Origin: Deltaproteobacteria bacterium | GTDB lineage: Bacteria; Myxococcota; Myxococcia; Myxococcales; Anaeromyxobacteraceae | Length of the DNA: 64,000 nucleotides | Direction of reading: 5' to 3' | Assembly: GCA_016214955.1 (NCBI GenBank) | Contig: JACRMN010000002.1 | Location: 1 to 64,000, forward strand | In this document: in pieces, positions 1-64,000 of the stretch | Numbering within the stretch: the first letter of the stretch is position 1 | Layout of the letters: each line of letters begins with the position of its first letter | Notes under the pieces: model-generated | Seen by the model: the letters and a program-made list of their open reading frames with translations, nothing else | Databases searched by the model: none | Told to the model about the DNA's origin: nothing | Program-made: the position numbers and the translations under genes

Positions 1-1
1 C

Positions 2-79
2 GGCGCGGCTGCCGGCGCGGCGGTCTCGATCCTCTCCGGCCCGGTGAAGAAGCCTGTGGCCCAGGCCTCCAAGGCCTAA
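2..79 (+). CDS. 3' end of 99-aa repeat-family membrane protein (copy 1, cut by window edge)
   Basis: Only the last 25 codons are inside the window. They match the C-terminus of the complete copies at 4334 and 11496 (…SILSGPVKKPVAQASKA) almost residue for residue, and end with TAA. The family is a small membrane protein rich in Gly, Ala and Val with no function I recognise. The rest of this copy, including any sigma-54 promoter, lies to the left of the window, so I cannot say whether it is intact. Confidence 0.75.
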   Translation, partial: GAAAGAAVSILSGPVKKPVAQASKA

Positions 80-103
80 GCTCCCCGCACCCTCGCAGCA
101 GAC

Positions 104-131
104 GCGGCCCGGGCCTCTCGGCTCGGGCCGC
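104..131 (+). terminator. Hairpin in repeat tail, copy 1
   Basis: A 28-nt sequence folds into a 12-bp stem (one G-T wobble) with a TCTC loop; the outer arms are GCGGCCCG and CGGGCCGC. It begins 24 nt after the stop codon of copy 1 and the same hairpin follows all five copies in the window. No T-run follows, so it is not a classical Rho-independent terminator, but a transcription-stopping or RNA-stabilising role is the simplest reading. Confidence 0.6.
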
Positions 132-144
132 TGCCGTTCCCAGG

Positions 145-178
145 CCCGCTCCCGCCGCGGTGGTTTGCGGGAGGCGGG
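145..178. promoter_or_regulatory. Imperfect inverted repeat upstream of the kinase-TPR gene
   Basis: CCCGCTCCCGC (145-155) and GCGGGAGGCGGG (167-178) are nearly complementary, 11 nt apart, and lie 38 nt before the GTG start at 216. It could be an operator or a leader hairpin. GC-rich DNA produces such pairs easily, so support is weak. Confidence 0.25.
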
Positions 179-215
179 CGCGGGCGCGTAGCATCGAGCC
201 CTTCCCGGGGGGCTC

Positions 216-3092
216 GTGGGCGAAGCAGAAGGCCAGGCGCGCGGCGACCTGACGGCCCTCCTCGAGGCGCTGGCGAAGGCGCCCGAGCCCGGCGGAGCCT
301 GGGCGGAGGAGCTTTGTCCCGGCGAGACGCTGGACCGCTTCCAGGTGCTGCGGGAGCTGGGGCGGGGCGGGTTCGGCGCGGTCTACGAGGCGCTCGACCG
401 CGAGCTGGGCCGGCGGGTGGCGCTGAAGACGCTGCGGCCGGGGCGCGCCCGCGACGAGTGGGCCGGCGCCGCCATCCGCGCCGAGGCGCAGGCGGCGGCG
501 CGGCTCTCGCACCCGGGCATCGTCACGCTCTACGAGGCATGCACCTGCGAGAAGGGGCCCTACCTGGTGCTGGAGCTGCTCCACGGGGAGACGCTGGAGG
601 AGCGGCTTCTCCGCGGGCCGGTGCCGCTCGCCGAGGCACTGGAGATCGGTCAGCAGACGGCGCGGGCGCTGGCCTACGCGCACGGCGAGGGGCTGGTGCA
701 CCGCGATCTCAAGCCCGCCAACCTGCACCTGGGCGAGGACGGGCGGGTGAAGCTGCTCGACCTGGGGCTGGCGCACCTGCTTGGCGGAAAGGCGCAGTCG
801 GGGGGGACGCCGGCCTACGTGGCGCCGGAGCAGTGGCTGGGACAGCCGGTGGACGGCAAGGCCGACGTCTTCTCCCTGGGGGCGGTGCTCCACGAGCTGC
901 TCTCGGGACGGCGGCCGTTCGAGGTGAAGGAGGGGCGAAGCGCTGCGCTCGACGGCGAGGCGGCGCCGCCGCTGGCGGGGAGGCAGCCGCGGCGGCTCGC
1001 GGCGCTGGTGGCGCGGTGCCTCTCCGCGAAGCCGGGGGAGCGGCCCACGGCGGCGCAGGTGGCCGAGGAGCTGCGCGGGCTGCAGCAGGCCCAGGCCCGG
1101 CCGAGGCAGCTCCGACGCCTGGCGCTGCTGGCGGTGGCAGGCGCCGCGGCCGGCGCGCTCCTGGCCGGCCTGGCCATCCGGTGGCTCTCGCCCAGCGTGC
1201 CGGCGCCCGGTCCCGACGGGCGCATCGTGGTGGCGGTGGCCGACTTCGCCAACGAGACCCGCGACCCGGAGCTGGACGGGCTCTCCGACCTGCTCATCAC
1301 CTCGCTCGAGCAGTCGCAGCGGCTCCGGGTGCTGACGCGCAGCCGCATGGTCGACGTGCTCCGGCAACTCGGCAAGACCGGGGTCGAGCGCATCGACGAG
1401 CGGCTGGGGCGCGAGGTGGCGCTGGCCGCCGGCGGGCGCGCCCTGGTGGTGGCCACCCTGCGCCGCTTCGAGGCTCTGTACGCCATCGACCTCAAGGTGC
1501 TCGATCCGGTGACCAGCGAGTACCTGGTCACCTTGAAGGAGGAGCGCGCCGGCAAGGCCTCCATCCCCGGCATGCTCGACCGGCTCTCGGCGCGGACCCG
1601 CGAGCGCCTGCGCGAGAGCCCCGGCGAGGTCAGCGCCTCGCAGGTGCACGTCGCCGAGGCTGTCACCGCGAACCCCGAGGCCTGGGGCCACTACGCCGAG
1701 GGGCTTCGCCACGAGAGCGCCACCGACAACCTGCGCGCGGTCCTCGCCTACCGCAGGGCGGTGGCCGCCGACCCGCGGTTCGCGCTGGCCCACTACCGGC
1801 TCGCCTACCTGGGCGAGTACGCGGGGCTCGACCGCGCGGTTCGCGAGGCCTCGATGGAGGCCGCCTACCGGGAGGTGGAGCGGATGCCGGCCAAGGAGCG
1901 GCTCCTCTTCCACGCCTGGAAGGCGCATGTCGACGGGCGCGACGCCGACGCCCTGGCCCTGTACTCCCGTGCCGCCGAGGCCTATCCGCTCGACAAGGAG
2001 GTGCTGTACCTCGCAGGCGACCTCTACCTCCACCAGGGCAGGGCGGCGGAGGCGCTGCCGTGGTTCGAGCGAGCGGTGGCCCTCGACCCCACCTGGCCCG
2101 AGGCCCAGAAGCATCTGCTCCAGGACGCGCTTCCCATGCTGGGCCGTGGCGAGGAGGCCCTGGCGCGGGCGCGCGCCAGGGCAGAGGCCTCTCCGGGGCT
2201 CGCCACGCGCAACACCGTCGTCTTCCTCCTCAGCGCCCTCCGGCGGCACGACGAGGCCCTGGCACTCTCCCGCCAGGGGGCGGAGCGGGATCCCGGGCGC
2301 GTCTCGCGCGCCTGGCTGCTCACCAGCCTGGTCCTCGCCGGCCGCTACCAGGAGGCCGAGGCGCTGGCGCGCTCGGGCGTCGCCGCGCCCTCGTCGGACG
2401 ACCCGCTGGCCGACGCCGGCCCCCTGGCGGCGGTCCTCGAGCACCAGGGCCGGCGGCGCGAGGCGCTGGCCGCGCTCGAGCCCGGACGAGCGCCAGACCT
2501 CCATCCCGAGGTCCGCCGCTGGGCCCGCTGGGCCCTCCTCATGGACCAGCGCGACAGGCGGCCCGCGCTGGCCATGGCCGAGGGGATCCGGCAGACCGGC
2601 GAGACCAGGCAGGGGCTGTTCACCGGGTACTTCCTGCTCGGCGAGGACCGGCGCGCCGCCGAGTCGGCGGTGGGGCTCCGGGGATACGACCGGGAGCTGT
2701 ACGAGGGCATCCTCCTCTGGCGGCGCGGCGACGCGGTCGCGGCTGCCGCGCGGCTGCGCCCGCTCCTCTCGGCCGACCCCAACCGCCGCGACTTCTGGAG
2801 CTGGTGGTTCTCCTACGTGGCCTTCGACGCCCACCTCGACGCCGAGGCCATCGCCGCCGCCGATCGGTTCGAGGCCTCCCGGTACTACGCCCTCGTGCCC
2901 TGGCGCGGCTGGGGGCTCGCCCGCCTGCAGGTGCGCAAGGCCGAGGCCCAGGCGCGGCTCGGGGACCGGGCCGCGGCCCTGGCCACGGTCGATCGGCTCC
3001 TCGACCGCTGGAAGCAGGCCGACCCCGACCTTCCGCTCCTCGCCGAGGCACGCGCCCTCCGGCGCCGGCTGGCCTCGGCGCCGGGCCGCTGA
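216..3092 (+). CDS. Membrane Ser/Thr protein kinase with FlgO/TolB-like and TPR domains
   Basis: 958 aa with a GTG start after a G-rich ribosome-binding site. The kinase domain spans about 42-285: glycine loop GRGGFG (49-54), VALK lysine at 71, HRDLKPAN (162-169), a DLG variant of the DFG motif (182-184) and APE (203-205). One membrane segment lies at about 301-323. A domain starting GRIVVAVADFANET (336 on), of the type found in TPR-coupled kinases and cyclases, follows, and the rest is tetratricopeptide repeats. The kinase is therefore cytoplasmic and the TPR part probably periplasmic. It lies between repeat copies 1 and 2. A scrap of a paralogue's C-terminus sits beside repeat copy 4 (10018-10083). 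Its substrate is unknown. Confidence 0.9.
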   Translation: MGEAEGQARGDLTALLEALAKAPEPGGAWAEELCPGETLDRFQVLRELGRGGFGAVYEALDRELGRRVALKTLRPGRARDEWAGAAIRAEAQAAARLSHPGIVTLYEACTCEKGPYLVLELLHGETLEERLLRGPVPLAEALEIGQQTARALAYAHGEGLVHRDLKPANLHLGEDGRVKLLDLGLAHLLGGKAQSGGTPAYVAPEQWLGQPVDGKADVFSLGAVLHELLSGRRPFEVKEGRSAALDGEAAPPLAGRQPRRLAALVARCLSAKPGERPTAAQVAEELRGLQQAQARPRQLRRLALLAVAGAAAGALLAGLAIRWLSPSVPAPGPDGRIVVAVADFANETRDPELDGLSDLLITSLEQSQRLRVLTRSRMVDVLRQLGKTGVERIDERLGREVALAAGGRALVVATLRRFEALYAIDLKVLDPVTSEYLVTLKEERAGKASIPGMLDRLSARTRERLRESPGEVSASQVHVAEAVTANPEAWGHYAEGLRHESATDNLRAVLAYRRAVAADPRFALAHYRLAYLGEYAGLDRAVREASMEAAYREVERMPAKERLLFHAWKAHVDGRDADALALYSRAAEAYPLDKEVLYLAGDLYLHQGRAAEALPWFERAVALDPTWPEAQKHLLQDALPMLGRGEEALARARARAEASPGLATRNTVVFLLSALRRHDEALALSRQGAERDPGRVSRAWLLTSLVLAGRYQEAEALARSGVAAPSSDDPLADAGPLAAVLEHQGRRREALAALEPGRAPDLHPEVRRWARWALLMDQRDRRPALAMAEGIRQTGETRQGLFTGYFLLGEDRRAAESAVGLRGYDRELYEGILLWRRGDAVAAAARLRPLLSADPNRRDFWSWWFSYVAFDAHLDAEAIAAADRFEASRYYALVPWRGWGLARLQVRKAEAQARLGDRAAALATVDRLLDRWKQADPDLPLLAEARALRRRLASAPGR

Positions 3093-3208
3093 CGCTCGGC
3101 CGCCGTCCCCACGACCTCCCACACCCGCTGTCCGCCGTTCCCGCCGGACTCGTCGGCGGGATCCGACAGCAGGAGTGCGCAAGTGCCCGGAATCCGGTGC
3201 CGGAGGAG

Positions 3209-3224
3209 TGGCAGGGCACGTGCA
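3209..3224 (+). promoter_or_regulatory. Sigma-54 (-24/-12) promoter, copy 2
   Basis: TGGCAGGGCACGTGCA fits the sigma-54 pattern: the GG and GC elements are separated by exactly 10 nt, within TGGCA…TGCA. The same 16 nt occur at the same distance from the ATG in copies 3 and 5. It would need an ATP-dependent enhancer-binding protein; a GTCGG-N6-CCGAC inverted repeat about 40 nt upstream is a possible binding site. Confidence 0.6.
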
Positions 3225-3297
3225 ATCTCTCTGGCCATACGGCGCACGGCGCCGAGAGCCTCGAAGGCAAACGCAGACCAACCCACGGAGAAACACC

Positions 3298-3406
3298 ATG
3301 AACCGCAAGACCCCCACTCTCATCGGCGCCGGCGTCGGACTCGCTGTCTTCCTGGCGGTCGGCCTCCTGCCTGCCCTGCTGTACGGCGGCTACGCCCAAG
3401 GCCTAA
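3298..3406 (+). pseudogene. Truncated 99-aa repeat-family gene (copy 2)
   Basis: The first 32 codons (MNRKTPTLIGAGVGL… to LLYGGYA) match the intact copies. A deletion then fuses them out of frame to the final codons, so the ancestral stop (3404-3406) is no longer read. Reading continues to 3576 and would run antisense over the last ~100 nt of the nucleotidyltransferase gene. The promoter and start are intact, so a chimeric product with one membrane segment is possible, but I treat the gene as broken. Confidence 0.8.
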
Positions 3407-3430
3407 GCTCCCCGCACCCTCGCAGCAGAC

Positions 3431-3458
3431 GCGGCCCGGGCCTCTCGGCTCGGGCCGC
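3431..3458 (+). terminator. Hairpin in repeat tail, copy 2
   Basis: Identical in sequence to the hairpin at 104-131: a 12-bp GC stem with a TCTC loop. It stands between the broken copy 2 gene and the convergent nucleotidyltransferase gene (stop at 3479-3481), so it could end transcription from either side. Confidence 0.6.
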
Positions 3459-3478
3459 TGCCGTTCCCGGCCTGCAGA

Positions 3479-3934
3479 TCAGCGCCCGCGCAGGCGGGCC
3501 AGCATGTCCAGGTCGGCCAGGTCCTGCGGCCGCCCGCTGGCTCGCTTGTTCTGCTCCAGGTGGCGCCGCGAGATGACCGGGACCTCCTGCCCGCCGTAGG
3601 TGGTGGCGGCGCGGTCGGGCCAGGCCTCTTCGAAGGTCACGCCATCGACGGAGGTGAGGACGTCGATGCGCACCGGGGCGACGCCGATCTGGAAGACGAT
3701 GCCGGGGGTCGCGAGGTCGAATGGCCGAAGCTCGCCGAGCGGTGCTCCGAAGCGCCCCAGCGCCCGGTGTACCCGGGCAGCATTCTCCGCGGTGGGGTTC
3801 ACCCAGACATCGAGGTCGCGCGTGTAGCGGGGCGCGGCGTGCACGGCCAGCGCATAGCCGCCGACGAGCAGGTACTCAGCCGCCTCGGCGTTCAATGCAG
3901 CAAACAGATCGCTGAAGTCGGGGTTCGGGTCCAT
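3479..3934 (-). CDS. MNT-fold nucleotidyltransferase (DUF6036/AbiEii-like)
   Basis: 151 aa. It has the pattern of small pol-beta-type nucleotidyltransferases: EYLLVGGYALAVH near residues 20-32, the metal-binding DLDVW shortly after, and a third acidic position in RIDVLTSVD. Such proteins resemble AbiEii/MNT toxins or antitoxins that modify RNA or proteins with nucleotides. Its 5' end overlaps the upstream partner gene by 59 nt in another frame, which implies translational coupling. The pair lies between repeat copies 2 and 3, so it looks like cargo. Activity as a toxin is inferred from relatives, not shown here. Confidence 0.8.
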   Translation of the reverse strand: MDPNPDFSDLFAALNAEAAEYLLVGGYALAVHAAPRYTRDLDVWVNPTAENAARVHRALGRFGAPLGELRPFDLATPGIVFQIGVAPVRIDVLTSVDGVTFEEAWPDRAATTYGGQEVPVISRRHLEQNKRASGRPQDLADLDMLARLRGR

Positions 3935-4109
3935 CCGGGCTCCGCCAGGCCAGGTCCTCGAGGACCAGAGTCCACACCGCTGCCATGCGCTCCGATGGCG
4001 TCACCGAGTGCCAGAAGTCGCGATCGAAGGCGCCGTCGTCGCCGTGCAGCGCAACGAGGCGGCTCCTTCCGGTGGCGCGGCGCGCACGAGCGTCCATGGC
4101 CGCCATCAT
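3876..4109 (-). CDS. Small partner protein of the nucleotidyltransferase
   Basis: About 73-77 aa; ATG codons at 4109, 4106 and 4097 are all possible, and a GAGGT stretch lies just upstream of the first. The features FDRDFWHSVTPSERMAAVW and a C-terminus of the PEPRLQRSV type match, from memory, a small family found directly upstream of this nucleotidyltransferase type, with a conserved WxxxxxxER-like core. The last 59 nt are read in a second frame as the start of the nucleotidyltransferase. A toxin-antitoxin-like or regulatory pairing is inferred. Confidence 0.7.
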   Translation of the reverse strand: MMAAMDARARRATGRSRLVALHGDDGAFDRDFWHSVTPSERMAAVWTLVLEDLAWRSPDGPEPRLQRSVCCIERRGG

Positions 4110-4244
4110 ACCTCAGGGCTCCGCTCGAGCCGGCCGGCCGCCCGGCTCGCGCTCCCACACCCGCTGTCCGCCGTTCCCGCCGGACTCGTCGGCGGGATCC
4201 GACAGCAGGAGTGCGCAAGTGCCCGGAATCCGGTGCCGGAGGAG

Positions 4245-4260
4245 TGGCAGGGCACGTGCA
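4245..4260 (+). promoter_or_regulatory. Sigma-54 (-24/-12) promoter, copy 3
   Basis: TGGCAGGGCACGTGCA has GG-N10-GC spacing. A start about 12 nt downstream would give an untranslated leader of roughly 60 nt before the ATG at 4334. Conservation in three copies, while flanking bases vary, supports function. Confidence 0.65.
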
Positions 4261-4333
4261 ATCTCTCTGGCCATACGGCGCACGACGCCGGGAGCTTCGA
4301 AGGCAAACGCAGACCAACCCACGGAGAACCACC

Positions 4334-4633
4334 ATGAACCGCAAGACCCCCACTCTCATCGGCGCCGGCGTCGGACTCGCTGTCTTCCTGGCCGTGGGCC
4401 TCCTGCCCGCGCTGCTGTACGGAGGCTACGCGGGCGTGCTCCTGGCGGGCGGCTTCGTGGGCACCCCGGTGCAGCCGACGCTGTTCGTCCGGGCCCTCAT
4501 CGTCTTCGGGATGGCGCTGGGCGTCGTCGGGGTGGGCAGCCTCTTCGCGGTGGGCGGCGCGGCCGCCGGCGCGGCGGTCTCGATCCTCTCCGGGCCGGTG
4601 CGGAAGCCGGCCGCCCAGGCCTCCAAGGCCTAG
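4334..4633 (+). CDS. 99-aa glycine-rich membrane protein (repeat-family copy 3)
   Basis: 99 aa with a short basic N-terminus (MNRKTP) followed by two or three hydrophobic stretches: about 8-30 (LIGAGVGLAVFLAVGLLPAL), 34-45, and 52-86, the last ending in a small-residue GxxxGAAAGAAV helix. The C-terminus is basic (…RKPAAQASKA). This predicts an inner-membrane protein with glycine-zipper packing. It differs from copy 5 at only three residues. I do not recognise a family. An unknown enhancer-binding protein would control it through the sigma-54 promoter. It could be a holin-like, pore or stress-response protein, but nothing in the sequence decides this. Confidence 0.75.
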   Translation: MNRKTPTLIGAGVGLAVFLAVGLLPALLYGGYAGVLLAGGFVGTPVQPTLFVRALIVFGMALGVVGVGSLFAVGGAAAGAAVSILSGPVRKPAAQASKA

Positions 4634-4658
4634 GCTCCCCGCAGCCCTCGCAGCAGGC

Positions 4659-4686
4659 GCGGCCCGGGCCTCTCGGCTCGGGCCGC
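4659..4686 (+). terminator. Hairpin in repeat tail, copy 3
   Basis: The same 28-nt stem-loop as in the other tails. Here it follows an intact gene by 25 nt and lies before the convergent regulator gene whose stop is at 4740. Confidence 0.6.
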
Positions 4687-4739
4687 TCGCGTCTGCAGGG
4701 AGGGGATGCGCACCCGACAGCCGAGCGGGACGCGAAGGA

Positions 4740-7574
4740 TCAATCCCCCGGCTTGCTGCTGAGGCGCCGACCGGAGCCCTTTCGCGGCTGGCCCGGGGGC
4801 GGTGTCTCCGTCGAGCGTTCCGTCCGACCCCGGGAGGCGTCCCGGGCGGGCCTCGCGGCGTCGGTGAGGGCCGCGAGGCTGGCCATCGCGCGCTGCTCGA
4901 GGCTCCGGGCTCCCGTCGAGCGCGCGCGCTCGATGGCCTCTTGGTAGTCCCGGCTCGCCGCGGCGGGATCGGCTCCCTGCCGCTGCTCGCCACGCATCCG
5001 CAGCAGCTCGGGCAGGTACACGCTCTCGTCGTGCGCGAGCGCGAAGTCGATGATCTCGTCGGTCAGCCGCTGCGCCTGGGGGGCATGCCCGGAGCTTCTC
5101 AGCACCTCGATCAGCACCTGCGCGAGCAGGGTGGAGCAGGTCGAGACCTCGTTCAGCCGCTGGCGCAGGGCATCGAGGTGCGGCTCGATGGCGGGCAGCG
5201 CGAGCGGCTCACGCAGGGCCTCCGCCCACAGCGCGAAGGCGCGCGCCTCGGTGTGCAGGCCCAGGTCCAGGGCGGACACGCGAACGGCCTGTCGTGCCTC
5301 TGCCTCGACGACCGCCAGCGGATCGCGGCGCAGGAAGCGCAGCCGCGCGCGCACCACGTGTCCGAGCGCCTGCAGGATGGGGAGCCCGAGCCGGTCCGCC
5401 AGCTCGATCGTCGCGAGCGCCTCCCCGAGCGCGCGGTCGGCGTCGCCGACGACCCAGCGCAAGCAGGCGAGGTGGCCGAGCGCCAGGGCCCTCCCCGGGA
5501 GGTTGTCGCGAAACGGCGACGCCTCCCCCTCCGCGGGCACCAGGCGCTCGAGCAGCCGCAGCGCGGTGCCGAGATCGGCGCTGAAGAAGGCGGTGTAGGC
5601 CCGGGCGAAGATCCCGCCGTGGAGGAGCACGGGGTCGAGGTCGTGCGCCTGCTCGATCTGCTCGAGCTCGGCGGCCAGCGGCCTCGAGCGATCGTACTCG
5701 GCGACGATCATGTTGTAGTTGCACAGGTGGGTGATCGCCGAGTACAGGCTCGGAGGGTCGCCCAGCGAGCGGGCGATCTCGATGGCGCGGGCGTGGACCG
5801 CGAGTGGCTCCCGCCCCGCAAAGGCCGCGCTGAAGGTGTTCGAGCTGACCTGTCGGCACAGCGTCTCGTGGACCTGGAGCTCGAGCAGGTCGCGCTCGCG
5901 GCCTGCGGCCACGCCCGGCAGCAGCTGCAGCGCGCGCGTGCAGAGGGCGACGGCGTCCGAGGTCGCGTTGCGCAGGCCGGCCTGGCGTCCCGCGCCCGCG
6001 TAGGCGGCGACCGCGCGGGCCGCGTCGCCTGCCGCGTCGAAGTGCTTCGCGAGCAGGTGGGAGAGCTCGCCGGAGCGCGGGTCGCGCTCGATGGCCTCCG
6101 CGATGAGCCGGTGCCAGCGCTGGCGGCGCAACGGGCTGCTGCGCTCGACGCATACCTCCTGGACCAGCGCATGGGTCATGCCATAGCGATCGCCGGGCTC
6201 CGCGCGCAGGAACAGCGAGCGGCGCAACAGCCCATCGCACGTTTCGTCGACCTGCTCGACCGGCATCTCCAGCGCGGCGGCGACCAGGCCGGTGGAGAAT
6301 TCGGAGCCCACCACGCTGGCCGCCTCGAGCACGCGCTGCTCGGTCGCAGACAGGCGGTCGAGCTGGATGTCGATGAGCTGCTTCACGCTGGCGGGCCGGT
6401 GCGCCTCCACCTCGCCGATCGAGACCGCCAGGGTCCACTGGCCGTCGCGCTCGGTGAGCATCTCCCGGCCGGCCAGCTCGTCGAGCAGCGACACCATGAA
6501 CAGCGGCGTCCCGCCGGTGATCTTCGTGACCAGGCTGGTCAGCTCCCCGGGAAATGCATGCCCGGGGAACCGCCGATCGATGAAGGTCTGCACCGCGGCG
6601 GCGCTGATGCTCGGCACCTCGACGGCCAGCGCGCCCGAGCGGGCGACCAGGGATCGCATCACGGGATAGAGCGGGTGGTCACCGCCCTGGACCTCCGCGC
6701 GTCGCAAGGTCCCGAGCAACAGCAGCCTGGCGGGCTCCTGCCGCTGGGCCAGCAGGGACAGCAGGTCGATCGTCGCGACGTCGGACCACTGCAGGTCCTC
6801 GAGCGCCAGCACCAGCGGCTCGCGCCAGCAGAGCGCCTCGAGGGCCTGGCTGAGCTCGCGGAGCTGCCGGGCCTCGTTGCCGCCGGCGGCGCGCCGCGCG
6901 ACCTCGGCGAGCTGCTCGTCGGGGATGAGCTGCGGCACCTGTGCCGCGAAGGTCGGCGCGTACCGGACCAGCGCCGCCAGCGTCTGCGGACCGCGCGGGG
7001 AGCGCACGAGCGCCGCCAGCGCCTCGATGATGGCGAGGTACGGCTCGGGGGTGCCGTGCTGCTCGAAGCACGATCCGCGGGCGACGATCACCGTGCGCGG
7101 ATCGAGGCCCGCGAGGAAGGTCCGGACGATCGTCGACTTGCCGATCCCTGGCTCGCCGGTGACGAAGCACAGCTGCCGGTGGCCTCCACGCGCCCGCTCG
7201 AGCGCCGCGCGCAGGACCTCCAGCTCCGCCTCGCGACCGACCACGAGAGGGTCGACGTGCCCGGGCCCCGCGCGCGCGTCGACGCGCTCGCCGAGCTCGG
7301 CCACGAACCGGTAGCCGCGCCCGATCACCGTCTCGATCACGCCCTCGCCCAGCACCTGCCGGAGCTCGTGCAGGTGGCTGCGCACCGCGCTGTCACTGAC
7401 CACGTCGCCGCGCCACACCTGCGCCAGCAGCTCCTCGTGGGTGACCAGTTTCCTCGGGTGCGCGGCGAGGTAGCACAGGATCGCGAACGGCTTGCGGCGC
7501 AGGGAGAGCGGGCGGTCGTCCTTCCAGAGCAGGCCTTCGTCGGCGTCCAGCCGAAACGGGGGAAAGAGGACCAT
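4740..7574 (-). CDS. Winged-helix transcriptional regulator with AAA ATPase and TPR-like domains
   Basis: 944 aa from the ATG at 7574, chosen because MVLFPPFRLDADEGLLW is the usual beginning of an OmpR/PhoB-type DNA-binding domain; an in-frame start at 7688 would add an unrelated tail. The winged helix covers about 1-95. A P-loop ATPase follows, with Walker A GEPGIGKST near residue 145 and Walker B-like LVLALEDLQW. A long helical region with TPR-like character fills the C-terminal half. Such proteins are cytoplasmic signal-integrating ATPase regulators whose ligand is usually unknown. It is divergent from the universal-stress gene at 7724, with an inverted repeat in the 149-nt gap, so self-regulation and control of that group is likely. 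Confidence 0.88.
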   Translation of the reverse strand: MVLFPPFRLDADEGLLWKDDRPLSLRRKPFAILCYLAAHPRKLVTHEELLAQVWRGDVVSDSAVRSHLHELRQVLGEGVIETVIGRGYRFVAELGERVDARAGPGHVDPLVVGREAELEVLRAALERARGGHRQLCFVTGEPGIGKSTIVRTFLAGLDPRTVIVARGSCFEQHGTPEPYLAIIEALAALVRSPRGPQTLAALVRYAPTFAAQVPQLIPDEQLAEVARRAAGGNEARQLRELSQALEALCWREPLVLALEDLQWSDVATIDLLSLLAQRQEPARLLLLGTLRRAEVQGGDHPLYPVMRSLVARSGALAVEVPSISAAAVQTFIDRRFPGHAFPGELTSLVTKITGGTPLFMVSLLDELAGREMLTERDGQWTLAVSIGEVEAHRPASVKQLIDIQLDRLSATEQRVLEAASVVGSEFSTGLVAAALEMPVEQVDETCDGLLRRSLFLRAEPGDRYGMTHALVQEVCVERSSPLRRQRWHRLIAEAIERDPRSGELSHLLAKHFDAAGDAARAVAAYAGAGRQAGLRNATSDAVALCTRALQLLPGVAAGRERDLLELQVHETLCRQVSSNTFSAAFAGREPLAVHARAIEIARSLGDPPSLYSAITHLCNYNMIVAEYDRSRPLAAELEQIEQAHDLDPVLLHGGIFARAYTAFFSADLGTALRLLERLVPAEGEASPFRDNLPGRALALGHLACLRWVVGDADRALGEALATIELADRLGLPILQALGHVVRARLRFLRRDPLAVVEAEARQAVRVSALDLGLHTEARAFALWAEALREPLALPAIEPHLDALRQRLNEVSTCSTLLAQVLIEVLRSSGHAPQAQRLTDEIIDFALAHDESVYLPELLRMRGEQRQGADPAAASRDYQEAIERARSTGARSLEQRAMASLAALTDAARPARDASRGRTERSTETPPPGQPRKGSGRRLSSKPGD

Positions 7575-7640
7575 CGAATGGAGACCTAGCGGGGGCGGAT
7601 CCACGCCGCGAGCGCTCGCGATGGACCAATCGGGGGCCGA

Positions 7641-7656
7641 TCCAACGCGGATTGGA
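7641..7656. promoter_or_regulatory. Candidate operator between divergent regulator and uspA-like gene
   Basis: TCCAACGCGGATTGGA is a perfect 5-bp inverted repeat (TCCAA/TTGGA) around 6 nt. A further ATCCAACGG half-site lies at 7671-7679 and ACCAATCGG at 7624-7632. The cluster sits in the only gap between the divergent genes, where a winged-helix regulator would bind. Confidence 0.4.
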
Positions 7657-7723
7657 CGCCGGCAGGCCGGATCCAACGGAGAGCCCACGGCCGTCGAGGG
7701 GGGCCTCCGGCATCTTCAGGCGC

Positions 7724-8182
7724 ATGCAAACCCTCCGACAGCTCGTCTCCGGCACCGACTTCAGCGCATGCGCGGCGGACGCCCTCGAGCAGGCCATCGC
7801 GCTCGCGCTCGCCGCCTCCGCGCGGGTCACCCTGGTCCACGTCCAGGAGCATGGCGACGACGAACTCGACGACCGCCTCCTCCTCCAGTGCCAGGCGGCG
7901 CTGTCCGAGCTCGTGTCCCGGCATCGGCGCCGCGGCGTCGAGCTCACCGGCGTCCTCCGCCGGGGCAAGCCGTGGGCCAAGCTCGACAACGTCGCCGCCG
8001 AGGTCGGGGCCAGCCTGATCGTGGTCGGCCGGCACGGCGCCGGCCGCGGGCGGAGCCTCGACCTCGGCTCCGTGGCGGCGCACCTGGTGCGCGCCGCCAA
8101 CCGGCCCGTGCTGGTCGTGGGCTGCGGCTGCGATCCCGACCGCCACCCCGCTGAGCCGCAGGAAGCCAACACCTCACCCTGA
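7724..8182 (+). CDS. Universal stress protein (UspA family)
   Basis: 152 aa from the ATG at 7724. It has the UspA fold pattern: an N-terminal LVSGTDFS strand with its aspartate, RVTLVHVQEH, and the nucleotide-binding motif IVVGRHG…GSVAAHLVRAANRPVLVV near the C-terminus, a form of the G2xG9xGS/T ATP-binding consensus. Usp proteins are cytoplasmic stress factors. It is first in a run of four genes and only 13 nt ahead of the outer-membrane protein gene, so they are probably co-transcribed. Confidence 0.88.
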   Translation: MQTLRQLVSGTDFSACAADALEQAIALALAASARVTLVHVQEHGDDELDDRLLLQCQAALSELVSRHRRRGVELTGVLRRGKPWAKLDNVAAEVGASLIVVGRHGAGRGRSLDLGSVAAHLVRAANRPVLVVGCGCDPDRHPAEPQEANTSP

Positions 8183-8195
8183 AAGGAGAAGCACC

Positions 8196-8723
8196 ATGAA
8201 GAACCTCGGAACCCCGCCCGCAGCACCCTCCCGGCGCGCGCCGCGCACGCTCCTGGCCCTCGCCGCCCTCCTCCTGTCGGTGCAGGTCGCCGCGGCCGAG
8301 GGGCACCACTCTGGCTGGAGCATCAACTTCACCCCCGTGCTCATCCTGCCCTCGGGCGGGTATCGCCTCGGCTGGGGGGTCGACCCGGAGCTGAAGTACA
8401 CGCTCGATCTGGGCGAGGCGCGGTTCAGCGCCGGTGGCCGCGTGGGCGTGAGCCACGCGAAGAACCAGCTCGGCGTGACGGTGATGCCGACGCTCCGTCT
8501 GACGGTGCCGATCGGCAGGGTCGAGCCCTACGCGTCCGCCGGCCTGGGCTACGGCTGGCTCCCGGAGGCCGGACGCGACGGCGTGGCGACCATGGGTCGG
8601 CTCGGCCTCGTGTACCGGTTCAGCGAGCGCCTCGCGATTGGCCTGGAGGGCACCCTCCAGCGCATCGATGGCTCCCGGCACCAGTTCCGGTCCCTCGGCT
8701 CGATGATCTCGTTCGATCTCTAG
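8196..8723 (+). CDS. Small outer-membrane beta-barrel protein
   Basis: 175 aa with a strong ribosome site (AAAGGAG) before the ATG. A signal peptide runs to about 35 (LLALAALLLSVQVAAAE). The rest alternates short amphipathic strands with turns (FTPVLILP, ELKYTLDLG, RVGVSHAKN, PTLRLTVPIG, PYASAGLGYGW) and ends in ISFDL, giving a C-terminal aromatic pattern typical of barrels recognised by BamA. Its length suits an eight-stranded OmpA/OmpW-like barrel. The ligand is unknown. Confidence 0.75.
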   Translation: MKNLGTPPAAPSRRAPRTLLALAALLLSVQVAAAEGHHSGWSINFTPVLILPSGGYRLGWGVDPELKYTLDLGEARFSAGGRVGVSHAKNQLGVTVMPTLRLTVPIGRVEPYASAGLGYGWLPEAGRDGVATMGRLGLVYRFSERLAIGLEGTLQRIDGSRHQFRSLGSMISFDL

Positions 8724-8761
8724 GAGCGGCCGTGTCCTTCACAGCCAAATCGGAGGAAGCC

Positions 8762-9442
8762 ATGAGCCGCTCTCGCCTTGCAGACTCCCTGGCCGTGGCC
8801 GGCCTCATCCTGCTCGGGATCGTGCCTGCGATCGCCGGATCGATGCGCCTGCGCCAGATCGCCGGGGGGATCGCGACCGCGGACAACGCGCGCTTCCTGG
8901 CGATGCCGTGGCCGGTCGTGGTGCACATCGTCGGTGCGATCCTCTTCGCGCTGCCCGGTGCGCTCCAATTCTCCGCGGAGCTTCGGCGGCGCCGGATGGC
9001 GTGGCACCGCCTGGCGGGTGCCATCCTCGTCCCCTGCGGCCTCGCCGTGTCGCTGAGCGGGCTCTGGATGGCGCAGTCCTACCCCCGGGTGGACCTCGAC
9101 GGAGCGGTGGTCTACGGGATGCGCATCCTCGTCGGCGCGCTGATGACCGCCTCCCTGTGGCTCGGGGTCTCGGCCGTGCGCAGGCACGACATCGCGGCGC
9201 ATCGTGCGTGGATGATGCGGGCCTACGCCCTGGCGATGGGCGCCGGTACCCAGGTGCTCACCCACCTGCCCATGATGGTCGCCCCGTCGCTCTGGAGCGA
9301 GCTCTCGCGGGCCATCGCCATGGGTGCGGGGTGGGCCATCAACATCCTCGTCGCCGAGCTCCTCATCCAGCGATCCGCGCACCCCGGGGCGGCGGGCAGG
9401 GAGGCCACGCCGGCCCTTCGCCTTCCGGCAGGCCTTCCATGA
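8762..9442 (+). CDS. DUF2306-type integral membrane protein
   Basis: About 226 aa from the ATG at 8762 (CGGAGGAAGCC before it); an ATG at 8732 lacks a good ribosome site. Six or so hydrophobic helices are visible, with the family-typical pattern: a central WHRLAG motif after a helix ending LQFSAELRRRR, and AAHRAWMMRAYAL near residue 150. The function of DUF2306 proteins is not established. The stop overlaps the next gene's start (ATGA), so the two are translationally coupled. Confidence 0.75.
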   Translation: MSRSRLADSLAVAGLILLGIVPAIAGSMRLRQIAGGIATADNARFLAMPWPVVVHIVGAILFALPGALQFSAELRRRRMAWHRLAGAILVPCGLAVSLSGLWMAQSYPRVDLDGAVVYGMRILVGALMTASLWLGVSAVRRHDIAAHRAWMMRAYALAMGAGTQVLTHLPMMVAPSLWSELSRAIAMGAGWAINILVAELLIQRSAHPGAAGREATPALRLPAGLP

Positions 9443-9945
9443 CCACGGCCATGGAGTTCGTCCTCCGAAGCGCCCTCATCGGCATCGGTGCCACGCTGGT
9501 CATGGACCTCTGGGCGGCCCTGCTCCGACGCCTCGGCGTCTCCTCGCTGGACTTCGCGCTGCTCGGGCGCTGGATCGGCCACCTCCCCCGGGGCCGCCTC
9601 ATCCACGTCAGCATTGCCGGGACTCCCGCGGTTCGAGGCGAGCGGCTCATCGGCTGGTCCGCGCACTACTCGATCGGCATGGCCTTCAGCGCGCTCCTGC
9701 TCGCGACGTTCGGGCTGGAGTGGGCGCGCGCGCCGACGCTGCTCCCCGCGCTGCTCATCGGGGTCGTGACGGTCCTCGCGCCCTGGCTCGTGCTCCAGCC
9801 CGCGCTGGGTGCGGGGGTCGCTTCGTCCAGGACGGCCCGTCCCGTCTTCAACAGCGTCAAGAGCCTGATCACGCACACGGTCTTCGGGTTCGGGCTCTTC
9901 GTCGCCGCGCGCGTCCTCGCCTTCCTTCTTCCCGCCACCCGCTGA
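9439..9945 (+). CDS. DUF2938 family integral membrane protein
   Basis: 168 aa with four hydrophobic segments. The start MEFVLRSALIGIGATLVMDLW, the RWIGHLPRGR segment and the stretch TARPVFNSVKSLITHTVFGFGL fit the DUF2938 family. Its ATG overlaps the TGA of the DUF2306 gene. Pairing of two uncharacterised membrane families under a stress-protein gene suggests a shared envelope task, which is inference. Confidence 0.75.
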   Translation: MTTAMEFVLRSALIGIGATLVMDLWAALLRRLGVSSLDFALLGRWIGHLPRGRLIHVSIAGTPAVRGERLIGWSAHYSIGMAFSALLLATFGLEWARAPTLLPALLIGVVTVLAPWLVLQPALGAGVASSRTARPVFNSVKSLITHTVFGFGLFVAARVLAFLLPATR

Positions 9946-10017
9946 CTCTCGGGCTGTTCACGAGCGTCAGGCAACGACCCGCGACAACGGATGAGCCGGG
10001 CCGCGGGGTGACTGCGC

Positions 10018-10083
10018 GCCGACCCCGACCTGGCCCAGCTGCAGGACGCCCGGGCGCTGCGGAAGCGGCTCGTCGCGCGCTGA
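10018..10083 (+). pseudogene. C-terminal scrap of a second kinase-TPR gene
   Basis: 21 codons read DPDLAQLQDARALRKRLVAR then TGA. They align with the end of the intact kinase-TPR protein (DPDLPLLAEARALRRRLAS, 3031-3092). No matching sequence precedes 10018, so a paralogue was lost except for its last helix. The scrap lies a few bases before the repeat-tail remnant at 10091, the same neighbour the intact gene has. Confidence 0.65.
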
Positions 10084-10090
10084 GCGAGAG

Positions 10091-10183
10091 GCCTGCCGCC
10101 CAGGCCTCCAAGGCCTAGCCTCAGCGCAGCCTCGCAGCAGGCGCGGCCCGGGCCTCTCGGCTCGGGCCGCTGCCGTTCCCGGG
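10091..10183 (+). repeat. Dispersed repeat unit, copy 4 (tail only)
   Basis: It begins within the last codons of the 99-aa gene (GCCCAGGCCTCCAAGGCCTAG), continues through the conserved spacer CAGCCTCGCAGCAGGCG and the hairpin, and ends in CTGCCGTTCCCGGG like copies 1 and 2. Leader, promoter and the first ~90 codons are absent. The gap from 9946 to 10260 holds only this, the kinase scrap and the start region of the next gene. Confidence 0.8.
10143..10170 (+). terminator. Hairpin in repeat tail, copy 4
   Basis: The same 28-nt stem-loop (12-bp stem, TCTC loop), kept although the gene it once followed is gone. Confidence 0.55.
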
Positions 10184-10260
10184 GGACGGGCATCCAGCCC
10201 GCACCGCGTTCGCCATGGTTCCGGGCCAGCGCACGGCCCGATCCAGTAGACTCGCGCGCC

Positions 10261-11256
10261 GTGAAGACCGCCTTCGTCACCGGTGCCGCAGGCTTCCTCG
10301 GCGTGAACCTCGCCGCCGTCCTCCGCGAGGCCGGCTGGCGCGTCGTCGCCGTCCATCGGCCCGCCTCCCGCCTGTCCAGACTCCGCGCCCTGGGCGTGGA
10401 GCTGCTTCCCGGCGACCTCCACGACCAGGCCTCGCTGGAGCGCGCCATGCCCGATGGCGCCGACGCCGTCTTCCACGTGGCCGGCAACACCTCGGTCTGG
10501 TCGGGAAACGACGCCGTTCAGACGCGGGACAACGTCGATGGCACGCGCCACGTGGCGGCCGCCGCGCTGGTGCGCGGCGCGCGCCGCCTGGTCCACACCT
10601 CGAGCGTGGCGGTCTTCGGGCTGGGCGCGGGTCGCGTGGACGACGAGACGCCCCCCGCCGAGAGCTGCTGGGTGAACTACTACCGCACCAAGCGCCTCGC
10701 CGAGCGCGAGGTGGAGGAGGCGGCGGCCCGCGGGCTCCCGACGGTGGTGCTCCGCCCCGGCAACATCATCGGCCCCGAGGATCGCACCACCTGGGTCCAG
10801 CTCGTCCGGCTGGTGGCGCAGGGCCGCCTGCCGGGAACGCCGCCCGGCCGAGCCTCGTGGTGCCACGTGCGCGAGGTGGCCCGCGCCCACCTCGCCGCTG
10901 CCGAACGGGGCCGGCCGGGGTCGGCCTACGGGCTCTCCTGCGTGGAGGCCAGCTACGCCGAGTTCGTCGCCAGCGTCGCGGCCGCCACGGGGGGACGCGC
11001 GCCGCCCGTCCTGCCCGCCGTGGCCCTGCGCGCTTACGCTCGCTTGCTCGCGCTGGGGAGTGCGCTCACCCGCCGTCAGCCCGCGGTCACGCCCGAGGGC
11101 GTCGCCGCCACGTGCAACCGGATCACCATGGACTCCTCCCGGGCCCAGCGGGAGCTCGGCTACCAGCCCGCGACGCTCCAGCAGATGGTCGCCGACTGCG
11201 TGGCCTGGCTCCGGTCCGAAGGGCTCTTGCCGGGCGAGGCCGGTCACCGGCCCTAG
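10261..11256 (+). CDS. NAD(P)-dependent epimerase/dehydratase (extended SDR)
   Basis: 331 aa with a GTG start. The Rossmann motif TGAAGFLG (7-14), the DxxD-like GDLHD, HVAGNTSVW, the catalytic Ser region VHTSSVAVFG and the YxxxK catalytic pair in NYYRTKRLAE define an extended short-chain dehydrogenase. It resembles hopanoid-associated or 3-beta-hydroxysteroid/flavonoid-type reductases more than sugar epimerases, but the substrate cannot be told. It stands alone between repeat copies 4 and 5, as a cargo gene. Confidence 0.85.
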   Translation: MKTAFVTGAAGFLGVNLAAVLREAGWRVVAVHRPASRLSRLRALGVELLPGDLHDQASLERAMPDGADAVFHVAGNTSVWSGNDAVQTRDNVDGTRHVAAAALVRGARRLVHTSSVAVFGLGAGRVDDETPPAESCWVNYYRTKRLAEREVEEAAARGLPTVVLRPGNIIGPEDRTTWVQLVRLVAQGRLPGTPPGRASWCHVREVARAHLAAAERGRPGSAYGLSCVEASYAEFVASVAAATGGRAPPVLPAVALRAYARLLALGSALTRRQPAVTPEGVAATCNRITMDSSRAQRELGYQPATLQQMVADCVAWLRSEGLLPGEAGHRP

Positions 11257-11406
11257 ACCGCGCCTCGGTCGATTCGGCCGCCGCTCTCACGCCCTCCCAT
11301 ACCCACACCCGCGAAAGCGCCCCGGCTGTCCGCGGTTTCCGGCGCCCTCGTCGGGGGGATCCGACAGGAGGGATGCTCAAGTGCCCGGAATCCGGTGGCG
11401 GGGGAG

Positions 11407-11422
11407 TGGCAGGGCACGTGCA
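11407..11422 (+). promoter_or_regulatory. Sigma-54 (-24/-12) promoter, copy 5
   Basis: TGGCAGGGCACGTGCA is identical to copies 2 and 3, although the surrounding leader has diverged. That selective conservation is the best argument that it is a working promoter. Confidence 0.65.
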
Positions 11423-11495
11423 CTCTCTCTGGCCATACGGCGCACGACGCCGAGAACCTCGAAGGCAAACGCAGACCAACCCACGGAGAACCACC

Positions 11496-11795
11496 ATGAA
11501 CCGCAAGACCCCCACTCTCATCGGCGCCGGCGTCGGACTCGCGGTCTTCCTGGCGGTCGGCCTCCTCCCGGCCCTGCTGTACGGCGGCTACGCCGGCGTG
11601 CTCCTGGCGGGCGGCTTCGTGGGCACCCCGGTGCAGCCGACGCTGTTCGTCCGGGTCCTCATCGTCTTCGGGATGGCGCTGGGCGTCGTCGGCGTGGGCA
11701 GCCTCTTCGCGGTGGGCGGCGCGGCCGCCGGCGCGGCGGTCTCGATCCTCTCCGGGCCGGTGAAGAAGCCGGTGGCCCAGGCCTCCAAGGCCTAG
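11496..11795 (+). CDS. 99-aa glycine-rich membrane protein (repeat-family copy 5)
   Basis: 99 aa, nearly identical to copy 3; the differences are FVRV for FVRA and KKPVAQ for RKPAAQ. It has the same basic N-terminus, two or three membrane helices and small-residue C-terminal helix. Near identity at protein level with many silent differences in the DNA suggests selection on the protein rather than only recent copying. No family recognised. Confidence 0.75.
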   Translation: MNRKTPTLIGAGVGLAVFLAVGLLPALLYGGYAGVLLAGGFVGTPVQPTLFVRVLIVFGMALGVVGVGSLFAVGGAAAGAAVSILSGPVKKPVAQASKA

Positions 11796-11813
11796 CCTCA
11801 GCGCAGCCTCGCA

Positions 11814-11857
11814 GCAGACGCGGCCCGGGCCTCACGGCTCGGGCCGCTCGCGTCTGC
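11814..11857 (+). terminator. Extended bulged hairpin in repeat tail, copy 5
   Basis: The common GC hairpin is flanked here by a second perfect arm pair, GCAGACGC (11814-11821) and GCGTCTGC (11850-11857), giving a long stem with a small one-sided bulge. The loop is TCAC instead of TCTC. Copies 1 and 2 keep the left arm but lack the right one. Confidence 0.55.
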
Positions 11858-12098
11858 AGGGGAGAGGTATCCCTCCACTCCGAATTCGACGCAGTTCCGT
11901 CCCGGCGGGCGGACGGTGGAGCGGAGATCTGGCAGCCCTTCACGGGCAGTCCCCTCTTCCCCCGGCGGACGTCATCCCGCTCCGAGCGTCCGAGTCGACG
12001 CGCCCGCCCCGGACCCGGCCCGGGCCGCCCCCTCCACTGGCAGTCCCGGCCCTGCCGCACTACGCTCCAGGGACCCGCCCACTCCGCCGGAGCACCCC

Positions 12099-13322
12099 AT
12101 GGCCCTGCCCCCGCTCGCGCTGCTCCCCGCCATCCTGCTCGCCGCCGCGCCGCCGGCCCCCGCGGAGAGCGCCCCCTTCGCCTCGCTCGCCGAGCTGGAC
12201 GCGGCCATGGGGGAGGTGGAGCATGGCGCGGCGGTGGAGCCGTTCTGGGCGAGGGTGCAGGCGGCCCGGGCGATGCCGCTCCTCTTCGGCGAGACGGCCG
12301 TGTTCCTGCACCGCTCCCGCGCCGACAAGGTGGAGTGGCGCGGCGACATCACCACCTGGGACGGCGCGCCGGAGACGGCCGGGCGCCGCCTGGGCCGCAG
12401 CGACGTCTTCACCCTCCGGCGCACCTTCCCCCGCGGCGCGCGGCTCGACTACAAGATCGTCGAGACGACCGCGACCTGGATGGTTGATCCGCTCAACCCC
12501 CATCGGCAGCTCGGCGGCTACGGCCGCAACTCCGAGGTGCGGATGCCCGGCTGGTCTCCTCCGGCCCACGCGATCCGCAGGCCCGGCGTCCCGGCGGGCA
12601 CCTTCGGGCCGGCGGAGCTGGTGGAGAGCAGGAAGCTCGGCTACGGCGTGAACGTGCGCGTCTACACCCCCGTCATCCCGGCGGGCGGTCCCTCGCGCCT
12701 GCCCATCCTCTACGTGACCGATGGCTCCGACTACTGGCACGAGGAGATGGGCAGCCTCCCGGCGACGCTCGACAACCTCATCGCCGAGCGGCGCATCCCG
12801 CCGCTGGTGGCGGTCTTCGTCGATGCCTGGGATCCGATGCACCAGGTCAACCGGCGGGAGGTGGAGTTCGTGCCGAACCGCGACGACCCGGCGAAGCCCA
12901 TCCAGGCCTGCCCGTACTGCGAATTCCTGGTGGAGGAGCTGGCGCCCAGGGTCGAGGCGCGCCTCGCCGTCGATCCGTCGCGCCGCGGGATTCTCGGCAC
13001 CTCCTGGGGCGGGTTCTTCGCCGCCTACCTGGCTCTCCGCCACCCGGAGCGCTTCCCGCTCGTCGCCATCCAGAGCCCGGCCATCGGCCGCCAGCCCTGG
13101 CTGCTCCCTGCCATCGCCGGCGCCGCCGCGGTGCCGCGCCGGGTCGCAGTGGACGTGGGGCTCTTCGAGCCGTGGGCGCTGCCGGGCGCCCGCGGCCTGC
13201 GGGATGCCTACCGCGCGCGTGGCGCCACGGTGCACCACGACGAGCTCCCGGACGGCCACTCCTGGGGCCACTGGCGAGCCGCCGTCGCGCCGATGCTCGA
13301 GTTCCTCTACGCGGAGCGGTGA
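12099..13322 (+). CDS. Enterochelin esterase-like exported alpha/beta hydrolase
   Basis: 407 aa with a signal peptide to about residue 23 (LLPAILLAAAPPAPA). An N-terminal beta-sandwich resembling the Fes/glycan-binding domain (VEWRGDITTWDG… WMVDPLNP) precedes an esterase-D-type hydrolase. The nucleophile elbow is GTSWGG near residue 305, and the C-terminal histidine sits in DGHSWGHW. It probably hydrolyses ester bonds of a siderophore or another secreted ester in the periplasm; the substrate is inferred from the family only. It marks the end of the repeat-rich region. Confidence 0.85.
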   Translation: MALPPLALLPAILLAAAPPAPAESAPFASLAELDAAMGEVEHGAAVEPFWARVQAARAMPLLFGETAVFLHRSRADKVEWRGDITTWDGAPETAGRRLGRSDVFTLRRTFPRGARLDYKIVETTATWMVDPLNPHRQLGGYGRNSEVRMPGWSPPAHAIRRPGVPAGTFGPAELVESRKLGYGVNVRVYTPVIPAGGPSRLPILYVTDGSDYWHEEMGSLPATLDNLIAERRIPPLVAVFVDAWDPMHQVNRREVEFVPNRDDPAKPIQACPYCEFLVEELAPRVEARLAVDPSRRGILGTSWGGFFAAYLALRHPERFPLVAIQSPAIGRQPWLLPAIAGAAAVPRRVAVDVGLFEPWALPGARGLRDAYRARGATVHHDELPDGHSWGHWRAAVAPMLEFLYAER

Positions 13323-13431
13323 AGGAAGCGGGCGCCGGGGCACCCGAGCGAACCCCGGGGCGCGCGGTCGCTGGCGGCGGCGTCGAGATCGCAGGCGGCC
13401 CACGAGGCCGTGCAGGCGCCCACGCCGCAGG

Positions 13432-16344
13432 TCACCGGACCGTGAACCAGGTGCGCGCGCCCTGCTCCTTCCGGGCGCGCTCGCCGCCCTCGGTGTCGAA
13501 GAGCCGGGCCGCCTCCAGGCCGGCGGCCAGCAGCGCCTCGTGGGCGGCGGCGGTGCGGGCCGCGCCCAGCGCCACCAGCGCCTCGGGCGCCACCGGCACC
13601 TGGGCGAGCAGCCGCTCCTCCATGCTGGCCGGCGTGGGTGGCGGCTCGGCGGGGGCGCCGGCCGCGGGCGGCCTCGGCGGGAAGGCGGCGCGGAAGGCGG
13701 CCTCGATCCGCCGGGCCCGCTCCTCGGGCGCGAGCGGCGCTCCCTCGGGCAGCGCCGGCTTCGCCTGCCGGAGCTGGGCCTCCAGCGCCGTGCGCCGCAG
13801 CGCCGTGCCGTCGGAGGCCGGGTCGGTGGTCCCCTCCAGCTCCAGCGAGACGCCGGGCCGCTGCGCCAGCGCCCTGGCGAGCAGCGCGATCCGCTGGCGG
13901 GCCGGCTCGTCCAGCTCGGCGCTGCCGGGCGCGAAGTCCACCGCCGAGAGATCCTCCTTGGAGCCGCCGGCCAGCGCCGCCAGCGCGCTGAAGGGCGAGG
14001 TGGCCACCTTGGCGAGGATGTTGAGCACCGTGCGCCAGATGACGCGACCGAGGCGCAGCTCCGGGTCGTCGAGCCGCCCCTCCACCGGCACGTCGAGGAG
14101 GATGAGGCCGTCCCTGTCCTGCAGGAGTGCCAGGGCGAGTCGCACCGGCAGCGAGGTGGCGTCGGGGCTGCTGGAGGCCTCGCCCAGCGTGAGCTGGTCG
14201 AGGCGGGCCACGTTGGCTGCGGCGAGCTCCCGGGCCTCCACCTTGGCGGTGACGTCGACGTCGAGCTTGCCCTTGCGGAGGCCGTAGCCCAGGTGCTTGG
14301 CGGCGTACGGGTCGAGGGGCGAGAGGTCCACGCCCTTGGCCACCACCGCCAGCTCGGTGAAGGCGCTGGCCTGCAGCGGGTTGAGCGTGCCGGTCACCGA
14401 CACCGGCGCCGAGCCCGGGGCCTTGGCCCGGAGGTCGACCCGGGAGCGGACGCGCGGGTCGGAGGAGAGGTCGGCGATGCGCCCCTCGATCTCGGTGAGG
14501 GCGAGCAGCACCGGCGGCTGCACCGAGCGGTCCACGAAGGAGGCGGCGCCGCGGCGCAGCTCCACCGCCCCCACCGCCACGCGCCAGGGTGCCTCGGCCG
14601 GAGCCTTGCCCGGCGCCGCCTTCGCCGGGCCCGGCGCCGGCTCCTCCGCGGCGCCCTTGCCGCCGGCGGGCGGCGCGGCGCCGAGCCCGGTGCTGCCGTC
14701 CTCGAACACCACCGCCCGCACCCGCGGCTCGGTGAGCCGCACGGTGCGGAGCGACACCTTGCGGCCCGCCGAGGCCACGTCGAGGCCGAGCAGCTCCAGC
14801 GAGCGCCAGGCCAGCAGCTCCTCGCCGCGCGCCTGCCGCAGCGAGAGCCCGAGGAGCTGCACGTCGCCCGCCGCGGTGTAGACCGGCGCGGCGCCGCCGC
14901 CGTCGAAGCGGGTCCGCAGCGAGAGGCCGAGCCGCGCCGCCGCGAGCCGCAGCGGCAGGGCGCCGCCCTCCAGGTAGGCGCCCAGCGGCGCGAGGTCGAT
15001 CCCCTGCGCCTCCAGCGCCAGCTCGGCGCGGGAGCGGAAGGGCCACACGGTCCCCCGGGCGTCGAACGTGCCGCCCCCGGCCCAGCGCAGCGAGGCGGTG
15101 AGAGGGCAGGCGGTGTCGGGCGCCTCGGAGAGGCCGGTGAGCACCACCGCCACGTCGGAGAGCGAGAGCTCCACCGGGCGCGGGGCGGCCAGGTCGGTGA
15201 GCTCGACGCCCAGGCCCGAGAGCGCCAGCTTCTCCACGCGCCAGCGGAAGGGCGGCTTGGGCGAGGCGGGCGCGGCTGCCTGCGGTGCCGGCGCGGCGGT
15301 GGCGGCCGGCGCGCGCCGCTCCAGCATCTCCTGGATGGCGAGCTTGCCGCTCGGCTCGCGCCGCAGCGCCACCTTGCCGCCTGCCACCTCCAGCTCGGCC
15401 ACGCGCGCGGTGCGGGCCACGAGGTCGGCCTCGCCCCCGGAGAGCTCGATGCGGGACAGCGCGAAGGCGGTGGAGCGGTCGCGGGCCCGCGCCAGTGCGA
15501 GCCCCACCACCTTCACCCCCAGCCCGGAGACGGCGAGCACCCTCGCCTGGGCGCCCCACTCGGCCCGGTAGCTCGCCTGCAGGGAGACGGTGCCCGAGGC
15601 CAGCAGCATCCCCGGCAGCGCCTCCGAGAGGTAGGGCTGGTACTTGGGCAGCTTCACGCCGGCGAAGGAGATGGAGCCGCTGGAGCGCAGCGGCTCGGAG
15701 AGCACCGTGCCGGTCCAGGAGAACGTCTCGCCCGACTCGGTGGCGCCGGTGAAGGTGTAGGGGCTGTCGGCGCCGCCGCGGGTGCGGAAGTCGCGCAGCC
15801 GCACGGTGAGCGGGCCGAGCGTGGTCTCGAAGGCCGGCTCCCGCTGGCCGTCCACGAACACCAGCCGAGCCTCCTCGATCTCCAGCACGTCGAGCGCCAC
15901 GCCCAGCGAGGACTTCTTCGCGGGCTGCGGCGGCGGCGCGCCGGGCGGGGCCGGCTCGCCGTCGAGCAGGTCCTGGACGTTGAGCTTCCCCTGGGCGTCG
16001 AGGGCGACGCGGCCGTAGGGGCGCACCAGCCGGATCTCGGCCACGCCCAGGTCGCCGCGCAGCACCTTCCAGGGCGCGAGGCGCACGTACAGCGACTCCC
16101 AGCCGGCAAGCACCCTCACCTCGAGGCCGTTCAGGGTCACCGAGAGGGTGAAGGGGTTCACCTTCACCTCGCGCACCGTCACCGGCCGGTGCAGGGCGAT
16201 CGAGCCCTTCTCCTCGATGGCGCTCTTCAGCAGGCGCGGCGCCAGGAGGAAGCCGAGGAGGGCGTAGAGGGCGACGGCAGCGGCGGCGATGGCGAGCCAG
16301 CGGAGCCGGCGGGAGCGGGTGGGCGGGGTCGCGGATCCGGTCAT
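13432..16344 (-). CDS. DUF748 AsmA-like envelope protein
   Basis: 970 aa with a basic N-terminus and a single membrane anchor at about 14-35, then a long stretch of beta-rich repeats typical of AsmA/DUF748 proteins (RPVTVREVKVNPFTLSVTLNGLEV, then further FxxxLxxGxxxLxD repeats). Near the C-terminus SAVDFAPGSAELDEPARQRI resembles the start of an OmpA-like region. Such proteins are thought to bridge inner and outer membranes and carry lipids. Its ATG overlaps the thpR stop by 4 nt. Confidence 0.85.
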   Translation of the reverse strand: MTGSATPPTRSRRLRWLAIAAAAVALYALLGFLLAPRLLKSAIEEKGSIALHRPVTVREVKVNPFTLSVTLNGLEVRVLAGWESLYVRLAPWKVLRGDLGVAEIRLVRPYGRVALDAQGKLNVQDLLDGEPAPPGAPPPQPAKKSSLGVALDVLEIEEARLVFVDGQREPAFETTLGPLTVRLRDFRTRGGADSPYTFTGATESGETFSWTGTVLSEPLRSSGSISFAGVKLPKYQPYLSEALPGMLLASGTVSLQASYRAEWGAQARVLAVSGLGVKVVGLALARARDRSTAFALSRIELSGGEADLVARTARVAELEVAGGKVALRREPSGKLAIQEMLERRAPAATAAPAPQAAAPASPKPPFRWRVEKLALSGLGVELTDLAAPRPVELSLSDVAVVLTGLSEAPDTACPLTASLRWAGGGTFDARGTVWPFRSRAELALEAQGIDLAPLGAYLEGGALPLRLAAARLGLSLRTRFDGGGAAPVYTAAGDVQLLGLSLRQARGEELLAWRSLELLGLDVASAGRKVSLRTVRLTEPRVRAVVFEDGSTGLGAAPPAGGKGAAEEPAPGPAKAAPGKAPAEAPWRVAVGAVELRRGAASFVDRSVQPPVLLALTEIEGRIADLSSDPRVRSRVDLRAKAPGSAPVSVTGTLNPLQASAFTELAVVAKGVDLSPLDPYAAKHLGYGLRKGKLDVDVTAKVEARELAAANVARLDQLTLGEASSSPDATSLPVRLALALLQDRDGLILLDVPVEGRLDDPELRLGRVIWRTVLNILAKVATSPFSALAALAGGSKEDLSAVDFAPGSAELDEPARQRIALLARALAQRPGVSLELEGTTDPASDGTALRRTALEAQLRQAKPALPEGAPLAPEERARRIEAAFRAAFPPRPPAAGAPAEPPPTPASMEERLLAQVPVAPEALVALGAARTAAAHEALLAAGLEAARLFDTEGGERARKEQGARTWFTVR

Positions 16345-16946
16345 GGGCTGTCGGTGCGGTGCGGTTCGGAAGGGGCCGCGCCCAGCGGCGCGCGCAGGAG
16401 CGGCTCGTAGCGCGGCCCGGAGGGAGAGAGGTGGGAGCGGAAGAGGGTGAGCTCGCCGGCGCGCCAGGTGCCGGCCTCGCGGGCGCCGAGGGCCGCCAGG
16501 GCGCCGGCGAGGCCGGAGGCGCCGTCGCGGGCCCGCGCCAGCGTCAGGTGCGGGGAGAAGGGGCGCTCGTCGGGCGGGAAGCCGAGGGGCGCGAGCCGCG
16601 CACCGAGGTCGCGCACCAGCGCCCCCAGCGGCTCCAGCTCGCCGTGCAGGCCGGCCCAGACCACCCGGGCGCGCCGCGGGCTGGGGAAGGCGCCGACGCC
16701 CCGCACCGAGAGCGCCAGAGGCCGGCCCGCGGAGGCCGCCGCCGTCACCGCCGCCTCCACGTCGCCGAGCCGCTCGTCGGGGGCGTTGCCGAGGAACTGG
16801 AGGGTCAGGTGCAGGCTGCCCGGCTCCACCCAGCGCAGCCGCTCGGCCGCCCGCCCCGCCTGGCGGCGCAGCTCGGCCGCGAGCGCCGCCAGCTGGCGGC
16901 GCAGGGGCGCGGGCGGGTCGAGGGCCACGAAGAGGCGCAGGGGCAC
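16341..16946 (-). CDS. thpR: RNA 2',3'-cyclic phosphodiesterase (2'-5' RNA ligase family)
   Basis: 201 aa, the usual size. Two HxT(L) motifs characteristic of the 2H phosphoesterase fold are present: HLTL in SLHLTLQFLG near 47 and HLTL in FSPHLTLARAR near 132. The enzyme opens 2',3'-cyclic phosphates on RNA ends in the cytoplasm. It is coupled to the DUF748 gene by an ATGA overlap. Confidence 0.9.
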   Translation of the reverse strand: MPLRLFVALDPPAPLRRQLAALAAELRRQAGRAAERLRWVEPGSLHLTLQFLGNAPDERLGDVEAAVTAAASAGRPLALSVRGVGAFPSPRRARVVWAGLHGELEPLGALVRDLGARLAPLGFPPDERPFSPHLTLARARDGASGLAGALAALGAREAGTWRAGELTLFRSHLSPSGPRYEPLLRAPLGAAPSEPHRTDSP

Positions 16947-16988
16947 GGGCCAGAGACTACTGCCGTTGCGCCCCGCCGGCGCGACCTT

Positions 16989-18359
16989 CTAGGCCCAGCC
17001 CATCTCGGCCGAGAAGTGGCGCAGGGTCCTGGACTGCTTCTCGATGCGGACGCCGCGCACGGTGCGGGCCTTCTGCTTGAGCTCGCAGATCACCTCGGCG
17101 GCGTAGTCGAAGTGGCTCTGGGTGTACACGCGCCGCGGGAAGGCAAGCCGCACCAGCTCCATGTCGTGGTAGGTCTCGGTGCCGTCGTCGAGCCGCTTGC
17201 CGAACATCACCGAGCCGATCTCCACGCCGCGGATGCCGCCCGCGAGGTACAGGGCGTTGCACAGCGACCAGGCCGGGTAGTCCTCGGGGCCGAGGTGGGG
17301 GAGGAAGTCGCGGGCGTCGAGGTAGACGGCGTGGCCGCCGGTGGGCTCGACGATGGCCACGCCGCCGGCCAGCAGCTTCTCCCCCATGTACTCGGCGGTG
17401 CGCAGCCGGTAGCGCAGGTAGTCCTCCTGCACCACCTCCTCGAGCCCCACCGCCAGCGCCTCCAGGTCCCGCCCCGCCAGGCCGCCGTAGGTGGGGAAGC
17501 CCTCGGTGAGGATGAGCAGGTTGCGGGCCGCCTCCACCCAGCGGTCGTCGGAGAGGGCGATGAAGCCGCCGATGTTCACCAGGCCGTCCTTCTTGGCGCT
17601 CATGGTGCAGCCGTCGGCCAGCGCGAACATCTCCCGGGCGATCTCCTTCACGCTCCGCCCCGCCTGGCCGGCCTCGCGCAGCTTCACGAACATGGCGTTC
17701 TCGGCGAAGCGGCAGGCGTCGATGACCAGCGGCTTCCCGAAGCGGCGCAGCAGCGCCCGGTAGGAGCCCAGGTTCTCCAGCGACACCGGCTGGCCGCCGC
17801 CGGAGTTGTTGGTGACGGTGATCATCCCGAAGGGCACCAGGTCGGCCTGCTCCTGGAGGAGCCGCTCCACCCGGCCGAGGTCGATGTTGCCCTTGAAGAG
17901 GTGGCGGGTGCGGGGCTGGTGCCCCTCGGGGATGACCAGGTCGAGGGCGGTGACGCCGTCGTACTCCAGGTTGGCGCGGGTGGTGTCGAAGTGGGTGTTG
18001 GAGGGGACGATCTGGCCGGGCTTGGTGGCCACCGAGAAGAGGATGCGCTCGGCGGCCCGCCCCTGGTGCACCGGGATGACGTGCGGGTAGCCGGTGAGCT
18101 CCTTCACCGCCGCCTCGAAGCGGTAGAAGCTCCGCGCCCCGGCGTAGCTCTCGTCCCCCTCCATGATGGCGGCCCACTGGCGCGCCGACATGGCGCCGGT
18201 GCCGGAGTCGGTGAGGAAGTCGAGGAGCACGTCCTCGGCGCGCAGCCGGAAGACGTTGAGCCGGGCCTCGGCCAGCAGCCGCTCCCGCTCCTCGCGGGTG
18301 GTCATGCGGATGGGCTCCACCGACTTGATGCGGAAAGGCTCGATCATCGTGCGGGGCAT
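16989..18359 (-). CDS. tnaA: Tryptophanase (beta-eliminating lyase)
   Basis: 456 aa, close to the usual 460-470. It begins EPFRIKSVEPI, and the PLP lysine lies in MSAKKDGLVNIGG. Tryptophanase and tyrosine phenol-lyase are close relatives. Here FDTTRA and VEIGS agree with tryptophanase (which lacks the phenol-binding Arg of TPL), while KKDGLVNIGG and the FLPHLGPEDYP stretch look partly TPL-like. It would cleave L-tryptophan to indole, pyruvate and ammonia. No TnaC-type leader is visible; the gap to glmS is only 76 nt. Indole signalling or amino-acid catabolism is possible. Confidence 0.85.
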   Translation of the reverse strand: MPRTMIEPFRIKSVEPIRMTTREERERLLAEARLNVFRLRAEDVLLDFLTDSGTGAMSARQWAAIMEGDESYAGARSFYRFEAAVKELTGYPHVIPVHQGRAAERILFSVATKPGQIVPSNTHFDTTRANLEYDGVTALDLVIPEGHQPRTRHLFKGNIDLGRVERLLQEQADLVPFGMITVTNNSGGGQPVSLENLGSYRALLRRFGKPLVIDACRFAENAMFVKLREAGQAGRSVKEIAREMFALADGCTMSAKKDGLVNIGGFIALSDDRWVEAARNLLILTEGFPTYGGLAGRDLEALAVGLEEVVQEDYLRYRLRTAEYMGEKLLAGGVAIVEPTGGHAVYLDARDFLPHLGPEDYPAWSLCNALYLAGGIRGVEIGSVMFGKRLDDGTETYHDMELVRLAFPRRVYTQSHFDYAAEVICELKQKARTVRGVRIEKQSRTLRHFSAEMGWA

Positions 18360-18435
18360 GCGGCCTCCTCCGCGCGACTGTAGACGAAGCCCGGTGGGCG
18401 GGGGCCGCTCCGGAAGGGCTGCCCGCGCTCCGGCG

Positions 18436-20304
<1,869 letters not shown>

Positions 20305-20331
20305 GGCGCGGGTTGTATCACGAAGGCGGGC

Positions 20332-21273
20332 CTACTCGCTGTCCAGCATCTTCAGGGCGGCCGAGAGGCTCCGGTGCATCCGGTTGAAGGCCGAGGCCAG
20401 CACCGCGATCTCGTCCTTGCCCCGCACCGGCAGCTCCTCCACGTCCATCTGCCCCTTGCTGATCAGGTCGGCCTGGCCCGCCAGGCGGCTCACCGGGCGG
20501 ATGACGGTGGCGTAGAGGACCAGGTCGAGCACCAGGAGGGTCACGAGCCCCACCGCCACCAGCGAGACCAGGAGCTGGCGGAAGGCCTGGTCGGCCATCT
20601 TCACCGGCAGCGACACCGGCACCGAGACGATCTGGGCGGCGATGACCTCGCCCTCGCGCCAGCCGTACCCGTTGCTGGCGCCGTAGCGCTGCACCATCTC
20701 CGGCGGGGCCGAGGCAGGGGTGTCGTGGCAGTCGAGGCAGGAGCGGGCGGCGCGCATGGGGCGCGCCAGCACCAGCGCCCGGCCCACCGGCGTGGCCCGC
20801 TCGCCGTCGAAGACGGCCAGGTCGGGCTGGCCGCGGAAGGCCTTGATGATGTCCTCCTCCCAGTCGAGGGCGCGGTTGGACGGGTTGGTGGGGTTGAGGG
20901 CGGCCTCCTTGTACAGGTAGTCGGGGTAGCGCTTGCGGAGGTACCCGAACATCTCGGTGGCGGCGAAGGCCGGTACCCCCTGCGGGCGGAAGACCCGCCT
21001 CGGCTCCGGCTGCAGCCCGGCGCACATGTCGAGGAGCGCCTGGTTGCCGGCCCGCTGGCTCCGCGCCGGCGTGAGCTCGGCGATCACCGGCCGCACCTGC
21101 TCGGTGGTGTAGTTCCGCATCGCCAGCGCCGTCTCCATCATGATCTGCGCCTGGTGGAGGACCTGCTGGCGGGCGTTGCGCTGCAGCAGGCCGTAGAAGA
21201 GCCAGGCCGAGGCGCCGAGGCCGAGCCCGAAGACCACGAGGAAGATGAGGCTGAACTTGGCGAGCAGTCGCAC
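20332..21273 (-). CDS. DUF3365 heme-binding sensor with HAMP domain, no kinase
   Basis: 313 aa from a GTG preceded by GGAGGA. There is a membrane helix at 6-25, a periplasmic DUF3365/Tll0287-like domain with a c-type heme motif CLDCH near 165-169, a second helix at about 215-238, and a HAMP linker (VIRPVSRLAGQADLISKGQMD). The chain ends soon after HAMP. It can sense redox state or gas and move the HAMP coil, but has no output domain. The neighbouring Ser/Thr kinase gene is 65 nt upstream on the same strand, so the two may be partners. This is inference. Confidence 0.85.
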   Translation of the reverse strand: MRLLAKFSLIFLVVFGLGLGASAWLFYGLLQRNARQQVLHQAQIMMETALAMRNYTTEQVRPVIAELTPARSQRAGNQALLDMCAGLQPEPRRVFRPQGVPAFAATEMFGYLRKRYPDYLYKEAALNPTNPSNRALDWEEDIIKAFRGQPDLAVFDGERATPVGRALVLARPMRAARSCLDCHDTPASAPPEMVQRYGASNGYGWREGEVIAAQIVSVPVSLPVKMADQAFRQLLVSLVAVGLVTLLVLDLVLYATVIRPVSRLAGQADLISKGQMDVEELPVRGKDEIAVLASAFNRMHRSLSAALKMLDSE

Positions 21274-21338
21274 GGCGGTCCTCCGGGAAGGCGGCGGGTC
21301 CGGCGCGGTCCGGGGCCGGCGGCGGACCGCGCGGGGAG

Positions 21339-22886
21339 CTAGGGGTCGTGGCCGGGCGCGGGCCGGCCGCGCAGGAAGGTGACCCGGTCGGCCTCGGCCG
21401 GGATCTCGCGGGCGACCAGCTCCCAGAGCTCGTCGGCGGTGGCGGCGCGACGGCAGGCCCGCTGCACCAGCAGCCGGGCCACCGGGCCGACGTGGGCCGC
21501 GAGCCGCCGGGTGACGAGCTCCACGAGCGCGGGCGGCAGGCCGGCGGCCGCCGCCTGGGCCACGCGCCCGCTGGGCGGCGTGAGGAGCGCGTCGGAACGC
21601 ACCGCAGCCAGGAAGGCGGCCCGCTCCCTCTCCGAGCCGATGAAGCGCGAGAGGGCGACGCACAGGTCGGTGGGGGTCGGGGCCGAGGCCTGGGCGCGGC
21701 TCACCAGGTAGCGGGAGATGGGGCCGAGGTAGGGCGCGGCCAGCTGCTCGATGCGCAGCCGGTGCTGCTCGTCGAAGCCGCCGGAGCCCGGGGCGCGGCC
21801 GCCCCCGGCCAGGGGCGTGGTCGGGGAGGGCGGTCCGGCAACGTCGGCCCGGGGCTCTCCGCCCGGCGACCTCTCCTCGCGCCCGCCGGGCTGCCAGAGC
21901 GTGGGGGCGACGCGTGGCGTGCCGCCCGCCGGCGTCTCCGCCACCTGGGCCGCCAGCAGCTCCTGGCGCATCTCCTCGGCGCTGTTGGGCCGGTCGTCGC
22001 GCCGCGGGGCCAGGGCCCGCAGCAGCAGCGCCTCCAGGTCGCCCACCGGGAGCTGCACGCCGCCGATGGCCGGCAGCGGAGGCCCGGCCAGCTGCCGGTG
22101 CAGCATCTCCACCGGCCCCTGGATCGGGAAGGGCAGGGTGCCGGTGAGCATCTGGTAGAGCACCACCCCCACCGCGTACAGGTCGCTGCGCTCGTCCAGC
22201 TCCTCGCCGGCGAGCTGCTCCGGGCTCATGTAGCCGAGGGTGCCGAAGACCAGGCCCACCTGGGTGTGGGCGCCGTGGTCCTCGGCCGGGCTGCGGATGC
22301 GGGCGATGCCGAAGTCGAGGACCTTCACCAAATCGAGGGCGTCGCGGTGCGACTCCAGCATCAGGTTGGCCGGCTTCACGTCGCGGTGGAGGATCTGGTG
22401 GGCGTGCGCCTCGGCAAGCGCCGAGAGCACCTGGGCGCCGACGTGGACGATGCGGCGCGGCGACTGCGGCCCCTCGGCGGCGAGGATGGTGGCCAGGTTC
22501 CGGCCGAGCACGTACTCCATCACCATGAAGAGCGTGCCGCCGTCGGTCTCGCCGAAGTCGGTGACGGCGATGACGTTCGGGTGGCGCAGGTGGGAGGCGG
22601 CGCGGGCCTCCCGGTAGAAGCGCTGCACCAGCGCGGCGTCCACACGCAGCGCGCGCTTCAGGATCTTCACCGCCACCGGGGCGCCGAGCTTGAGGTGCGC
22701 CGCTCGGTAGACGGTGCCCATGCCGCCGCCGCCCACCCGCTCCTGGATCACGTAGGTGTCGCGCAGCACCTTGCCGATGAGCGGGTCGCGCGGATCGAGA
22801 CGGGGCGGCTCGAGCGGCAGGCCGCAGCGCGGGCAGGTCGGGCTCCCCTCGGCCGACTCGAACTGGCAGGCAGCGCAGCGCGCCAT
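21339..22886 (-). CDS. Zinc-ribbon Ser/Thr protein kinase with duplicated C-terminal domain
   Basis: 515 aa. A zinc ribbon CxxC…CPRC occupies residues 4-21. The kinase domain runs about 40-300: GGGGMGTVY, VAVKILK, HRDVKPANLML, DFGIAR, GYMSPEQL, all catalytic residues present. A Pro-rich linker follows. The last ~120 residues hold two copies of a helical module (APYLGPISRYLVSRA… and AHVGPVARLLVQRA…) of the DUF8082 type known from other bacterial kinases and cyclases. No membrane helix, so it is cytoplasmic. It lies between glmU and the heme/HAMP gene. Confidence 0.9.
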   Translation of the reverse strand: MARCAACQFESAEGSPTCPRCGLPLEPPRLDPRDPLIGKVLRDTYVIQERVGGGGMGTVYRAAHLKLGAPVAVKILKRALRVDAALVQRFYREARAASHLRHPNVIAVTDFGETDGGTLFMVMEYVLGRNLATILAAEGPQSPRRIVHVGAQVLSALAEAHAHQILHRDVKPANLMLESHRDALDLVKVLDFGIARIRSPAEDHGAHTQVGLVFGTLGYMSPEQLAGEELDERSDLYAVGVVLYQMLTGTLPFPIQGPVEMLHRQLAGPPLPAIGGVQLPVGDLEALLLRALAPRRDDRPNSAEEMRQELLAAQVAETPAGGTPRVAPTLWQPGGREERSPGGEPRADVAGPPSPTTPLAGGGRAPGSGGFDEQHRLRIEQLAAPYLGPISRYLVSRAQASAPTPTDLCVALSRFIGSERERAAFLAAVRSDALLTPPSGRVAQAAAAGLPPALVELVTRRLAAHVGPVARLLVQRACRRAATADELWELVAREIPAEADRVTFLRGRPAPGHDP

Positions 22887-22960
22887 GTGCGGGAGGAGCC
22901 TACACCCCCCGCGACCGTGACGACCCTGCAGGCCCCGAACGGCAGGCCCCGGTGGGGCGT

Positions 22961-24388
22961 CTACGGCTGCTTCCGCGCCTTGCGCGTCTTGCGGGCGCGA
23001 GCGAGCCGCGCCGCCCAGCCTTCCTTGTTGGCCTGGCGGGCGCGGCCCAGCGCCAGCGCTCCGGCCGGCACGTCCTCGGTGAGGGTCGAGCCGGCGGCCA
23101 CGTAGGCGCCGGTGCCGATGGAGATCGGAGCCACCAGGATGGAGTCGGAGCCGACGAAGACCCGGTCGCCGATCACCGTCGGGTGCTTCTTCTCGCCGTC
23201 GTAGTTGCAGGTGACGGTGCCGCAGCCGACGTTGACGCCGGCGCCGACGGTGGCGTCGCCGAGGTAGGTGAGGTGGTTGGCCTTGGAGCCCTTGCCGATG
23301 CGGCTCTTCTTCACCTCGACGAAGTTGCCGATGTGCACCTCGGCGGCGAGGTCGGCTCCGGGCCGCAGCCGCGCGAAGGGGCCCACCTGCGAGCCCTTGC
23401 CCACGTGGGCCTGCTCGGTGACCGTGTAGGGCTTCACCACCGCGCCGGCCTCCACCACGGTGTCCACCAGGATCGAGCCCTGGCCGATGCGGCACCCGGG
23501 GCCGATGCGGGTCTTCCCCTCGAGGCGCACCGAGGGCTCGATGACGGTGTCGGCCGCCACCACCACGTCCTCGTCGCAGTCGAAGCGCTCCGGGTCCTCG
23601 ATGGTCACGCCCGCCTTCATGAGCGCGGTGGCGAAGCGGCGGGTGAGAGCCCGCGCCGCCAGCGACAGCTCCTCCTGGTCGTTGACGCCCTGGGCCTCGA
23701 TGGCCGGGACGCGGGCGGTGACCGCGCCGGGCCCCTCGGCGGCCAGCGCCACCAGGTCGGTGAGGTAGAACTCGCGCTGGGCGTTGCGGGAGTCCACGCG
23801 CGCCAGGGTCTCCCAGAGGAAGTCGGCGTCGGCGCAGTAGAGGCCGGCGTTCACCTCGTGGATGGCCCGCTCCTCGGCGGTGGCGTCCTTCTCCTCCACC
23901 ACCAGGGCCGGCCCGCCGTCGGGCGCGTGCACCACGCGGCCGTAGCCGGTGGGGTTCTCGAGGTGCATGGTGGCGAAGGCCAGCGCCGCGCGGCTCTTGC
24001 GCCGCGCGCCGATGACGGCCTCGAGGGTCTCGGTCTGGAGCAGCGGCGTGTCGCCGGAGAGGATGAGCACGTCGCCGCGGAAGCCGCGCAGCGAGCGCCT
24101 GGCCGCCAGGACCGCGTGGGCCGTGCCGAGCTGCTGCCTCTGGAGCGCGAACTTGAGCGGCGCGTCGCCGCAGGCGCCGCGCAGCGCGCGCTCCACCGCC
24201 TCGGCCTCGTGGCCCACCACCACCACCGCCGGGTCGGCGCCGGCGTCGAGCGCGCGGCACACCGGGTAGTAGGCCAGCGGGCGGCCGCACACCTCGTGCA
24301 GCACCTTGGGGCGGCTCGACTTCATGCGCGTGCCCTTGCCGGCGGCGAGGACGATGGCGGCGAGAGGGCGGCGGCGGGGAGGGCTCAT
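22961..24388 (-). CDS. glmU: Bifunctional GlcNAc-1-P uridyltransferase / GlcN-1-P acetyltransferase
   Basis: 475 aa. The uridyltransferase domain begins LAAIVLAAGKGTRMKSSRPKVLH (the GxGTRM nucleotide motif) and contains QLGTAHAV and NAGLYC. The C-terminal left-handed beta-helix has hexapeptide repeats and the GVNVGCGTVTCNYDG acetyltransferase motif. It makes UDP-GlcNAc for cell-wall and LPS synthesis. With glmS about 2.6 kb downstream on the same strand, it puts two steps of the pathway in one cluster. Confidence 0.95.
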   Translation of the reverse strand: MSPPRRRPLAAIVLAAGKGTRMKSSRPKVLHEVCGRPLAYYPVCRALDAGADPAVVVVGHEAEAVERALRGACGDAPLKFALQRQQLGTAHAVLAARRSLRGFRGDVLILSGDTPLLQTETLEAVIGARRKSRAALAFATMHLENPTGYGRVVHAPDGGPALVVEEKDATAEERAIHEVNAGLYCADADFLWETLARVDSRNAQREFYLTDLVALAAEGPGAVTARVPAIEAQGVNDQEELSLAARALTRRFATALMKAGVTIEDPERFDCDEDVVVAADTVIEPSVRLEGKTRIGPGCRIGQGSILVDTVVEAGAVVKPYTVTEQAHVGKGSQVGPFARLRPGADLAAEVHIGNFVEVKKSRIGKGSKANHLTYLGDATVGAGVNVGCGTVTCNYDGEKKHPTVIGDRVFVGSDSILVAPISIGTGAYVAAGSTLTEDVPAGALALGRARQANKEGWAARLARARKTRKARKQP

Positions 24389-24566
24389 GACGCGAGAGGC
24401 TAGGCCCGAGCGCCGTGGCTTTCAAGGCCCGAGGTGGCTGGCGGGCCGCGGCGGTGCCCGGCGAGGCCGCGAGCGGGCGCAGCTCACCCTCTCGCCGCGC
24501 ACCACCGTCCTCGCCTCCAGGGCCCAGGAGGTCGCCCTCCCGCCGCCGCTCGGTTACACCCTTGCC

Positions 24567-26243
24567 ATGCAGACCCTCCTCCTCTCCCTGGCGCTCTCCT
24601 TCGCCGCCGTCTCCCGGCAGGGCGCCGTGGCCGCTCCCCACCCGCTCGCCAGCGAGGCCGGCGCCGAGGTGCTGCGCCAGGGCGGCAACGCCGCCGACGC
24701 CGCGGTGGCCGCGGCGCTCGCCCTCTCGGTGGTGGAGAACCAGTCCTCGGGCATCGGCGGCGGCGGCTTCGCGCTGGTGTGGGTGGCGAAGGAGAAGCGG
24801 GTCCACGTCCTCGACTTCCGCGAGGTGGCGCCGGCGGCGGCGAGCCGCGACATGTTCCTGCGCGACGGCAAGGTGGAGCCGCTGCTCTCGCGCCAGGGGG
24901 GGCTGGCGGTGGCGGTGCCGGGCGCGGTGAAGGGGTACGCCGCGCTGGCGCGGCGCTTCGGCAAGCTCCCCCTCGCCCGCCTGGCCGAGCCGGCGGCCCG
25001 CCTCGCCGAGCGGGGCTTCACGGTGCGGCCCAGGCTGGCGCGGGCCGCGGACGAGGAGCGGCCCTGCCTGGCCGCCGACGCCGCGGCGGCGGGCGAGTTC
25101 CTGGTCCCGGGGCCGGGGGGCGAGCGGCGCGCGCCGCTGCCCGACGAGCGGCTCACCCGCGCCGACCTGGCCCGCACGCTGCGCAGCCTGGGGCGCGACC
25201 CGGAGCGCTTCTACCGCGGCCCTCTCGCCGAGCGCATCGCCGCCGCCGCCCGGGCCCGCGGCGGCCTGCTCACCGCCGCCGATCTCGCCGCCTACCGGGT
25301 GCGCGAGCGCGAGCCGCTCTGGGGCAGCTACCGCGGCCGCCGCATCGCCACCATGCCGCTGCCCTCGGCGGGCGGGGCGCTGCTCCTCGGGCTGCTCCAG
25401 GCGCTGGAGGCGGAGGAGCCGCGGGCCGGCGGCTACCGGCCGGTGCGCTTCCTCCACGCCTTCGCCGAGATCGAGAGGCGGCTCTTCGCGGCCCGCGCCG
25501 GCCTGCTGGGCGACGCCGACTTCGTCCCGGGCGCGGCCCAGGCGGTGCGAGACCTCGTGGCCCCGGAGCGCGCCGCCCTGCTCCGCGCCCAGGTGGGCGA
25601 GCGAGCCACGCCCTCGTCGCAGATCGCGGCGGCCGGCGCGGCCGCGCCGGGCGGGAGCCACACCAGCCACCTCTCGGTCATCGACGGCGAGGGCAACGCG
25701 GTGAGCATGACCACCACCGTCAACACCTCCTTCGGCGCCTGCGTGGTGGTCCCGGGCACCGGCATCCTCCTCAACTCCCAGATGGACGACTTCGACGCCG
25801 CCCCGGGCGCGCCCAACGCCTACGGCCTCGTCGGCACCGGGGCCAACGCCGTGGCTCCGGGCAAGGTGCCGCTCTCCTCGATGGCCCCCTCGCTGCTCTT
25901 CGACCCCGAGGGCCGGCTCGTCCTGGCGGTGGGCTCCCCGGGCGGCTCCACCATCCCCAGCACCGTGGCCCAGGTGATCCTCCACCTGGTCGACGACCGC
26001 ATGTCCCTCGCCGAGGCGCTGGGAGCGCCGCGCATCCACCACCAGTGGATGCCCGACGCCATCCAGGCCGAGCCCGAGGCGCTCGACGCCGCCACTGTCG
26101 CCGCCCTGCAGGCCATGGGGCACGAGGTGCGATGGAGGCGCACCCCGTTCGGCAACCCGCAGGCGGTCGCCCGCGACCCGGACACGGGTCTGTGCACCGG
26201 TGCCAGCGAGCCGCGCCTCGACGGCCTGCCGGCCGTGCCGTGA
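24567..26243 (+). CDS. ggt: Gamma-glutamyltransferase
   Basis: 558 aa with a short signal-like start (MQTLLLSLALSFAAVS). Conserved blocks are HPLASEAGAEVLRQGGNAADAAVA, SSGIGGGGFALVW, the autocleavage site in GGSHTSHLSVID where the Thr is the nucleophile, and NSQMDDF and PLSSMAPSL. The site reads TSH where many relatives have TTH. The precursor splits into two subunits in the periplasm and removes gamma-glutamyl groups from glutathione, which can feed 5-oxoproline metabolism. It is divergent from glmU. Confidence 0.92.
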   Translation: MQTLLLSLALSFAAVSRQGAVAAPHPLASEAGAEVLRQGGNAADAAVAAALALSVVENQSSGIGGGGFALVWVAKEKRVHVLDFREVAPAAASRDMFLRDGKVEPLLSRQGGLAVAVPGAVKGYAALARRFGKLPLARLAEPAARLAERGFTVRPRLARAADEERPCLAADAAAAGEFLVPGPGGERRAPLPDERLTRADLARTLRSLGRDPERFYRGPLAERIAAAARARGGLLTAADLAAYRVREREPLWGSYRGRRIATMPLPSAGGALLLGLLQALEAEEPRAGGYRPVRFLHAFAEIERRLFAARAGLLGDADFVPGAAQAVRDLVAPERAALLRAQVGERATPSSQIAAAGAAAPGGSHTSHLSVIDGEGNAVSMTTTVNTSFGACVVVPGTGILLNSQMDDFDAAPGAPNAYGLVGTGANAVAPGKVPLSSMAPSLLFDPEGRLVLAVGSPGGSTIPSTVAQVILHLVDDRMSLAEALGAPRIHHQWMPDAIQAEPEALDAATVAALQAMGHEVRWRRTPFGNPQAVARDPDTGLCTGASEPRLDGLPAVP

Positions 26244-26299
26244 CCGGGCGACTCCCGGCCCTGGGACTGACTCCGGCGCGCGAAGGCGCGAGGATTCCC

Positions 26300-26923
26300 A
26301 TGGGCGCCATGACCACCGAGACCCTCACCGCCATCCCCTCCTGCGGGGAGACCTGCTTCCTCCGGCACGGCGAGCAGCTGGAGGCGCTGCGCTCCCTCCT
26401 GCCCTCGCTCGACCAGGGCGGGCCGCTGCTCTGCTGGTCGGCCGGCTGCGCCTCGGGCGCCGAGCCGCTCAGCCTGGCGATGCTGCTCCGCGAGGCGGGG
26501 CGCAGCGGCGACCGGATCCTGGCCACCGACTCCTCGGCGGCGGAGCTGGGCGCCGCCCGCGCCGCCTGCTACGGGGACTGGACGCTGCGGCGCGTGGACG
26601 AGGGCAGGAGGGCCCGCTGGTTCCTGCCCACCGGCGCCGGCTGGCGGCCGGTGGCCGAGCTCCGGGAGATGGTGGAGTACCGCCTCCACGACCTGCGCTC
26701 CGACCCGCCGCCGTGGGGGTTCGACCTGGTGGTGTGCCGCAACGTCCTCATCTACTTCGACGGCGCCGGCGCCCTGCGGGCCCTCGACCGGCTGCTCTCC
26801 GCGGTCCGCCCCGGCGGCCTGCTGCTCCTCGGGCCGGTGGAGCTGCCGCTGGCGCGGTCCCTGCCGGCCGAGCCGGTGCGCGTGGGCGGGGCCACCCTGC
26901 TGCGCCGCCGCCTCGACGCCTAG
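26300..26923 (+). CDS. CheR-like SAM methyltransferase lacking the N-terminal helical domain
   Basis: 207 aa. It matches the catalytic part of CheR: GETCFLRHGEQLEALR (compare NETxFFR), WSAGCASGAEPLSLAMLL (SAM-binding GC/TGEEPYS motif), and DLVVCRNVLIYFD. The N-terminal domain that contacts chemoreceptors is absent, so it probably methylates something else or works with a partner. It begins 57 nt after ggt and ends 7 nt before the next gene. Confidence 0.82.
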   Translation: MGAMTTETLTAIPSCGETCFLRHGEQLEALRSLLPSLDQGGPLLCWSAGCASGAEPLSLAMLLREAGRSGDRILATDSSAAELGAARAACYGDWTLRRVDEGRRARWFLPTGAGWRPVAELREMVEYRLHDLRSDPPPWGFDLVVCRNVLIYFDGAGALRALDRLLSAVRPGGLLLLGPVELPLARSLPAEPVRVGGATLLRRRLDA

Positions 26924-26930
26924 GAGCGCC

Positions 26931-27713
26931 GTGCTCTTCGACGCCCGGCTCCACGCCCGCACCCTGCGCGCGGGAGACCTCGACGACCTGCGCTGGTTCC
27001 ACGTGGGCGGTGCGCTGGTCCCCATGGACGACGCGGTGGCGCCCGCCAGCGCCGAGGCCGTCCGCGAGGCCTGGACCGAGATCGCGCCCGGGGCGCTGCG
27101 CCGGCTGCGCCGCGCCGGCCTGGTGGGCCGGGCGGCGCTGGGAATCCACCCCGGCCGCATCCCCACCCGCGGGCTGGAGGCGCTGCTGCAGGAGCTCCCC
27201 GAGCACCTGGGCCGGCCCGGCGTGGCCGCCATCGGCGAGATCGGGCTCTCGGAGGGCGGGGCGCGCGAGCAGGCGCTGCTGGAGCGGCAGCTGGAGCTGG
27301 CGGCGTCGCTGCGGCTGCCGGTGGTGGTGGCGGCCCCCTGGCGGCGCGAGCTGGCGCTGACCCGGCGGCTCCTGGCCACGCTGCGCGACGGCGAGGTCCC
27401 GCCGGAGCGGGTGCTCTTCCAGGGAGTCGATTCTCGGACGGTGAAGATGGTGCTTGCCTGCGGCCACCTGGCCGGGGTCTCCCTCTCGGCGGGTCCGGAG
27501 GCGCTCGACGAGGCGGTGCGGCTGGTGCGGCGGCTGGGGCCGGAGGGGCTGGTGCTCTCCTCGGGGGCAGGCCGCGCCGGCGGCGATCTGCTGGCGCTGC
27601 CGCGGGCCGCCGCACGCCTCCGGGCCGCCGGCCTGTCGGCGGCGGTGATCCGCCGGGTGTGTGGAGGGAACGCACAGCGAGTGCTGGGCGTGTCCGAGCC
27701 CCGGACGGGGTAG
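26931..27713 (+). CDS. TatD-like amidohydrolase-fold protein with lost metal ligands
   Basis: 260 aa, GTG start. The overall layout follows the TatD-related hydrolases of COG1099: FDARLH at the start, GIHPGRIP, AIGEIGLSEGG, then LPVVVAAPWRR, VLFQGVDSRTV and VLSSGAGRAGGDLLALPRAA. At the positions where relatives have HxH, VHTPH, DH and SxAD, most metal ligands are replaced. The fold is probably kept but hydrolysis is doubtful. It seems co-transcribed with the CheR-like gene. Confidence 0.7.
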   Translation: MLFDARLHARTLRAGDLDDLRWFHVGGALVPMDDAVAPASAEAVREAWTEIAPGALRRLRRAGLVGRAALGIHPGRIPTRGLEALLQELPEHLGRPGVAAIGEIGLSEGGAREQALLERQLELAASLRLPVVVAAPWRRELALTRRLLATLRDGEVPPERVLFQGVDSRTVKMVLACGHLAGVSLSAGPEALDEAVRLVRRLGPEGLVLSSGAGRAGGDLLALPRAAARLRAAGLSAAVIRRVCGGNAQRVLGVSEPRTG

Positions 27714-27797
27714 TATGGCCGCGAGGCCGCGGAGCGGCGGCCGTCGAGCCCGGAGCGAGATCCCAGGGAGCCTGAGCGCCGATCGCCGGGAGGCGAG

Positions 27798-29849
27798 ATG
27801 CGACGCGCGGTCGAGTGGAAGGTGGCAGCGATCTTCCTGGCGGTGGCCGGGGCCGGCGGGGCGCTGCTCGCCCAGACGGCGCGCCTGGAGCGCATCGAGC
27901 GCCGCCGCGCCGCCACCGAGCTCGCCAGCGCGGCGGCCTTCGCCCTGGAGCAGCAGCTCTCCCGCTCCCTCACCGCCCCCTACGCGCTGGCGACGCTGGT
28001 GCGCCAGCCGGGCGCGGACCGCGACTTCGAGGCGGTGGCCGACGAGCTGCTCGGCCTCTACGGCGGCATCGACAGCCTCCAGCTCGCGCCCGGCGGCGTG
28101 CTCCGGCTCATCCGCCCCCTGCCCGGCAACGAGAAGGCGCTGGGGCTCGACCTCCTCGCAGACCCGCTCCACCGCCCCGACGTCGAGGCGGCGGTCCGGA
28201 CCCGCAAGCTGGTCCTGGCCGGCCCCTTCCCGCTGAAGCAAGGAGGCGTGGCCCTGGCCGGACGGCTGGCGGTCTTCGTGCCCCACGGCAAGGGCGAGCG
28301 CTTCTGGGGCGTGGCCAGCGCCATCATCCGGTTGCCGCGCCTCCTGGAGGCGAGCCGGCTGGATCGGCTGGGGGAGGCCGGCTACGACTACCAGCTCCGC
28401 CGCACGGTGCCGTCCACCGGCCAGAGCGAGCTCATCGCCGGGAGCGGCGAGCCCCGGGACCCGGTCTCCATCTCGGTGCCGATCCCCGGCAACGGCTGGA
28501 GCCTGCACGTGGCGCCGCGCGGCGGCTGGGACGCCCGGGGGGCCGTGGCGGTGTGGGGGCTGGTGACGCTGCTCCTGGCGCTGCTGGTGGCCGGGCTGGC
28601 GCTGCGGGTCCTGCGGCAGCCGGAGCTCCTGCGCCGGCAGGTGGAGTCCCGCACCGCCGAGCTGGAGGAGGCGCAGGCGGCGCGCAACAAGGCGGAGCAG
28701 GCGCTGGCCCAGGCCCAGAAGCTGGAGGCGGTGGGCCAGCTCGCCGGCGGCGTGGCCCACGACTTCAACAACCTGCTGGCGGCCATCCTGGGCTACTCCG
28801 ACCTCCTGCGGAACGAGGCGCCGCCCGGGAGCCTGGCCGAGGAGGCGGCACGCACCATCGCCCAGGCCGCGCAGCGGGCCTCCGACCTGACCCGCCAGCT
28901 CCTGGCCTTCGCCCGCAAGGGCAAGGTGCGCGACGAGCCCGTGGACGTCCACGCGCTGGTGGGCGAGGTGACCCGCCTGCTCTCCCGCACCGTGGACAAG
29001 CGCATCCGGCTGGTGCAGGAGCTCCGGGCCGAGCGCTCCACGGTGCGCGGCGACGTCGCCCAGCTCCAGCAGGTGGTCCTCAACCTGGCGGTGAACGCCC
29101 GGGACGCCATGCCGGAGGGTGGGACGCTGACCTTGGCCACCGAGGTGCAAAGCCTCTCCGACGACGACGCCCACGAGCGCGGCATGGCGCCCGGCGACTG
29201 CCTGGTGCTCTCGGTCCGCGACACCGGCGCTGGCATCCCGGCCGCCATCCGCGACCGGATCTTCGAGCCCTTCTTCACCACCAAGGGCGAGGGGCGCGGC
29301 ACCGGCCTGGGCCTGGCCTCGGCTTACGGCATCGCCCGCGGTCACGGCGGCGCCATCCGCGTCTACAGCGAGGAGGGCAGGGGCACCCGCTTCCTCGTCT
29401 ACCTGCCGCTGCACGGCGAGGTGCCGGCGGTGGCGCTGGCGCCGGCGGCACCGCCCACCGGCTCGGGCCGGTTGCTGGTGATCGACGACGAGGAGGTGGT
29501 CAGGGCCTCGGCGGCGCGCATCGCGGCGTCGCTGGGCTACGAGCCGGTGCCGCTCGACGGCGGTGCGGTGGCGGTGGAGTGGGTGCGGGCCCATCCCGGC
29601 GAGGCGGCGGCCGCGGTGCTCGACCTCTCCATGCCCGGCCTCGACGGCCACGACTGCTTCCGGGCCATGCGGGTCCTCGACCCGTCGCTGCCGGTGCTGG
29701 TCGCCTCGGGATACGCCCCCGACGGGCGGGTGCAGGAGATGCTGCAGGCCGGCGCCGGCGGCTTCGTGGGGAAGCCCTACCTGGTGGCCGAGCTGGCCCA
29801 GGCCCTGGCGCGCCTCCCGGTGCGCAGGCCGGCGCAGCAGGGCGAGTAG
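27798..29849 (+). CDS. Hybrid sensor histidine kinase with receiver domain
   Basis: 683 aa, ATG after GGAGGCGAG. Membrane helices at about 8-25 and 250-272 enclose a periplasmic CHASE-like sensor. A coiled coil ([20 protein letters not shown]) leads into HisKA with the phospho-His in [19 protein letters not shown], then HATPase_c ([25 protein letters not shown]), then a C-terminal receiver with the phospho-Asp in [11 protein letters not shown]. The signal is unknown. The stop falls in a 9-bp repeat. Confidence 0.9.
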
Positions 29850-29867
29850 GGCGAGTAGGGCGAGTAG
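29841..29867 (+). repeat. Three tandem 9-bp repeats spanning the kinase stop codon
   Basis: GGCGAGTAG is repeated three times without error, followed by GGTGA. Each unit is in frame and ends with TAG, so the kinase gene has its own stop plus two spare in-frame stops. Likely replication slippage. Confidence 0.85.
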
Positions 29868-30028
29868 GGTGATTCGGCGACACCGGGGCGGCCGGGTCCC
29901 TGCGCCGCGGGATGGCGCAGCGGGACCTACATCTGCTTGGCTGGTGAAGCACCGCTGCCCCCGTCACCTTTCGCCTCGGCCGGTATCTAGCTCCTCGATT
30001 CCCGAACCCAGAGGGAGGAAGATTCTCC

Positions 30029-30412
30029 ATGAACAGGATCCTGATCGTCGCCGCGCTGGCCCTGACCGCCGCAGCCTGCGGCGGCAGCAGCAAGAAGACC
30101 ACCGCCACGGGCAACGCCGCCTGGGCTTGCGACATCCGGGGTACCAATGCGACCTGCGTCGAGGCCACCGCGCCTGCAGCTGCGCTGACCGCGGCGGGCT
30201 ACGACGCGGCTCTTTGCCAGGACCCCACCAACGGCTTCGGCGGGACGCCCGTGGCCTCCTGTCCGGCCACGAGCCGGGTCGGCCGGTGCACCATCACCGA
30301 GCCCAACCCCGCCGGCAACATCTCGTTCGTCATGCACGTCTACTCGCCGGCTACCGCGGCGGACGGCGCCGCTGCCTGCGCCCAACTCGGTGGCACCTGG
30401 ACGGCAGGGTAG
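30029..30412 (+). CDS. Small cysteine-rich lipoprotein
   Basis: 127 aa with an AGGGAGGAAG ribosome site. A lipoprotein signal ends in the lipobox LTAAAC (17 aligned residues), followed by GGSSKKTT. The mature part has six or so further cysteines (WACDIRG, ATCVEA, LCQDPT, ASCPAT, GRCTITE, AACAQLGG), which suggests three disulfides in the periplasm. No family recognised. Confidence 0.7.
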   Translation: MNRILIVAALALTAAACGGSSKKTTATGNAAWACDIRGTNATCVEATAPAAALTAAGYDAALCQDPTNGFGGTPVASCPATSRVGRCTITEPNPAGNISFVMHVYSPATAADGAAACAQLGGTWTAG

Positions 30413-30435
30413 CTCGAAGGCCCGCCGCACCTCCC

Positions 30436-30463
30436 GGCCGGGGTCGCTCCTGCGGCCCCGGCC
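30436..30463. terminator. Bidirectional terminator between convergent genes
   Basis: GGCCGGGG pairs with CCCCGGCC and the stem extends inward to 12 bp (one wobble) with a TCCT loop. It lies in the 82-nt gap between the convergent lipoprotein and DUF1697 genes. No T-run. Confidence 0.55.
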
Positions 30464-30494
30464 GCGCCGTCCGCCGGGGGGCGCGCCGCCGCCC

Positions 30495-31007
30495 CTACCT
30501 CGCCACCTTGCCCACCGTGTCCCAGGTGCGGGTGGTGACGTCCTTCCCGAAGGTCCGCTCGATGAGGACCATGAACACCGGCCCGCGCGGGCTGGGCAGG
30601 TAGGCGCCGAAGGCGGTGAGCCCGTCCACCGCCAGGAGGCGCGCGCCGTCCTCCTCGACGGGCAGCCGCAGCCCGGCGGGCGGCTTCCGGCGCAGGAAGG
30701 TGACCACCCGCTTCGCGCCCGGCGGTAGCCGGTGGGCGGCCCAGGGGTCGGAGGTGAGCAGGGCGCGCAGCGCCTCCACCGGCCGCACGATGGTGGCGAA
30801 GCGCTTCCCCAGCCTGGCCTCCATCGCCTCCTCGGCCCGCCGCGCCAGCGCCTCCTCCCCGGCCGCCCGGGCCGAGAAGAGCACGTTGCCGCTCGAGAGC
30901 ACGGTGCGCACCTCGCCGAAGCCGGCGGCCTCGAAGGCCCGGGCGAGCTCGGGCATCTTCGCGTTGCTGGGAGAGACCCCCCGGAGGAAGGCGGCGTAGC
31001 GCATCAC
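30495..31007 (-). CDS. DUF1697 family protein
   Basis: 170 aa, usual length. Family signature: YAAFLRGVSPSNAKMPELARAFEAAGF, then VLSSGNVLFSA near 40, and the C-terminal ERTFGKDVTTRTWDTVGKV. Cytoplasmic; function unknown. Two adjacent ATG codons (31007, 31004) could both serve. Confidence 0.9.
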   Translation of the reverse strand: MMRYAAFLRGVSPSNAKMPELARAFEAAGFGEVRTVLSSGNVLFSARAAGEEALARRAEEAMEARLGKRFATIVRPVEALRALLTSDPWAAHRLPPGAKRVVTFLRRKPPAGLRLPVEEDGARLLAVDGLTAFGAYLPSPRGPVFMVLIERTFGKDVTTRTWDTVGKVAR

Positions 31008-31106
31008 GCCGCCATCCTAGACCGGGGCTGGCGATCGGGTCCCGCCCTCCCGAAGGAGGGCGCGATTCGAGACACCGTCAGGTGAACTCGACTCGCGACC
31101 CCAGGT

Positions 31107-31919
31107 TCAGTCGTCGCTGTGGCCGTCGCGGTCGTCGTCGCCGCAGACGTCGAGCGAGGCGGCGATGCCGGCGGCGATGGCCGCGGCGCCCGCGTCCGTG
31201 GTGGGGTCGATGGGGTTCCCGGCCGCGTCGCGGAACCAGTTGCCGAGCGGGAGGCTGACGGTCAGGTTGGATACCGCCCCCTGGTCGTCGACGGTGATGC
31301 GGACGTGCCGCTCCAGCTCGGCGCAGGCCGACACCGAGATGGTGAAGGGGGCGGCGCTCTCCGCACCCTGCGGCTGGTAGGTGCCCTTCACCACCACGGT
31401 GGCTCCCTGCATGGCGGTCGCCAGGGCAGCCTGGGCCTCGTCCGCCAGCGAGGCGGGGTCGACGGCGCAGAGCTGCACCTCCAGCTCGCTGTAGGTGCCG
31501 GCGCGCAGCGGGGCGCTCCACACCTGCGGGACCCTGCCGGCGGCGAGGTCGGCCAGGGCGGCGGCGTCGAGGTGGGCGATGAATGGGCCCACCTCGGCCT
31601 CGCACTCGCCGTCGTCGGATCCGTCGTGGCCGCCGGAGGAGTCGCCCGGGCCGGAAGAGTCGCGGGAGGCCTGCGAGACCTTGCTCCCGTCGCCGCTCGA
31701 GGCGCAGGTCCCATCGGAGAGCTCGAGCTCGCGGACCGCGACGTTGACCTCGGTGATCCTCACGCCGGCTGGCAGGGCGGCGGGGGCGGGGGGCGGGGTG
31801 GTGGTGCTGCCGCCGGTGGCGGCCGTGCTGGCGGCGCTCACGGTGACCTGGCCGGACTTCCTGGCGCCGCAGGCGACCAGCAGGGCCACGGCGGCGAGGG
31901 CGACGATCGTACGAGGCAT
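31107..31919 (-). CDS. Hypothetical lipoprotein with Ser/Gly/Asp-rich segment
   Basis: 270 aa. The signal MPRTIVALAAVALLVAC ends in a lipobox with Cys 17. A Thr/Pro linker and a Ser/Gly/Asp-rich segment (about 88-108) follow, then a beta-rich domain and an acidic tail CGDDDRDGHSDD. The layout resembles DUF4382-like lipoproteins, but I am not certain. The acidic patches could bind Ca2+. The 254 nt upstream (31920-32173) show no other gene. Confidence 0.65.
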   Translation of the reverse strand: MPRTIVALAAVALLVACGARKSGQVTVSAASTAATGGSTTTPPPAPAALPAGVRITEVNVAVRELELSDGTCASSGDGSKVSQASRDSSGPGDSSGGHDGSDDGECEAEVGPFIAHLDAAALADLAAGRVPQVWSAPLRAGTYSELEVQLCAVDPASLADEAQAALATAMQGATVVVKGTYQPQGAESAAPFTISVSACAELERHVRITVDDQGAVSNLTVSLPLGNWFRDAAGNPIDPTTDAGAAAIAAGIAASLDVCGDDDRDGHSDD

Positions 31920-32173
31920 GGTGTTTCCTCCGGAATGGCCGCGTGCTGCAGCGGACCACCCGGGTGGGCCCCTGCCGTCCGCGGCGCGCGTGTCGGTGCT
32001 GGGTGAAGGACGCGCCAGGCGGCGCCGCGGCCACGCGCCGATCGCCGCACTCCTCCCGGGGAATGGGGGCCTGTGCGCGCGCCCCCCACCTAGCGGCCCC
32101 GCGGTGGCCGGCCTCCGACCCGGAGGGGGACCTGCGGGTGGTGGCGCGGCCCGCGCTGGCGCGGCGCCGCCCC

Positions 32174-32605
32174 CTACCGCTTCCAGTGACCGGAGCGGCC
32201 GCCCCTCTTCTCGAGGAGGGCCAGCTCCTCGATGCGCATGCCGCGCTCGTAGCGCTTCAGCATGTCGTAGATGGTGAGGCAGGCGGCCGAGACGGCCATC
32301 AGCGCCTCCATCTCCACGCCGGTGCGATCCACGGTGCGCACCGTGGACACCACCTCGACGCCGCTCTTGCGCAACTTCACCTCCACCTCCACGCCCGAGA
32401 GGGCGATGGGGTGGCAGAGCGGGACGATGTCGGGCGTGCGCTTCGCCGCCATCACGCCGGCGAGCCGGGCGGCGGCGACCACGTCGCCCTTCTCCGACTC
32501 CCCGCGCCGCACGATGCCCACCGTGGCCGACGACATGGCCACGAAGCCGCGCGCCACCGCCACGCGCTCCGTCTTCTGCTTGTCTCCGACGTCGATCATC
32601 TTCAT
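32174..32605 (-). CDS. moaC: Cyclic pyranopterin monophosphate synthase
   Basis: 143 aa, a little shorter than the usual ~160 because the N-terminus starts directly at MKMIDVGDKQKTER. The conserved IVPLCHPIALSGVEV and the active-site region TVRTVDRTGVEMEALMAVSAACLTIYDM are complete. It forms cPMP in molybdenum-cofactor synthesis. No other mo genes are nearby. Confidence 0.93.
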   Translation of the reverse strand: MKMIDVGDKQKTERVAVARGFVAMSSATVGIVRRGESEKGDVVAAARLAGVMAAKRTPDIVPLCHPIALSGVEVEVKLRKSGVEVVSTVRTVDRTGVEMEALMAVSAACLTIYDMLKRYERGMRIEELALLEKRGGRSGHWKR

Positions 32606-32720
32606 GGGTGATGGGCTCCGGGTGGGTCGACCCGAGTTCGGGGTCGCGGTCGAGGTCGAGGCCGCCCTTCGACTCGGGGTCTGCGGCCCCTCGCCGAGGG
32701 CGAACGGAATTCCTGCTCCC

Positions 32721-33656
32721 TCAGTGAATCCCCTTCTCCGCCAGCCAGCGCTCGGCGTCGATGGCCGCCTGGCAGCCGGTGCCGGCGGCGCTGACGGCCT
32801 GGCGGTAGGTGGGGTCGGAGACGTCGCCGGCGGCGAAGACCCCGTCCATGCTGGTGCAGGTCGAGGGGGACTTCACCTGGATGTAGCCCACCTCGTTCAT
32901 GGCCAGCTGGCCCTTGAAGACGGCGGTGTTGGGCTCGTGGCCGATGCCCATGAAGAGCCCCTTGGCCGGGAGCACGCGGGTGGAGCCGTCCTTGGTGCTC
33001 TTCAGCTTCACGCCGGTCATGCCCTTGCCGTCGCCCAGCACCTCGTCGACGGTGCTGTTCCAGGCGAACTCGATCTTGGGGTTCTTGCGGGCCCGCTCGG
33101 CCATCACCTTGGAGGCGCGGAGCTCGCTGCGCCGGTGGATCATGGTCACCTTGGTGGCGTACTTGGTGAGGAAGGTGGCCTCCTCCACCGCGGTGTCGCC
33201 GCCGCCCACCACTGCCACCTCCACGCCCCGGAAGAAGAAGCCGTCGCAGGTGGCGCAGGCCGAGACGCCCTTGCCGCGGTACTGCGCCTCGCTCTGGATG
33301 CCCAGCCACTTGGCCGAGGCGCCGGTGGCCACGATCACCGCGTGGGCGGTGTAGAGGTTGTCCTCCTGCCAGATCTGGAAGGGCTGCCGGGAGAAGTCCA
33401 CCCTCGTGACCTCGCCGAGGACGAAGCGGGTCCCGAAGCGCTCCGCCTGCGCCTTGAACTTCTCCATCAGCTCGGGCCCGAGGATGCCCTCGGGGAAGCC
33501 GGGGTAGTTCTCGACGTCGCTGGTGATGGTGAGCTGCCCGCCGGGCTGGAAGCCCTCGATGAGCAGGGGGGAGAGGTTGGCGCGCGCGGCGTAGAGGGCC
33601 GCGGTGTAGCCGGCAGGGCCGGATCCGATGATGACGAGCTTCTCGTGCTGGGCCAT
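32721..33656 (-). CDS. trxB: Thioredoxin reductase
   Basis: 311 aa. FAD-binding GSGPAGYTAALYAARA (11-26), the redox pair CATC near 134-137, NADPH-binding VVGGGDTAVEEATFL, and the C-terminal GVFAAGDVSDPTYRQAVSAAGTG are all present. It reduces thioredoxin with NADPH in the cytoplasm. Single gene; a thioredoxin gene with a CAPC site lies at 60180. Confidence 0.95.
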   Translation of the reverse strand: MAQHEKLVIIGSGPAGYTAALYAARANLSPLLIEGFQPGGQLTITSDVENYPGFPEGILGPELMEKFKAQAERFGTRFVLGEVTRVDFSRQPFQIWQEDNLYTAHAVIVATGASAKWLGIQSEAQYRGKGVSACATCDGFFFRGVEVAVVGGGDTAVEEATFLTKYATKVTMIHRRSELRASKVMAERARKNPKIEFAWNSTVDEVLGDGKGMTGVKLKSTKDGSTRVLPAKGLFMGIGHEPNTAVFKGQLAMNEVGYIQVKSPSTCTSMDGVFAAGDVSDPTYRQAVSAAGTGCQAAIDAERWLAEKGIH

Positions 33657-33761
33657 GGGGCCTCCTTCGCGGACGTGGTTCCTTAGCGCGTCGGAGCCAT
33701 CCTGTCACCGCGGGATTCGGGGCCGGGAGACCCGGGGAGGGGGCGTGCTATCCTGGCCCGC

Positions 33762-34223
33762 ATGGACGACGCGGTCCTGCGCCGATGCCCGCTCTTCGAG
33801 TCGCTTCGCCCCGAGCAGCTGCTGCAGATCGCTGCCCTGGCTCAGGAGAAGCAGGTGCCGCTCGGCGCCTTCCTCTTCCGGGAGAACGACCCGGGCGACG
33901 CCATGTACGTGCTCCTCGACGGCAAGGTGCGGATCTCCAAGCAGGTCGAGGGGATCGGCGAGGAGGCCCTGGCGGTGCTGGAGCCGGGCTCCTTCTTCGG
34001 CGAGATGGCGCTCATCGACGACGCCCCGCGCTCGGCCGACGCCCGGGCCCACACCGCCTGCCGGCTGGCCGAGATCCGGCGCGACGAGCTGGAGCAGCTC
34101 CTCTTCGTGGACCGGGAGCTGGCGCACGACCTGCTCTGGGCCTTCTGCCGGACGCTGTCGGCGCGGCTGCGCGAGACCAACGACAAGATCAAGGCGTTCT
34201 TCGCCCTGTCGGCTTTCCACTAG
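33762..34223 (+). CDS. Cyclic-nucleotide-binding domain protein
   Basis: 153 aa, essentially one cNMP-binding domain. LFRENDPGDAMYVLLDGKVRISK and the phosphate-binding cassette FFGEMALIDDAPRSADARAHT are clear. There is no DNA-binding domain, so it is not a CRP-type regulator. It may pass a nucleotide signal to the sensor kinase 83 nt downstream on the same strand. Confidence 0.88.
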   Translation: MDDAVLRRCPLFESLRPEQLLQIAALAQEKQVPLGAFLFRENDPGDAMYVLLDGKVRISKQVEGIGEEALAVLEPGSFFGEMALIDDAPRSADARAHTACRLAEIRRDELEQLLFVDRELAHDLLWAFCRTLSARLRETNDKIKAFFALSAFH

Positions 34224-34306
34224 CTCCGCGCCGGGTCCGCGGCGCCTCCCCGGTCGCGGCGCTGTGCCACACGGCTCCCGCCGCGCGGGAGGTGCCTACT
34301 TGTCCC

Positions 34307-36852
<2,546 letters not shown>

Positions 36853-36862
<10 letters not shown>

Positions 36863-37440
36863 GTCTTCTCCAGGTCGCGCAGCTCCTCGGCCGCCTCCGG
36901 GCTGGCCTCCAGCACCGGGCGCGGCAGGTGGGCCAGCGCCAGCTCGGCGAAGTCGGCGATCCCCTCGAGCCCCTCGGTCACGTAGACGCGGTGGCCGCTG
37001 GCGAGGGTGAGGAAGAACCAGTTGTTCACCGGGTTGAAGGTGACCTTGCGGACGTCGCCCCAGGCGGCCCTCACCTGCCCCAGCGGCCCGATGCGGGTGA
37101 GGCCGACGTCGTCGAGCACCAGCCGGCCCCGGATCTCGAAGAGGTAGAGGGTGCCGGCGCCGGCGATCCCCAGCAACCCCATGAGCGTGCCCAGCACCAG
37201 GCCGCTCGACTCCGCGCCCGGCCGCCACTCGGTGAGGAAGGCCAGGGCGCTGAAGGCGGCGCACGGCACTGCCGCCAGCGTGCCCAGCACCGCCCAGTGG
37301 CCGCGCGGCATCCGCAGCGTCACCGCACCGCCCACGCGCCCCAGGCGCGGCCGCCGGCGCGAGGCGATGCGCGCCAGCAGCATGGGGGTGAGGACCATCA
37401 TCGAGACCATGACCGCGATGCCGATGCCGAGGAACTTCAT
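36853..37440 (-). CDS. Membrane protein with PH-like C-terminal domain
   Basis: 195 aa from the ATG at 37440. Helices at about 4-24, 50-70 and 80-97 are followed by a soluble stretch of beta strands (LVLDDVGLTRIGPLGQ, AAWGDVRKVTFNP, FFLTLASGHRVYV) like a bacterial PH-type domain. No function known. Its end overlaps the sensor kinase end by 10 nt, tail to tail. Confidence 0.7.
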
Positions 37441-37516
37441 GGGGGCACACTCTCGCCTCCCGGGCGCCATCGGTTCAAGGGGCACGCTCGGTGGATTCGG
37501 CCGCCGGCCCGCGGCG

Positions 37517-38254
37517 CTACGGCGTCCGCACCTCGACGCCCTCGGCCCGGAGGCGCGCGCGGATGGCCCGCAGGAGCGCCACCGCGCCCGGCGTGTCGCC
37601 GTGGACGCAGAGGGTGTCGGCCCGCACCGCCACCGGCGCGCCCTCGATGGAGGCGATGCGCCCCTCGCGCGCCAGCCGCGCCACCCGCTCCGCAACCTCG
37701 GCGGCGTCCTCGATGACCGCGCCCGGCCGGGTGCGGGGCACGAGCGTGCCGGCCGCGGTGTAGGCCCTGTCGGCGAAGGCCTCCTCGGCGCAGCCGAGGC
37801 CGGCCGCCCGCACCACCGCCGCCATCGGCGACCCGGCCAGGCACACCACCGTGAGCGCCGGGTCGAGGGAGCGCACCGCCTCGCAGATGGCGCCGGCCAG
37901 CGCGCGGTCGAGCGCCGCGGCGTTGTAGAGCGCGCCGTGCGGCTTCACGTGGCGCAGCGCCACCCCCTCGGCGCGGCACAGCCCCTGGAGCGCCGCCACC
38001 TGGTAGACCACGTCGTCGCGCACCTGCTCCGGCGCGCGGGCCATGGCGGTGCGGCCGAAGTTCTCGCGGTCGGGGTAGGAGGGGTGGGCCCCCACCGCCA
38101 CGCCGTGCGCCCTCGCCAGCCGCAGCGTCCGGCGCAGCGAGGTGGCGTCGCCGGCGTGCCAGCCGCAGGCCACGTTGGCCGAGGAGACCAGCGGCATGAT
38201 CTCCTCGTCGAAGCCGGCCCCCTCGCCCATGTCGCAGTTGAGGTCGATGCGCAT
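37517..38254 (-). CDS. pxpA: 5-oxoprolinase subunit A (LamB/YcsF family)
   Basis: 245 aa. Signature MRIDLNCDMGEG, the metal/active-site histidines in ANVACGWHAGDATSLRRTLRLA, VGAHPSYPDRENFGR, and LRHVKPHGALYN. Together with PxpB and PxpC it hydrolyses 5-oxoproline to glutamate using ATP. It is the last gene of the marR-pxpB-pxpC-pxpA run. Confidence 0.94.
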   Translation of the reverse strand: MRIDLNCDMGEGAGFDEEIMPLVSSANVACGWHAGDATSLRRTLRLARAHGVAVGAHPSYPDRENFGRTAMARAPEQVRDDVVYQVAALQGLCRAEGVALRHVKPHGALYNAAALDRALAGAICEAVRSLDPALTVVCLAGSPMAAVVRAAGLGCAEEAFADRAYTAAGTLVPRTRPGAVIEDAAEVAERVARLAREGRIASIEGAPVAVRADTLCVHGDTPGAVALLRAIRARLRAEGVEVRTP

Positions 38255-38263
38255 GCTCTCCTC

Positions 38264-39205
38264 CTAGGGCCCGCGGGCGGGCCGCGCCAGCGACGCCAGC
38301 AGCCGCCGCTCCTGGCGCAGCGCTCCGACCGCCGCCGCCTGGTCCACCGGCCGGAAGCGCACCTCGTCGCCGGGGCGCGCCTGGGCGAGGAGCCGCAGGT
38401 CGGGGCCGATGACGGTGGCGATGCGGGCGTAGCCGCCGGTGGTCTGGGCGTCGGCCATGAGCACGATGGGCTCGCCGCTGCCGGGGACCTGGACCGCGCC
38501 GGGCAGGAGCGCGTCGGTGATGATGTCGGCGCCGTTCAGGTGGGCCACCGGCGGCCCGAGGAGCCGGTAGCCCATGCGGTCGTTGGCCGGGCCCACCCGG
38601 TAGCTCTCCGAGAAGAAGGTGGCGATCCCCTCGGCGGTGAACCGGTCCTCCTGTGGGCCGGGGATGGCGCGGAGCGCGATGGGGCCGCCGCAGGGCGGCG
38701 GCGCTCCGGGCCAGCGGCGCGGCGCCGGGGCCCGGCCTCGGGCTGCGCCCACCGGCAGCCTGTCGCCGCCGCGGAGCGCCCGGCCCTCGAGGCCGCCGAC
38801 GCGGGCCCGGGTGTAGGTGGAGCGGCTGCCCAGCACGGCCGGCACGTCGATGCCGCCGCGCACCGCCAGGTAGGCGCGCACGCCGCTGCGGGCGTGGCCC
38901 AGCACCAGCGAGGCGCCCCGCGGGGCGCGGAAGGAGCACCAGGGCGCCAGCGGCTCGCCTTCGAGGGTGGCCGCCATGTCGGCGCCGCAGAGCGCCGCCA
39001 GGGTCTCCTCCTCGAAGCGCCAGGTGCCGCCCACCAGCGAGAGCTCGACCCCGGCGGCGCCGGGCGGGTTGCCCACCAGCAGGTTGGCGCCGGCGAGGGC
39101 CAGCCGGTCCATGGCGCCGGCCAGCGGCATCCCCGAGGCGCGGTGGCCCGGCCGCCCCAGGTCCTGCACGGTGCAGAGCGGCCCGGCCTTCTCGAGGGCG
39201 ATCAC
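38264..39205 (-). CDS. pxpC: 5-oxoprolinase subunit C (biotin-dependent carboxyltransferase/KipA family)
   Basis: 313 aa. Typical blocks: GPLCTVQDLGRPGHRASGMPLAGAMD, ANLLVGNPPGAAGVE, RAYLAVRGGIDVP, and PGPQEDRF. A Pro/Arg-rich stretch near 165-180 (RGRAPAPRRWPGAPPP) looks like a lineage-specific loop. It overlaps the end of pxpB by 4 nt, consistent with a PxpBC complex. Confidence 0.93.
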   Translation of the reverse strand: MIALEKAGPLCTVQDLGRPGHRASGMPLAGAMDRLALAGANLLVGNPPGAAGVELSLVGGTWRFEEETLAALCGADMAATLEGEPLAPWCSFRAPRGASLVLGHARSGVRAYLAVRGGIDVPAVLGSRSTYTRARVGGLEGRALRGGDRLPVGAARGRAPAPRRWPGAPPPCGGPIALRAIPGPQEDRFTAEGIATFFSESYRVGPANDRMGYRLLGPPVAHLNGADIITDALLPGAVQVPGSGEPIVLMADAQTTGGYARIATVIGPDLRLLAQARPGDEVRFRPVDQAAAVGALRQERRLLASLARPARGP

Positions 39206-39957
39206 CGCGCGCCTCCCCGCGCCGGCCGCTCCTGCTCCGGCTCGAAGGCGCCGGCGGCCACGGCCCGCTCCACCTCGGCGTAGGCGGCGTCGTCCACCGG
39301 CACGAAGCGCAGCCCGTCACCGGCCGCCAGCAGGAACGGGTGGGCGGCGCCGGGGGAGGGGTCGAAGAGGCGGAGCGGGGTGCGGCCCAGGATGCGCCAG
39401 CCGCCCGGGCTCTCCACCGGGTAGATGCCGGTCTGCTCGCCGCCGATGGCCACGCTGCCGGCCGGGATGCGGGTGCGGGGCGCCGCGAGGCGCGGCACGG
39501 CGATGCGAGGGTCGAGGCCGCCCAGGTAGGGGAAGCCGGGGGTGAAGCCGAGCATGTGGACGCGGTAGACGGGCGCGGTGTGCCGGGCCACCAGCTCCCC
39601 GGCGGAGAGGCCGCAGAGCCGGGCCGCCTCCTCGAGATCCGGCCCCGGCGCCCCGCCGTAGCGGACCGGGACGCGCACCACCCGCGGCGGCGGCGGCGCC
39701 TCCTGCTCCGGGACGCGGGCCGCCAGGGCCCGGAGCCGCCTCACCAGCCCGGCGCGCGGCGTGCGCAGGGGGTCGTGGATCACCAGCAGCGCCCGGTAGC
39801 CGGGCACCACCTCCTCCACCCGGTCGCCGAGCTCCTCGCGCACGGCGCGAGCCAGGGCGTGGACGCGGGCGTTGACGGCGTCGCCGATGGCCTCGCCGAG
39901 CTCGACCACCAGGCCGCACTCGCCCTGGGGCAGGATCCGCGGCGCCGGTGCGGCCAC
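39202..39957 (-). CDS. pxpB: 5-oxoprolinase subunit B (KipI family)
   Basis: 251 aa from a GTG two nucleotides after the regulator's stop. Family motifs: GLVVELGEAIGDAVNARVHAL, EVVPGYRALLVIHDPL, VPVRYGG, and MLGFTPGFPYLGGLD. It forms the PxpBC complex that activates 5-oxoproline. The tight spacing to the regulator gene means the regulator and enzyme are made from one message. Confidence 0.92.
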   Translation of the reverse strand: MAAPAPRILPQGECGLVVELGEAIGDAVNARVHALARAVREELGDRVEEVVPGYRALLVIHDPLRTPRAGLVRRLRALAARVPEQEAPPPPRVVRVPVRYGGAPGPDLEEAARLCGLSAGELVARHTAPVYRVHMLGFTPGFPYLGGLDPRIAVPRLAAPRTRIPAGSVAIGGEQTGIYPVESPGGWRILGRTPLRLFDPSPGAAHPFLLAAGDGLRFVPVDDAAYAEVERAVAAGAFEPEQERPARGGAR

Positions 39958-39959
39958 GC

Positions 39960-40565
39960 CTACTCCCGCCCGTCCCCGGGCGTCACCTCGCCCAGGCTCA
40001 CGGTGGCGGCCCGCGAGGCCTGGTCGTAGGCGCCGGCCTGGGCCCTGAGGAACTGGGCGATGCCGGCCAGCCGCGCCGCCTCCTCCGGCCCCTTGCCGAA
40101 GGCCGGCACCAGGCAGGCGTCGCGCACCTTCTTGTAGCGCTCGCACAGGTCGCGGCCGGCGGCGGTGGTGGAGAAGTAGACCTCCTTGCCGCGCTTCTCG
40201 CCGCGCACCAGCCCGGCGGCCGAGAGCTTCTTCAGCGAGTAGGAGACCACGTGGGTGTCCTCGACGTTGAGGACGAAGCAGACGTCGGCGGTGCGCTTGG
40301 CGACGCCGCGGTGGTGCACGTGGTGGAGCACCAGGACGTCGATGGGGGCCAGGTCGCGCTTGTCGGCGTTGGCGGCGGCCATGCAGCGCAGCATCCAGCG
40401 CTCGAAGGCGTGCCAGGCGACGATCATCCCCGACTCCATGGCCGAGAGCTCGGGGTAGGAGGCGGCCAGGTGGGCCGAGGTCACGAACAGCGGGTGGCCC
40501 GCCGGACCGCCCCGAAGGCGGGGGGCGGGCGGAGGAGGGGCCCCACGAGAGCGACGTGCCGGCAT
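39960..40565 (-). CDS. MarR-like winged-helix regulator of the 5-oxoprolinase operon
   Basis: 201 aa. A winged-helix protein with LAPIDVLVLHHVHHRG, RTADVCFVLNVEDTHVVSYSLKKLSAAGLV and a wing GEKRGKEVYFSTT. This type of regulator is found next to LamB/YcsF genes in other Proteobacteria, from memory. It is first in the pxp operon and divergent from the importer genes, so it probably controls both; the ligand may be 5-oxoproline or a relative. The first ~25 residues are low-complexity Pro/Arg. Confidence 0.85.
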   Translation of the reverse strand: MPARRSRGAPPPPAPRLRGGPAGHPLFVTSAHLAASYPELSAMESGMIVAWHAFERWMLRCMAAANADKRDLAPIDVLVLHHVHHRGVAKRTADVCFVLNVEDTHVVSYSLKKLSAAGLVRGEKRGKEVYFSTTAAGRDLCERYKKVRDACLVPAFGKGPEEAARLAGIAQFLRAQAGAYDQASRAATVSLGEVTPGDGRE

Positions 40566-40659
40566 GATGTCGTCATTTTATCGACGTCGTGTTGACATTG
40601 CAAAAGCGGACTCGCTATCGTCCTGCCATCCCCGTCTCGCAGAGGAGGAACGCGCGCCC
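40566..40659 (+). promoter_or_regulatory. Divergent promoter/operator between pxp and liv operons
   Basis: A rare AT-rich patch. TTGACA (40592-40597) and TATCGT (40616-40621), 18 nt apart, make a good sigma-70-type promoter for the importer operon. Overlapping or just upstream lie CGTC-N8-GACG (40571-40586) and the palindrome CGACGTCG, candidate sites for the MarR-like regulator. AGGAGGAA sits 10 nt before the ATG at 40660. Confidence 0.55.
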
Positions 40660-41922
40660 ATGAACCCGTCCCGCCGCCCGACGTACCTGGCCGCCGCCCT
40701 GGTGGCGCTCGGCCTGTGCCTGCCCGCCGCCGCCCAGGAGGAGATCAAGATCGGCGTCATCTACCCGCTGACCGGCGCCGCCGCCTCCACCGGCCTCGAG
40801 CTCAAGAACGCCGCCCAGCTCGCCGCCGACCTCATCAACGGCACCGACAGGAGCCTGAACTTGCCGCTGGCCGGCGCCGGCGGCCTGCCGAAGCTCAAGG
40901 GAGCCAAGCTGAAGCTGGTCTTCGCCGACCACCAGGGCAGCCCGCAGGTGGGCGCCACCGAGGCCGAGCGGCTCATCACCCAGGAGAAGGTGGCGGCCCT
41001 CTCCGGCTGCTACTTCTCCAGCGTCACCACCACCGCCAGCCAGACCGCCGAGCGCTACGGGGTCCCCTTCCTCAACGGCGAGTCCTCTTCCCCGCAGCTC
41101 ACCCAGCGCGGCTTCAAGTGGTTCTTCCGCACCACCCCGCACGACGAGCTCTTCGTGCAGAACGCCTTCGAGTTCCTCAGGGACCTGGAGAAGAAGAAGG
41201 GCCTGAAGCCGCGCCGCATCGCCATCCTGGCCGAGAACACCGAGTTCGGCACCGGCGCCGCCAAGCTCCAGGAGAAGTACGCCAAGGAGGGCGGCTACGA
41301 GATCGTGGAGAAAGTCCTCTACCCGCCCAAGAGCACCCAGCTCACCAGCGAGGTGCAGAAGCTCAAGGCCGCCCGGCCCGACATCGTCATGCAGTCCTCC
41401 TACCTGGGCGACGCCATCCTCTCGATGAAGACCTACAAGGAGCTGGGCTTCGTCCCCACGGCGCTGGTGGCCAACAACGCCGGCTTCAACGACTCCGAGT
41501 TCCTGAAGACCATGGGCAAGGACGGCGACTTCGTCATCTCCCGCGAGGTCTGGGCGCTGGACCTCGCCGCCCGCAAGCCGGTCATCGCCAAGGCCAACGA
41601 GCTGCTCCGGGCCCGCCACCAGGTGGACTTCAACGGCAACTCGGCCCGGGCCTTCACCGCCATCTTCGCGCTGGCCGAGGCCATCAACCGCGCCGGCTCC
41701 ACGAAGCCCGAGGACATCCAGAAGGCGCTGCGCGAGACCAACATCCCGGCCGACCAGCTCATCATGCCCTGGGGCGGCATCCAGTTCGACGAGACCGGCC
41801 AGAACCGCAAGGGCGCCGGCATCATCATCCAGGTGCAGGGCGGCCAGAAGGTCACGGTGTGGCCGTTCGACCTGGCCGGCAAGGACGTGATCTGGCCCTT
41901 CCCGTCCTGGGACAAGCGCTAG
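40660..41922 (+). CDS. ABC transporter substrate-binding protein (Liv type)
   Basis: 420 aa with a signal peptide ending AAAQ near residue 24. The mature part begins EEIKIGVIYPLTGAAASTGLELKNA, typical of periplasmic branched-chain amino-acid/amide binding proteins (Peripla_BP_6). SGCYFSSVTTTASQTAERYGVPF and the C-terminal AFTAIFALAEAINRAGS are conserved. Divergent from the 5-oxoprolinase operon, so the ligand is probably 5-oxoproline or a similar amide rather than leucine. Confidence 0.92.
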   Translation: MNPSRRPTYLAAALVALGLCLPAAAQEEIKIGVIYPLTGAAASTGLELKNAAQLAADLINGTDRSLNLPLAGAGGLPKLKGAKLKLVFADHQGSPQVGATEAERLITQEKVAALSGCYFSSVTTTASQTAERYGVPFLNGESSSPQLTQRGFKWFFRTTPHDELFVQNAFEFLRDLEKKKGLKPRRIAILAENTEFGTGAAKLQEKYAKEGGYEIVEKVLYPPKSTQLTSEVQKLKAARPDIVMQSSYLGDAILSMKTYKELGFVPTALVANNAGFNDSEFLKTMGKDGDFVISREVWALDLAARKPVIAKANELLRARHQVDFNGNSARAFTAIFALAEAINRAGSTKPEDIQKALRETNIPADQLIMPWGGIQFDETGQNRKGAGIIIQVQGGQKVTVWPFDLAGKDVIWPFPSWDKR

Positions 41923-41989
41923 GCGCCCCGCGCCCGTCCGCCCCCGCGCCGAGGCGCGGGGCGGGCGGCGCCGGCGAGGAAGCGGATCG

Positions 41990-42856
41990 ATGACCGCCCA
42001 GCTGCTCCTGCAGACGCTGCTCTCCGGCATCCTCATCGGGCTCGTCTACGCTCTCGTGGCGGTGGGCCTCACCCTGATCTTCGGCGTCATGGACATCGTC
42101 AACTTCGCCCACGGCGAGTTCCTGATGCTGGGGATGTACGCGGCCTTCTGGGGCTTCGCCCTCTGGAAGCTCGATCCGCTCTTCACCCTGCCGCTGACGG
42201 CGCTGCTGCTCTTCGCGCTGGGCGCGGCCCTCTACCGGCTCATCATCCGGCGCATCACCGATGCGCCCATGCTCTCGCAGATCTTCGCCACCTTCGGCCT
42301 GATGATCCTCTTCCGCGGGCTGGCCCAGTACCTGTGGAAGCCCGACTTCCGCTCGGTGGGAGAGAGCGTGGTGGCCGGCAAGGTGGCCTTCGCCGGCCTG
42401 CAGTTCGGCCTGCCCCAGGTGGTGGCGGCGCTGGGCGCGGTGCTCACCACCGCGGCGGTCTGGTGGTTCCTGCGCTCGACGCGCCTGGGCGCGGCGCTGG
42501 AGGCCACCGCCGCCGACAAGGAGGCGGCCGCGCTCATGGGCATCGACGCCCAGAAGATGTTCGCGCTGGCCTGGGGGCTGGGCGCTGCCTGCGCCGGCGT
42601 GGCCGGGGCGCTGCTCTCGACCTACTACCCCATCTTCCCGGAGGTGGGCTCCACCTTCATCCTGGTGGCCTTCGTGCTGGTGGCCCTGGGCGGCTTCGGC
42701 AGCGTGGCCGGCGCCTTCTGGGCCGGCATCCTGGTGGGCGTGGTGGAGGTGGTGGGCGGCTTCCTCTGGGACCCGGCCTACAAGATGGTGCTGGTGCTCT
42801 CGCTCTACCTGCTGGTGGTGTGGCTCCGCCCGCAGGGGCTGCTGGGGAAGGCGTGA
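41990..42856 (+). CDS. ABC transporter permease (LivH family)
   Basis: 288 aa, eight or so membrane helices. The LivH signature is seen in LIFGVMDIVNFAHGEFLMLGMYAAF and in the coupling loop TRLGAALEATAADKEAAALMGI. Its stop overlaps the next start by 1 nt. Confidence 0.93.
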   Translation: MTAQLLLQTLLSGILIGLVYALVAVGLTLIFGVMDIVNFAHGEFLMLGMYAAFWGFALWKLDPLFTLPLTALLLFALGAALYRLIIRRITDAPMLSQIFATFGLMILFRGLAQYLWKPDFRSVGESVVAGKVAFAGLQFGLPQVVAALGAVLTTAAVWWFLRSTRLGAALEATAADKEAAALMGIDAQKMFALAWGLGAACAGVAGALLSTYYPIFPEVGSTFILVAFVLVALGGFGSVAGAFWAGILVGVVEVVGGFLWDPAYKMVLVLSLYLLVVWLRPQGLLGKA

Positions 42857-43848
42857 TGAGCCGGCGAGCCAAGCTCGTCTGGCTGGCCGCCGCGCTGGTG
42901 GCCCTCCTCTTCCCGCTCGTCGCCGCCCGGCCCACCTGGCAGAACACCGCCATCCTCATGCTGATGACCGCGCAGATGGGGGTGGCCTGGAACATCCTCG
43001 GCGGCTACGCCGGCCAGGTCTCGCTGGGCCACGCCGCCTTCTTCGGCGCCGGCGCCTACGTCTCCACGCTCCTCTCCATCAAGCTCGGCCTCTCCCCCTG
43101 GCTGGGCATGGTGGCCGGGGCCGGCGTCTCGGCCGGCCTCTCCCTGCTGGTGGGCTGGCCCTGCTTCCGCCTCAAGGGCCACTACTTCGCCATGGCCACC
43201 ATCGCCGTGGGCGAGATCGTCCAGGCGGTGGTCAACGGCTGGGAGTTCCTGGGCGGGGCGGTGGGCTTCTACCTGCCGCTGCAGGAGAAGGGGTTCTGGG
43301 GCTTCGTCTTCAACCGCTCCAAGCTGCCCTACTACTACATCGCCCTCGGGCTCCTGGCCTTCTCGCTGCTGGTGAACTGGGCGGTGGCCCGGAGCCGAAC
43401 CGGCTACTACCTGCGGGCCATCAAGGACGAGCCCGACGCCGCCCGCAGCCTGGGCGTCTCCCTCACCCGCTACAAGCAGACCGCCATGGTGATCTCCAGC
43501 GCCCTGGCGGCCATGGGCGGCACCCTCTACGCGCAGAAGGAGCTCTTCATCGACCCGGGCTCCACCCTCTCCACCTCGCTCTCCATCAAGATGGCGCTGG
43601 CCGCCATCATGGGCGGCGTGGGCACGCTGGCCGGCCCGGTGGTGGGGGCGGTGGTGCTCACCGCCATCGAGGAGGCGAGCCGCGTGGCCTTCGGCGGCAC
43701 CGGCCGCGGCACCGACCTGGTGGTCTACGGCGGGCTCATCGTGGTCATCGCCGTGTTCCAGCCCGCCGGCATCCTCGGCCTCTTCGCCTCGCGCCGGGGC
43801 CCGGCCCGGGCCGCGCCGGCCGAGGCGCCCGCCAAGGAGGCCGCGTGA
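42856..43848 (+). CDS. ABC transporter permease (LivM family)
   Basis: 330 aa, about nine helices. LivM signatures are GGYAGQVSLGHAAFFGAGAY and the coupling loop RTGYYLRAIKDEPDAARSLGV. The tail is Ala/Arg-rich. It overlaps livH by 1 nt and livG by 4 nt. Confidence 0.93.
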   Translation: MSRRAKLVWLAAALVALLFPLVAARPTWQNTAILMLMTAQMGVAWNILGGYAGQVSLGHAAFFGAGAYVSTLLSIKLGLSPWLGMVAGAGVSAGLSLLVGWPCFRLKGHYFAMATIAVGEIVQAVVNGWEFLGGAVGFYLPLQEKGFWGFVFNRSKLPYYYIALGLLAFSLLVNWAVARSRTGYYLRAIKDEPDAARSLGVSLTRYKQTAMVISSALAAMGGTLYAQKELFIDPGSTLSTSLSIKMALAAIMGGVGTLAGPVVGAVVLTAIEEASRVAFGGTGRGTDLVVYGGLIVVIAVFQPAGILGLFASRRGPARAAPAEAPAKEAA

Positions 43849-44582
43849 GCCCGCTCCTGCTCGAGGTCCGCGGCCTCACCAAGCGCTTCGGCGGCCTGAC
43901 CGCCAACGAGGACGTCTCCTTCTCGCTCTCGGCCGGGGAGATCGTCGGGCTCCTGGGCCCCAACGGCGCCGGCAAGACGACGGTCTTCAACTCGCTGGCC
44001 GGCTTCTTCGCCCCCACCTCCGGCGACATCCTCCTGGAGGGGCGCTCCATCGCCGGCCTGCCGCCGGAGCGGGTGGCGGCACTGGGCGTGGCCCGCACCT
44101 TCCAGATCGTCCGCATCTTCAAGTCGATGACGGTGCGCGAGAACGTGATGGTGGCGGCGCTGCTGCGCCACCGCGCGGTGCCGGTGGCGCGCCGCAAGGC
44201 CGACGAGGCCCTGGCCTTCACCGGCCTCTCGGGTCGGGCCGGCGACCCCGCCGGGCAGCTCACCGTGGCGGAGCAGAAGCGGCTGGAGGTGACCCGGGCG
44301 CTGGCCATCGAGCCCAGGCTCCTGCTCCTCGACGAGGTAATGGCCGGCCTCACCTCCTCGGAGGTGCACGAGGCGGTGGAGATGGTGAAGCGCATCCGCG
44401 ACCGGGGCATCGCCTGCGTGGTGGTGGAGCACGTGATGGAGGGCATCATGCCCATCGCCGACAGGGTGGTGGTGCTGGAGCGCGGCCGGGTCATCGCCGA
44501 CGGCCCGCCCGCCGCGGTGGCCAGCGACGCGGCGGTGATCGCCGCCTACCTGGGGGAGGAGTACCGTGCTCCGGGTCCGTGA
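43845..44582 (+). CDS. ABC transporter ATP-binding protein (LivG family)
   Basis: 245 aa, GTG start. Walker A GPNGAGKTT near 38-46 and Walker B LLLLDEVMAGL are intact. The signature loop, usually LSYGQQRRLE, reads LTVAEQKRLE, so the serine/glycine core is changed. The C-terminal YLGEEY is typical of LivG. It couples ATP use to transport by LivHM. Confidence 0.92.
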   Translation: MSPLLLEVRGLTKRFGGLTANEDVSFSLSAGEIVGLLGPNGAGKTTVFNSLAGFFAPTSGDILLEGRSIAGLPPERVAALGVARTFQIVRIFKSMTVRENVMVAALLRHRAVPVARRKADEALAFTGLSGRAGDPAGQLTVAEQKRLEVTRALAIEPRLLLLDEVMAGLTSSEVHEAVEMVKRIRDRGIACVVVEHVMEGIMPIADRVVVLERGRVIADGPPAAVASDAAVIAAYLGEEYRAPGP

Positions 44583-45270
44583 GATCGCCGTCTCCTACGG
44601 CCGCGTCCCGGCGGTGCACGACGTCGGGCTCACGCTGGAGAGCGGCGCCATCCACGCGGTGGTGGGGGCCAACGGCGCCGGCAAGTCCACGCTGCTGCGG
44701 GCCGTGGCCGGCCTCAACCGCATCGCCCGCGGCGCCATCGAGCTCGACGGCAGGCCCATCCACGGCCTGCCGGCCCACGCCCGCGTGCCGCTGGGCCTCT
44801 CGCTGGTCCCCGAGGGGCGCCACCTCTTCCCCCGGCTCACGGTGGAGCGCAACCTGCAGCTCGGCGCCTTCACCCGCCGCGACGCCGCCGAGGTGGCCGA
44901 GACCATGGCCCAGGTGGTGGAGATCTTCCCCATCCTGGAGCAGCGGCGCACCCAGCTCGCCGGCACCCTCTCCGGAGGTGAGCAGCAGATGGTGGCCATC
45001 GCCCGCGGGCTCATGTCGCGGCCGCGGCTGCTGCTCCTCGACGAGCCGAGCTGGGGCATCGCCCCCATGCTGGTGGCCAAGATCTTCGAGACCATCCAGC
45101 AGATCAACGCCCGCGGGGTCTCGATCCTGCTGGTGGAGCAGAACGTGAAGCGGGCGCTCTCCATCGCCCACCGGGCCACGGTCATCCAGACCGGCCGGGT
45201 GGTGGCCGAGGGCACGGCAGCCGAGCTTCTCCAGAGCGACCTGGTGCGCCAGGCCTACCTGGGCATGTAG
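44566..45270 (+). CDS. ABC transporter ATP-binding protein (LivF family)
   Basis: 234 aa, GTG start, overlapping livG by 17 nt. Walker A GANGAGKST, signature LSGGEQQM, Walker B LLLLDEPSWGIAP and the LVPEGRHLFPRLTVERNL block are canonical LivF. With its normal signature it can provide the competent composite ATP site. Confidence 0.94.
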   Translation: MLRVREIAVSYGRVPAVHDVGLTLESGAIHAVVGANGAGKSTLLRAVAGLNRIARGAIELDGRPIHGLPAHARVPLGLSLVPEGRHLFPRLTVERNLQLGAFTRRDAAEVAETMAQVVEIFPILEQRRTQLAGTLSGGEQQMVAIARGLMSRPRLLLLDEPSWGIAPMLVAKIFETIQQINARGVSILLVEQNVKRALSIAHRATVIQTGRVVAEGTAAELLQSDLVRQAYLGM

Positions 45271-45288
45271 CCCTCGAGGAGGTTCCCG

Positions 45289-46071
45289 GTGAGCGACGCC
45301 CTCTCCGCCCCCGCCGCGCTGCGCCAGGCCTGCCGCCAGGACGCCTTCCGCCGCACCACCGCCGGCCAGTGCGACGGCTTCGTCCAGGCCAACCTGATGG
45401 TGGTGCCGGCCGAGGCGGCCTTCGACTTTCTCCTCTTCTGCCAGCGCAACCCCAGGCCCTGCCCGGTGATCGAGGTGGTGGAGGCCGGCAAGGTGGAGCC
45501 GCAGAGCGCCCCGGGCGCCGACCTGCGCACCGACCTGCCGGGCTACCGCGTCTACCGCGACGGCCGGCTCGCCGAGGAGCGCGCCGACGTCGTCGCGCTC
45601 TGGCGCGACGACCTGGTCTCCTTCCTCATCGGCTGCAGCTTCAGCTTCGAGGAGGCGCTGGCGGAGGCGGGCGTCCCGCTGCGCCACGTGGAGGCCTGCA
45701 GCAACGTGCCCATGTACCGGACGAGCGTGGCCACCGCCCCGGCGGGCCGCTTCCGCGGGCCGCTGGTGGTGAGCATGCGCCCCATCCCGGCGGCGCTGGT
45801 GCCGCTGGCGGTCCAGGTCACCGGGCGCTTCGAGCGGGTCCACGGCGCGCCGGTCCACGTGGGCGAGCCGGCGGCGCTGGGCATCGCCGACCTCTCCCGG
45901 CCCGACTGGGGCGACCCGGTCGAGATCCGGCCGGGCGAGATCCCGGTCTTCTGGGCCTGCGGGGTGACCCCGCAGGCGGCGGCGCTGGCGAGCGGGCTCC
46001 CGTTCTGCATCACCCACGCCCCGGGCCACATGTTCGTGACCGACCTCGCCAACGCGGCGCTGGCCCGCTGA
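45289..46071 (+). CDS. DUF1445/YcsI family putative hydro-lyase (D-glutamate cyclase-like)
   Basis: 260 aa, GTG start after GAGGAGGTTCCC. Family blocks: [53 protein letters not shown], and the C-terminal [13 protein letters not shown]. In Bacillus the YcsI gene sits in the kip/pxp operon, and mammalian relatives turn D-glutamate into 5-oxoproline. Its place here ties the importer to the 5-oxoproline pathway. Confidence 0.88.
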
Positions 46072-46119
46072 AACCCCGCTCGCACCGCTGAAATTTCGCT
46101 TGCGTCACCTGCTCGCGGG

Positions 46120-46135
46120 AGGCCCCTCGGGGCCT
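46120..46135 (+). terminator. Hairpin after the liv/YcsI operon
   Basis: AGGCCCC-TC-GGGGCCT forms a compact stem 48 nt after the operon's last stop. No T-run, so only a moderate terminator call. Confidence 0.45.
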
Positions 46136-46170
46136 GGCACGCGGCGGGCGCGGGCGGTGTCGGGCGAGGC

Positions 46171-46857
46171 ATGAGAGCCGACGCGCCGGGAGCGATCGCA
46201 GGCGGGCAGGACGACGGGCTGGAGCAGGCGGAGCGGCGGACCGGGATCCTCGGAGCCTGGCGCTACCTCCGCGCGGCGGAGCCGGACGGCTCGCCGGCGC
46301 TGCTCTGGCCGGTGGCGCTGGCGGGAGCGCTCGCCATCTTCGTGGCCGCCGACCTGGTGGCCGACATCGCCGACGGCGTGCCCACCATCCACCTGGTGAT
46401 CGAGTCGCTGGCCCTGCTGCTGTGCCTGGCCGGCGTCTGGGGCACGGGCCGCCAGCTCCACCGGGCCCTCTGCCGGGCCCGCGACCTGCACGACACGGTC
46501 GAGCGCTCGCGCGCCGACCTGCACAGGCTCGGCGCCGAGGTCGAGGCCATGGCCAGCGGCGTGCGCACCATGGTGGATCTGCACTTCACCCGCTGGAAGC
46601 TCACCACGGCCGAGCGCGAGGTGGCGGTGCACGTGCTGCGCGGCCTCTCCTACAAGGAGGTGGCCGAGGCCCGCGACACCTCCGAGCACACGGTCCGCAA
46701 CCAGGCTTACGCCATCTACCGCAAGGCGGGCCTGGGGAGCCGCACCGACATGGCGGCGTTCTTCCTGGAGCAGCTGCTGGCGCCGCGCCAGCCGCTCCTG
46801 CACGCCGTCGCCGACGAGGCCGGGGCGGTCAGCGAGCGCGCTGCGGCGGCGCACTGA
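46171..46857 (+). CDS. Membrane-tethered LuxR-type HTH regulator
   Basis: 228 aa. Two helices at about 48-65 and 72-92 are followed by a coiled coil (LHDTVERSRADLHRLGAEVEAM) and a LuxR-type HTH: WKLTTAEREVAVHVLRGLSYKEVAEARDTSEHTVRNQAYAIYRKAGL. There is no receiver or ligand domain, so the signal must come through the membrane part or partner proteins. It may act while still anchored, like ToxR/CadC. Targets unknown. Confidence 0.82.
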   Translation: MRADAPGAIAGGQDDGLEQAERRTGILGAWRYLRAAEPDGSPALLWPVALAGALAIFVAADLVADIADGVPTIHLVIESLALLLCLAGVWGTGRQLHRALCRARDLHDTVERSRADLHRLGAEVEAMASGVRTMVDLHFTRWKLTTAEREVAVHVLRGLSYKEVAEARDTSEHTVRNQAYAIYRKAGLGSRTDMAAFFLEQLLAPRQPLLHAVADEAGAVSERAAAAH

Positions 46858-46876
46858 GGCCGGGCTGCCGGGCCTC

Positions 46877-47129
46877 GGTCCTCCGACGCCCCTCGGCGGG
46901 CCGGGTCTCCGGCCGGGCCCGGTCCTCCGCGCCCCTCGGCGGGCCGGGTCTCTACGGGCGCCGTACTGCGACCGGGCGCCGTCCGCAGACCCCGTGCAAC
47001 GCAACGCGCCGCGCGCCGTCCCGCCACATCCAGCCTTCAACGCGCGGCGCCGGCGTTGCATCGGCTCATGGGGGCGGCGGGCATCGCCCGAACGCCCTTA
47101 CCCCGCCTCGGGGCGCGGAGGACCGGGCC
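46877..47129. repeat. Nested-palindrome intergenic element, copy A
   Basis: Outer arms CGGTCCTCCGCGCCCC (46920-46935) and GGGGCGCGGAGGACCG (47110-47125) are perfect complements. Inner arms lie at 46995-47015 (TGCAACGC…GCCGCGCG) and 47041-47060 (CGCGCGGCGC…GTTGCA). The left arm is partly duplicated (46877-46918). A second copy lies at 61681. It fills the 339-nt space between the convergent LuxR-type and sigma-factor genes. No coding sense is evident. Confidence 0.75.
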
Positions 47130-47196
47130 CTGCGTTCCCTGGTGGGCCGCAAGCCGCGCAGCCGGCGCGTCCGGCGGAGCGGCGTGCGGAGCGTGC

Positions 47197-47760
47197 CTAG
47201 GGCCGCAGCGAGCCGGCGGCCAGCGTGAGGTAGCGGCGGGCCCGCAGGAGGAAGCGGTCGAGCTTGCGCGCCACGGTGCGGCGCGACAGCCCGAGCTCGG
47301 CCGAGAGCTCCTCCTGGCGCATGCCGTCCACCAGGATGCCCAGGGCGATGGCCTGGGTGGTGGCGTCGAAGCGGGAGAGCACGCTGCGGGCCAGCGCGCC
47401 CTCGAGGGAGCCGCCGGTCTCGGGCGCCGCCGGCTCGTCCGCCGATGCGATGTCGGCCTCGGGGTGGCGGCGCGCGCCGCGGAGCTGGTTCAGGCAGTGG
47501 TTGCGTGCGGTCCGCAGCAGCCAGGGCGCCAGGCTGTCGCGCTCGGCCAGGGCGGGGAGCCGCTCCACCAGCCGCACGAAGACCTCCTGGGTGGCGTCGC
47601 CGGCGGCGGTGGGGTTGCGGAGCAGCCGCAGGCAGCGGCGATACACCAGCGGTCCGTAGTCCCGGTAGAGGCGCGCGGCCTGGGCGCGGCGCGCCTCGGC
47701 ATCGGCGGAGCGCGACGGGGCGACAGCGGCGGGGAGGGCGATGGCGAGGGAGGTGCTCAT
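47197..47760 (-). CDS. ECF-like RNA polymerase sigma factor
   Basis: 187 aa from the ATG at 47760. Region 2 is recognisable in YGPLVYRRCLRLLRNPTAAGDATQEVFVRLVERL with WLLRTARNHCLNQLR. Region 4 ends with MRQEELSAELGLSRRTVARKLDRFLLRARRYL. No anti-sigma gene is adjacent. It is divergent from the giant IPT lipoprotein gene and may drive it. From 47761 to 48041 there are two GC hairpins and no gene. Confidence 0.87.
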   Translation of the reverse strand: MSTSLAIALPAAVAPSRSADAEARRAQAARLYRDYGPLVYRRCLRLLRNPTAAGDATQEVFVRLVERLPALAERDSLAPWLLRTARNHCLNQLRGARRHPEADIASADEPAAPETGGSLEGALARSVLSRFDATTQAIALGILVDGMRQEELSAELGLSRRTVARKLDRFLLRARRYLTLAAGSLRP

Positions 47761-47901
47761 CTCTTCTTCTCGCGGGGGGCCGCTTGCCGCTACCCACGGC
47801 GTGGCTCCCAGTGAGAGGAACGTGCGGAGCCGCAACGGGAACGTCCATGGGCTTCGCATACCAGCCGCGCCGATTGCCCTGGCCCGCCTGTCCCACGCCG
47901 C

Positions 47902-47940
47902 GCCCGGGCGCCCCGGGCGCGTCCCGGCGCCGCGGGACGC
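47902..47940. other. Two adjacent GC hairpins between divergent genes
   Basis: GCCCGGG-CGC-CCCGGGC (47902-47918) is followed directly by GCGTCCCG-N6-CGGGACGC (47919-47940). Both are perfect palindromes located midway between the sigma factor and IPT genes. They may be operators or leader structures. Confidence 0.5.
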
Positions 47941-48041
47941 GATCGCGGGGGTGGCGCGGTACCGAACGCTGACCCCCCGCCTGAGCTGTCACGCTCCCGC
48001 GACGACCGGTGTGCCTTCCGTCGACCGCCGGAGGGCGAGTC

Positions 48042-51000
48042 GTGAGGGCGACCACCGTGAACAAGACCCCGCTTCCCATCGCAGCACTGCTCTGCGCCGC
48101 GTTCGCCGCCTGCTCGGGCGGCGGCAACACGGCCAGGCCGGCCATCGGCGAGCCCATCGCCATCACCTCGGTGAGGCCCCAGAGCGGCTCCGCCACCGCG
48201 CCCACCGAGGTGACGATCGAGGGCAAGGGCTTCGTCTCCGGCATCTCCGTGACCTTCGGCACCGCCGAGGCCCTGGAGGTGCGGGTGGAGAGCGGCGAGC
48301 GGGTCCGGGCGGTGGCGCCACCCCACGGCCCCGGTCCGGTCGACGTGGAGGTGCGGGACCACCGCGACGGCCGCGGCGCCCGCGCCCCGTCCGCCTTCCG
48401 CTTCGACGATCCGCCGGTGCTGCGCTGGCTCGAGCCCGGGCAGGTGCCGCCCGCGGGCGGTGCGGTGATGCTCCACGGGGAGCACTTCGATCCTGCGGCC
48501 CGCATCACCTTCGGCGCCGAGGCCGCGGCCGGCTCGACCCTCTGGCTCTCCTCCCGGGAGCTGGTGGCGGTGGCCCCGGCGCAGGCCCCGGGTCTCGTCG
48601 ACGTGGCGGTGCAGAACCCCGACGGGCAGCGCAGCGTCCTCCCCGCGGCGCTCCGCTACCTGGATCCGCAGCCGCCGCCTCCTCCCCCGCCGCCGCCGCC
48701 CGTCGAGCCCCCGGCGCTCACCGCCGTCTCGCCGTCGAGCGGCCCCGAGGCGGGTGGCACCGCGCTGACCCTCTCCGGCCAGGGCTTCGCCGCCGGCGCC
48801 TCCGTCACCCTGGGCGGCTCGCCTGCCACGGTCACCGGCGGGAGCGCCACCTCGCTCCAGGTGGTGGCCCCGCCGCACGCCGCCGGGACCGTTGACGTGG
48901 CCGTGCAGAACCCCGACGGCCAGGGCTCGTCCCTGCCCGGCGCCTACCGCTACGTGGCGCCGCCGCCGCCGGCGCCGCGCCTCGCGGCCGTGGCGCCGCC
49001 GTCGGGCCTGGAGACGGGCGGCAACGCCGTCACCCTCGACGGCGCCGACTTCGCCCCCGGCGCCACCGTCACCTTCGGCGCCGATCCGGCCCAGGTCCTC
49101 GACCTCACCGCCAGCCGCATCGTGGCGGTGGCCCCGGCCCACGCGCCGGGCGCCGTCGACGTCTCGGTCCGCAACCCCGACGGGCAGTCGGCCACCCTCG
49201 CCGCCGCCTACGCCTACCAGGCGGCGCCGCTCCCCCCGCCGATCCTCTCCGGCATCGCCCCTGCCTCGGGCCCCAGCGCCGGCGGCACGGTGGTGTCCCT
49301 CTCCGGCAGCGGCTTCCAGGCAGGCGCCACCGTCATCGTGGGCGGCTCGTCCGCCCCGGTGACCTCCATCACCTCCACCGCCCTCACCGCCGTCGCTCCG
49401 GCCCACGCCGCCGGCGCGGTGGACGTGGCGGTGCAGAACCCCGACGGCCAGTCGGCCACGCTCGCCGGCGCCTTCCAGTACCTGGCGCCGCCGGCGATCG
49501 CCGCCGTGACGCCCGGCTCCGGCCCCACCGCCGGCGGCACCGGCGTGATCCTCACTGGCACCGGCTTCGCTGCCGGCGCCACGGTCGCCTTCGGCGGCGT
49601 GCCCGCAGCCGTCACCGCCTCCTCCACCACCTCGATCACCGCCGTGGCCCCGGCCCACGCCGCCGGCCCCGTGGACGTGGCGGTGCAGAACCCCGACGGC
49701 CAGGCCTCGGTCCGCCCCGCCGCCTTCACCTACCTGCCGCCGCCGCGCCTCCTGGCCATCGCCCCGGCCTCCGGCCCCGACGCCGGCGGCACCAGCGTGA
49801 GCCTCTCCGGCACCGGCTTCTCCGCAGGGGCCACGGTCACCTTCGGCGGCCTGCCCGCCGCCGTCACCGCGGCGAGTGGCTTCTCGCTCACCGCCGTGGC
49901 CCCGGCCCACGCCGCCGGGACCGTGGACGTGGTGGTCCGCAACGCCGACGGCCAGTCGGCCGCGCTGCCGGCCGCCTACGCGTACCTGCCCGCGCCGGTC
50001 CTCGCCGACGTCGCTCCCGCCTCCGGCCCCACCGCCGGCGGCACCGCCCTGCTCCTCACCGGCACCGGCTTCCAGCAGGGCGCCGCGGTCCGCATCGGCG
50101 GCAGCGCGGCCCTGGTGGGCTCCGTCACCTCCACCACCATCTCGGCCACCGCCCCGGCCCACGCCGCGGGCGCCGTGGACGTGGCGGTGGTGAACCCCGA
50201 CGGCCGCGAGGCGGTCCGGGCCGGCGCCTACCTGTACGTGGCGCCTCCTCCTCCGCCCACGCTCTCCGGCCTCGCGCCCGCGAGCGGCAGCACGCTGGGC
50301 GGTACCGCGGTGGTGCTCGCCGGCGCCGACTTCCAGGCTGGCGCCACCGTCACCTTCGACGGCCTGCCGGCCGTGGTGAGCGGCCTCACCGCCACCGCCA
50401 TCGCCGCGGTGGCCCCGGCCCACGCCGCCGGCGCGGTCGCCGTCGCGGTCCAGAACCCCGACGGACTCTCGGCCTCCCTCGCCGGCGCCTTCACCTACGT
50501 CGCGCCCCCGCCGCCCAGTCCGACCCTGGCCCTCGACGTGGTCTCGCCCTCCTCCGGCCCCACCGCCGGCGGCACGGCGCTGGTGCTCACCGGCACCGGC
50601 TTCGAGGCCGGCGCCCAGGTCTCGGTCGGCGGCTCCGCCGCTGCCGTGGGCGCGATCACCGCCACCCGCATCGAGGCCACCGCGCCGGCCCACGCCGCCG
50701 GCCCGGCCGACGTGGTGGTGTCGCTGCCCGACGGACGCACCGCCTCCCTCGCCGCCGCCTTCGCCTACCTGGCCCCGCCGCCGCCCCCCTCGCTCGCCTC
50801 GCTGGCCCCGGTCGAGGGTCCCGACAGCGGCGGCACCGCGGTGCTCCTCACCGGCAGCGACTTCCAGGCTGGCGCCACCGTCACCTTCGGCGGCATCGCG
50901 GGTGCCGTGGGCACGGTCACCTCCACCAGCATCTCGGTCGTCACCCCGGCGCAGCTCGCCGGCCCGGCCGAGGTGGTGGTCCGGAACCCCGACGGCCAGC

Positions 51001-54000
51001 AGGCCCGGCTGGCGCCCGGCTTCACCTTCCTGCCGCCGCCGGTGCTCGCCGGCCTGGTCCCCGCCAGCGGCCCGGATGCCGGCGGCACCGCCATCGCCCT
51101 CTCCGGCGCCGGCTTCCAGCCCGGCGCCTCGGTGACCTTCGGCGGCCTGCCCGCACCGGTGGTGAGCCTCGGCGCCACCGCCATCGCCGTCACCGCTCCG
51201 GCCCACGCCGCCGGCGCGGTGGACGTCACCGTCACCAACCCCGACGGCCGCGCCACCACCCTCCCGGCCGCCTACGCCTACCTGGCGCCGCCGCCCCCGC
51301 CGCCGGCCATCGCCGGCATCTCCCCGGCCTCGGGCCCCTCGGCGGGCGGCAACGCCGTGCTCCTCACCGGCAGCGGCTTCCAGCAGGGGGCCACCGTCGC
51401 CTTCGGCGGCGCGCCGGCCCTGGTGGGCGCGGTCGCCGCCGGCTCCCTCTCGGTCACCGCGCCGGCCCACGCGGCCGGAGCGGTGGACGTCTCGGTGCGG
51501 AACCCCGACGGCCAGGCCACCCTCCTGGCGGCCGGCTACGCCTACGTCGCCCCGCCCCCCGCCCTCGCCGGGCTCTCGCCCGCGGCCGGCCCGGTGTCCG
51601 GCGGCACCGCCGTGCTCCTCGCCGGCAGCGGCTTCCAGCAGGGGCTCACCGTCACCTTCGGCGGCGTCCCGGCCCTGGTGGGCGCGGTGACCGACACCTC
51701 GGCCTCGGTCTCCGCCCCGGCCCATGCCGCCGGCCCGGTGACGGTGGCGCTGCGGAACCCCGACGGCCAGTCGGCCTCGCTCCCCGCCGCCTTCACTTAC
51801 CGTGACCCGCCCCCCGTGCTGACCGCGGCGACCCCCGCCTCCGGCACCACCGCCGGCGGCACCTCCGTGCTGCTCTCCGGCACCGGGTTCACCGCCGGCC
51901 TCGGCGTCCGCATCGGCGGCACCCCGGCCGCCGTGGGTGCGGTCACCGCCACCACCGCCCTGGTCACCACCCCGGCCCACGCCGCCGGCCCGGCCGACGT
52001 CCTCCTCGCAAACCCCGACGGGCAGACCGCGCTGCTGGCCGGCGGCTTCACCTACGTCGCGCCGCCGCCGCCGCCGTCGCTCGCCTCGGTCACCCCTTCC
52101 TCGGGCACCACCGCCGGGGGCACCGCCGTCACCCTGGCCGGCAGCGGCTTCCAGGCCGGCGCCGCCGTGACCGTGGGCGGCGCCGCGGCCGCCGTCACCG
52201 GCCTCTCGGCCTCCGCCATCGCCATCACCACCCCGGCCGGCGCCGCCGGCCCTGCCGACGTGCGGGTCCAGAACCCCGACGGCCAGGCCGCGCTGCTGAC
52301 CGGCGGGTTCACCTTCGTGGCGCCGCCCCCGCCGCCGTCGCTGGCCTCGGTGGCGCCTTCCTCGGGCACCACCGCCGGCGGCACCGAGGTGATCCTCGGC
52401 GGGACCGGCTTCGCCACCGGCGCCGCCGTCACCTTCGGCGGGACCCTGGCCACGGTGACCGCCGCCACCGCCACGGCACTCACCGTGACCGCGCCGGCCC
52501 ACGCCCAGGGGGCGGTGGACGTGGCGGTCCAGAACCCCGACGGCCAGTCCTCGCTGCTGGCGGCCGCCTTCACCTACGCCGCGCCGCCGCCTCCTCCGCC
52601 GGTGCTCCTCACCATCTCTCCCGCGTCGGGAACCACCGCCGGCGGCACGCCCGTCACCCTGGGCGGCAGCGGCTTCCAGGCCGGCGCCAGCGTCACCGTC
52701 GGCGGCGCCGCCGCCACCGTGACCTCGGTGACGGCCACCGCCATCGGCATCACCACGCCCGCCGGCGCGGCCGGCCCGGCCGACGTCGCCGTGGCCAACC
52801 CCGGCGGCGCCTCGGACACCATGGTCTCGGGCTTCACCTACCTGGCCCCGCCGCCCCCGGTCCCGGCGCCGACCCTGGCCACCCTCTCCCCCGCCACCGG
52901 CCCCACCGGCGGCGGCACCACCGTGCTGCTCACCGGCGCCGACCTCGACCCGGCGGTGGCGGTCACCTTCGGCGGCGTGGCCGCCACCGTCACCTCCTCC
53001 GCGGCCGGCGCGGTCACGGTGGTGTCGCCGGCCCACCCGGCCGGCGCGGTGGACGTCACCGCCGTCAACCCCGACGGCCAGTCGGCCACGCTGGCCGGCG
53101 CCTTCACCTACACCGCCCCGCCGGCGGCGCCGCCCACCGTCAACTCGATCGCGCCGGCCTCCGGCAGCACCTTCGGCGGCGACAACGTGGTCATCAGCGG
53201 CCGGGACTTCGCCAACCCGCTGGTCTCGTTCGGCGGCGCCTCGGCCACCATCACCGCCGCGTCGGCCACCTCCCTCACCGTGCTCACCCCGCCGCACGCC
53301 GCGGGCGCGGTGGACGTGCGGGTCGAGAACGGCGACGGCCAGTCGGCCACGGTGGCGGGCGGCTACGCCTACGTGGCCCCGCCGGCGGGCCTGCCGGCGC
53401 CGGTGCTGCTCTCGGTCTCGCCGGCCTCGGGATCCGTCAACGGCAACACCGCGGTGACGGTCACCGGCCAGAACTTCGTCACCGGCTCCACCGTGAGCTT
53501 CGGCGGCGCGGAGGCCTTCGTCGGCGCCATCACCGCCACCACCATCCAGGTGGTCACCAACATCCACGCCGCCGGGGTGGTGGACGTCACCGTGGTGAAC
53601 CCCGACCACCAGGCCTCCACCCTGGCGGGCGCCTACACCTACGTGGCCCCGCCGCCGGTGGTGACGGCCCTCAACGTCCGTGGTTCCCCGCAGGCGGGCG
53701 GCGTCAAGGTGACCATGGCCGGCACCGGCCTGGTGAACGCCGCCTCGGTGACCTTCGGGGGCGCGCTCGCCACCGGCCTCACCTTCGACGCCCTCACCGG
53801 CACCATCAGCGTCTTCGCGCCGGCGAGCCCCCTCGGCCCCACCGCCGACGGCTTCGTCGACCTGGTGGTCACCGCCGCCGACGGCCAGACGGCCACGGTC
53901 CCCGGCTTCCACTACGGGAACCCGCCCTCGGCCACAGGCCTCACGCCCGACACCGGCCGCCGCGGCGACCCGCTCACCATCTTCGGGAGCGACTTCACGG

Positions 54001-54194
54001 CCGACACCACCGGCCCGCGCGCCGGGCTGCAGGTGTCCTTCGGCGGCACCATCGCCACCATCACCTCGAAGACGGCCACCGAGATCGTGGTGGCCATCCC
54101 CAAGGTGAACCCGGGCGTCTACCAGGTCTTCGTCACCAACTTCGACGGGCAGTTCGTCGTCGTGCCCGGCACCTTCACGGCGCCGGGCCCGTGA
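48042..54194 (+). CDS. Giant surface lipoprotein with ~23 IPT/TIG repeats
   Basis: About 2050 aa. GTG 48042 has GGAGGGCG before it; GTG 48057 would give the more typical signal MNKTPLPIAALLCAAFAAC, whose Cys is lipidated. After a short GGGNTARP linker, about 23 repeats of roughly 80-85 aa follow. Each has the form P-x-[hydrophobic]-x-x-[IV]xPxSGxxxGGTxVxLxGxxFxxG…VTFGG…APAHAAGxVDVxVxNPDGQ, the Ig-like IPT/TIG fold; the Pro-rich joints (PPPPP) vary. The last repeats (from ~1880) diverge. It probably forms a long fibre at the cell surface for adhesion or display. High similarity between repeats favours recombination. Confidence 0.9.
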   Translation: MRATTVNKTPLPIAALLCAAFAACSGGGNTARPAIGEPIAITSVRPQSGSATAPTEVTIEGKGFVSGISVTFGTAEALEVRVESGERVRAVAPPHGPGPVDVEVRDHRDGRGARAPSAFRFDDPPVLRWLEPGQVPPAGGAVMLHGEHFDPAARITFGAEAAAGSTLWLSSRELVAVAPAQAPGLVDVAVQNPDGQRSVLPAALRYLDPQPPPPPPPPPPVEPPALTAVSPSSGPEAGGTALTLSGQGFAAGASVTLGGSPATVTGGSATSLQVVAPPHAAGTVDVAVQNPDGQGSSLPGAYRYVAPPPPAPRLAAVAPPSGLETGGNAVTLDGADFAPGATVTFGADPAQVLDLTASRIVAVAPAHAPGAVDVSVRNPDGQSATLAAAYAYQAAPLPPPILSGIAPASGPSAGGTVVSLSGSGFQAGATVIVGGSSAPVTSITSTALTAVAPAHAAGAVDVAVQNPDGQSATLAGAFQYLAPPAIAAVTPGSGPTAGGTGVILTGTGFAAGATVAFGGVPAAVTASSTTSITAVAPAHAAGPVDVAVQNPDGQASVRPAAFTYLPPPRLLAIAPASGPDAGGTSVSLSGTGFSAGATVTFGGLPAAVTAASGFSLTAVAPAHAAGTVDVVVRNADGQSAALPAAYAYLPAPVLADVAPASGPTAGGTALLLTGTGFQQGAAVRIGGSAALVGSVTSTTISATAPAHAAGAVDVAVVNPDGREAVRAGAYLYVAPPPPPTLSGLAPASGSTLGGTAVVLAGADFQAGATVTFDGLPAVVSGLTATAIAAVAPAHAAGAVAVAVQNPDGLSASLAGAFTYVAPPPPSPTLALDVVSPSSGPTAGGTALVLTGTGFEAGAQVSVGGSAAAVGAITATRIEATAPAHAAGPADVVVSLPDGRTASLAAAFAYLAPPPPPSLASLAPVEGPDSGGTAVLLTGSDFQAGATVTFGGIAGAVGTVTSTSISVVTPAQLAGPAEVVVRNPDGQQARLAPGFTFLPPPVLAGLVPASGPDAGGTAIALSGAGFQPGASVTFGGLPAPVVSLGATAIAVTAPAHAAGAVDVTVTNPDGRATTLPAAYAYLAPPPPPPAIAGISPASGPSAGGNAVLLTGSGFQQGATVAFGGAPALVGAVAAGSLSVTAPAHAAGAVDVSVRNPDGQATLLAAGYAYVAPPPALAGLSPAAGPVSGGTAVLLAGSGFQQGLTVTFGGVPALVGAVTDTSASVSAPAHAAGPVTVALRNPDGQSASLPAAFTYRDPPPVLTAATPASGTTAGGTSVLLSGTGFTAGLGVRIGGTPAAVGAVTATTALVTTPAHAAGPADVLLANPDGQTALLAGGFTYVAPPPPPSLASVTPSSGTTAGGTAVTLAGSGFQAGAAVTVGGAAAAVTGLSASAIAITTPAGAAGPADVRVQNPDGQAALLTGGFTFVAPPPPPSLASVAPSSGTTAGGTEVILGGTGFATGAAVTFGGTLATVTAATATALTVTAPAHAQGAVDVAVQNPDGQSSLLAAAFTYAAPPPPPPVLLTISPASGTTAGGTPVTLGGSGFQAGASVTVGGAAATVTSVTATAIGITTPAGAAGPADVAVANPGGASDTMVSGFTYLAPPPPVPAPTLATLSPATGPTGGGTTVLLTGADLDPAVAVTFGGVAATVTSSAAGAVTVVSPAHPAGAVDVTAVNPDGQSATLAGAFTYTAPPAAPPTVNSIAPASGSTFGGDNVVISGRDFANPLVSFGGASATITAASATSLTVLTPPHAAGAVDVRVENGDGQSATVAGGYAYVAPPAGLPAPVLLSVSPASGSVNGNTAVTVTGQNFVTGSTVSFGGAEAFVGAITATTIQVVTNIHAAGVVDVTVVNPDHQASTLAGAYTYVAPPPVVTALNVRGSPQAGGVKVTMAGTGLVNAASVTFGGALATGLTFDALTGTISVFAPASPLGPTADGFVDLVVTAADGQTATVPGFHYGNPPSATGLTPDTGRRGDPLTIFGSDFTADTTGPRAGLQVSFGGTIATITSKTATEIVVAIPKVNPGVYQVFVTNFDGQFVVVPGTFTAPGP

Positions 54195-54209
54195 CCGCCG
54201 CCGCGCGGC

Positions 54210-54554
54210 TCAGCGGCCCGCTGGCACGTCGTCCACCGGGACGATCCGGCGCCAGCGGCCGCTGGTGAAGATGACCAGCGACGAGAGCAGCATGGCCACG
54301 ACCACGTCGTGGGCCATGGTGCCCAGCGAGACGTGGGGCATGAGCAGCGCGGCGATGAGCAGCCACACCGCCATCAGCGCGTTGCCGAAGCGCAGGCCCG
54401 GCTTGCCCGGCACGGCGAACGAGACCAGCGCCACCGTGGCGATGAGCAGCGCCGAGACCAGGCTGTTCCAGGCGGTGGGGATGGAGTGGGGCAGCAGCCA
54501 GGCGGAGGCGAAGAGCCAGGTGGCCAGCGCGAGGTAGAGCGAGAGCACGGTCAT
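54210..54554 (-). CDS. SPW-repeat-like small membrane protein
   Basis: 114 aa from the ATG at 54554 (AGAGGGATCGCC before it). Four helices; the stretch ATWLFASAWLLPHSIPTAWNSLVSALLIATVALV and the second half (LRFGNALMAVWLLIAALLMP) form two similar halves, as in SPW-repeat proteins. No known function. Confidence 0.75.
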   Translation of the reverse strand: MTVLSLYLALATWLFASAWLLPHSIPTAWNSLVSALLIATVALVSFAVPGKPGLRFGNALMAVWLLIAALLMPHVSLGTMAHDVVVAMLLSSLVIFTSGRWRRIVPVDDVPAGR

Positions 54555-54735
54555 GGCGATCCCTCTGGGCGAGGGTGTGGGGGAGGCCCTCGCGTCGGCC
54601 GAGCATGGCAGCCGCGAGGAACACCGTCCACCTGTGCAGGGAACCCACCGCTTCTCGCTAGCCACGAGGGGTGCGACCGGATGCGCGCGCCCCGGGCGCA
54701 GAAAAGTCTGCCGTCGACTCGCCGTCCGGGTCAGG

Positions 54736-55509
54736 TCACGCGGGGCGGGTCCCGGCGAAGAGCACGCGACGGAAGGTGAACAGGAACGGGTGGGTGTCGG
54801 GAAGCTCCGCCAGCAGGCGCTGGCGATAGCGGGCCAGGTAGGGCTCGTAGAGGGCGGCGGGAAGCCGCTCCTTCCAGTCGTTGAGCAGCGTGCCCTTCAC
54901 CCACTCCACCACCTCGGCCGGTCCAGCCAGCACGTGCGCGTACACCCGGAGTGACACATGCAGGTCGCGGAGCCCTGCGGCGAAGAGCAGCTCGGCGTAG
55001 GCCTCGGGGGCCAGCACCGTCCGCTCCTTGCGCCAGCCGCCCAGCGCGCTGCGGAAGGGCTCCTCCTCGCCGGTCTCGCGGGCCACGCGGTGCGAGGGGT
55101 GGTCGTGGTTGTCGGGCACCTGGACGGCGAGCTGGCCACCGGGCCGGAGCAGCCCGCCGAGCCGCGGCACCAGCCGCGCATGGTCGGGCAGCCAGTGGAG
55201 CGCGGCGTTGGAGAGCACCAGGTCCCAGTGGCCGCCGGCCGCCGCCAGGTCGCCCTTCTCGAAGCGCAACCCGCCGCCCTCCACCTGGGCGGCGCGCCGG
55301 AGCATGGCCTCGGAGCTGTCGATGCCCAGCGTCTCGGCGGCCCCGAGCCGCTCGTGGGCCAGCCGGGTGAGCTCGCCGGTGCCGCAGCCCAGGTCCAGCG
55401 CCCGCATCCCCGCCCGTGGCTTCACCAGCGCCAGGAGGTCGAGGAAGGGCTGGCTGCGCTCGTCGCGGAAGCGCTGGTACTGATCGGGGTCCCAGGTGTC
55501 GCTCGCCAT
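54736..55509 (-). CDS. tam: Trans-aconitate 2-methyltransferase-like enzyme
   Basis: 257 aa. WDPDQYQRFRDERSQPFLDLLA, LDLGCGTGELT (SAM site), GIDSSEAML, LVLSNAALHWLPDH and the C-terminal YRQRLLAELPDTHPFLFTFRRVLF are all features of Tam. It methylates trans-aconitate and so relieves inhibition of the TCA cycle. Single gene. Confidence 0.88.
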   Translation of the reverse strand: MASDTWDPDQYQRFRDERSQPFLDLLALVKPRAGMRALDLGCGTGELTRLAHERLGAAETLGIDSSEAMLRRAAQVEGGGLRFEKGDLAAAGGHWDLVLSNAALHWLPDHARLVPRLGGLLRPGGQLAVQVPDNHDHPSHRVARETGEEEPFRSALGGWRKERTVLAPEAYAELLFAAGLRDLHVSLRVYAHVLAGPAEVVEWVKGTLLNDWKERLPAALYEPYLARYRQRLLAELPDTHPFLFTFRRVLFAGTRPA

Positions 55510-55653
55510 GGCTCGATCCTCCGGGGTCCGCCCTCATCCTAGCGGAAGGGGTCGGGGGGGAGGGGGGAATGCATTGACCTCCCGGAGGGTTCCGACGAGA
55601 ATCCGCCGCTCGCGCCGTTCCGGCGCGCCCAAGCCAACGAATCCGGGAGCCCC

Positions 55654-56637
55654 ATGCCTCGCCTCCTCACCGCCGCCCTCGTCGCGCTGGCCGCCGCCTG
55701 CCAGTCGCCCACCGCAACCCAGGCCCGCACGCCGGAGGGCGACGCAGGCGCACCGGTCGCCCGCTTCAACGGGGGCGTGGTGACCGCCGGCGAGCTCGAG
55801 GCCGCCATCTACGAGACGAAGAAGCAGGCGCTCGAGCAGATCGTGATGCGCAAGCTGGTGGAGCAGAAGGCCAAGGCCGAGAACCTCACCGCCGAGGCGC
55901 TCTTCAAGCGCGAGGTCGCCGACAAGGTGAAGAGCCCGACGGACGCCGAGCTCAAGGCCTTCTACGAGGAGCAGAAGGGCAAGCAGCCGCTGCCGCCCTT
56001 CGACCAGATCAAGGACCAGGTGACGCAGTACCTGACCCAGAACGCCCAGCGGAAGGCGCAGTCCGACTTCCTCGAAAAGCTGCGCGCCGAGGCCAAGCTG
56101 GAGGTGCTGCTCACCCCGCCGCGGGTGACCGTGGCCGCCGAGGGCCCGTCCCGCGGCTCCGAGAAGGCGCCCATCACCATCGTCGAGTTCTCCGACTTCG
56201 AGTGCCCCTACTGCGTGAAGGCCGAGGAGACGGTGAAGCAGGTGATGAAGGAGTACGAGGGCAAGATCCGGCTCGTGTACCGGGACTTCCCGCTCCCCTT
56301 CCACCCCAACGCCCAGAAGGCTGCCGAGGCTGCCCACTGCGCCGGCGACCAGGGGAAGTACTGGGAGATGCACGAGAAGCTCTTCGCCAACCAGCAGAAG
56401 CTCAAGGTCAGCGACCTCAAGGACCACGCCAAGGGCGTGGGCCTCGACGCGGTGAAGTTCGAGAAGTGCCTGGAGTCGGGTGACAAGGCCGCCCTAGTCG
56501 AGAAGAACAAGAAGGCCGGTGCCGAAGTGGGCGTGCAGGGCACCCCCGCCTTCTTCGTGAACGGCATCATGCTCTCCGGCGCCCAGCCCTTCGCCGAGTT
56601 CAAGACCATCATCGACAAGGAGCTGGCCAAGAAGTAG
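55654..56637 (+). CDS. Lipoprotein with SurA-like region and DsbA-type thioredoxin domain
   Basis: 327 aa. Lipobox LAAAC with Cys at 16. Residues ~35-150 form a helical, Lys/Glu-rich region like the N-terminal domain of SurA/PrsA chaperones (FNGGVVTAGELEAAIYETKKQALEQIVMRKLVEQKA). The C-terminal half is DsbA-like with active site CPYC near 188-191 in FSDFECPYCVKAEETV and cis-Pro in VQGTPAFFVNG. It likely acts in periplasmic disulfide exchange on unfolded clients. Confidence 0.85.
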   Translation: MPRLLTAALVALAAACQSPTATQARTPEGDAGAPVARFNGGVVTAGELEAAIYETKKQALEQIVMRKLVEQKAKAENLTAEALFKREVADKVKSPTDAELKAFYEEQKGKQPLPPFDQIKDQVTQYLTQNAQRKAQSDFLEKLRAEAKLEVLLTPPRVTVAAEGPSRGSEKAPITIVEFSDFECPYCVKAEETVKQVMKEYEGKIRLVYRDFPLPFHPNAQKAAEAAHCAGDQGKYWEMHEKLFANQQKLKVSDLKDHAKGVGLDAVKFEKCLESGDKAALVEKNKKAGAEVGVQGTPAFFVNGIMLSGAQPFAEFKTIIDKELAKK

Positions 56638-56664
56638 GGCTCGCCGGCCACCGCAGTTCCCCGG

Positions 56665-56687
56665 AGGGGCCGCGAGAGCGGCCCCTT
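56665..56687 (+). terminator. Terminator after the DsbA-like gene
   Basis: AGGGGCCGC-GAGA-GCGGCCCCT, a 9-bp perfect stem 28 nt after the stop, between convergent genes. A GNRA-type GAGA loop adds stability. Only TT follows. Confidence 0.65.
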
Positions 56688-56706
56688 CGTCGTCTCCTCG
56701 CCCCGC

Positions 56707-60006
<3,300 letters not shown>

Positions 60007-60179
60007 CGAGGGCTCCCTACGGCGCGGGGGCCCATCGATTCCACGAACCCCGCCGCGCGTCACGGGCAGAAATGGGGCGAAAGCGACCCGTGACCGCAAA
60101 CCCCGGACGAGGCCTGGGGGGCGGGGACCCGCGGAGGGTCGAGGTCGCGGTAGGCCTCGCCCTCCTCCACCGACGCCGT

Positions 60180-60533
60180 CTACGCCCCCACCGCGGCAGG
60201 GGCGGAGCCCTCGGCGATCATGCGCTCCAGGTGAGCGCGCGGCAGCGCCCCCACCGCCTGCCGCACCACCTTCCCGCCGCGGAAGAGCAGCAGCGTGGGC
60301 ATGGCCCGGACCCCGAAGCGCTCCGAGGTGACCTGGCTCGCGCCCACGTCGAGCCGCACCACCTTCACGCGGCCGGCCAGGTCGCGCGCCAGGGCCTCGA
60401 GCGTGGGCTCGAGCGCGCGGCAGGGCGCGCACCACTCGGCGGTGAAGTCCACCAGCACCGGGACGGCCGACTGCTCCACCTCCCGGCCGAAGCTCGCATC
60501 GTCCACCTCCAGCACGGCCTTCGGGATTTCCAT
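60180..60533 (-). CDS. trxA: Thioredoxin
   Basis: 117 aa, one thioredoxin fold. The active site is WCAPC where most thioredoxins have WCGPC; AMPTLLLFRGG holds the cis-Pro. It reduces cytoplasmic disulfides, presumably recharged by TrxB (32721). The C-terminus has a short Ala-rich extension. Confidence 0.92.
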   Translation of the reverse strand: MEIPKAVLEVDDASFGREVEQSAVPVLVDFTAEWCAPCRALEPTLEALARDLAGRVKVVRLDVGASQVTSERFGVRAMPTLLLFRGGKVVRQAVGALPRAHLERMIAEGSAPAAVGA

Positions 60534-60641
60534 GGCTCACCTCGCGCGCGGCGGGAGCGCCGCTCGAGGAGACCTCTAGCGGCCGGGGCGCGCCGGGAGG
60601 AGCGCCCTCGGGGGAACGCGCCGTTGCGCCGCGAGCACCCC

Positions 60642-61562
60642 TCAGCGCGCCGGGGCCGGATCCCAGGGCACCGCCGCGCCGCGCTCGGCAAGCAGGTCGA
60701 GGAGCGCGCGCACCTTGGCGGGCACGTGGCGCCCGCCGGCGTGCACCGCGAGCACCGGGAGGCCGGGCGGGGTGTCGGCGGCGAGCACCTGCACCAGCAG
60801 GCCGGCGCGCAGGTCGTCGGCGGCCAGCGACGCCGGCAGCCGCACCAGGCCCAGGCCGGCGCGCGCCGCGGCCAGCGCGGCCCGCGGGCTCGCCACCCGC
60901 AGCCGCCCCGAGACCGGGACGGTGCGGGCGGAACGGCCCTCGCCGAAGAACCAGACCTCGTCGGAGCCGGGCGGGGCCAGGAGCACCGCCTCGTGGCCGG
61001 CGAGGTCGCCCGGAGCGCGCGGCGTGCCGGCGCGAGCGAGGTAGGAGGGGCTGGCGTAGCAGCCGGTGCGCAGGGTCCCGAGCCGGCGGGCCACCAGCGC
61101 GGAGTCGGGGAGGGGGCCGGTGCGCAGCGCCAGGTCGTGCGCGCCGGCGAGCAGGTCCACGTGCTGCTCGGCGAGGGCCAGCTCCACCGAGAGGCGCGGG
61201 TGCCGGAGCAGCAGCTCGGCCAGCACCGGCGTGAGGAGCTCGCCCAGGAGCGCCAGCGTGGCGATGCGCAGCGTGCCCTGCGGCGTGCCGCGGGCCTCGC
61301 CGGTGCGCTCGTCGAGCCGGCGCGCCTCGGCCACCAGCCGGGCGGCCTCGGCGTGGTAGCCGCGCCCCGCCTCGGTGAGCCTGTGCCCCCGCCCGCTCCG
61401 CTCCAGGAGCCTCACGCCCAGCCGCTCCTCGAGGGCGGCGAGCCGCCGGGAGACGGTGGACTTGCGGACCCCGAGCGCCGCCCCCGCGCCCGCGAAGCCC
61501 CCGCGCGCCACCACCTCCACGAGCAGCGCGAGGTCGTCGAGGGAGGGCGGCGGTGCGGCCAT
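60642..61562 (-). CDS. LysR-family transcriptional regulator
   Basis: 306 aa from the ATG at 61562. N-terminal HTH: LDDLALLVEVVARGGFAGAGAALGVRKSTVSRRLAALEERLGVRLLERSGRGHRLTEAG. The effector domain follows (TLRIATLALLGELLTPVLAELLLRHPRLSVELA). It looks like the AaeR/DsdC-like subgroup. Its likely target is divergent, but the next gene to the right is 450 nt away beyond a palindrome element. Confidence 0.9.
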   Translation of the reverse strand: MAAPPPSLDDLALLVEVVARGGFAGAGAALGVRKSTVSRRLAALEERLGVRLLERSGRGHRLTEAGRGYHAEAARLVAEARRLDERTGEARGTPQGTLRIATLALLGELLTPVLAELLLRHPRLSVELALAEQHVDLLAGAHDLALRTGPLPDSALVARRLGTLRTGCYASPSYLARAGTPRAPGDLAGHEAVLLAPPGSDEVWFFGEGRSARTVPVSGRLRVASPRAALAAARAGLGLVRLPASLAADDLRAGLLVQVLAADTPPGLPVLAVHAGGRHVPAKVRALLDLLAERGAAVPWDPAPAR

Positions 61563-61680
61563 CGAGGCAGGGTAGCGCCCGCCTCGCCGGTGCGCATGGG
61601 GCCAGGCGGGGCGCGGGAATCGAGAGCGTGGTCGAGGTCGGGGTCGGGGCTGGGGTCGCGGCCGAGGCCGGAGCGGGCCT

Positions 61681-61891
61681 CGGTCCTCCGGCGCCCCTCG
61701 GCGGGCCGGGTCTTCACGTCCATGGACTGCGCTCGGTTCCGTGCGCAGACCCCGTGCAACGCAACGCGCCGCGCGCCGTCCTCGCGTCCTTGCCTTCGAC
61801 GCGCGGCGCCGGCGTTGCATCGGCTCATGGGAGCAGCGGGCATCTCCCGAACGCCCTTACCCCGCCTCGGGGCGCGGAGGTCCGGGCCCTG
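61681..61891. repeat. Nested-palindrome intergenic element, copy B
   Basis: Shares with copy A the left arm (CGGTCCTCCGGCGCCCCTCGG), the block GCAGACCCCGTGCAACGCAACGCG, the inner right arm GCGCGGCGCCGGCGTTGCATCGG and the closing CGCCTTACCCCGCCTCGGGGCG-like end. The part between left arm and inner stem differs from A. It lies in the 451-nt gap between the LysR gene and a methyltransferase gene; the remainder of the gap shows a degenerate GTCGAG/GTCGGG tract at 61629-61672 and no gene. Confidence 0.75.
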
Positions 61892-62013
61892 CAGCTCGTC
61901 AGCTTGCGGCCACGTTCGGCCTTGCGCCCGCTGGTGCGGGGCGCTCTATTCCATCCGTGTGCGGCGCGCCGTGGGCCTCGGCAATCCCCCGGCCAGCCAA
62001 CGAGAGCCGGCAA

Positions 62014-62769
62014 ATGACCCCACCCGGGAACACCTTCGCACGCGGCTCGGCTGCCTATGCGCTGGCGAGGCCTCGCTACCCCCGGGCCCTCATCGACTGG
62101 CTCCTCGACCACACCAGCGAGCGCCGGGCAGCCTGGGACTGCGCCACGGGGAACGGCCAGGCGGCAGTGGACCTGGCGCCCCACTTCGACCTCGTCCACG
62201 CGACCGACATCAGCCGCGAGCAGGTCATGCGGGGCACGGAGCTCCACAACGTGCGCTACTCGGTGCAGCCGGCGGAGTGCACTTCCTTCGGCCCCGGCTC
62301 CTTCGACCTGGTCACGGTTGCCCAGGCGCTGCACTGGTTCGACTTGCCGCGGTTCTGGACCGAGGTGAAGAGGGTGGCGCGGCCCGGGGCCTTCTTCTGC
62401 GCCTGGGGTTACGCGTGGCTGGAGGGGCCGGCGGAACTGGAGGTGGAGCTGGTCTCTCCGGTTCGAGAGCTCGTCGCGCCGTACTGGGCGCCGCAGCTCA
62501 GGATGCTGTGGCAGGGGTACCGGGCCGACGACCTCGCGTTTCCCTTCGAGCCGGTTCCCGCTCCCGATCTGGCCATCCGCGTCCGCTGGACGGTCGCCCA
62601 GCTCATCGACTACCTGCGCACCTGGTCGGCCCACCAGCGCGGTCTGGAGGACCCCGCCGTGGGGCGGTCGCTGGGCGAGGTGGAGACGCGCGCGCTGCGC
62701 CGCCTCGAGGCGCGAGGCGAGATGGAGCTGACGATGCCGCTCGCCGTCGTCGCCGGCCGGGTCTGGTAG
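62014..62769 (+). CDS. Class I SAM-dependent methyltransferase
   Basis: 251 aa. FARGSAAYALARPRYPRALIDWLL is typical of the UbiE/YdaC-like group; the SAM motif is WDCATGNGQAAVDLA, with ATDISREQV and VTVAQALHWFD. The substrate is unknown; relatives act on small acids or lipids. Start chosen at the ATG following AGAGCCGGCAA. Confidence 0.87.
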   Translation: MTPPGNTFARGSAAYALARPRYPRALIDWLLDHTSERRAAWDCATGNGQAAVDLAPHFDLVHATDISREQVMRGTELHNVRYSVQPAECTSFGPGSFDLVTVAQALHWFDLPRFWTEVKRVARPGAFFCAWGYAWLEGPAELEVELVSPVRELVAPYWAPQLRMLWQGYRADDLAFPFEPVPAPDLAIRVRWTVAQLIDYLRTWSAHQRGLEDPAVGRSLGEVETRALRRLEARGEMELTMPLAVVAGRVW

Positions 62770-62823
62770 GGGCGGTGGCTTGAGCCCCGCCCTCACCCGT
62801 GGCAAGACAGCGGCCCGTCTCGC

Positions 62824-63660
62824 ATGCCCGCCCCGTACCGCCGCCGCTCCAGCCCGTCCCCGCGCCCGCGCGCGAAGCATCCGCGCGTGGACCGCCACCG
62901 CCTCTACGAGGACGCGGTGCAGAGCGCCGACGCCGAGCTCGACGTGGTGGAGCGGGTGCTGCGGCGCGCCGGCCGTCCTGCCCGGGCCCTGCGCGAGGAC
63001 TTCTGCGGCACCGCGCTCCTGGCCGCCACCTGGGTGGGCCGCGGGCCGCGCCGGGTCGCCGCGGCCGTGGACCTCGACGCGGGCGTGCTCGCCTGGGCCC
63101 GCCGACACCGGCTGCCGGCGCTGGGCGCGGCTGCCGGCCGGCTCGCGCTCCGGCAGGCCGACGTGCGGCGCGGGCCGCGGGGCCCCTTCGACGCCATCCT
63201 GGCGCTCAACTTCTCCTGGCAGGTCTTCACCACCCGCGCGGCGCTCCGCGGCTACCTCGCCTCGGCGCGGCGGGCGCTCCGGCCGGGCGGCGCGCTGGTG
63301 CTCGACGCCTTCGGCGGCTGGGAGGCGCTGCGGCCGCTGCGGGAGAAGCGGCCGCTCGGCGGCGGCGCCTTCTACGAGTGGGAGCAGGTGTCGTTCGACC
63401 CCATCACCCACCGGCTGCGCTGCGCCATCCACTTCCGGCTGCCCGGCGGGCGCCGGCTGGACCGCGCCTTCGCCTACGACTGGCGGCTCTGGAGCCTGCC
63501 GGAGATCACCGAGCTCATGGCCGAGGCCGGCCTCACCGCGGTGGAGGTGCTCTGGGATCCCACGCCGGAGGGGGCCGAGCCGGCGTACCGGCCGCGCCGC
63601 TCCGCCGAGAGCCAGGCCGGCTGGCTGGCCTACGTGGTCGGGCGGAGGCCGCGAGGGTGA
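62824..63660 (+). CDS. Class I SAM-dependent methyltransferase (second)
   Basis: 278 aa with a basic N-terminus ([18 protein letters not shown]). The SAM region is diverged: [15 protein letters not shown] and [15 protein letters not shown]; also [21 protein letters not shown] and [19 protein letters not shown]. Not related in detail to the gene before it. Gap to it is 54 nt, same strand. Confidence 0.82.
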
Positions 63661-63737
63661 GCCGGCCCGCCGCCCCCGCCTCGCCTGGCGCGCGGCCCCG
63701 GGTTCCGCTAGATCGTGCGCACCCTCCGGGAGAACAC

Positions 63738-64000
63738 ATGGGCGCCTACGACCACCAGCCGCTCACCGCCATCGCCCCGCGCCGCCAGACCCGCCAGCTG
63801 CGGGTCGGGCCGGTGCCGGTGGGAGGCGGCGCGCCCATCAGCGTCCAGTCGATGACCACCACCCAGACCCCCGACGTCCAGGGGACGCTGGCGCAGATCA
63901 GGGCGCTGGCCGAGGCCGGCGCCGACATCGTCCGCCTGGCGGTGCCCGACGACGAGGCGGCCGCGGCGCTGGCGACCATCGTCCGCGGCTCACCGGTGCC
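63738..64000 (+). CDS. ispG: 4-hydroxy-3-methylbut-2-enyl-diphosphate synthase (IspG), 5' part
   Basis: The first ~88 codons; the gene runs out of the window on the right. [57 protein letters not shown] is the IspG/GcpE N-terminus (TIM-barrel part). The enzyme makes HMBPP in the MEP isoprenoid pathway; its 4Fe-4S cysteines are beyond the window. Confidence 0.93.

Follow-up and report, generated by a model that had tools for sequence, protein, structure and literature searches.

A putatively sigma-54-controlled small membrane protein family whose duplicated units probably form recombining direct repeats within an integrase-less hotspot of Anaeromyxobacteraceae

Overview

The repeated units at the start of the window, that is, the whole 64-kb stretch of DNA that was analysed (G000:C29:1-64000), probably represent an undescribed gene family under sigma-54 control, with the duplicated units acting as recombining direct repeats inside a transfer hotspot that lacks an integrase. 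In each full unit, the palindrome GTCGG-N6-CCGAC, a sigma-54 promoter, the gene of a two-helix membrane protein and a hairpin follow one another in this order. Together with the 5' leader, this arrangement of operator palindrome, promoter, gene and hairpin tail would make an intact unit a self-contained transcription unit.

Organization of the repeated units

Self-comparison of the 64-kb window located five direct copies of the unit, of which three are cut or broken and two are whole (Table 1). The five copies listed in the initial annotation were all recovered in place, with corrected extents. All copies of the array point in the same direction, head to tail, and they number five or six when the unit at the end of contig C12 is counted. 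Copy 1 is cut by the start of contig C29, and its absent 5' half very probably corresponds to the unit at the end of contig C12 (284600-284879 of 284879, the last 280 nt). The exact copy order could be partly wrong, as the breaks of contigs C12 and C29 fall inside units. Copies 3 and 5 are 93% identical over 541 nt (4160-4700 vs 11322-11861), and copies 2 and 3 are 97% identical (3116-3395 vs 4152-4431). Copy 2 and the C12-end unit have an extra 33 nt of left flank in common and are 99.4% identical over 313 nt; because their homology reaches 33 nt further left than that of the other copies, the left edge of the unit is not fixed. In three genera, copies within one genome are homologous only from about -214 to +440 relative to the start codon, and no further than the unit edges.

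Copies 2 and 4 are deletion scars. The internal deletion in copy 2 would leave its gene non-functional, and copy 4 is a tail fused to the end of a lost kinase-TPR gene. Outside the array, the same genome has two further paralogues in tandem, at C26:39053 and 39392 (88% and 59% identity). Contigs of two other genomes, G012 (C3, C10, C12, C15, C63 and C143) and G017 (C343 and C405), also begin or end inside units, and the unit copy numbers in these genomes are therefore lower bounds.

Apart from the units, the 64 kb contain a single comparable repeat, an unrelated intergenic pair at 46914-47133 and 61674-61892 (223 nt, 87% identical), which folds with -155 and -134 kcal/mol and has a closing inverted repeat of about 20 bp. 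This pair is possibly a MITE or a structured RNA; Rfam gave no match to it or to anything else in the window.

Table 1. Positions of the unit copies, their elements and the neighbouring genes in the window
Feature	Position	Strand	Basis or remark
Unit copy 1, 3' part only (end of the 99-aa gene and hairpin tail)	1-133	+	92-93% to copies 3 and 5
Ser/Thr kinase with TPR repeats	216-3092	+	Pkinase 2e-49
Unit copy 2, leader and promoter intact, about 190 nt deleted within the gene	3083-3475	+	Alignment
Operator palindrome, copy 2 (sigma-54 site 3209-3224)	3152-3167	+	Motif search
Nucleotidyltransferase (AbiEii-like), two-gene module	3479-3934	-	
77-aa partner ORF of the nucleotidyltransferase	3876-4109	-	Module homology with G002
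Unit copy 3, whole	4152-4702	+	Self-comparison
Operator palindrome, copy 3, GTCGGCGGGATCCGAC	4188-4203	+	Dyad scan and motif search
Sigma-54 -24/-12 promoter, copy 3, TGGCAGGGCACGTGCA	4245-4260	+	Motif search
99-aa two-helix membrane protein, copy 3	4334-4633	+	Present in 23/24 family genomes
AAA_16/winged-helix regulator	4740-7688	-	
Universal stress protein	7724-8182	+	Usp
Outer-membrane beta-barrel protein	8196-8723	+	
DUF2306 membrane protein	8732-9442	+	
DUF2938 membrane protein	9439-9945	+	
Kinase-TPR remnant, last 22 codons and stop, translation RADPDLAQLQDARALRKRLVAR followed by the stop	10015-10083	+	Comparison with kinase C-termini
Unit copy 4, tail only, recombinant tail type (A2, B1)	10088-10183	+	86-93% to other tails
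NAD-dependent epimerase/dehydratase	10261-11256	+	
Unit copy 5, whole	11289-11861	+	Self-comparison
Operator palindrome, copy 5 (sigma-54 site 11407-11422)	11350-11365	+	Motif search
99-aa protein, copy 5	11496-11795	+	97% to copy 3
Esterase, accessory, right of the array	12099-13322	+	PF00756; island by position
DUF748/AsmA-like gene, right part of the variable spot	13432-16344	-	
Right core border: thpR-like gene (16341-16946) and glmS (18436-20304)	16341-20304	-	

The 99-aa protein family

The family of this small membrane protein is undescribed. The 99-aa protein has no match in Pfam, NCBIfam, PHROGs or the PDB; a fold comparison against the PDB returned nothing with E below 3, and a sequence profile against the PDB returned nothing. 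The literature search for a sigma-54 study in Anaeromyxobacter likewise yielded nothing on the 99-aa gene. In the model of the copy 3 protein (pLDDT 81.6), two long helices are predicted, at 4-42 and 50-85. A phage origin was considered and rejected, as none of 42 members matched PHROGs.

The family occurs in 23 of the 24 genomes of the Anaeromyxobacteraceae, usually in two copies and in up to about nine in genus g6. Outside this family, only three other Myxococcota genomes among about 170 contain it, the search for distant homologues having drawn mainly on a single phylum. Most genomes carry the two copies as single units, each next to conserved genes. Between copies 3 and 5, dN is 0.017 and dS is 0.128 (dN/dS about 0.13), and this low dN relative to dS indicates purifying selection on the small protein. 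Together with the presence in 23 of 24 genomes, these values agree with the earlier suggestion that the small protein is kept by selection.

Operator and promoter of the unit

The sigma-54 link proposed in the initial annotation proved to be much stronger than could be known at that stage. A sigma-54 promoter was recognized by a -24/-12 element with GG and GC 10 nt apart, conserved upstream, and the unit family carries such an element: TGGCA-N7-TGCA lies at most 150 nt upstream of 44 of the 58 unit genes and of none of the 576 other genes of the same loci. An assumption-free dyad scan additionally found GTCGG-N6-CCGAC in 37 of 56 leaders, while shuffled sequences gave at most 4 for any dyad; by exact count, the palindrome is present in 38 of 57 leaders. 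The distance from the palindrome to the -24 element, start to start, is 56, 57 or 58 nt in all 37 leaders having both. When the whole genome of the window was searched for the operator-promoter pair, six matches were obtained, five of which are units and the sixth of which lacks TGGCA; in the 24 whole genomes, the palindrome plus promoter matched almost only units. The palindrome is absent from the distant homologues of the unit. Most leaders also contain a third conserved stretch, similar to CAACCCCGCGGAATC, between the palindrome (4188-4203 in copy 3) and the -24 element (4245-4260).

This layout resembles that of sigma-54/NtrC-family regulons, with a -24/-12 promoter, an upstream palindrome and, in several genera, nearby genes for a histidine kinase and an NtrC-type activator. 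On the other hand, the operator-promoter matches in each genome are nearly all copies of one small gene, and the spacing between palindrome and promoter is nearly invariant here (56-58 nt).

Association with a cytochrome, histidine kinase and NtrC module

In genera g3 and g6 and in one g5 genome (G017), the gene has a cytochrome bc gene on one side and mreB, a peptidase gene or other genes on the other. Besides this cytochrome bc (7 CXXCH motifs and a b561 domain), the module after the unit gene encodes a histidine kinase and an NtrC-type activator, and its longer versions also a dodecahaem cytochrome. The unit heads or adjoins the cytochrome module in distant relatives as well: G163, from another family of the same class, has the gene order of the g3 and g6 module; in G118, from another family of the same order, the unit is followed by the cytochrome; and the Wallbacteria record L085 carries NtrC, the unit and the cytochrome in succession. 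The neighbourhood link thus draws on two Myxococcota lineages outside the family and on the Wallbacteria record. The 26 genomes that carry the unit are exactly those that have the cytochrome at 40% identity or more (an approximate limit), an agreement that is strong in number, but for which the limit was set after seeing the data and in which the genomes are clustered by descent. G010 has neither, and weaker cytochrome matches (30-37%) occur without the unit.

The cytochrome bc gene has a sigma-54-like site of its own, GGGCA-N7-TGCA, 32 nt before its start in several g3 and g2 genomes (for example L129 upstream of 2598, L200 and L206). A role of the palindrome as the general operator of the cytochrome bc gene was rejected; among the family members checked upstream, only G005 has it.

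The module occurs with no unit in g1 (the genus of the window), in g2, in g4 and in two genomes of g5; in the genome of the window, it is located on another contig with no unit beside it. This implies that the gene moved elsewhere with its promoter; within the family, duplication and relocation of the gene included its operator and promoter. All copies would stay under one activator, most likely the NtrC of the module, judging from the gene neighbourhood, and the small protein may serve the quinone-linked cytochrome system. Rather than being primarily a platform, the unit gene is conserved across the family and has deep homologues in the cytochrome/histidine kinase/NtrC module.

In terms of domain layout alone, the module cytochrome is similar to CbcL of Geobacter, an inner membrane protein in which nine c haems are joined to a dihaem b domain (PMC9129911), as it combines a multihaem c-type part (7 CXXCH) with a membrane part of b561 type. 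It differs in having fewer haem motifs and in the presence of a dodecahaem partner, histidine kinase/NtrC genes and the two-helix protein in the neighbourhood.

The variable interval between recA and thpR/glmS

DNA searches against the 24 family genomes used 20 kb from the window and 19 kb from the C12 end. The core genes of the C12 end (a LETM1-like-domain gene and the RecA protein) and those after the array (thpR-like, glmS and glmU) adjoin in relatives, in an orientation that fits the joining of the C12 end to the C29 start. Since these core genes are adjacent in relatives, the C12 end and the C29 start are chromosomal neighbours, and the array is located in an island of about 33 kb from recA to thpR/glmS. 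The recA gene at L127 1484-2557 borders the hotspot here and in relatives. In the relatives, the same interval spans 0.15 to about 17 kb and contains mostly different genes. The distance from recA to thpR is 0.15 kb in G007 and G018 and 1.3-5 kb in several others; in G012, 16.7 kb separate recA from glmS, and the first gene is Wzc-like; and in two genomes of the same genus as the window, kinase genes adjoin thpR. None of the relatives among the 24 family genomes has a unit at this spot, and the variability of the spot in relatives without the unit means that units are not needed for it.

The initial annotation reported no transposase or integrase, which holds for every island protein tested; no tRNA gene is present either, and an island anchored by an integrase, a transposase or a tRNA was rejected accordingly. 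From gene content, the recA-thpR/glmS interval qualifies as a gene-turnover hotspot in the sense of Oliveira et al., with variable genes between core genes, although the published definition adds a statistical excess; with no integrase, transposase or tRNA, it falls among the hotspots lacking mobile elements. Hotspots of horizontal transfer without recognizable mobile elements change by homologous recombination (Oliveira et al. 2017, PMC5635113). The likeness to them includes variable content between fixed core genes, the lack of integrase, transposase and tRNA, and mostly strain-specific genes. In those hotspots, recombination is proposed at the flanking core genes (PMC5635113), whereas here repeats inside the spot also recombine with one another.

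Cargo genes between the units

The idea of variable cargo is supported: in 23 relatives, the epimerase has a single close homologue and the AAA regulator none, and in no relative was synteny of the inter-unit genes observed. Gene calling relied on a simple script based on codon position in place of a standard annotator. The kinase is one of a large set of paralogues, at least 15 in the same genome. G002 (80% identity) and G009 (74%) also contain the nucleotidyltransferase module (3491-4145), there with no units; the homology to G002 covers 3491-4145 and ends at the unit edges. The kinase, nucleotidyltransferase and esterase have counterparts on the C12 side in the same order (47%, 31% and 37% identity, respectively). 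A recent tandem duplication of whole blocks was rejected, as these cargo paralogues are 31-47% identical and the units 92-99%. A defence island was also rejected; the PADLOC matches comprise generic protein-kinase models and a weak AbiEii match.

The C12 side carries a second small repeated gene family (L127 6140-6346, 11048-11227 and about 17475-17642, the third being a DNA match), whose proteins of 68 and 59 aa have one hydrophobic stretch and are 71% identical.

Recombination between units

The tails of the units contain two variable blocks, block A being CTCCCCGCA or CTCAGCGCAG and block B being TGCCGTTCCC or CGCGTCTGCAGG. All four combinations of these blocks are present (four-gamete test): A1B1 in copies 1 and 2, A1B2 in copy 3, A2B1 in copy 4 and A2B2 in copy 5. 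Convergence of two multi-base blocks is unlikely, and the four combinations therefore indicate that the copies exchanged DNA between A and B. Because block B leads into the flank, such an exchange can alter the neighbour of a unit. In another genus, G015 has a mosaic copy whose 97.6% match to another copy begins just upstream of the start codon. The cytochrome locus of G015 also has a second unit (L106) with two genes between, and that of G007 has one unit; this difference is suggestive of cargo that varies between orthologous units, the collections searched having yielded no closer strain pair. Recombination at units, as postulated initially, is thus evident from the tail combinations and from the mosaic copies of G015.

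Discussion

Close direct repeats of 0.3-0.55 kb in a region open to foreign DNA would be substrates for RecA-type homologous recombination and gene conversion. Recombination between the units would delete, duplicate or exchange the intervening genes, as a by-product rather than an evolved function. The initial annotation went further and viewed the units as a cassette platform, in which they are kept as homologous landing sites and unit-bearing DNA is gained or lost by crossing over at them. We consider this unlikely, and the same doubt applies to an integrase-free platform in which RecA crossing over at the units would swap the genes beside recA while selection keeps the sites, likewise in at least one other genus. 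The direct orientation of all copies, the tail recombination with its change of adjoining flank, the mostly unique cargo, the exact fit of the unit-free nucleotidyltransferase module between two units and the contrast of G015, with cargo between two units, to G007 are all in keeping with a platform. However, relatives vary the recA-thpR/glmS spot without any unit, the two copies in most genomes sit singly beside conserved genes, and the collections searched yielded no circular form, no shared cassette and no strain pair differing solely by an inter-unit cassette. Variable cargo and unit recombination stand; that the units are the site of cassette gain and loss is possible but less probable, given that the spot varies in unit-free relatives. 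The initial annotation had itself named, as evidence against a platform, a housekeeping gene with one copy in most relatives combined with inter-unit genes that are syntenic everywhere; the gene is indeed conserved, at about two copies in most relatives, and no relative showed synteny of the inter-unit genes. The superficial likeness to integron gene cassettes is that a repeated element alternates with unrelated genes. Here the repeat is a promoter-gene-terminator with varying edges, no integrase was found among the island proteins tested, and no attC-like boundary was seen; an integron cassette array, which would have an IntI integrase and attC sites at the cassette ends, was rejected.

Somewhat less likely than a platform is an old segmental duplication of the kinase, nucleotidyltransferase, esterase and unit, followed by divergence or loss of the cargo, with gene conversion preserving similarity in the units alone. 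The same order of the three homologues on the C12 and C29 sides, the evident sequence exchange between units and the kinase remnant that precedes copy 4 would fit this history, but the similarity of the nucleotidyltransferase and esterase is too weak to prove a block duplication, the kinase is one of a family with at least 15 members in the genome, and the AAA regulator, stress genes and epimerase have no counterpart. Little weight is given to an assembly artefact, by which short-read collapse or misjoining of similar copies would have made the deleted and tail-only copies: although C12, C29 and several contigs of G012 and G017 end inside units, assemblers can usually resolve a divergence of several per cent such as that between the copies, unique cargo adjoins every junction, copy 4 follows a kinase remnant and not another unit, and the whole copies 3 and 5 are independent of such misjoining. 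Slightly less weight still goes to a small non-autonomous, MITE-like mobile element moved by an enzyme encoded elsewhere. Homology confined to a compact unit of 0.4-0.65 kb at unrelated sites in three genera would be expected of such an element; an alignment of all copies in the genome of the window nevertheless showed no terminal inverted repeats and no consistent target duplication, the edges vary, the orientation in the array is uniform, a conserved coding gene lies inside, and there are at most about 10 copies per genome. The 7-bp GCTCGCG flanking copy 3 was dropped as a candidate target duplication, as copy 5 has the same right end and no left partner.

Taken as direct repeats that probably recombine within an integrase-less hotspot, the units offer a case in which copies of a conserved gene, and not an integrase, tRNA or IS, supply the recombining repeats of a gene-turnover hotspot, and the array gives a concrete way to test whether such repeats drive cassette exchange. 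In addition, the neighbourhood and co-occurrence of the small protein with a CbcL-like cytochrome module make its role in respiration directly testable.

Follow-up and report, generated by a model that had tools for sequence, protein, structure and literature searches.

Prokaryotic pseudogenes and gene remnants are treated by Liu et al. (2004, PMC522871), and in the portion of that paper drawn on here the emphasis falls on the failure of transferred genes themselves. The locus that we describe resembles such cases, in that a short, apparently non-functional piece of a gene from a large family lies in DNA that bears traces of horizontal transfer. Unlike in that portion of the paper, however, it is a resident gene that appears to have been lost, beside a transferred block. 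The second point of comparison is provided by the kinase-TPR proteins of the Anaeromyxobacteraceae, which combine Pkinase and TPR. Like these proteins, the piece studied here, hereafter the scrap, has a C-terminal motif of the ADPDLPLLAEAKALRRRL type with a stop soon after, whereas it keeps just the last 22 codons and has an invariant proline replaced. No paper on this locus was found in the literature by title or abstract start.

The whole stretch of DNA that was analysed (64,000 nucleotides, hereafter the window) opens contig C29; the genome is 5.3 Mb in size and assembled in 30 contigs. A sequence-only reading had taken the scrap and the repeat unit next to it for what is left of a joint duplication of the kinase-TPR gene at 216-3092 and its own unit, after a later event had removed most of both. 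Here we show that the scrap is a genuine gene remnant with an ordinary history that can be partly reconstructed, and we correct the tempting story of co-duplication.

A kinase-TPR gene remnant at 10015-10083

On the plus strand, the frame at 10015-10083 translates to RADPDLAQLQDARALRKRLVAR followed by a stop and represents the last 22 codons and stop of a lost kinase-TPR gene; the intact kinase at 216-3092 ends in QADPDLPLLAEARALRRRLASAPGR followed by a stop. For the C-terminus of the family we built a position-specific scoring matrix (PSSM) of 22 columns from 33 kinase-TPR C-termini, which are the 42 open frames that reach the kinase C-terminus minus nine duplicates or off-family sequences, and from which the scrap was excluded. 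The scrap (10015-10080) scored 38.5 bits with this matrix and family members scored 21.3 to 58.2 bits, whereas 200 first-order Markov sequences, each 64 kb long, reached 17.0 bits at most. The best score at a non-kinase place was 15.6 bits in the first set of loci and 17.6 bits in 53 loci of the repeat unit (L176). Window ORFs of at least 12 aa were also scanned with a full-length HMM, built from 32 kinase sequences that partly came from overlapping loci; it ranked the scrap third in the window (E 0.006; next E 0.75) and placed it at model positions 936-956, the kinase end. Across the genome, a 22-position profile (29 rows; 150 of 249 candidates scored) returned eight kinase ends and, as the ninth match, the scrap at E 0.0028, the next matches among the scored candidates having E 0.18 and above. 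The scrap is a remnant of another gene of the kinase-TPR family, and the claim that 21 codons at 10018 match the end of the kinase-TPR protein is borne out, with an alignment beyond chance in the profile searches. Chance resemblance in GC-rich DNA might be suspected for a match of just 22 codons, but with 38.5 bits set against the null maximum and with the clear gap in the genome-wide ranking its probability is next to nil, and we rejected it on three profile tests (PSSM, full-length HMM and genome-wide profile). A family profile can tell a 22-codon remnant from chance.

The open frame around the scrap has 23 codons and is closed off by an in-frame stop immediately upstream; the scrap combines homology to part of a gene with the lack of a complete reading frame, as a gene remnant should. 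Its C-terminal profile match above chance places it with the kinase-TPR family, whereas its 22 codons hold neither a kinase domain nor TPR repeats. Other kinase pieces were not found near the scrap, the full-length HMM gave no trace of a kinase front in the window, and a search by DNA and profile for longer kinase homology upstream of 10015 was negative. The proline of the DLP motif, held by 33 of 33 aligned members and likewise invariant in a set of 29, is an alanine in the scrap, a stretch too short for a rate test. Because this family-invariant proline has been lost, the scrap looks, on sequence grounds, like decaying DNA, and it is most likely without a function of its own. Its stop lies a few codons past the motif, and the kinase at 216-3092 and those on contigs C6, C21 and C27 also stop soon after it; in the C12 kinase and the three C17 kinases, unlike the scrap, the frame extends beyond the motif.

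Kinase-TPR genes of the genome

The intact kinase-TPR gene of the window (K1; 216-3092, plus strand; Pkinase and TPR in Pfam) has a repeat unit, unit B, directly on its 3' side. In the genome as a whole, the profile (150 of 249 candidates scored) located eight kinase ends, namely K1, one each on C6, C12, C21 and C27, and three on C17. The sequence-only reading had proposed looking for further paralogues bordered by repeat units, and this search went against it: of the eight ends, that of K1 at 3092 alone has a detected unit directly next to it. For the C6 and C27 kinases and one C17 kinase, a contig end is close by and may conceal a unit, and the unit on C12 is about 2.8 kb away from the kinase gene. 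The three kinase-TPR genes on C17 (L047) form a cluster, and their C-terminal ends are nearly identical (53-54 of 57 nt).

Comparison over 57 nt showed that the scrap agrees with K1 at 37 nt, 6 of 19 third positions and 13 of 19 residues, and with the C12 kinase, its nearest paralogue in the genome, at 43 nt, 12 of 19 third positions and 15 of 19 residues. The closest DNA is a kinase of G012, a genome of another genus (L125), which agrees at 46 of 57 nt and exceeds any own kinase. When 16 kinases (eight of this genome, eight of relatives) are compared two by two, agreement runs from 28 to 54 of 57 nt, and the scrap is no closer to K1 than family kinases are to one another. The 57 nt are too short for a phylogeny, and placement of the scrap within the family is not possible from them.

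Repeat units beside the remnant

The window's contig holds five copies of the repeat unit, A to E, all on the plus strand. Unit C (4150-4700, by blastn) is complete and carries the gene of a 99-aa membrane protein at 4334-4633, and unit E (11322-11861), likewise complete, is 93% identical to it. Unit A is present as a tail at the contig start (1-149; blastn and alignment to other copies). Because the end of C12 and the start of C29 hold complementary parts, one unit (A) probably spans the gap between them, its head being the end of C12; the assembly break falls inside a unit copy (C12 end and window position 1). The C12 kinase and K1 are probably chromosomal neighbours, a join that we infer from the contig ends. 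Unit B (3083-3470 by alignment to other copies, with the unit copy itself at 3116-3459) has lost its middle by an internal deletion. Over 313 nt, a stretch that takes in the final 10 nt of each upstream gene, it agrees at 99.4% with the copy at the C12 end. Upstream of the unit, copies A and B agree over 33 nt; an esterase gene in one case and K1 in the other, which are unrelated, contribute their final 10 nt (GR and stop) to this flank. On the minus strand, the interval from unit B to unit C holds an AbiEii-like nucleotidyltransferase gene and a small gene before it (3479-4109; Pfam).

Unit D (10087-10183; 86-93% by blastn) lies directly 3' of the scrap, in agreement with the claim that the scrap adjoins a repeat unit. 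It consists of the last nine codons, the stop and a hairpin that by eye is terminator-like, and its head and body are missing; 10088-10171 matches unit positions 454-538 at 93%. The identity of this tail is 92% to unit B (75 nt), 93% to C (85 nt), 90% to A (97 nt) and 86% to E (109 nt). In the alignment it is a mosaic, in which the part after the stop is like copy E and the 3' flank is like copies A and B; this flank type is common to the A, B and D tails, and C and E differ. Unit D is followed by an NAD-dependent epimerase/dehydratase gene (10261-11256, plus strand; Pfam Epimerase, E 4e-35). Turnover at the repeats, a general point of the earlier reading, is well seen, in that unit B lacks its middle, unit D lacks its front and a unit copy of G012 (L099) has an independent internal deletion.

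Elsewhere in the genome, unit copies were found at the C12 end and as a tandem pair on C26, together with two short weak matches on C3. Genes next to the C26 pair are again found next to the unit pairs of three relatives (3 of the 12 loci that were compared), and the C26 place is therefore probably ancestral.

A probably acquired five-gene block

Between unit C and the scrap lies a block of five genes (4866-9946) that aligns end to end, collinear and at 86% DNA identity, with part of G057 (C133:2594-7681), a genome of another family in the same order. By Pfam, the genes encode an AAA-domain regulator on the minus strand, which extends to 4740, and, on the plus strand, a universal stress protein, an outer-membrane-like protein whose Pfam scores are below the cut-off, DUF2306 and DUF2938. 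Among the matches listed, with two candidates scored per genome, a full-length match occurs in 1 of 194 other genomes of the phylum, which is G057; some match to the block is present in 150 of 195 phylum genomes, the others listed at the same depth being pieces of at most 499 nt. DUF2938 and DUF2306 each occur in a single family genome out of 24, the one studied here, and likewise in just this one out of the 16 with a completeness of 90% or more and a contamination of 5% or less. Across the phylum, 12 of 195 genomes carry DUF2938, and G057 has the nearest copy, at 82%.

The block shows two marks of an acquired island, absence in close relatives and a conserved gene order, with high identity, in a distant genome. 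Its composition is not unusual, with a GC content of about 0.70-0.76 against about 0.71-0.80 around it, and this result counts against transfer. On the strength of the 86% DNA match to another family and the rarity of full-length matches elsewhere in the phylum, the block was probably acquired from outside the family, and it is from the same comparisons that we infer the horizontal direction. G057 is a 730-contig assembly with 5% contamination, and a misplaced contig was considered, but the placement is not obviously wrong; the first 2500 nt of the G057 contig match 6 of 6 other genomes of its genus (G053 with 84% over 938 nt), and this match of the contig flank to its own genus counts for transfer.

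The DNA match to G057 stops at 9946, one base past the DUF2938 stop, and the scrap starts 68 nt on. In the other loci compared, the sole match of this junction stretch (9947-10014) is one of 23 nt at E 0.058. On the left side, 165 nt (4701-4865) are outside the G057 match, of which 4740-4865 are the regulator tail. Neither transposase nor end repeats were recognised at the block borders, where matches were at most 11 nt, and Pfam gave no integrase among the five block genes.

In G057, Pfam searches of five frames from the flanks gave helix-turn-helix and amidohydrolase matches and no transposase, and the contig has no match to K1 or to the unit. The block sits there between two copies of a dispersed 277-nt repeat (L210 2216-2528 and 9495-9806), which are 86% alike and 7.3 kb apart, and further copies of this repeat occur elsewhere in G057's genus. 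Here, the block lies between unit copies.

Origin of the remnant

We favour, as a probable if by no means secure account, that a third kinase-TPR gene of this locus left the scrap as its 3' end, that the probably acquired block now takes up the room of its front, and that unit D was cut separately. The locus would have carried several kinases of the family and would have gained unit copies between genes. A third kinase-TPR gene, presumably complete at that time, old and already diverged from its neighbours, would have stood between units C and D, and such a position is plausible because the order unit, kinase, unit is seen at 1-3470. The five-gene block may then have entered between unit C and the end of the third kinase, and its arrival, or a deletion beside it, would most likely have removed the kinase front, then or soon after. 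A second, separate deletion would have joined the 3' flank of the kinase to the last nine codons of the following unit. With sequence lost on both sides of the kinase end that survives, no fewer than two breaks are required; a single deletion, as implied by the 'later event' of the sequence-only reading, is impossible, and the acquired block explains the left-hand loss better than that event. Short as it is, a remnant of this kind may help to order the loss of a gene relative to an incoming block.

In support of a lost third kinase, the nearest own paralogue of the scrap is the kinase on C12, a contig whose end probably joins the start of the window's contig. Against it stand the 68 nt of unassigned sequence between block and scrap, the fact that the C12 kinase does not stop at the scrap's point and the failure to find a relative with the intact third gene. 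In a search for a relative with both the epimerase locus and an intact kinase, 60 genomes yielded an epimerase homologue of 54% identity at best, and 20 epimerase loci (own included, with flanks of only about 1.5 kb) contain no K1 match.

A whole kinase need not have stood here if a unit had been copied together with the last codons of a source kinase as its 5' flank and had then lost its head. The upstream flank shared by units A and B, with the ends of two genes in it, suggests that a unit copy probably did once take a gene end. The piece carried to the scrap's position would, however, have been about 66 coding nt against 10 in the A and B case, no own kinase is close enough to be a recent source (best 43 of 57 nt), and the part of unit D that would show the flank has been lost, so that we consider this origin unlikely. 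Arrival of the kinase end with the acquired block, as flanking DNA of the donor, would agree with a distance of only 68 nt from the block and with a closest DNA match outside the genome (46 of 57 nt). Yet in G057 the DNA match goes no further than the DUF2938 stop, and K1 has no match on that contig. Moreover, no outside source of the kinase end is needed, because kinases with a TPR region of the K1 type occur in 21 of 24 family genomes; we give this explanation very little credence.

The duplication of K1 and its unit as one block, with a later deletion of most of the copy, has in its favour that a kinase end is followed by a unit, as at 3092, that the A, B and D tails have a common type of 3' flank, unlike C and E, and that the scrap stops near the K1 stop position. 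A kinase and a unit duplicated together should have diverged equally, but the identity between scrap and K1 is 65% (37 of 57 nt, with 6 of 19 third positions, a level also seen between other kinases) and that between the tails of units D and B is 92% (69 of 75 nt; Fisher p = 1.4e-4; p = 0.013 with the C12 kinase in place of K1), in a contrast that sets coding against partly non-coding DNA and in which gene conversion among units could feign youth. With the unit D tail at 86-93% to the others, joint duplication is left unsupported, and the unequal divergence in these alignments weakens the claim without closing it. For this reason, simple duplication of K1 and unit was rejected as the leading reading. 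A single deletion could not have spared a kinase end flanked by losses on both sides, and no detected unit directly adjoins any of the seven other kinases; such a duplication appears quite improbable.

The repeat unit across the family

Of wider interest is the repeat unit itself. Its small membrane gene is spread across the family and has promoter-like signals that are conserved, and copies of the unit have been gained and cut down. Its 99-aa protein has no Pfam match. In a search of 60 genomes, the protein was found in 23, all of them within the 24 genomes of the family (own included), with up to nine matches per genome. Upstream of the gene, a sigma-54-like site (10 of 12 consensus positions) is present in 21 of 27 copies, against an average of 0.11 and a maximum of 2 in shuffles, and a palindrome of the GTCGG..CCGAC type in 17 of 27 (shuffles: average 0.37, maximum 3); these 27 copies (window 4334-4633 and upstream, L042, L043 and L099-L118) are related and hence not independent. 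Speculatively, and with considerable doubt, the unit might be a self-contained gene cassette, made up of a sigma-54-type promoter, the palindrome, the membrane protein and a terminator, that multiplies in the family, carries and cuts gene ends and marks the entry of foreign blocks, and the scrap might be one of its footprints.

Among 53 partly overlapping unit loci (20 + 33) in other genomes, no kinase scraps were found, the best PSSM score of this set belonging to a non-kinase place, and there was no match to the K1 TPR region at E 1e-8. Some kinase domain is present in 7 of the first 20 loci. The 33 loci that encode the unit protein comprise 26 from Anaeromyxobacter or Anaeromyxobacteraceae, three from Myxococcales MAGs and four from other MAGs. 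Weaker relatives of the protein, at 36-43%, occur at four places in three other MAGs.
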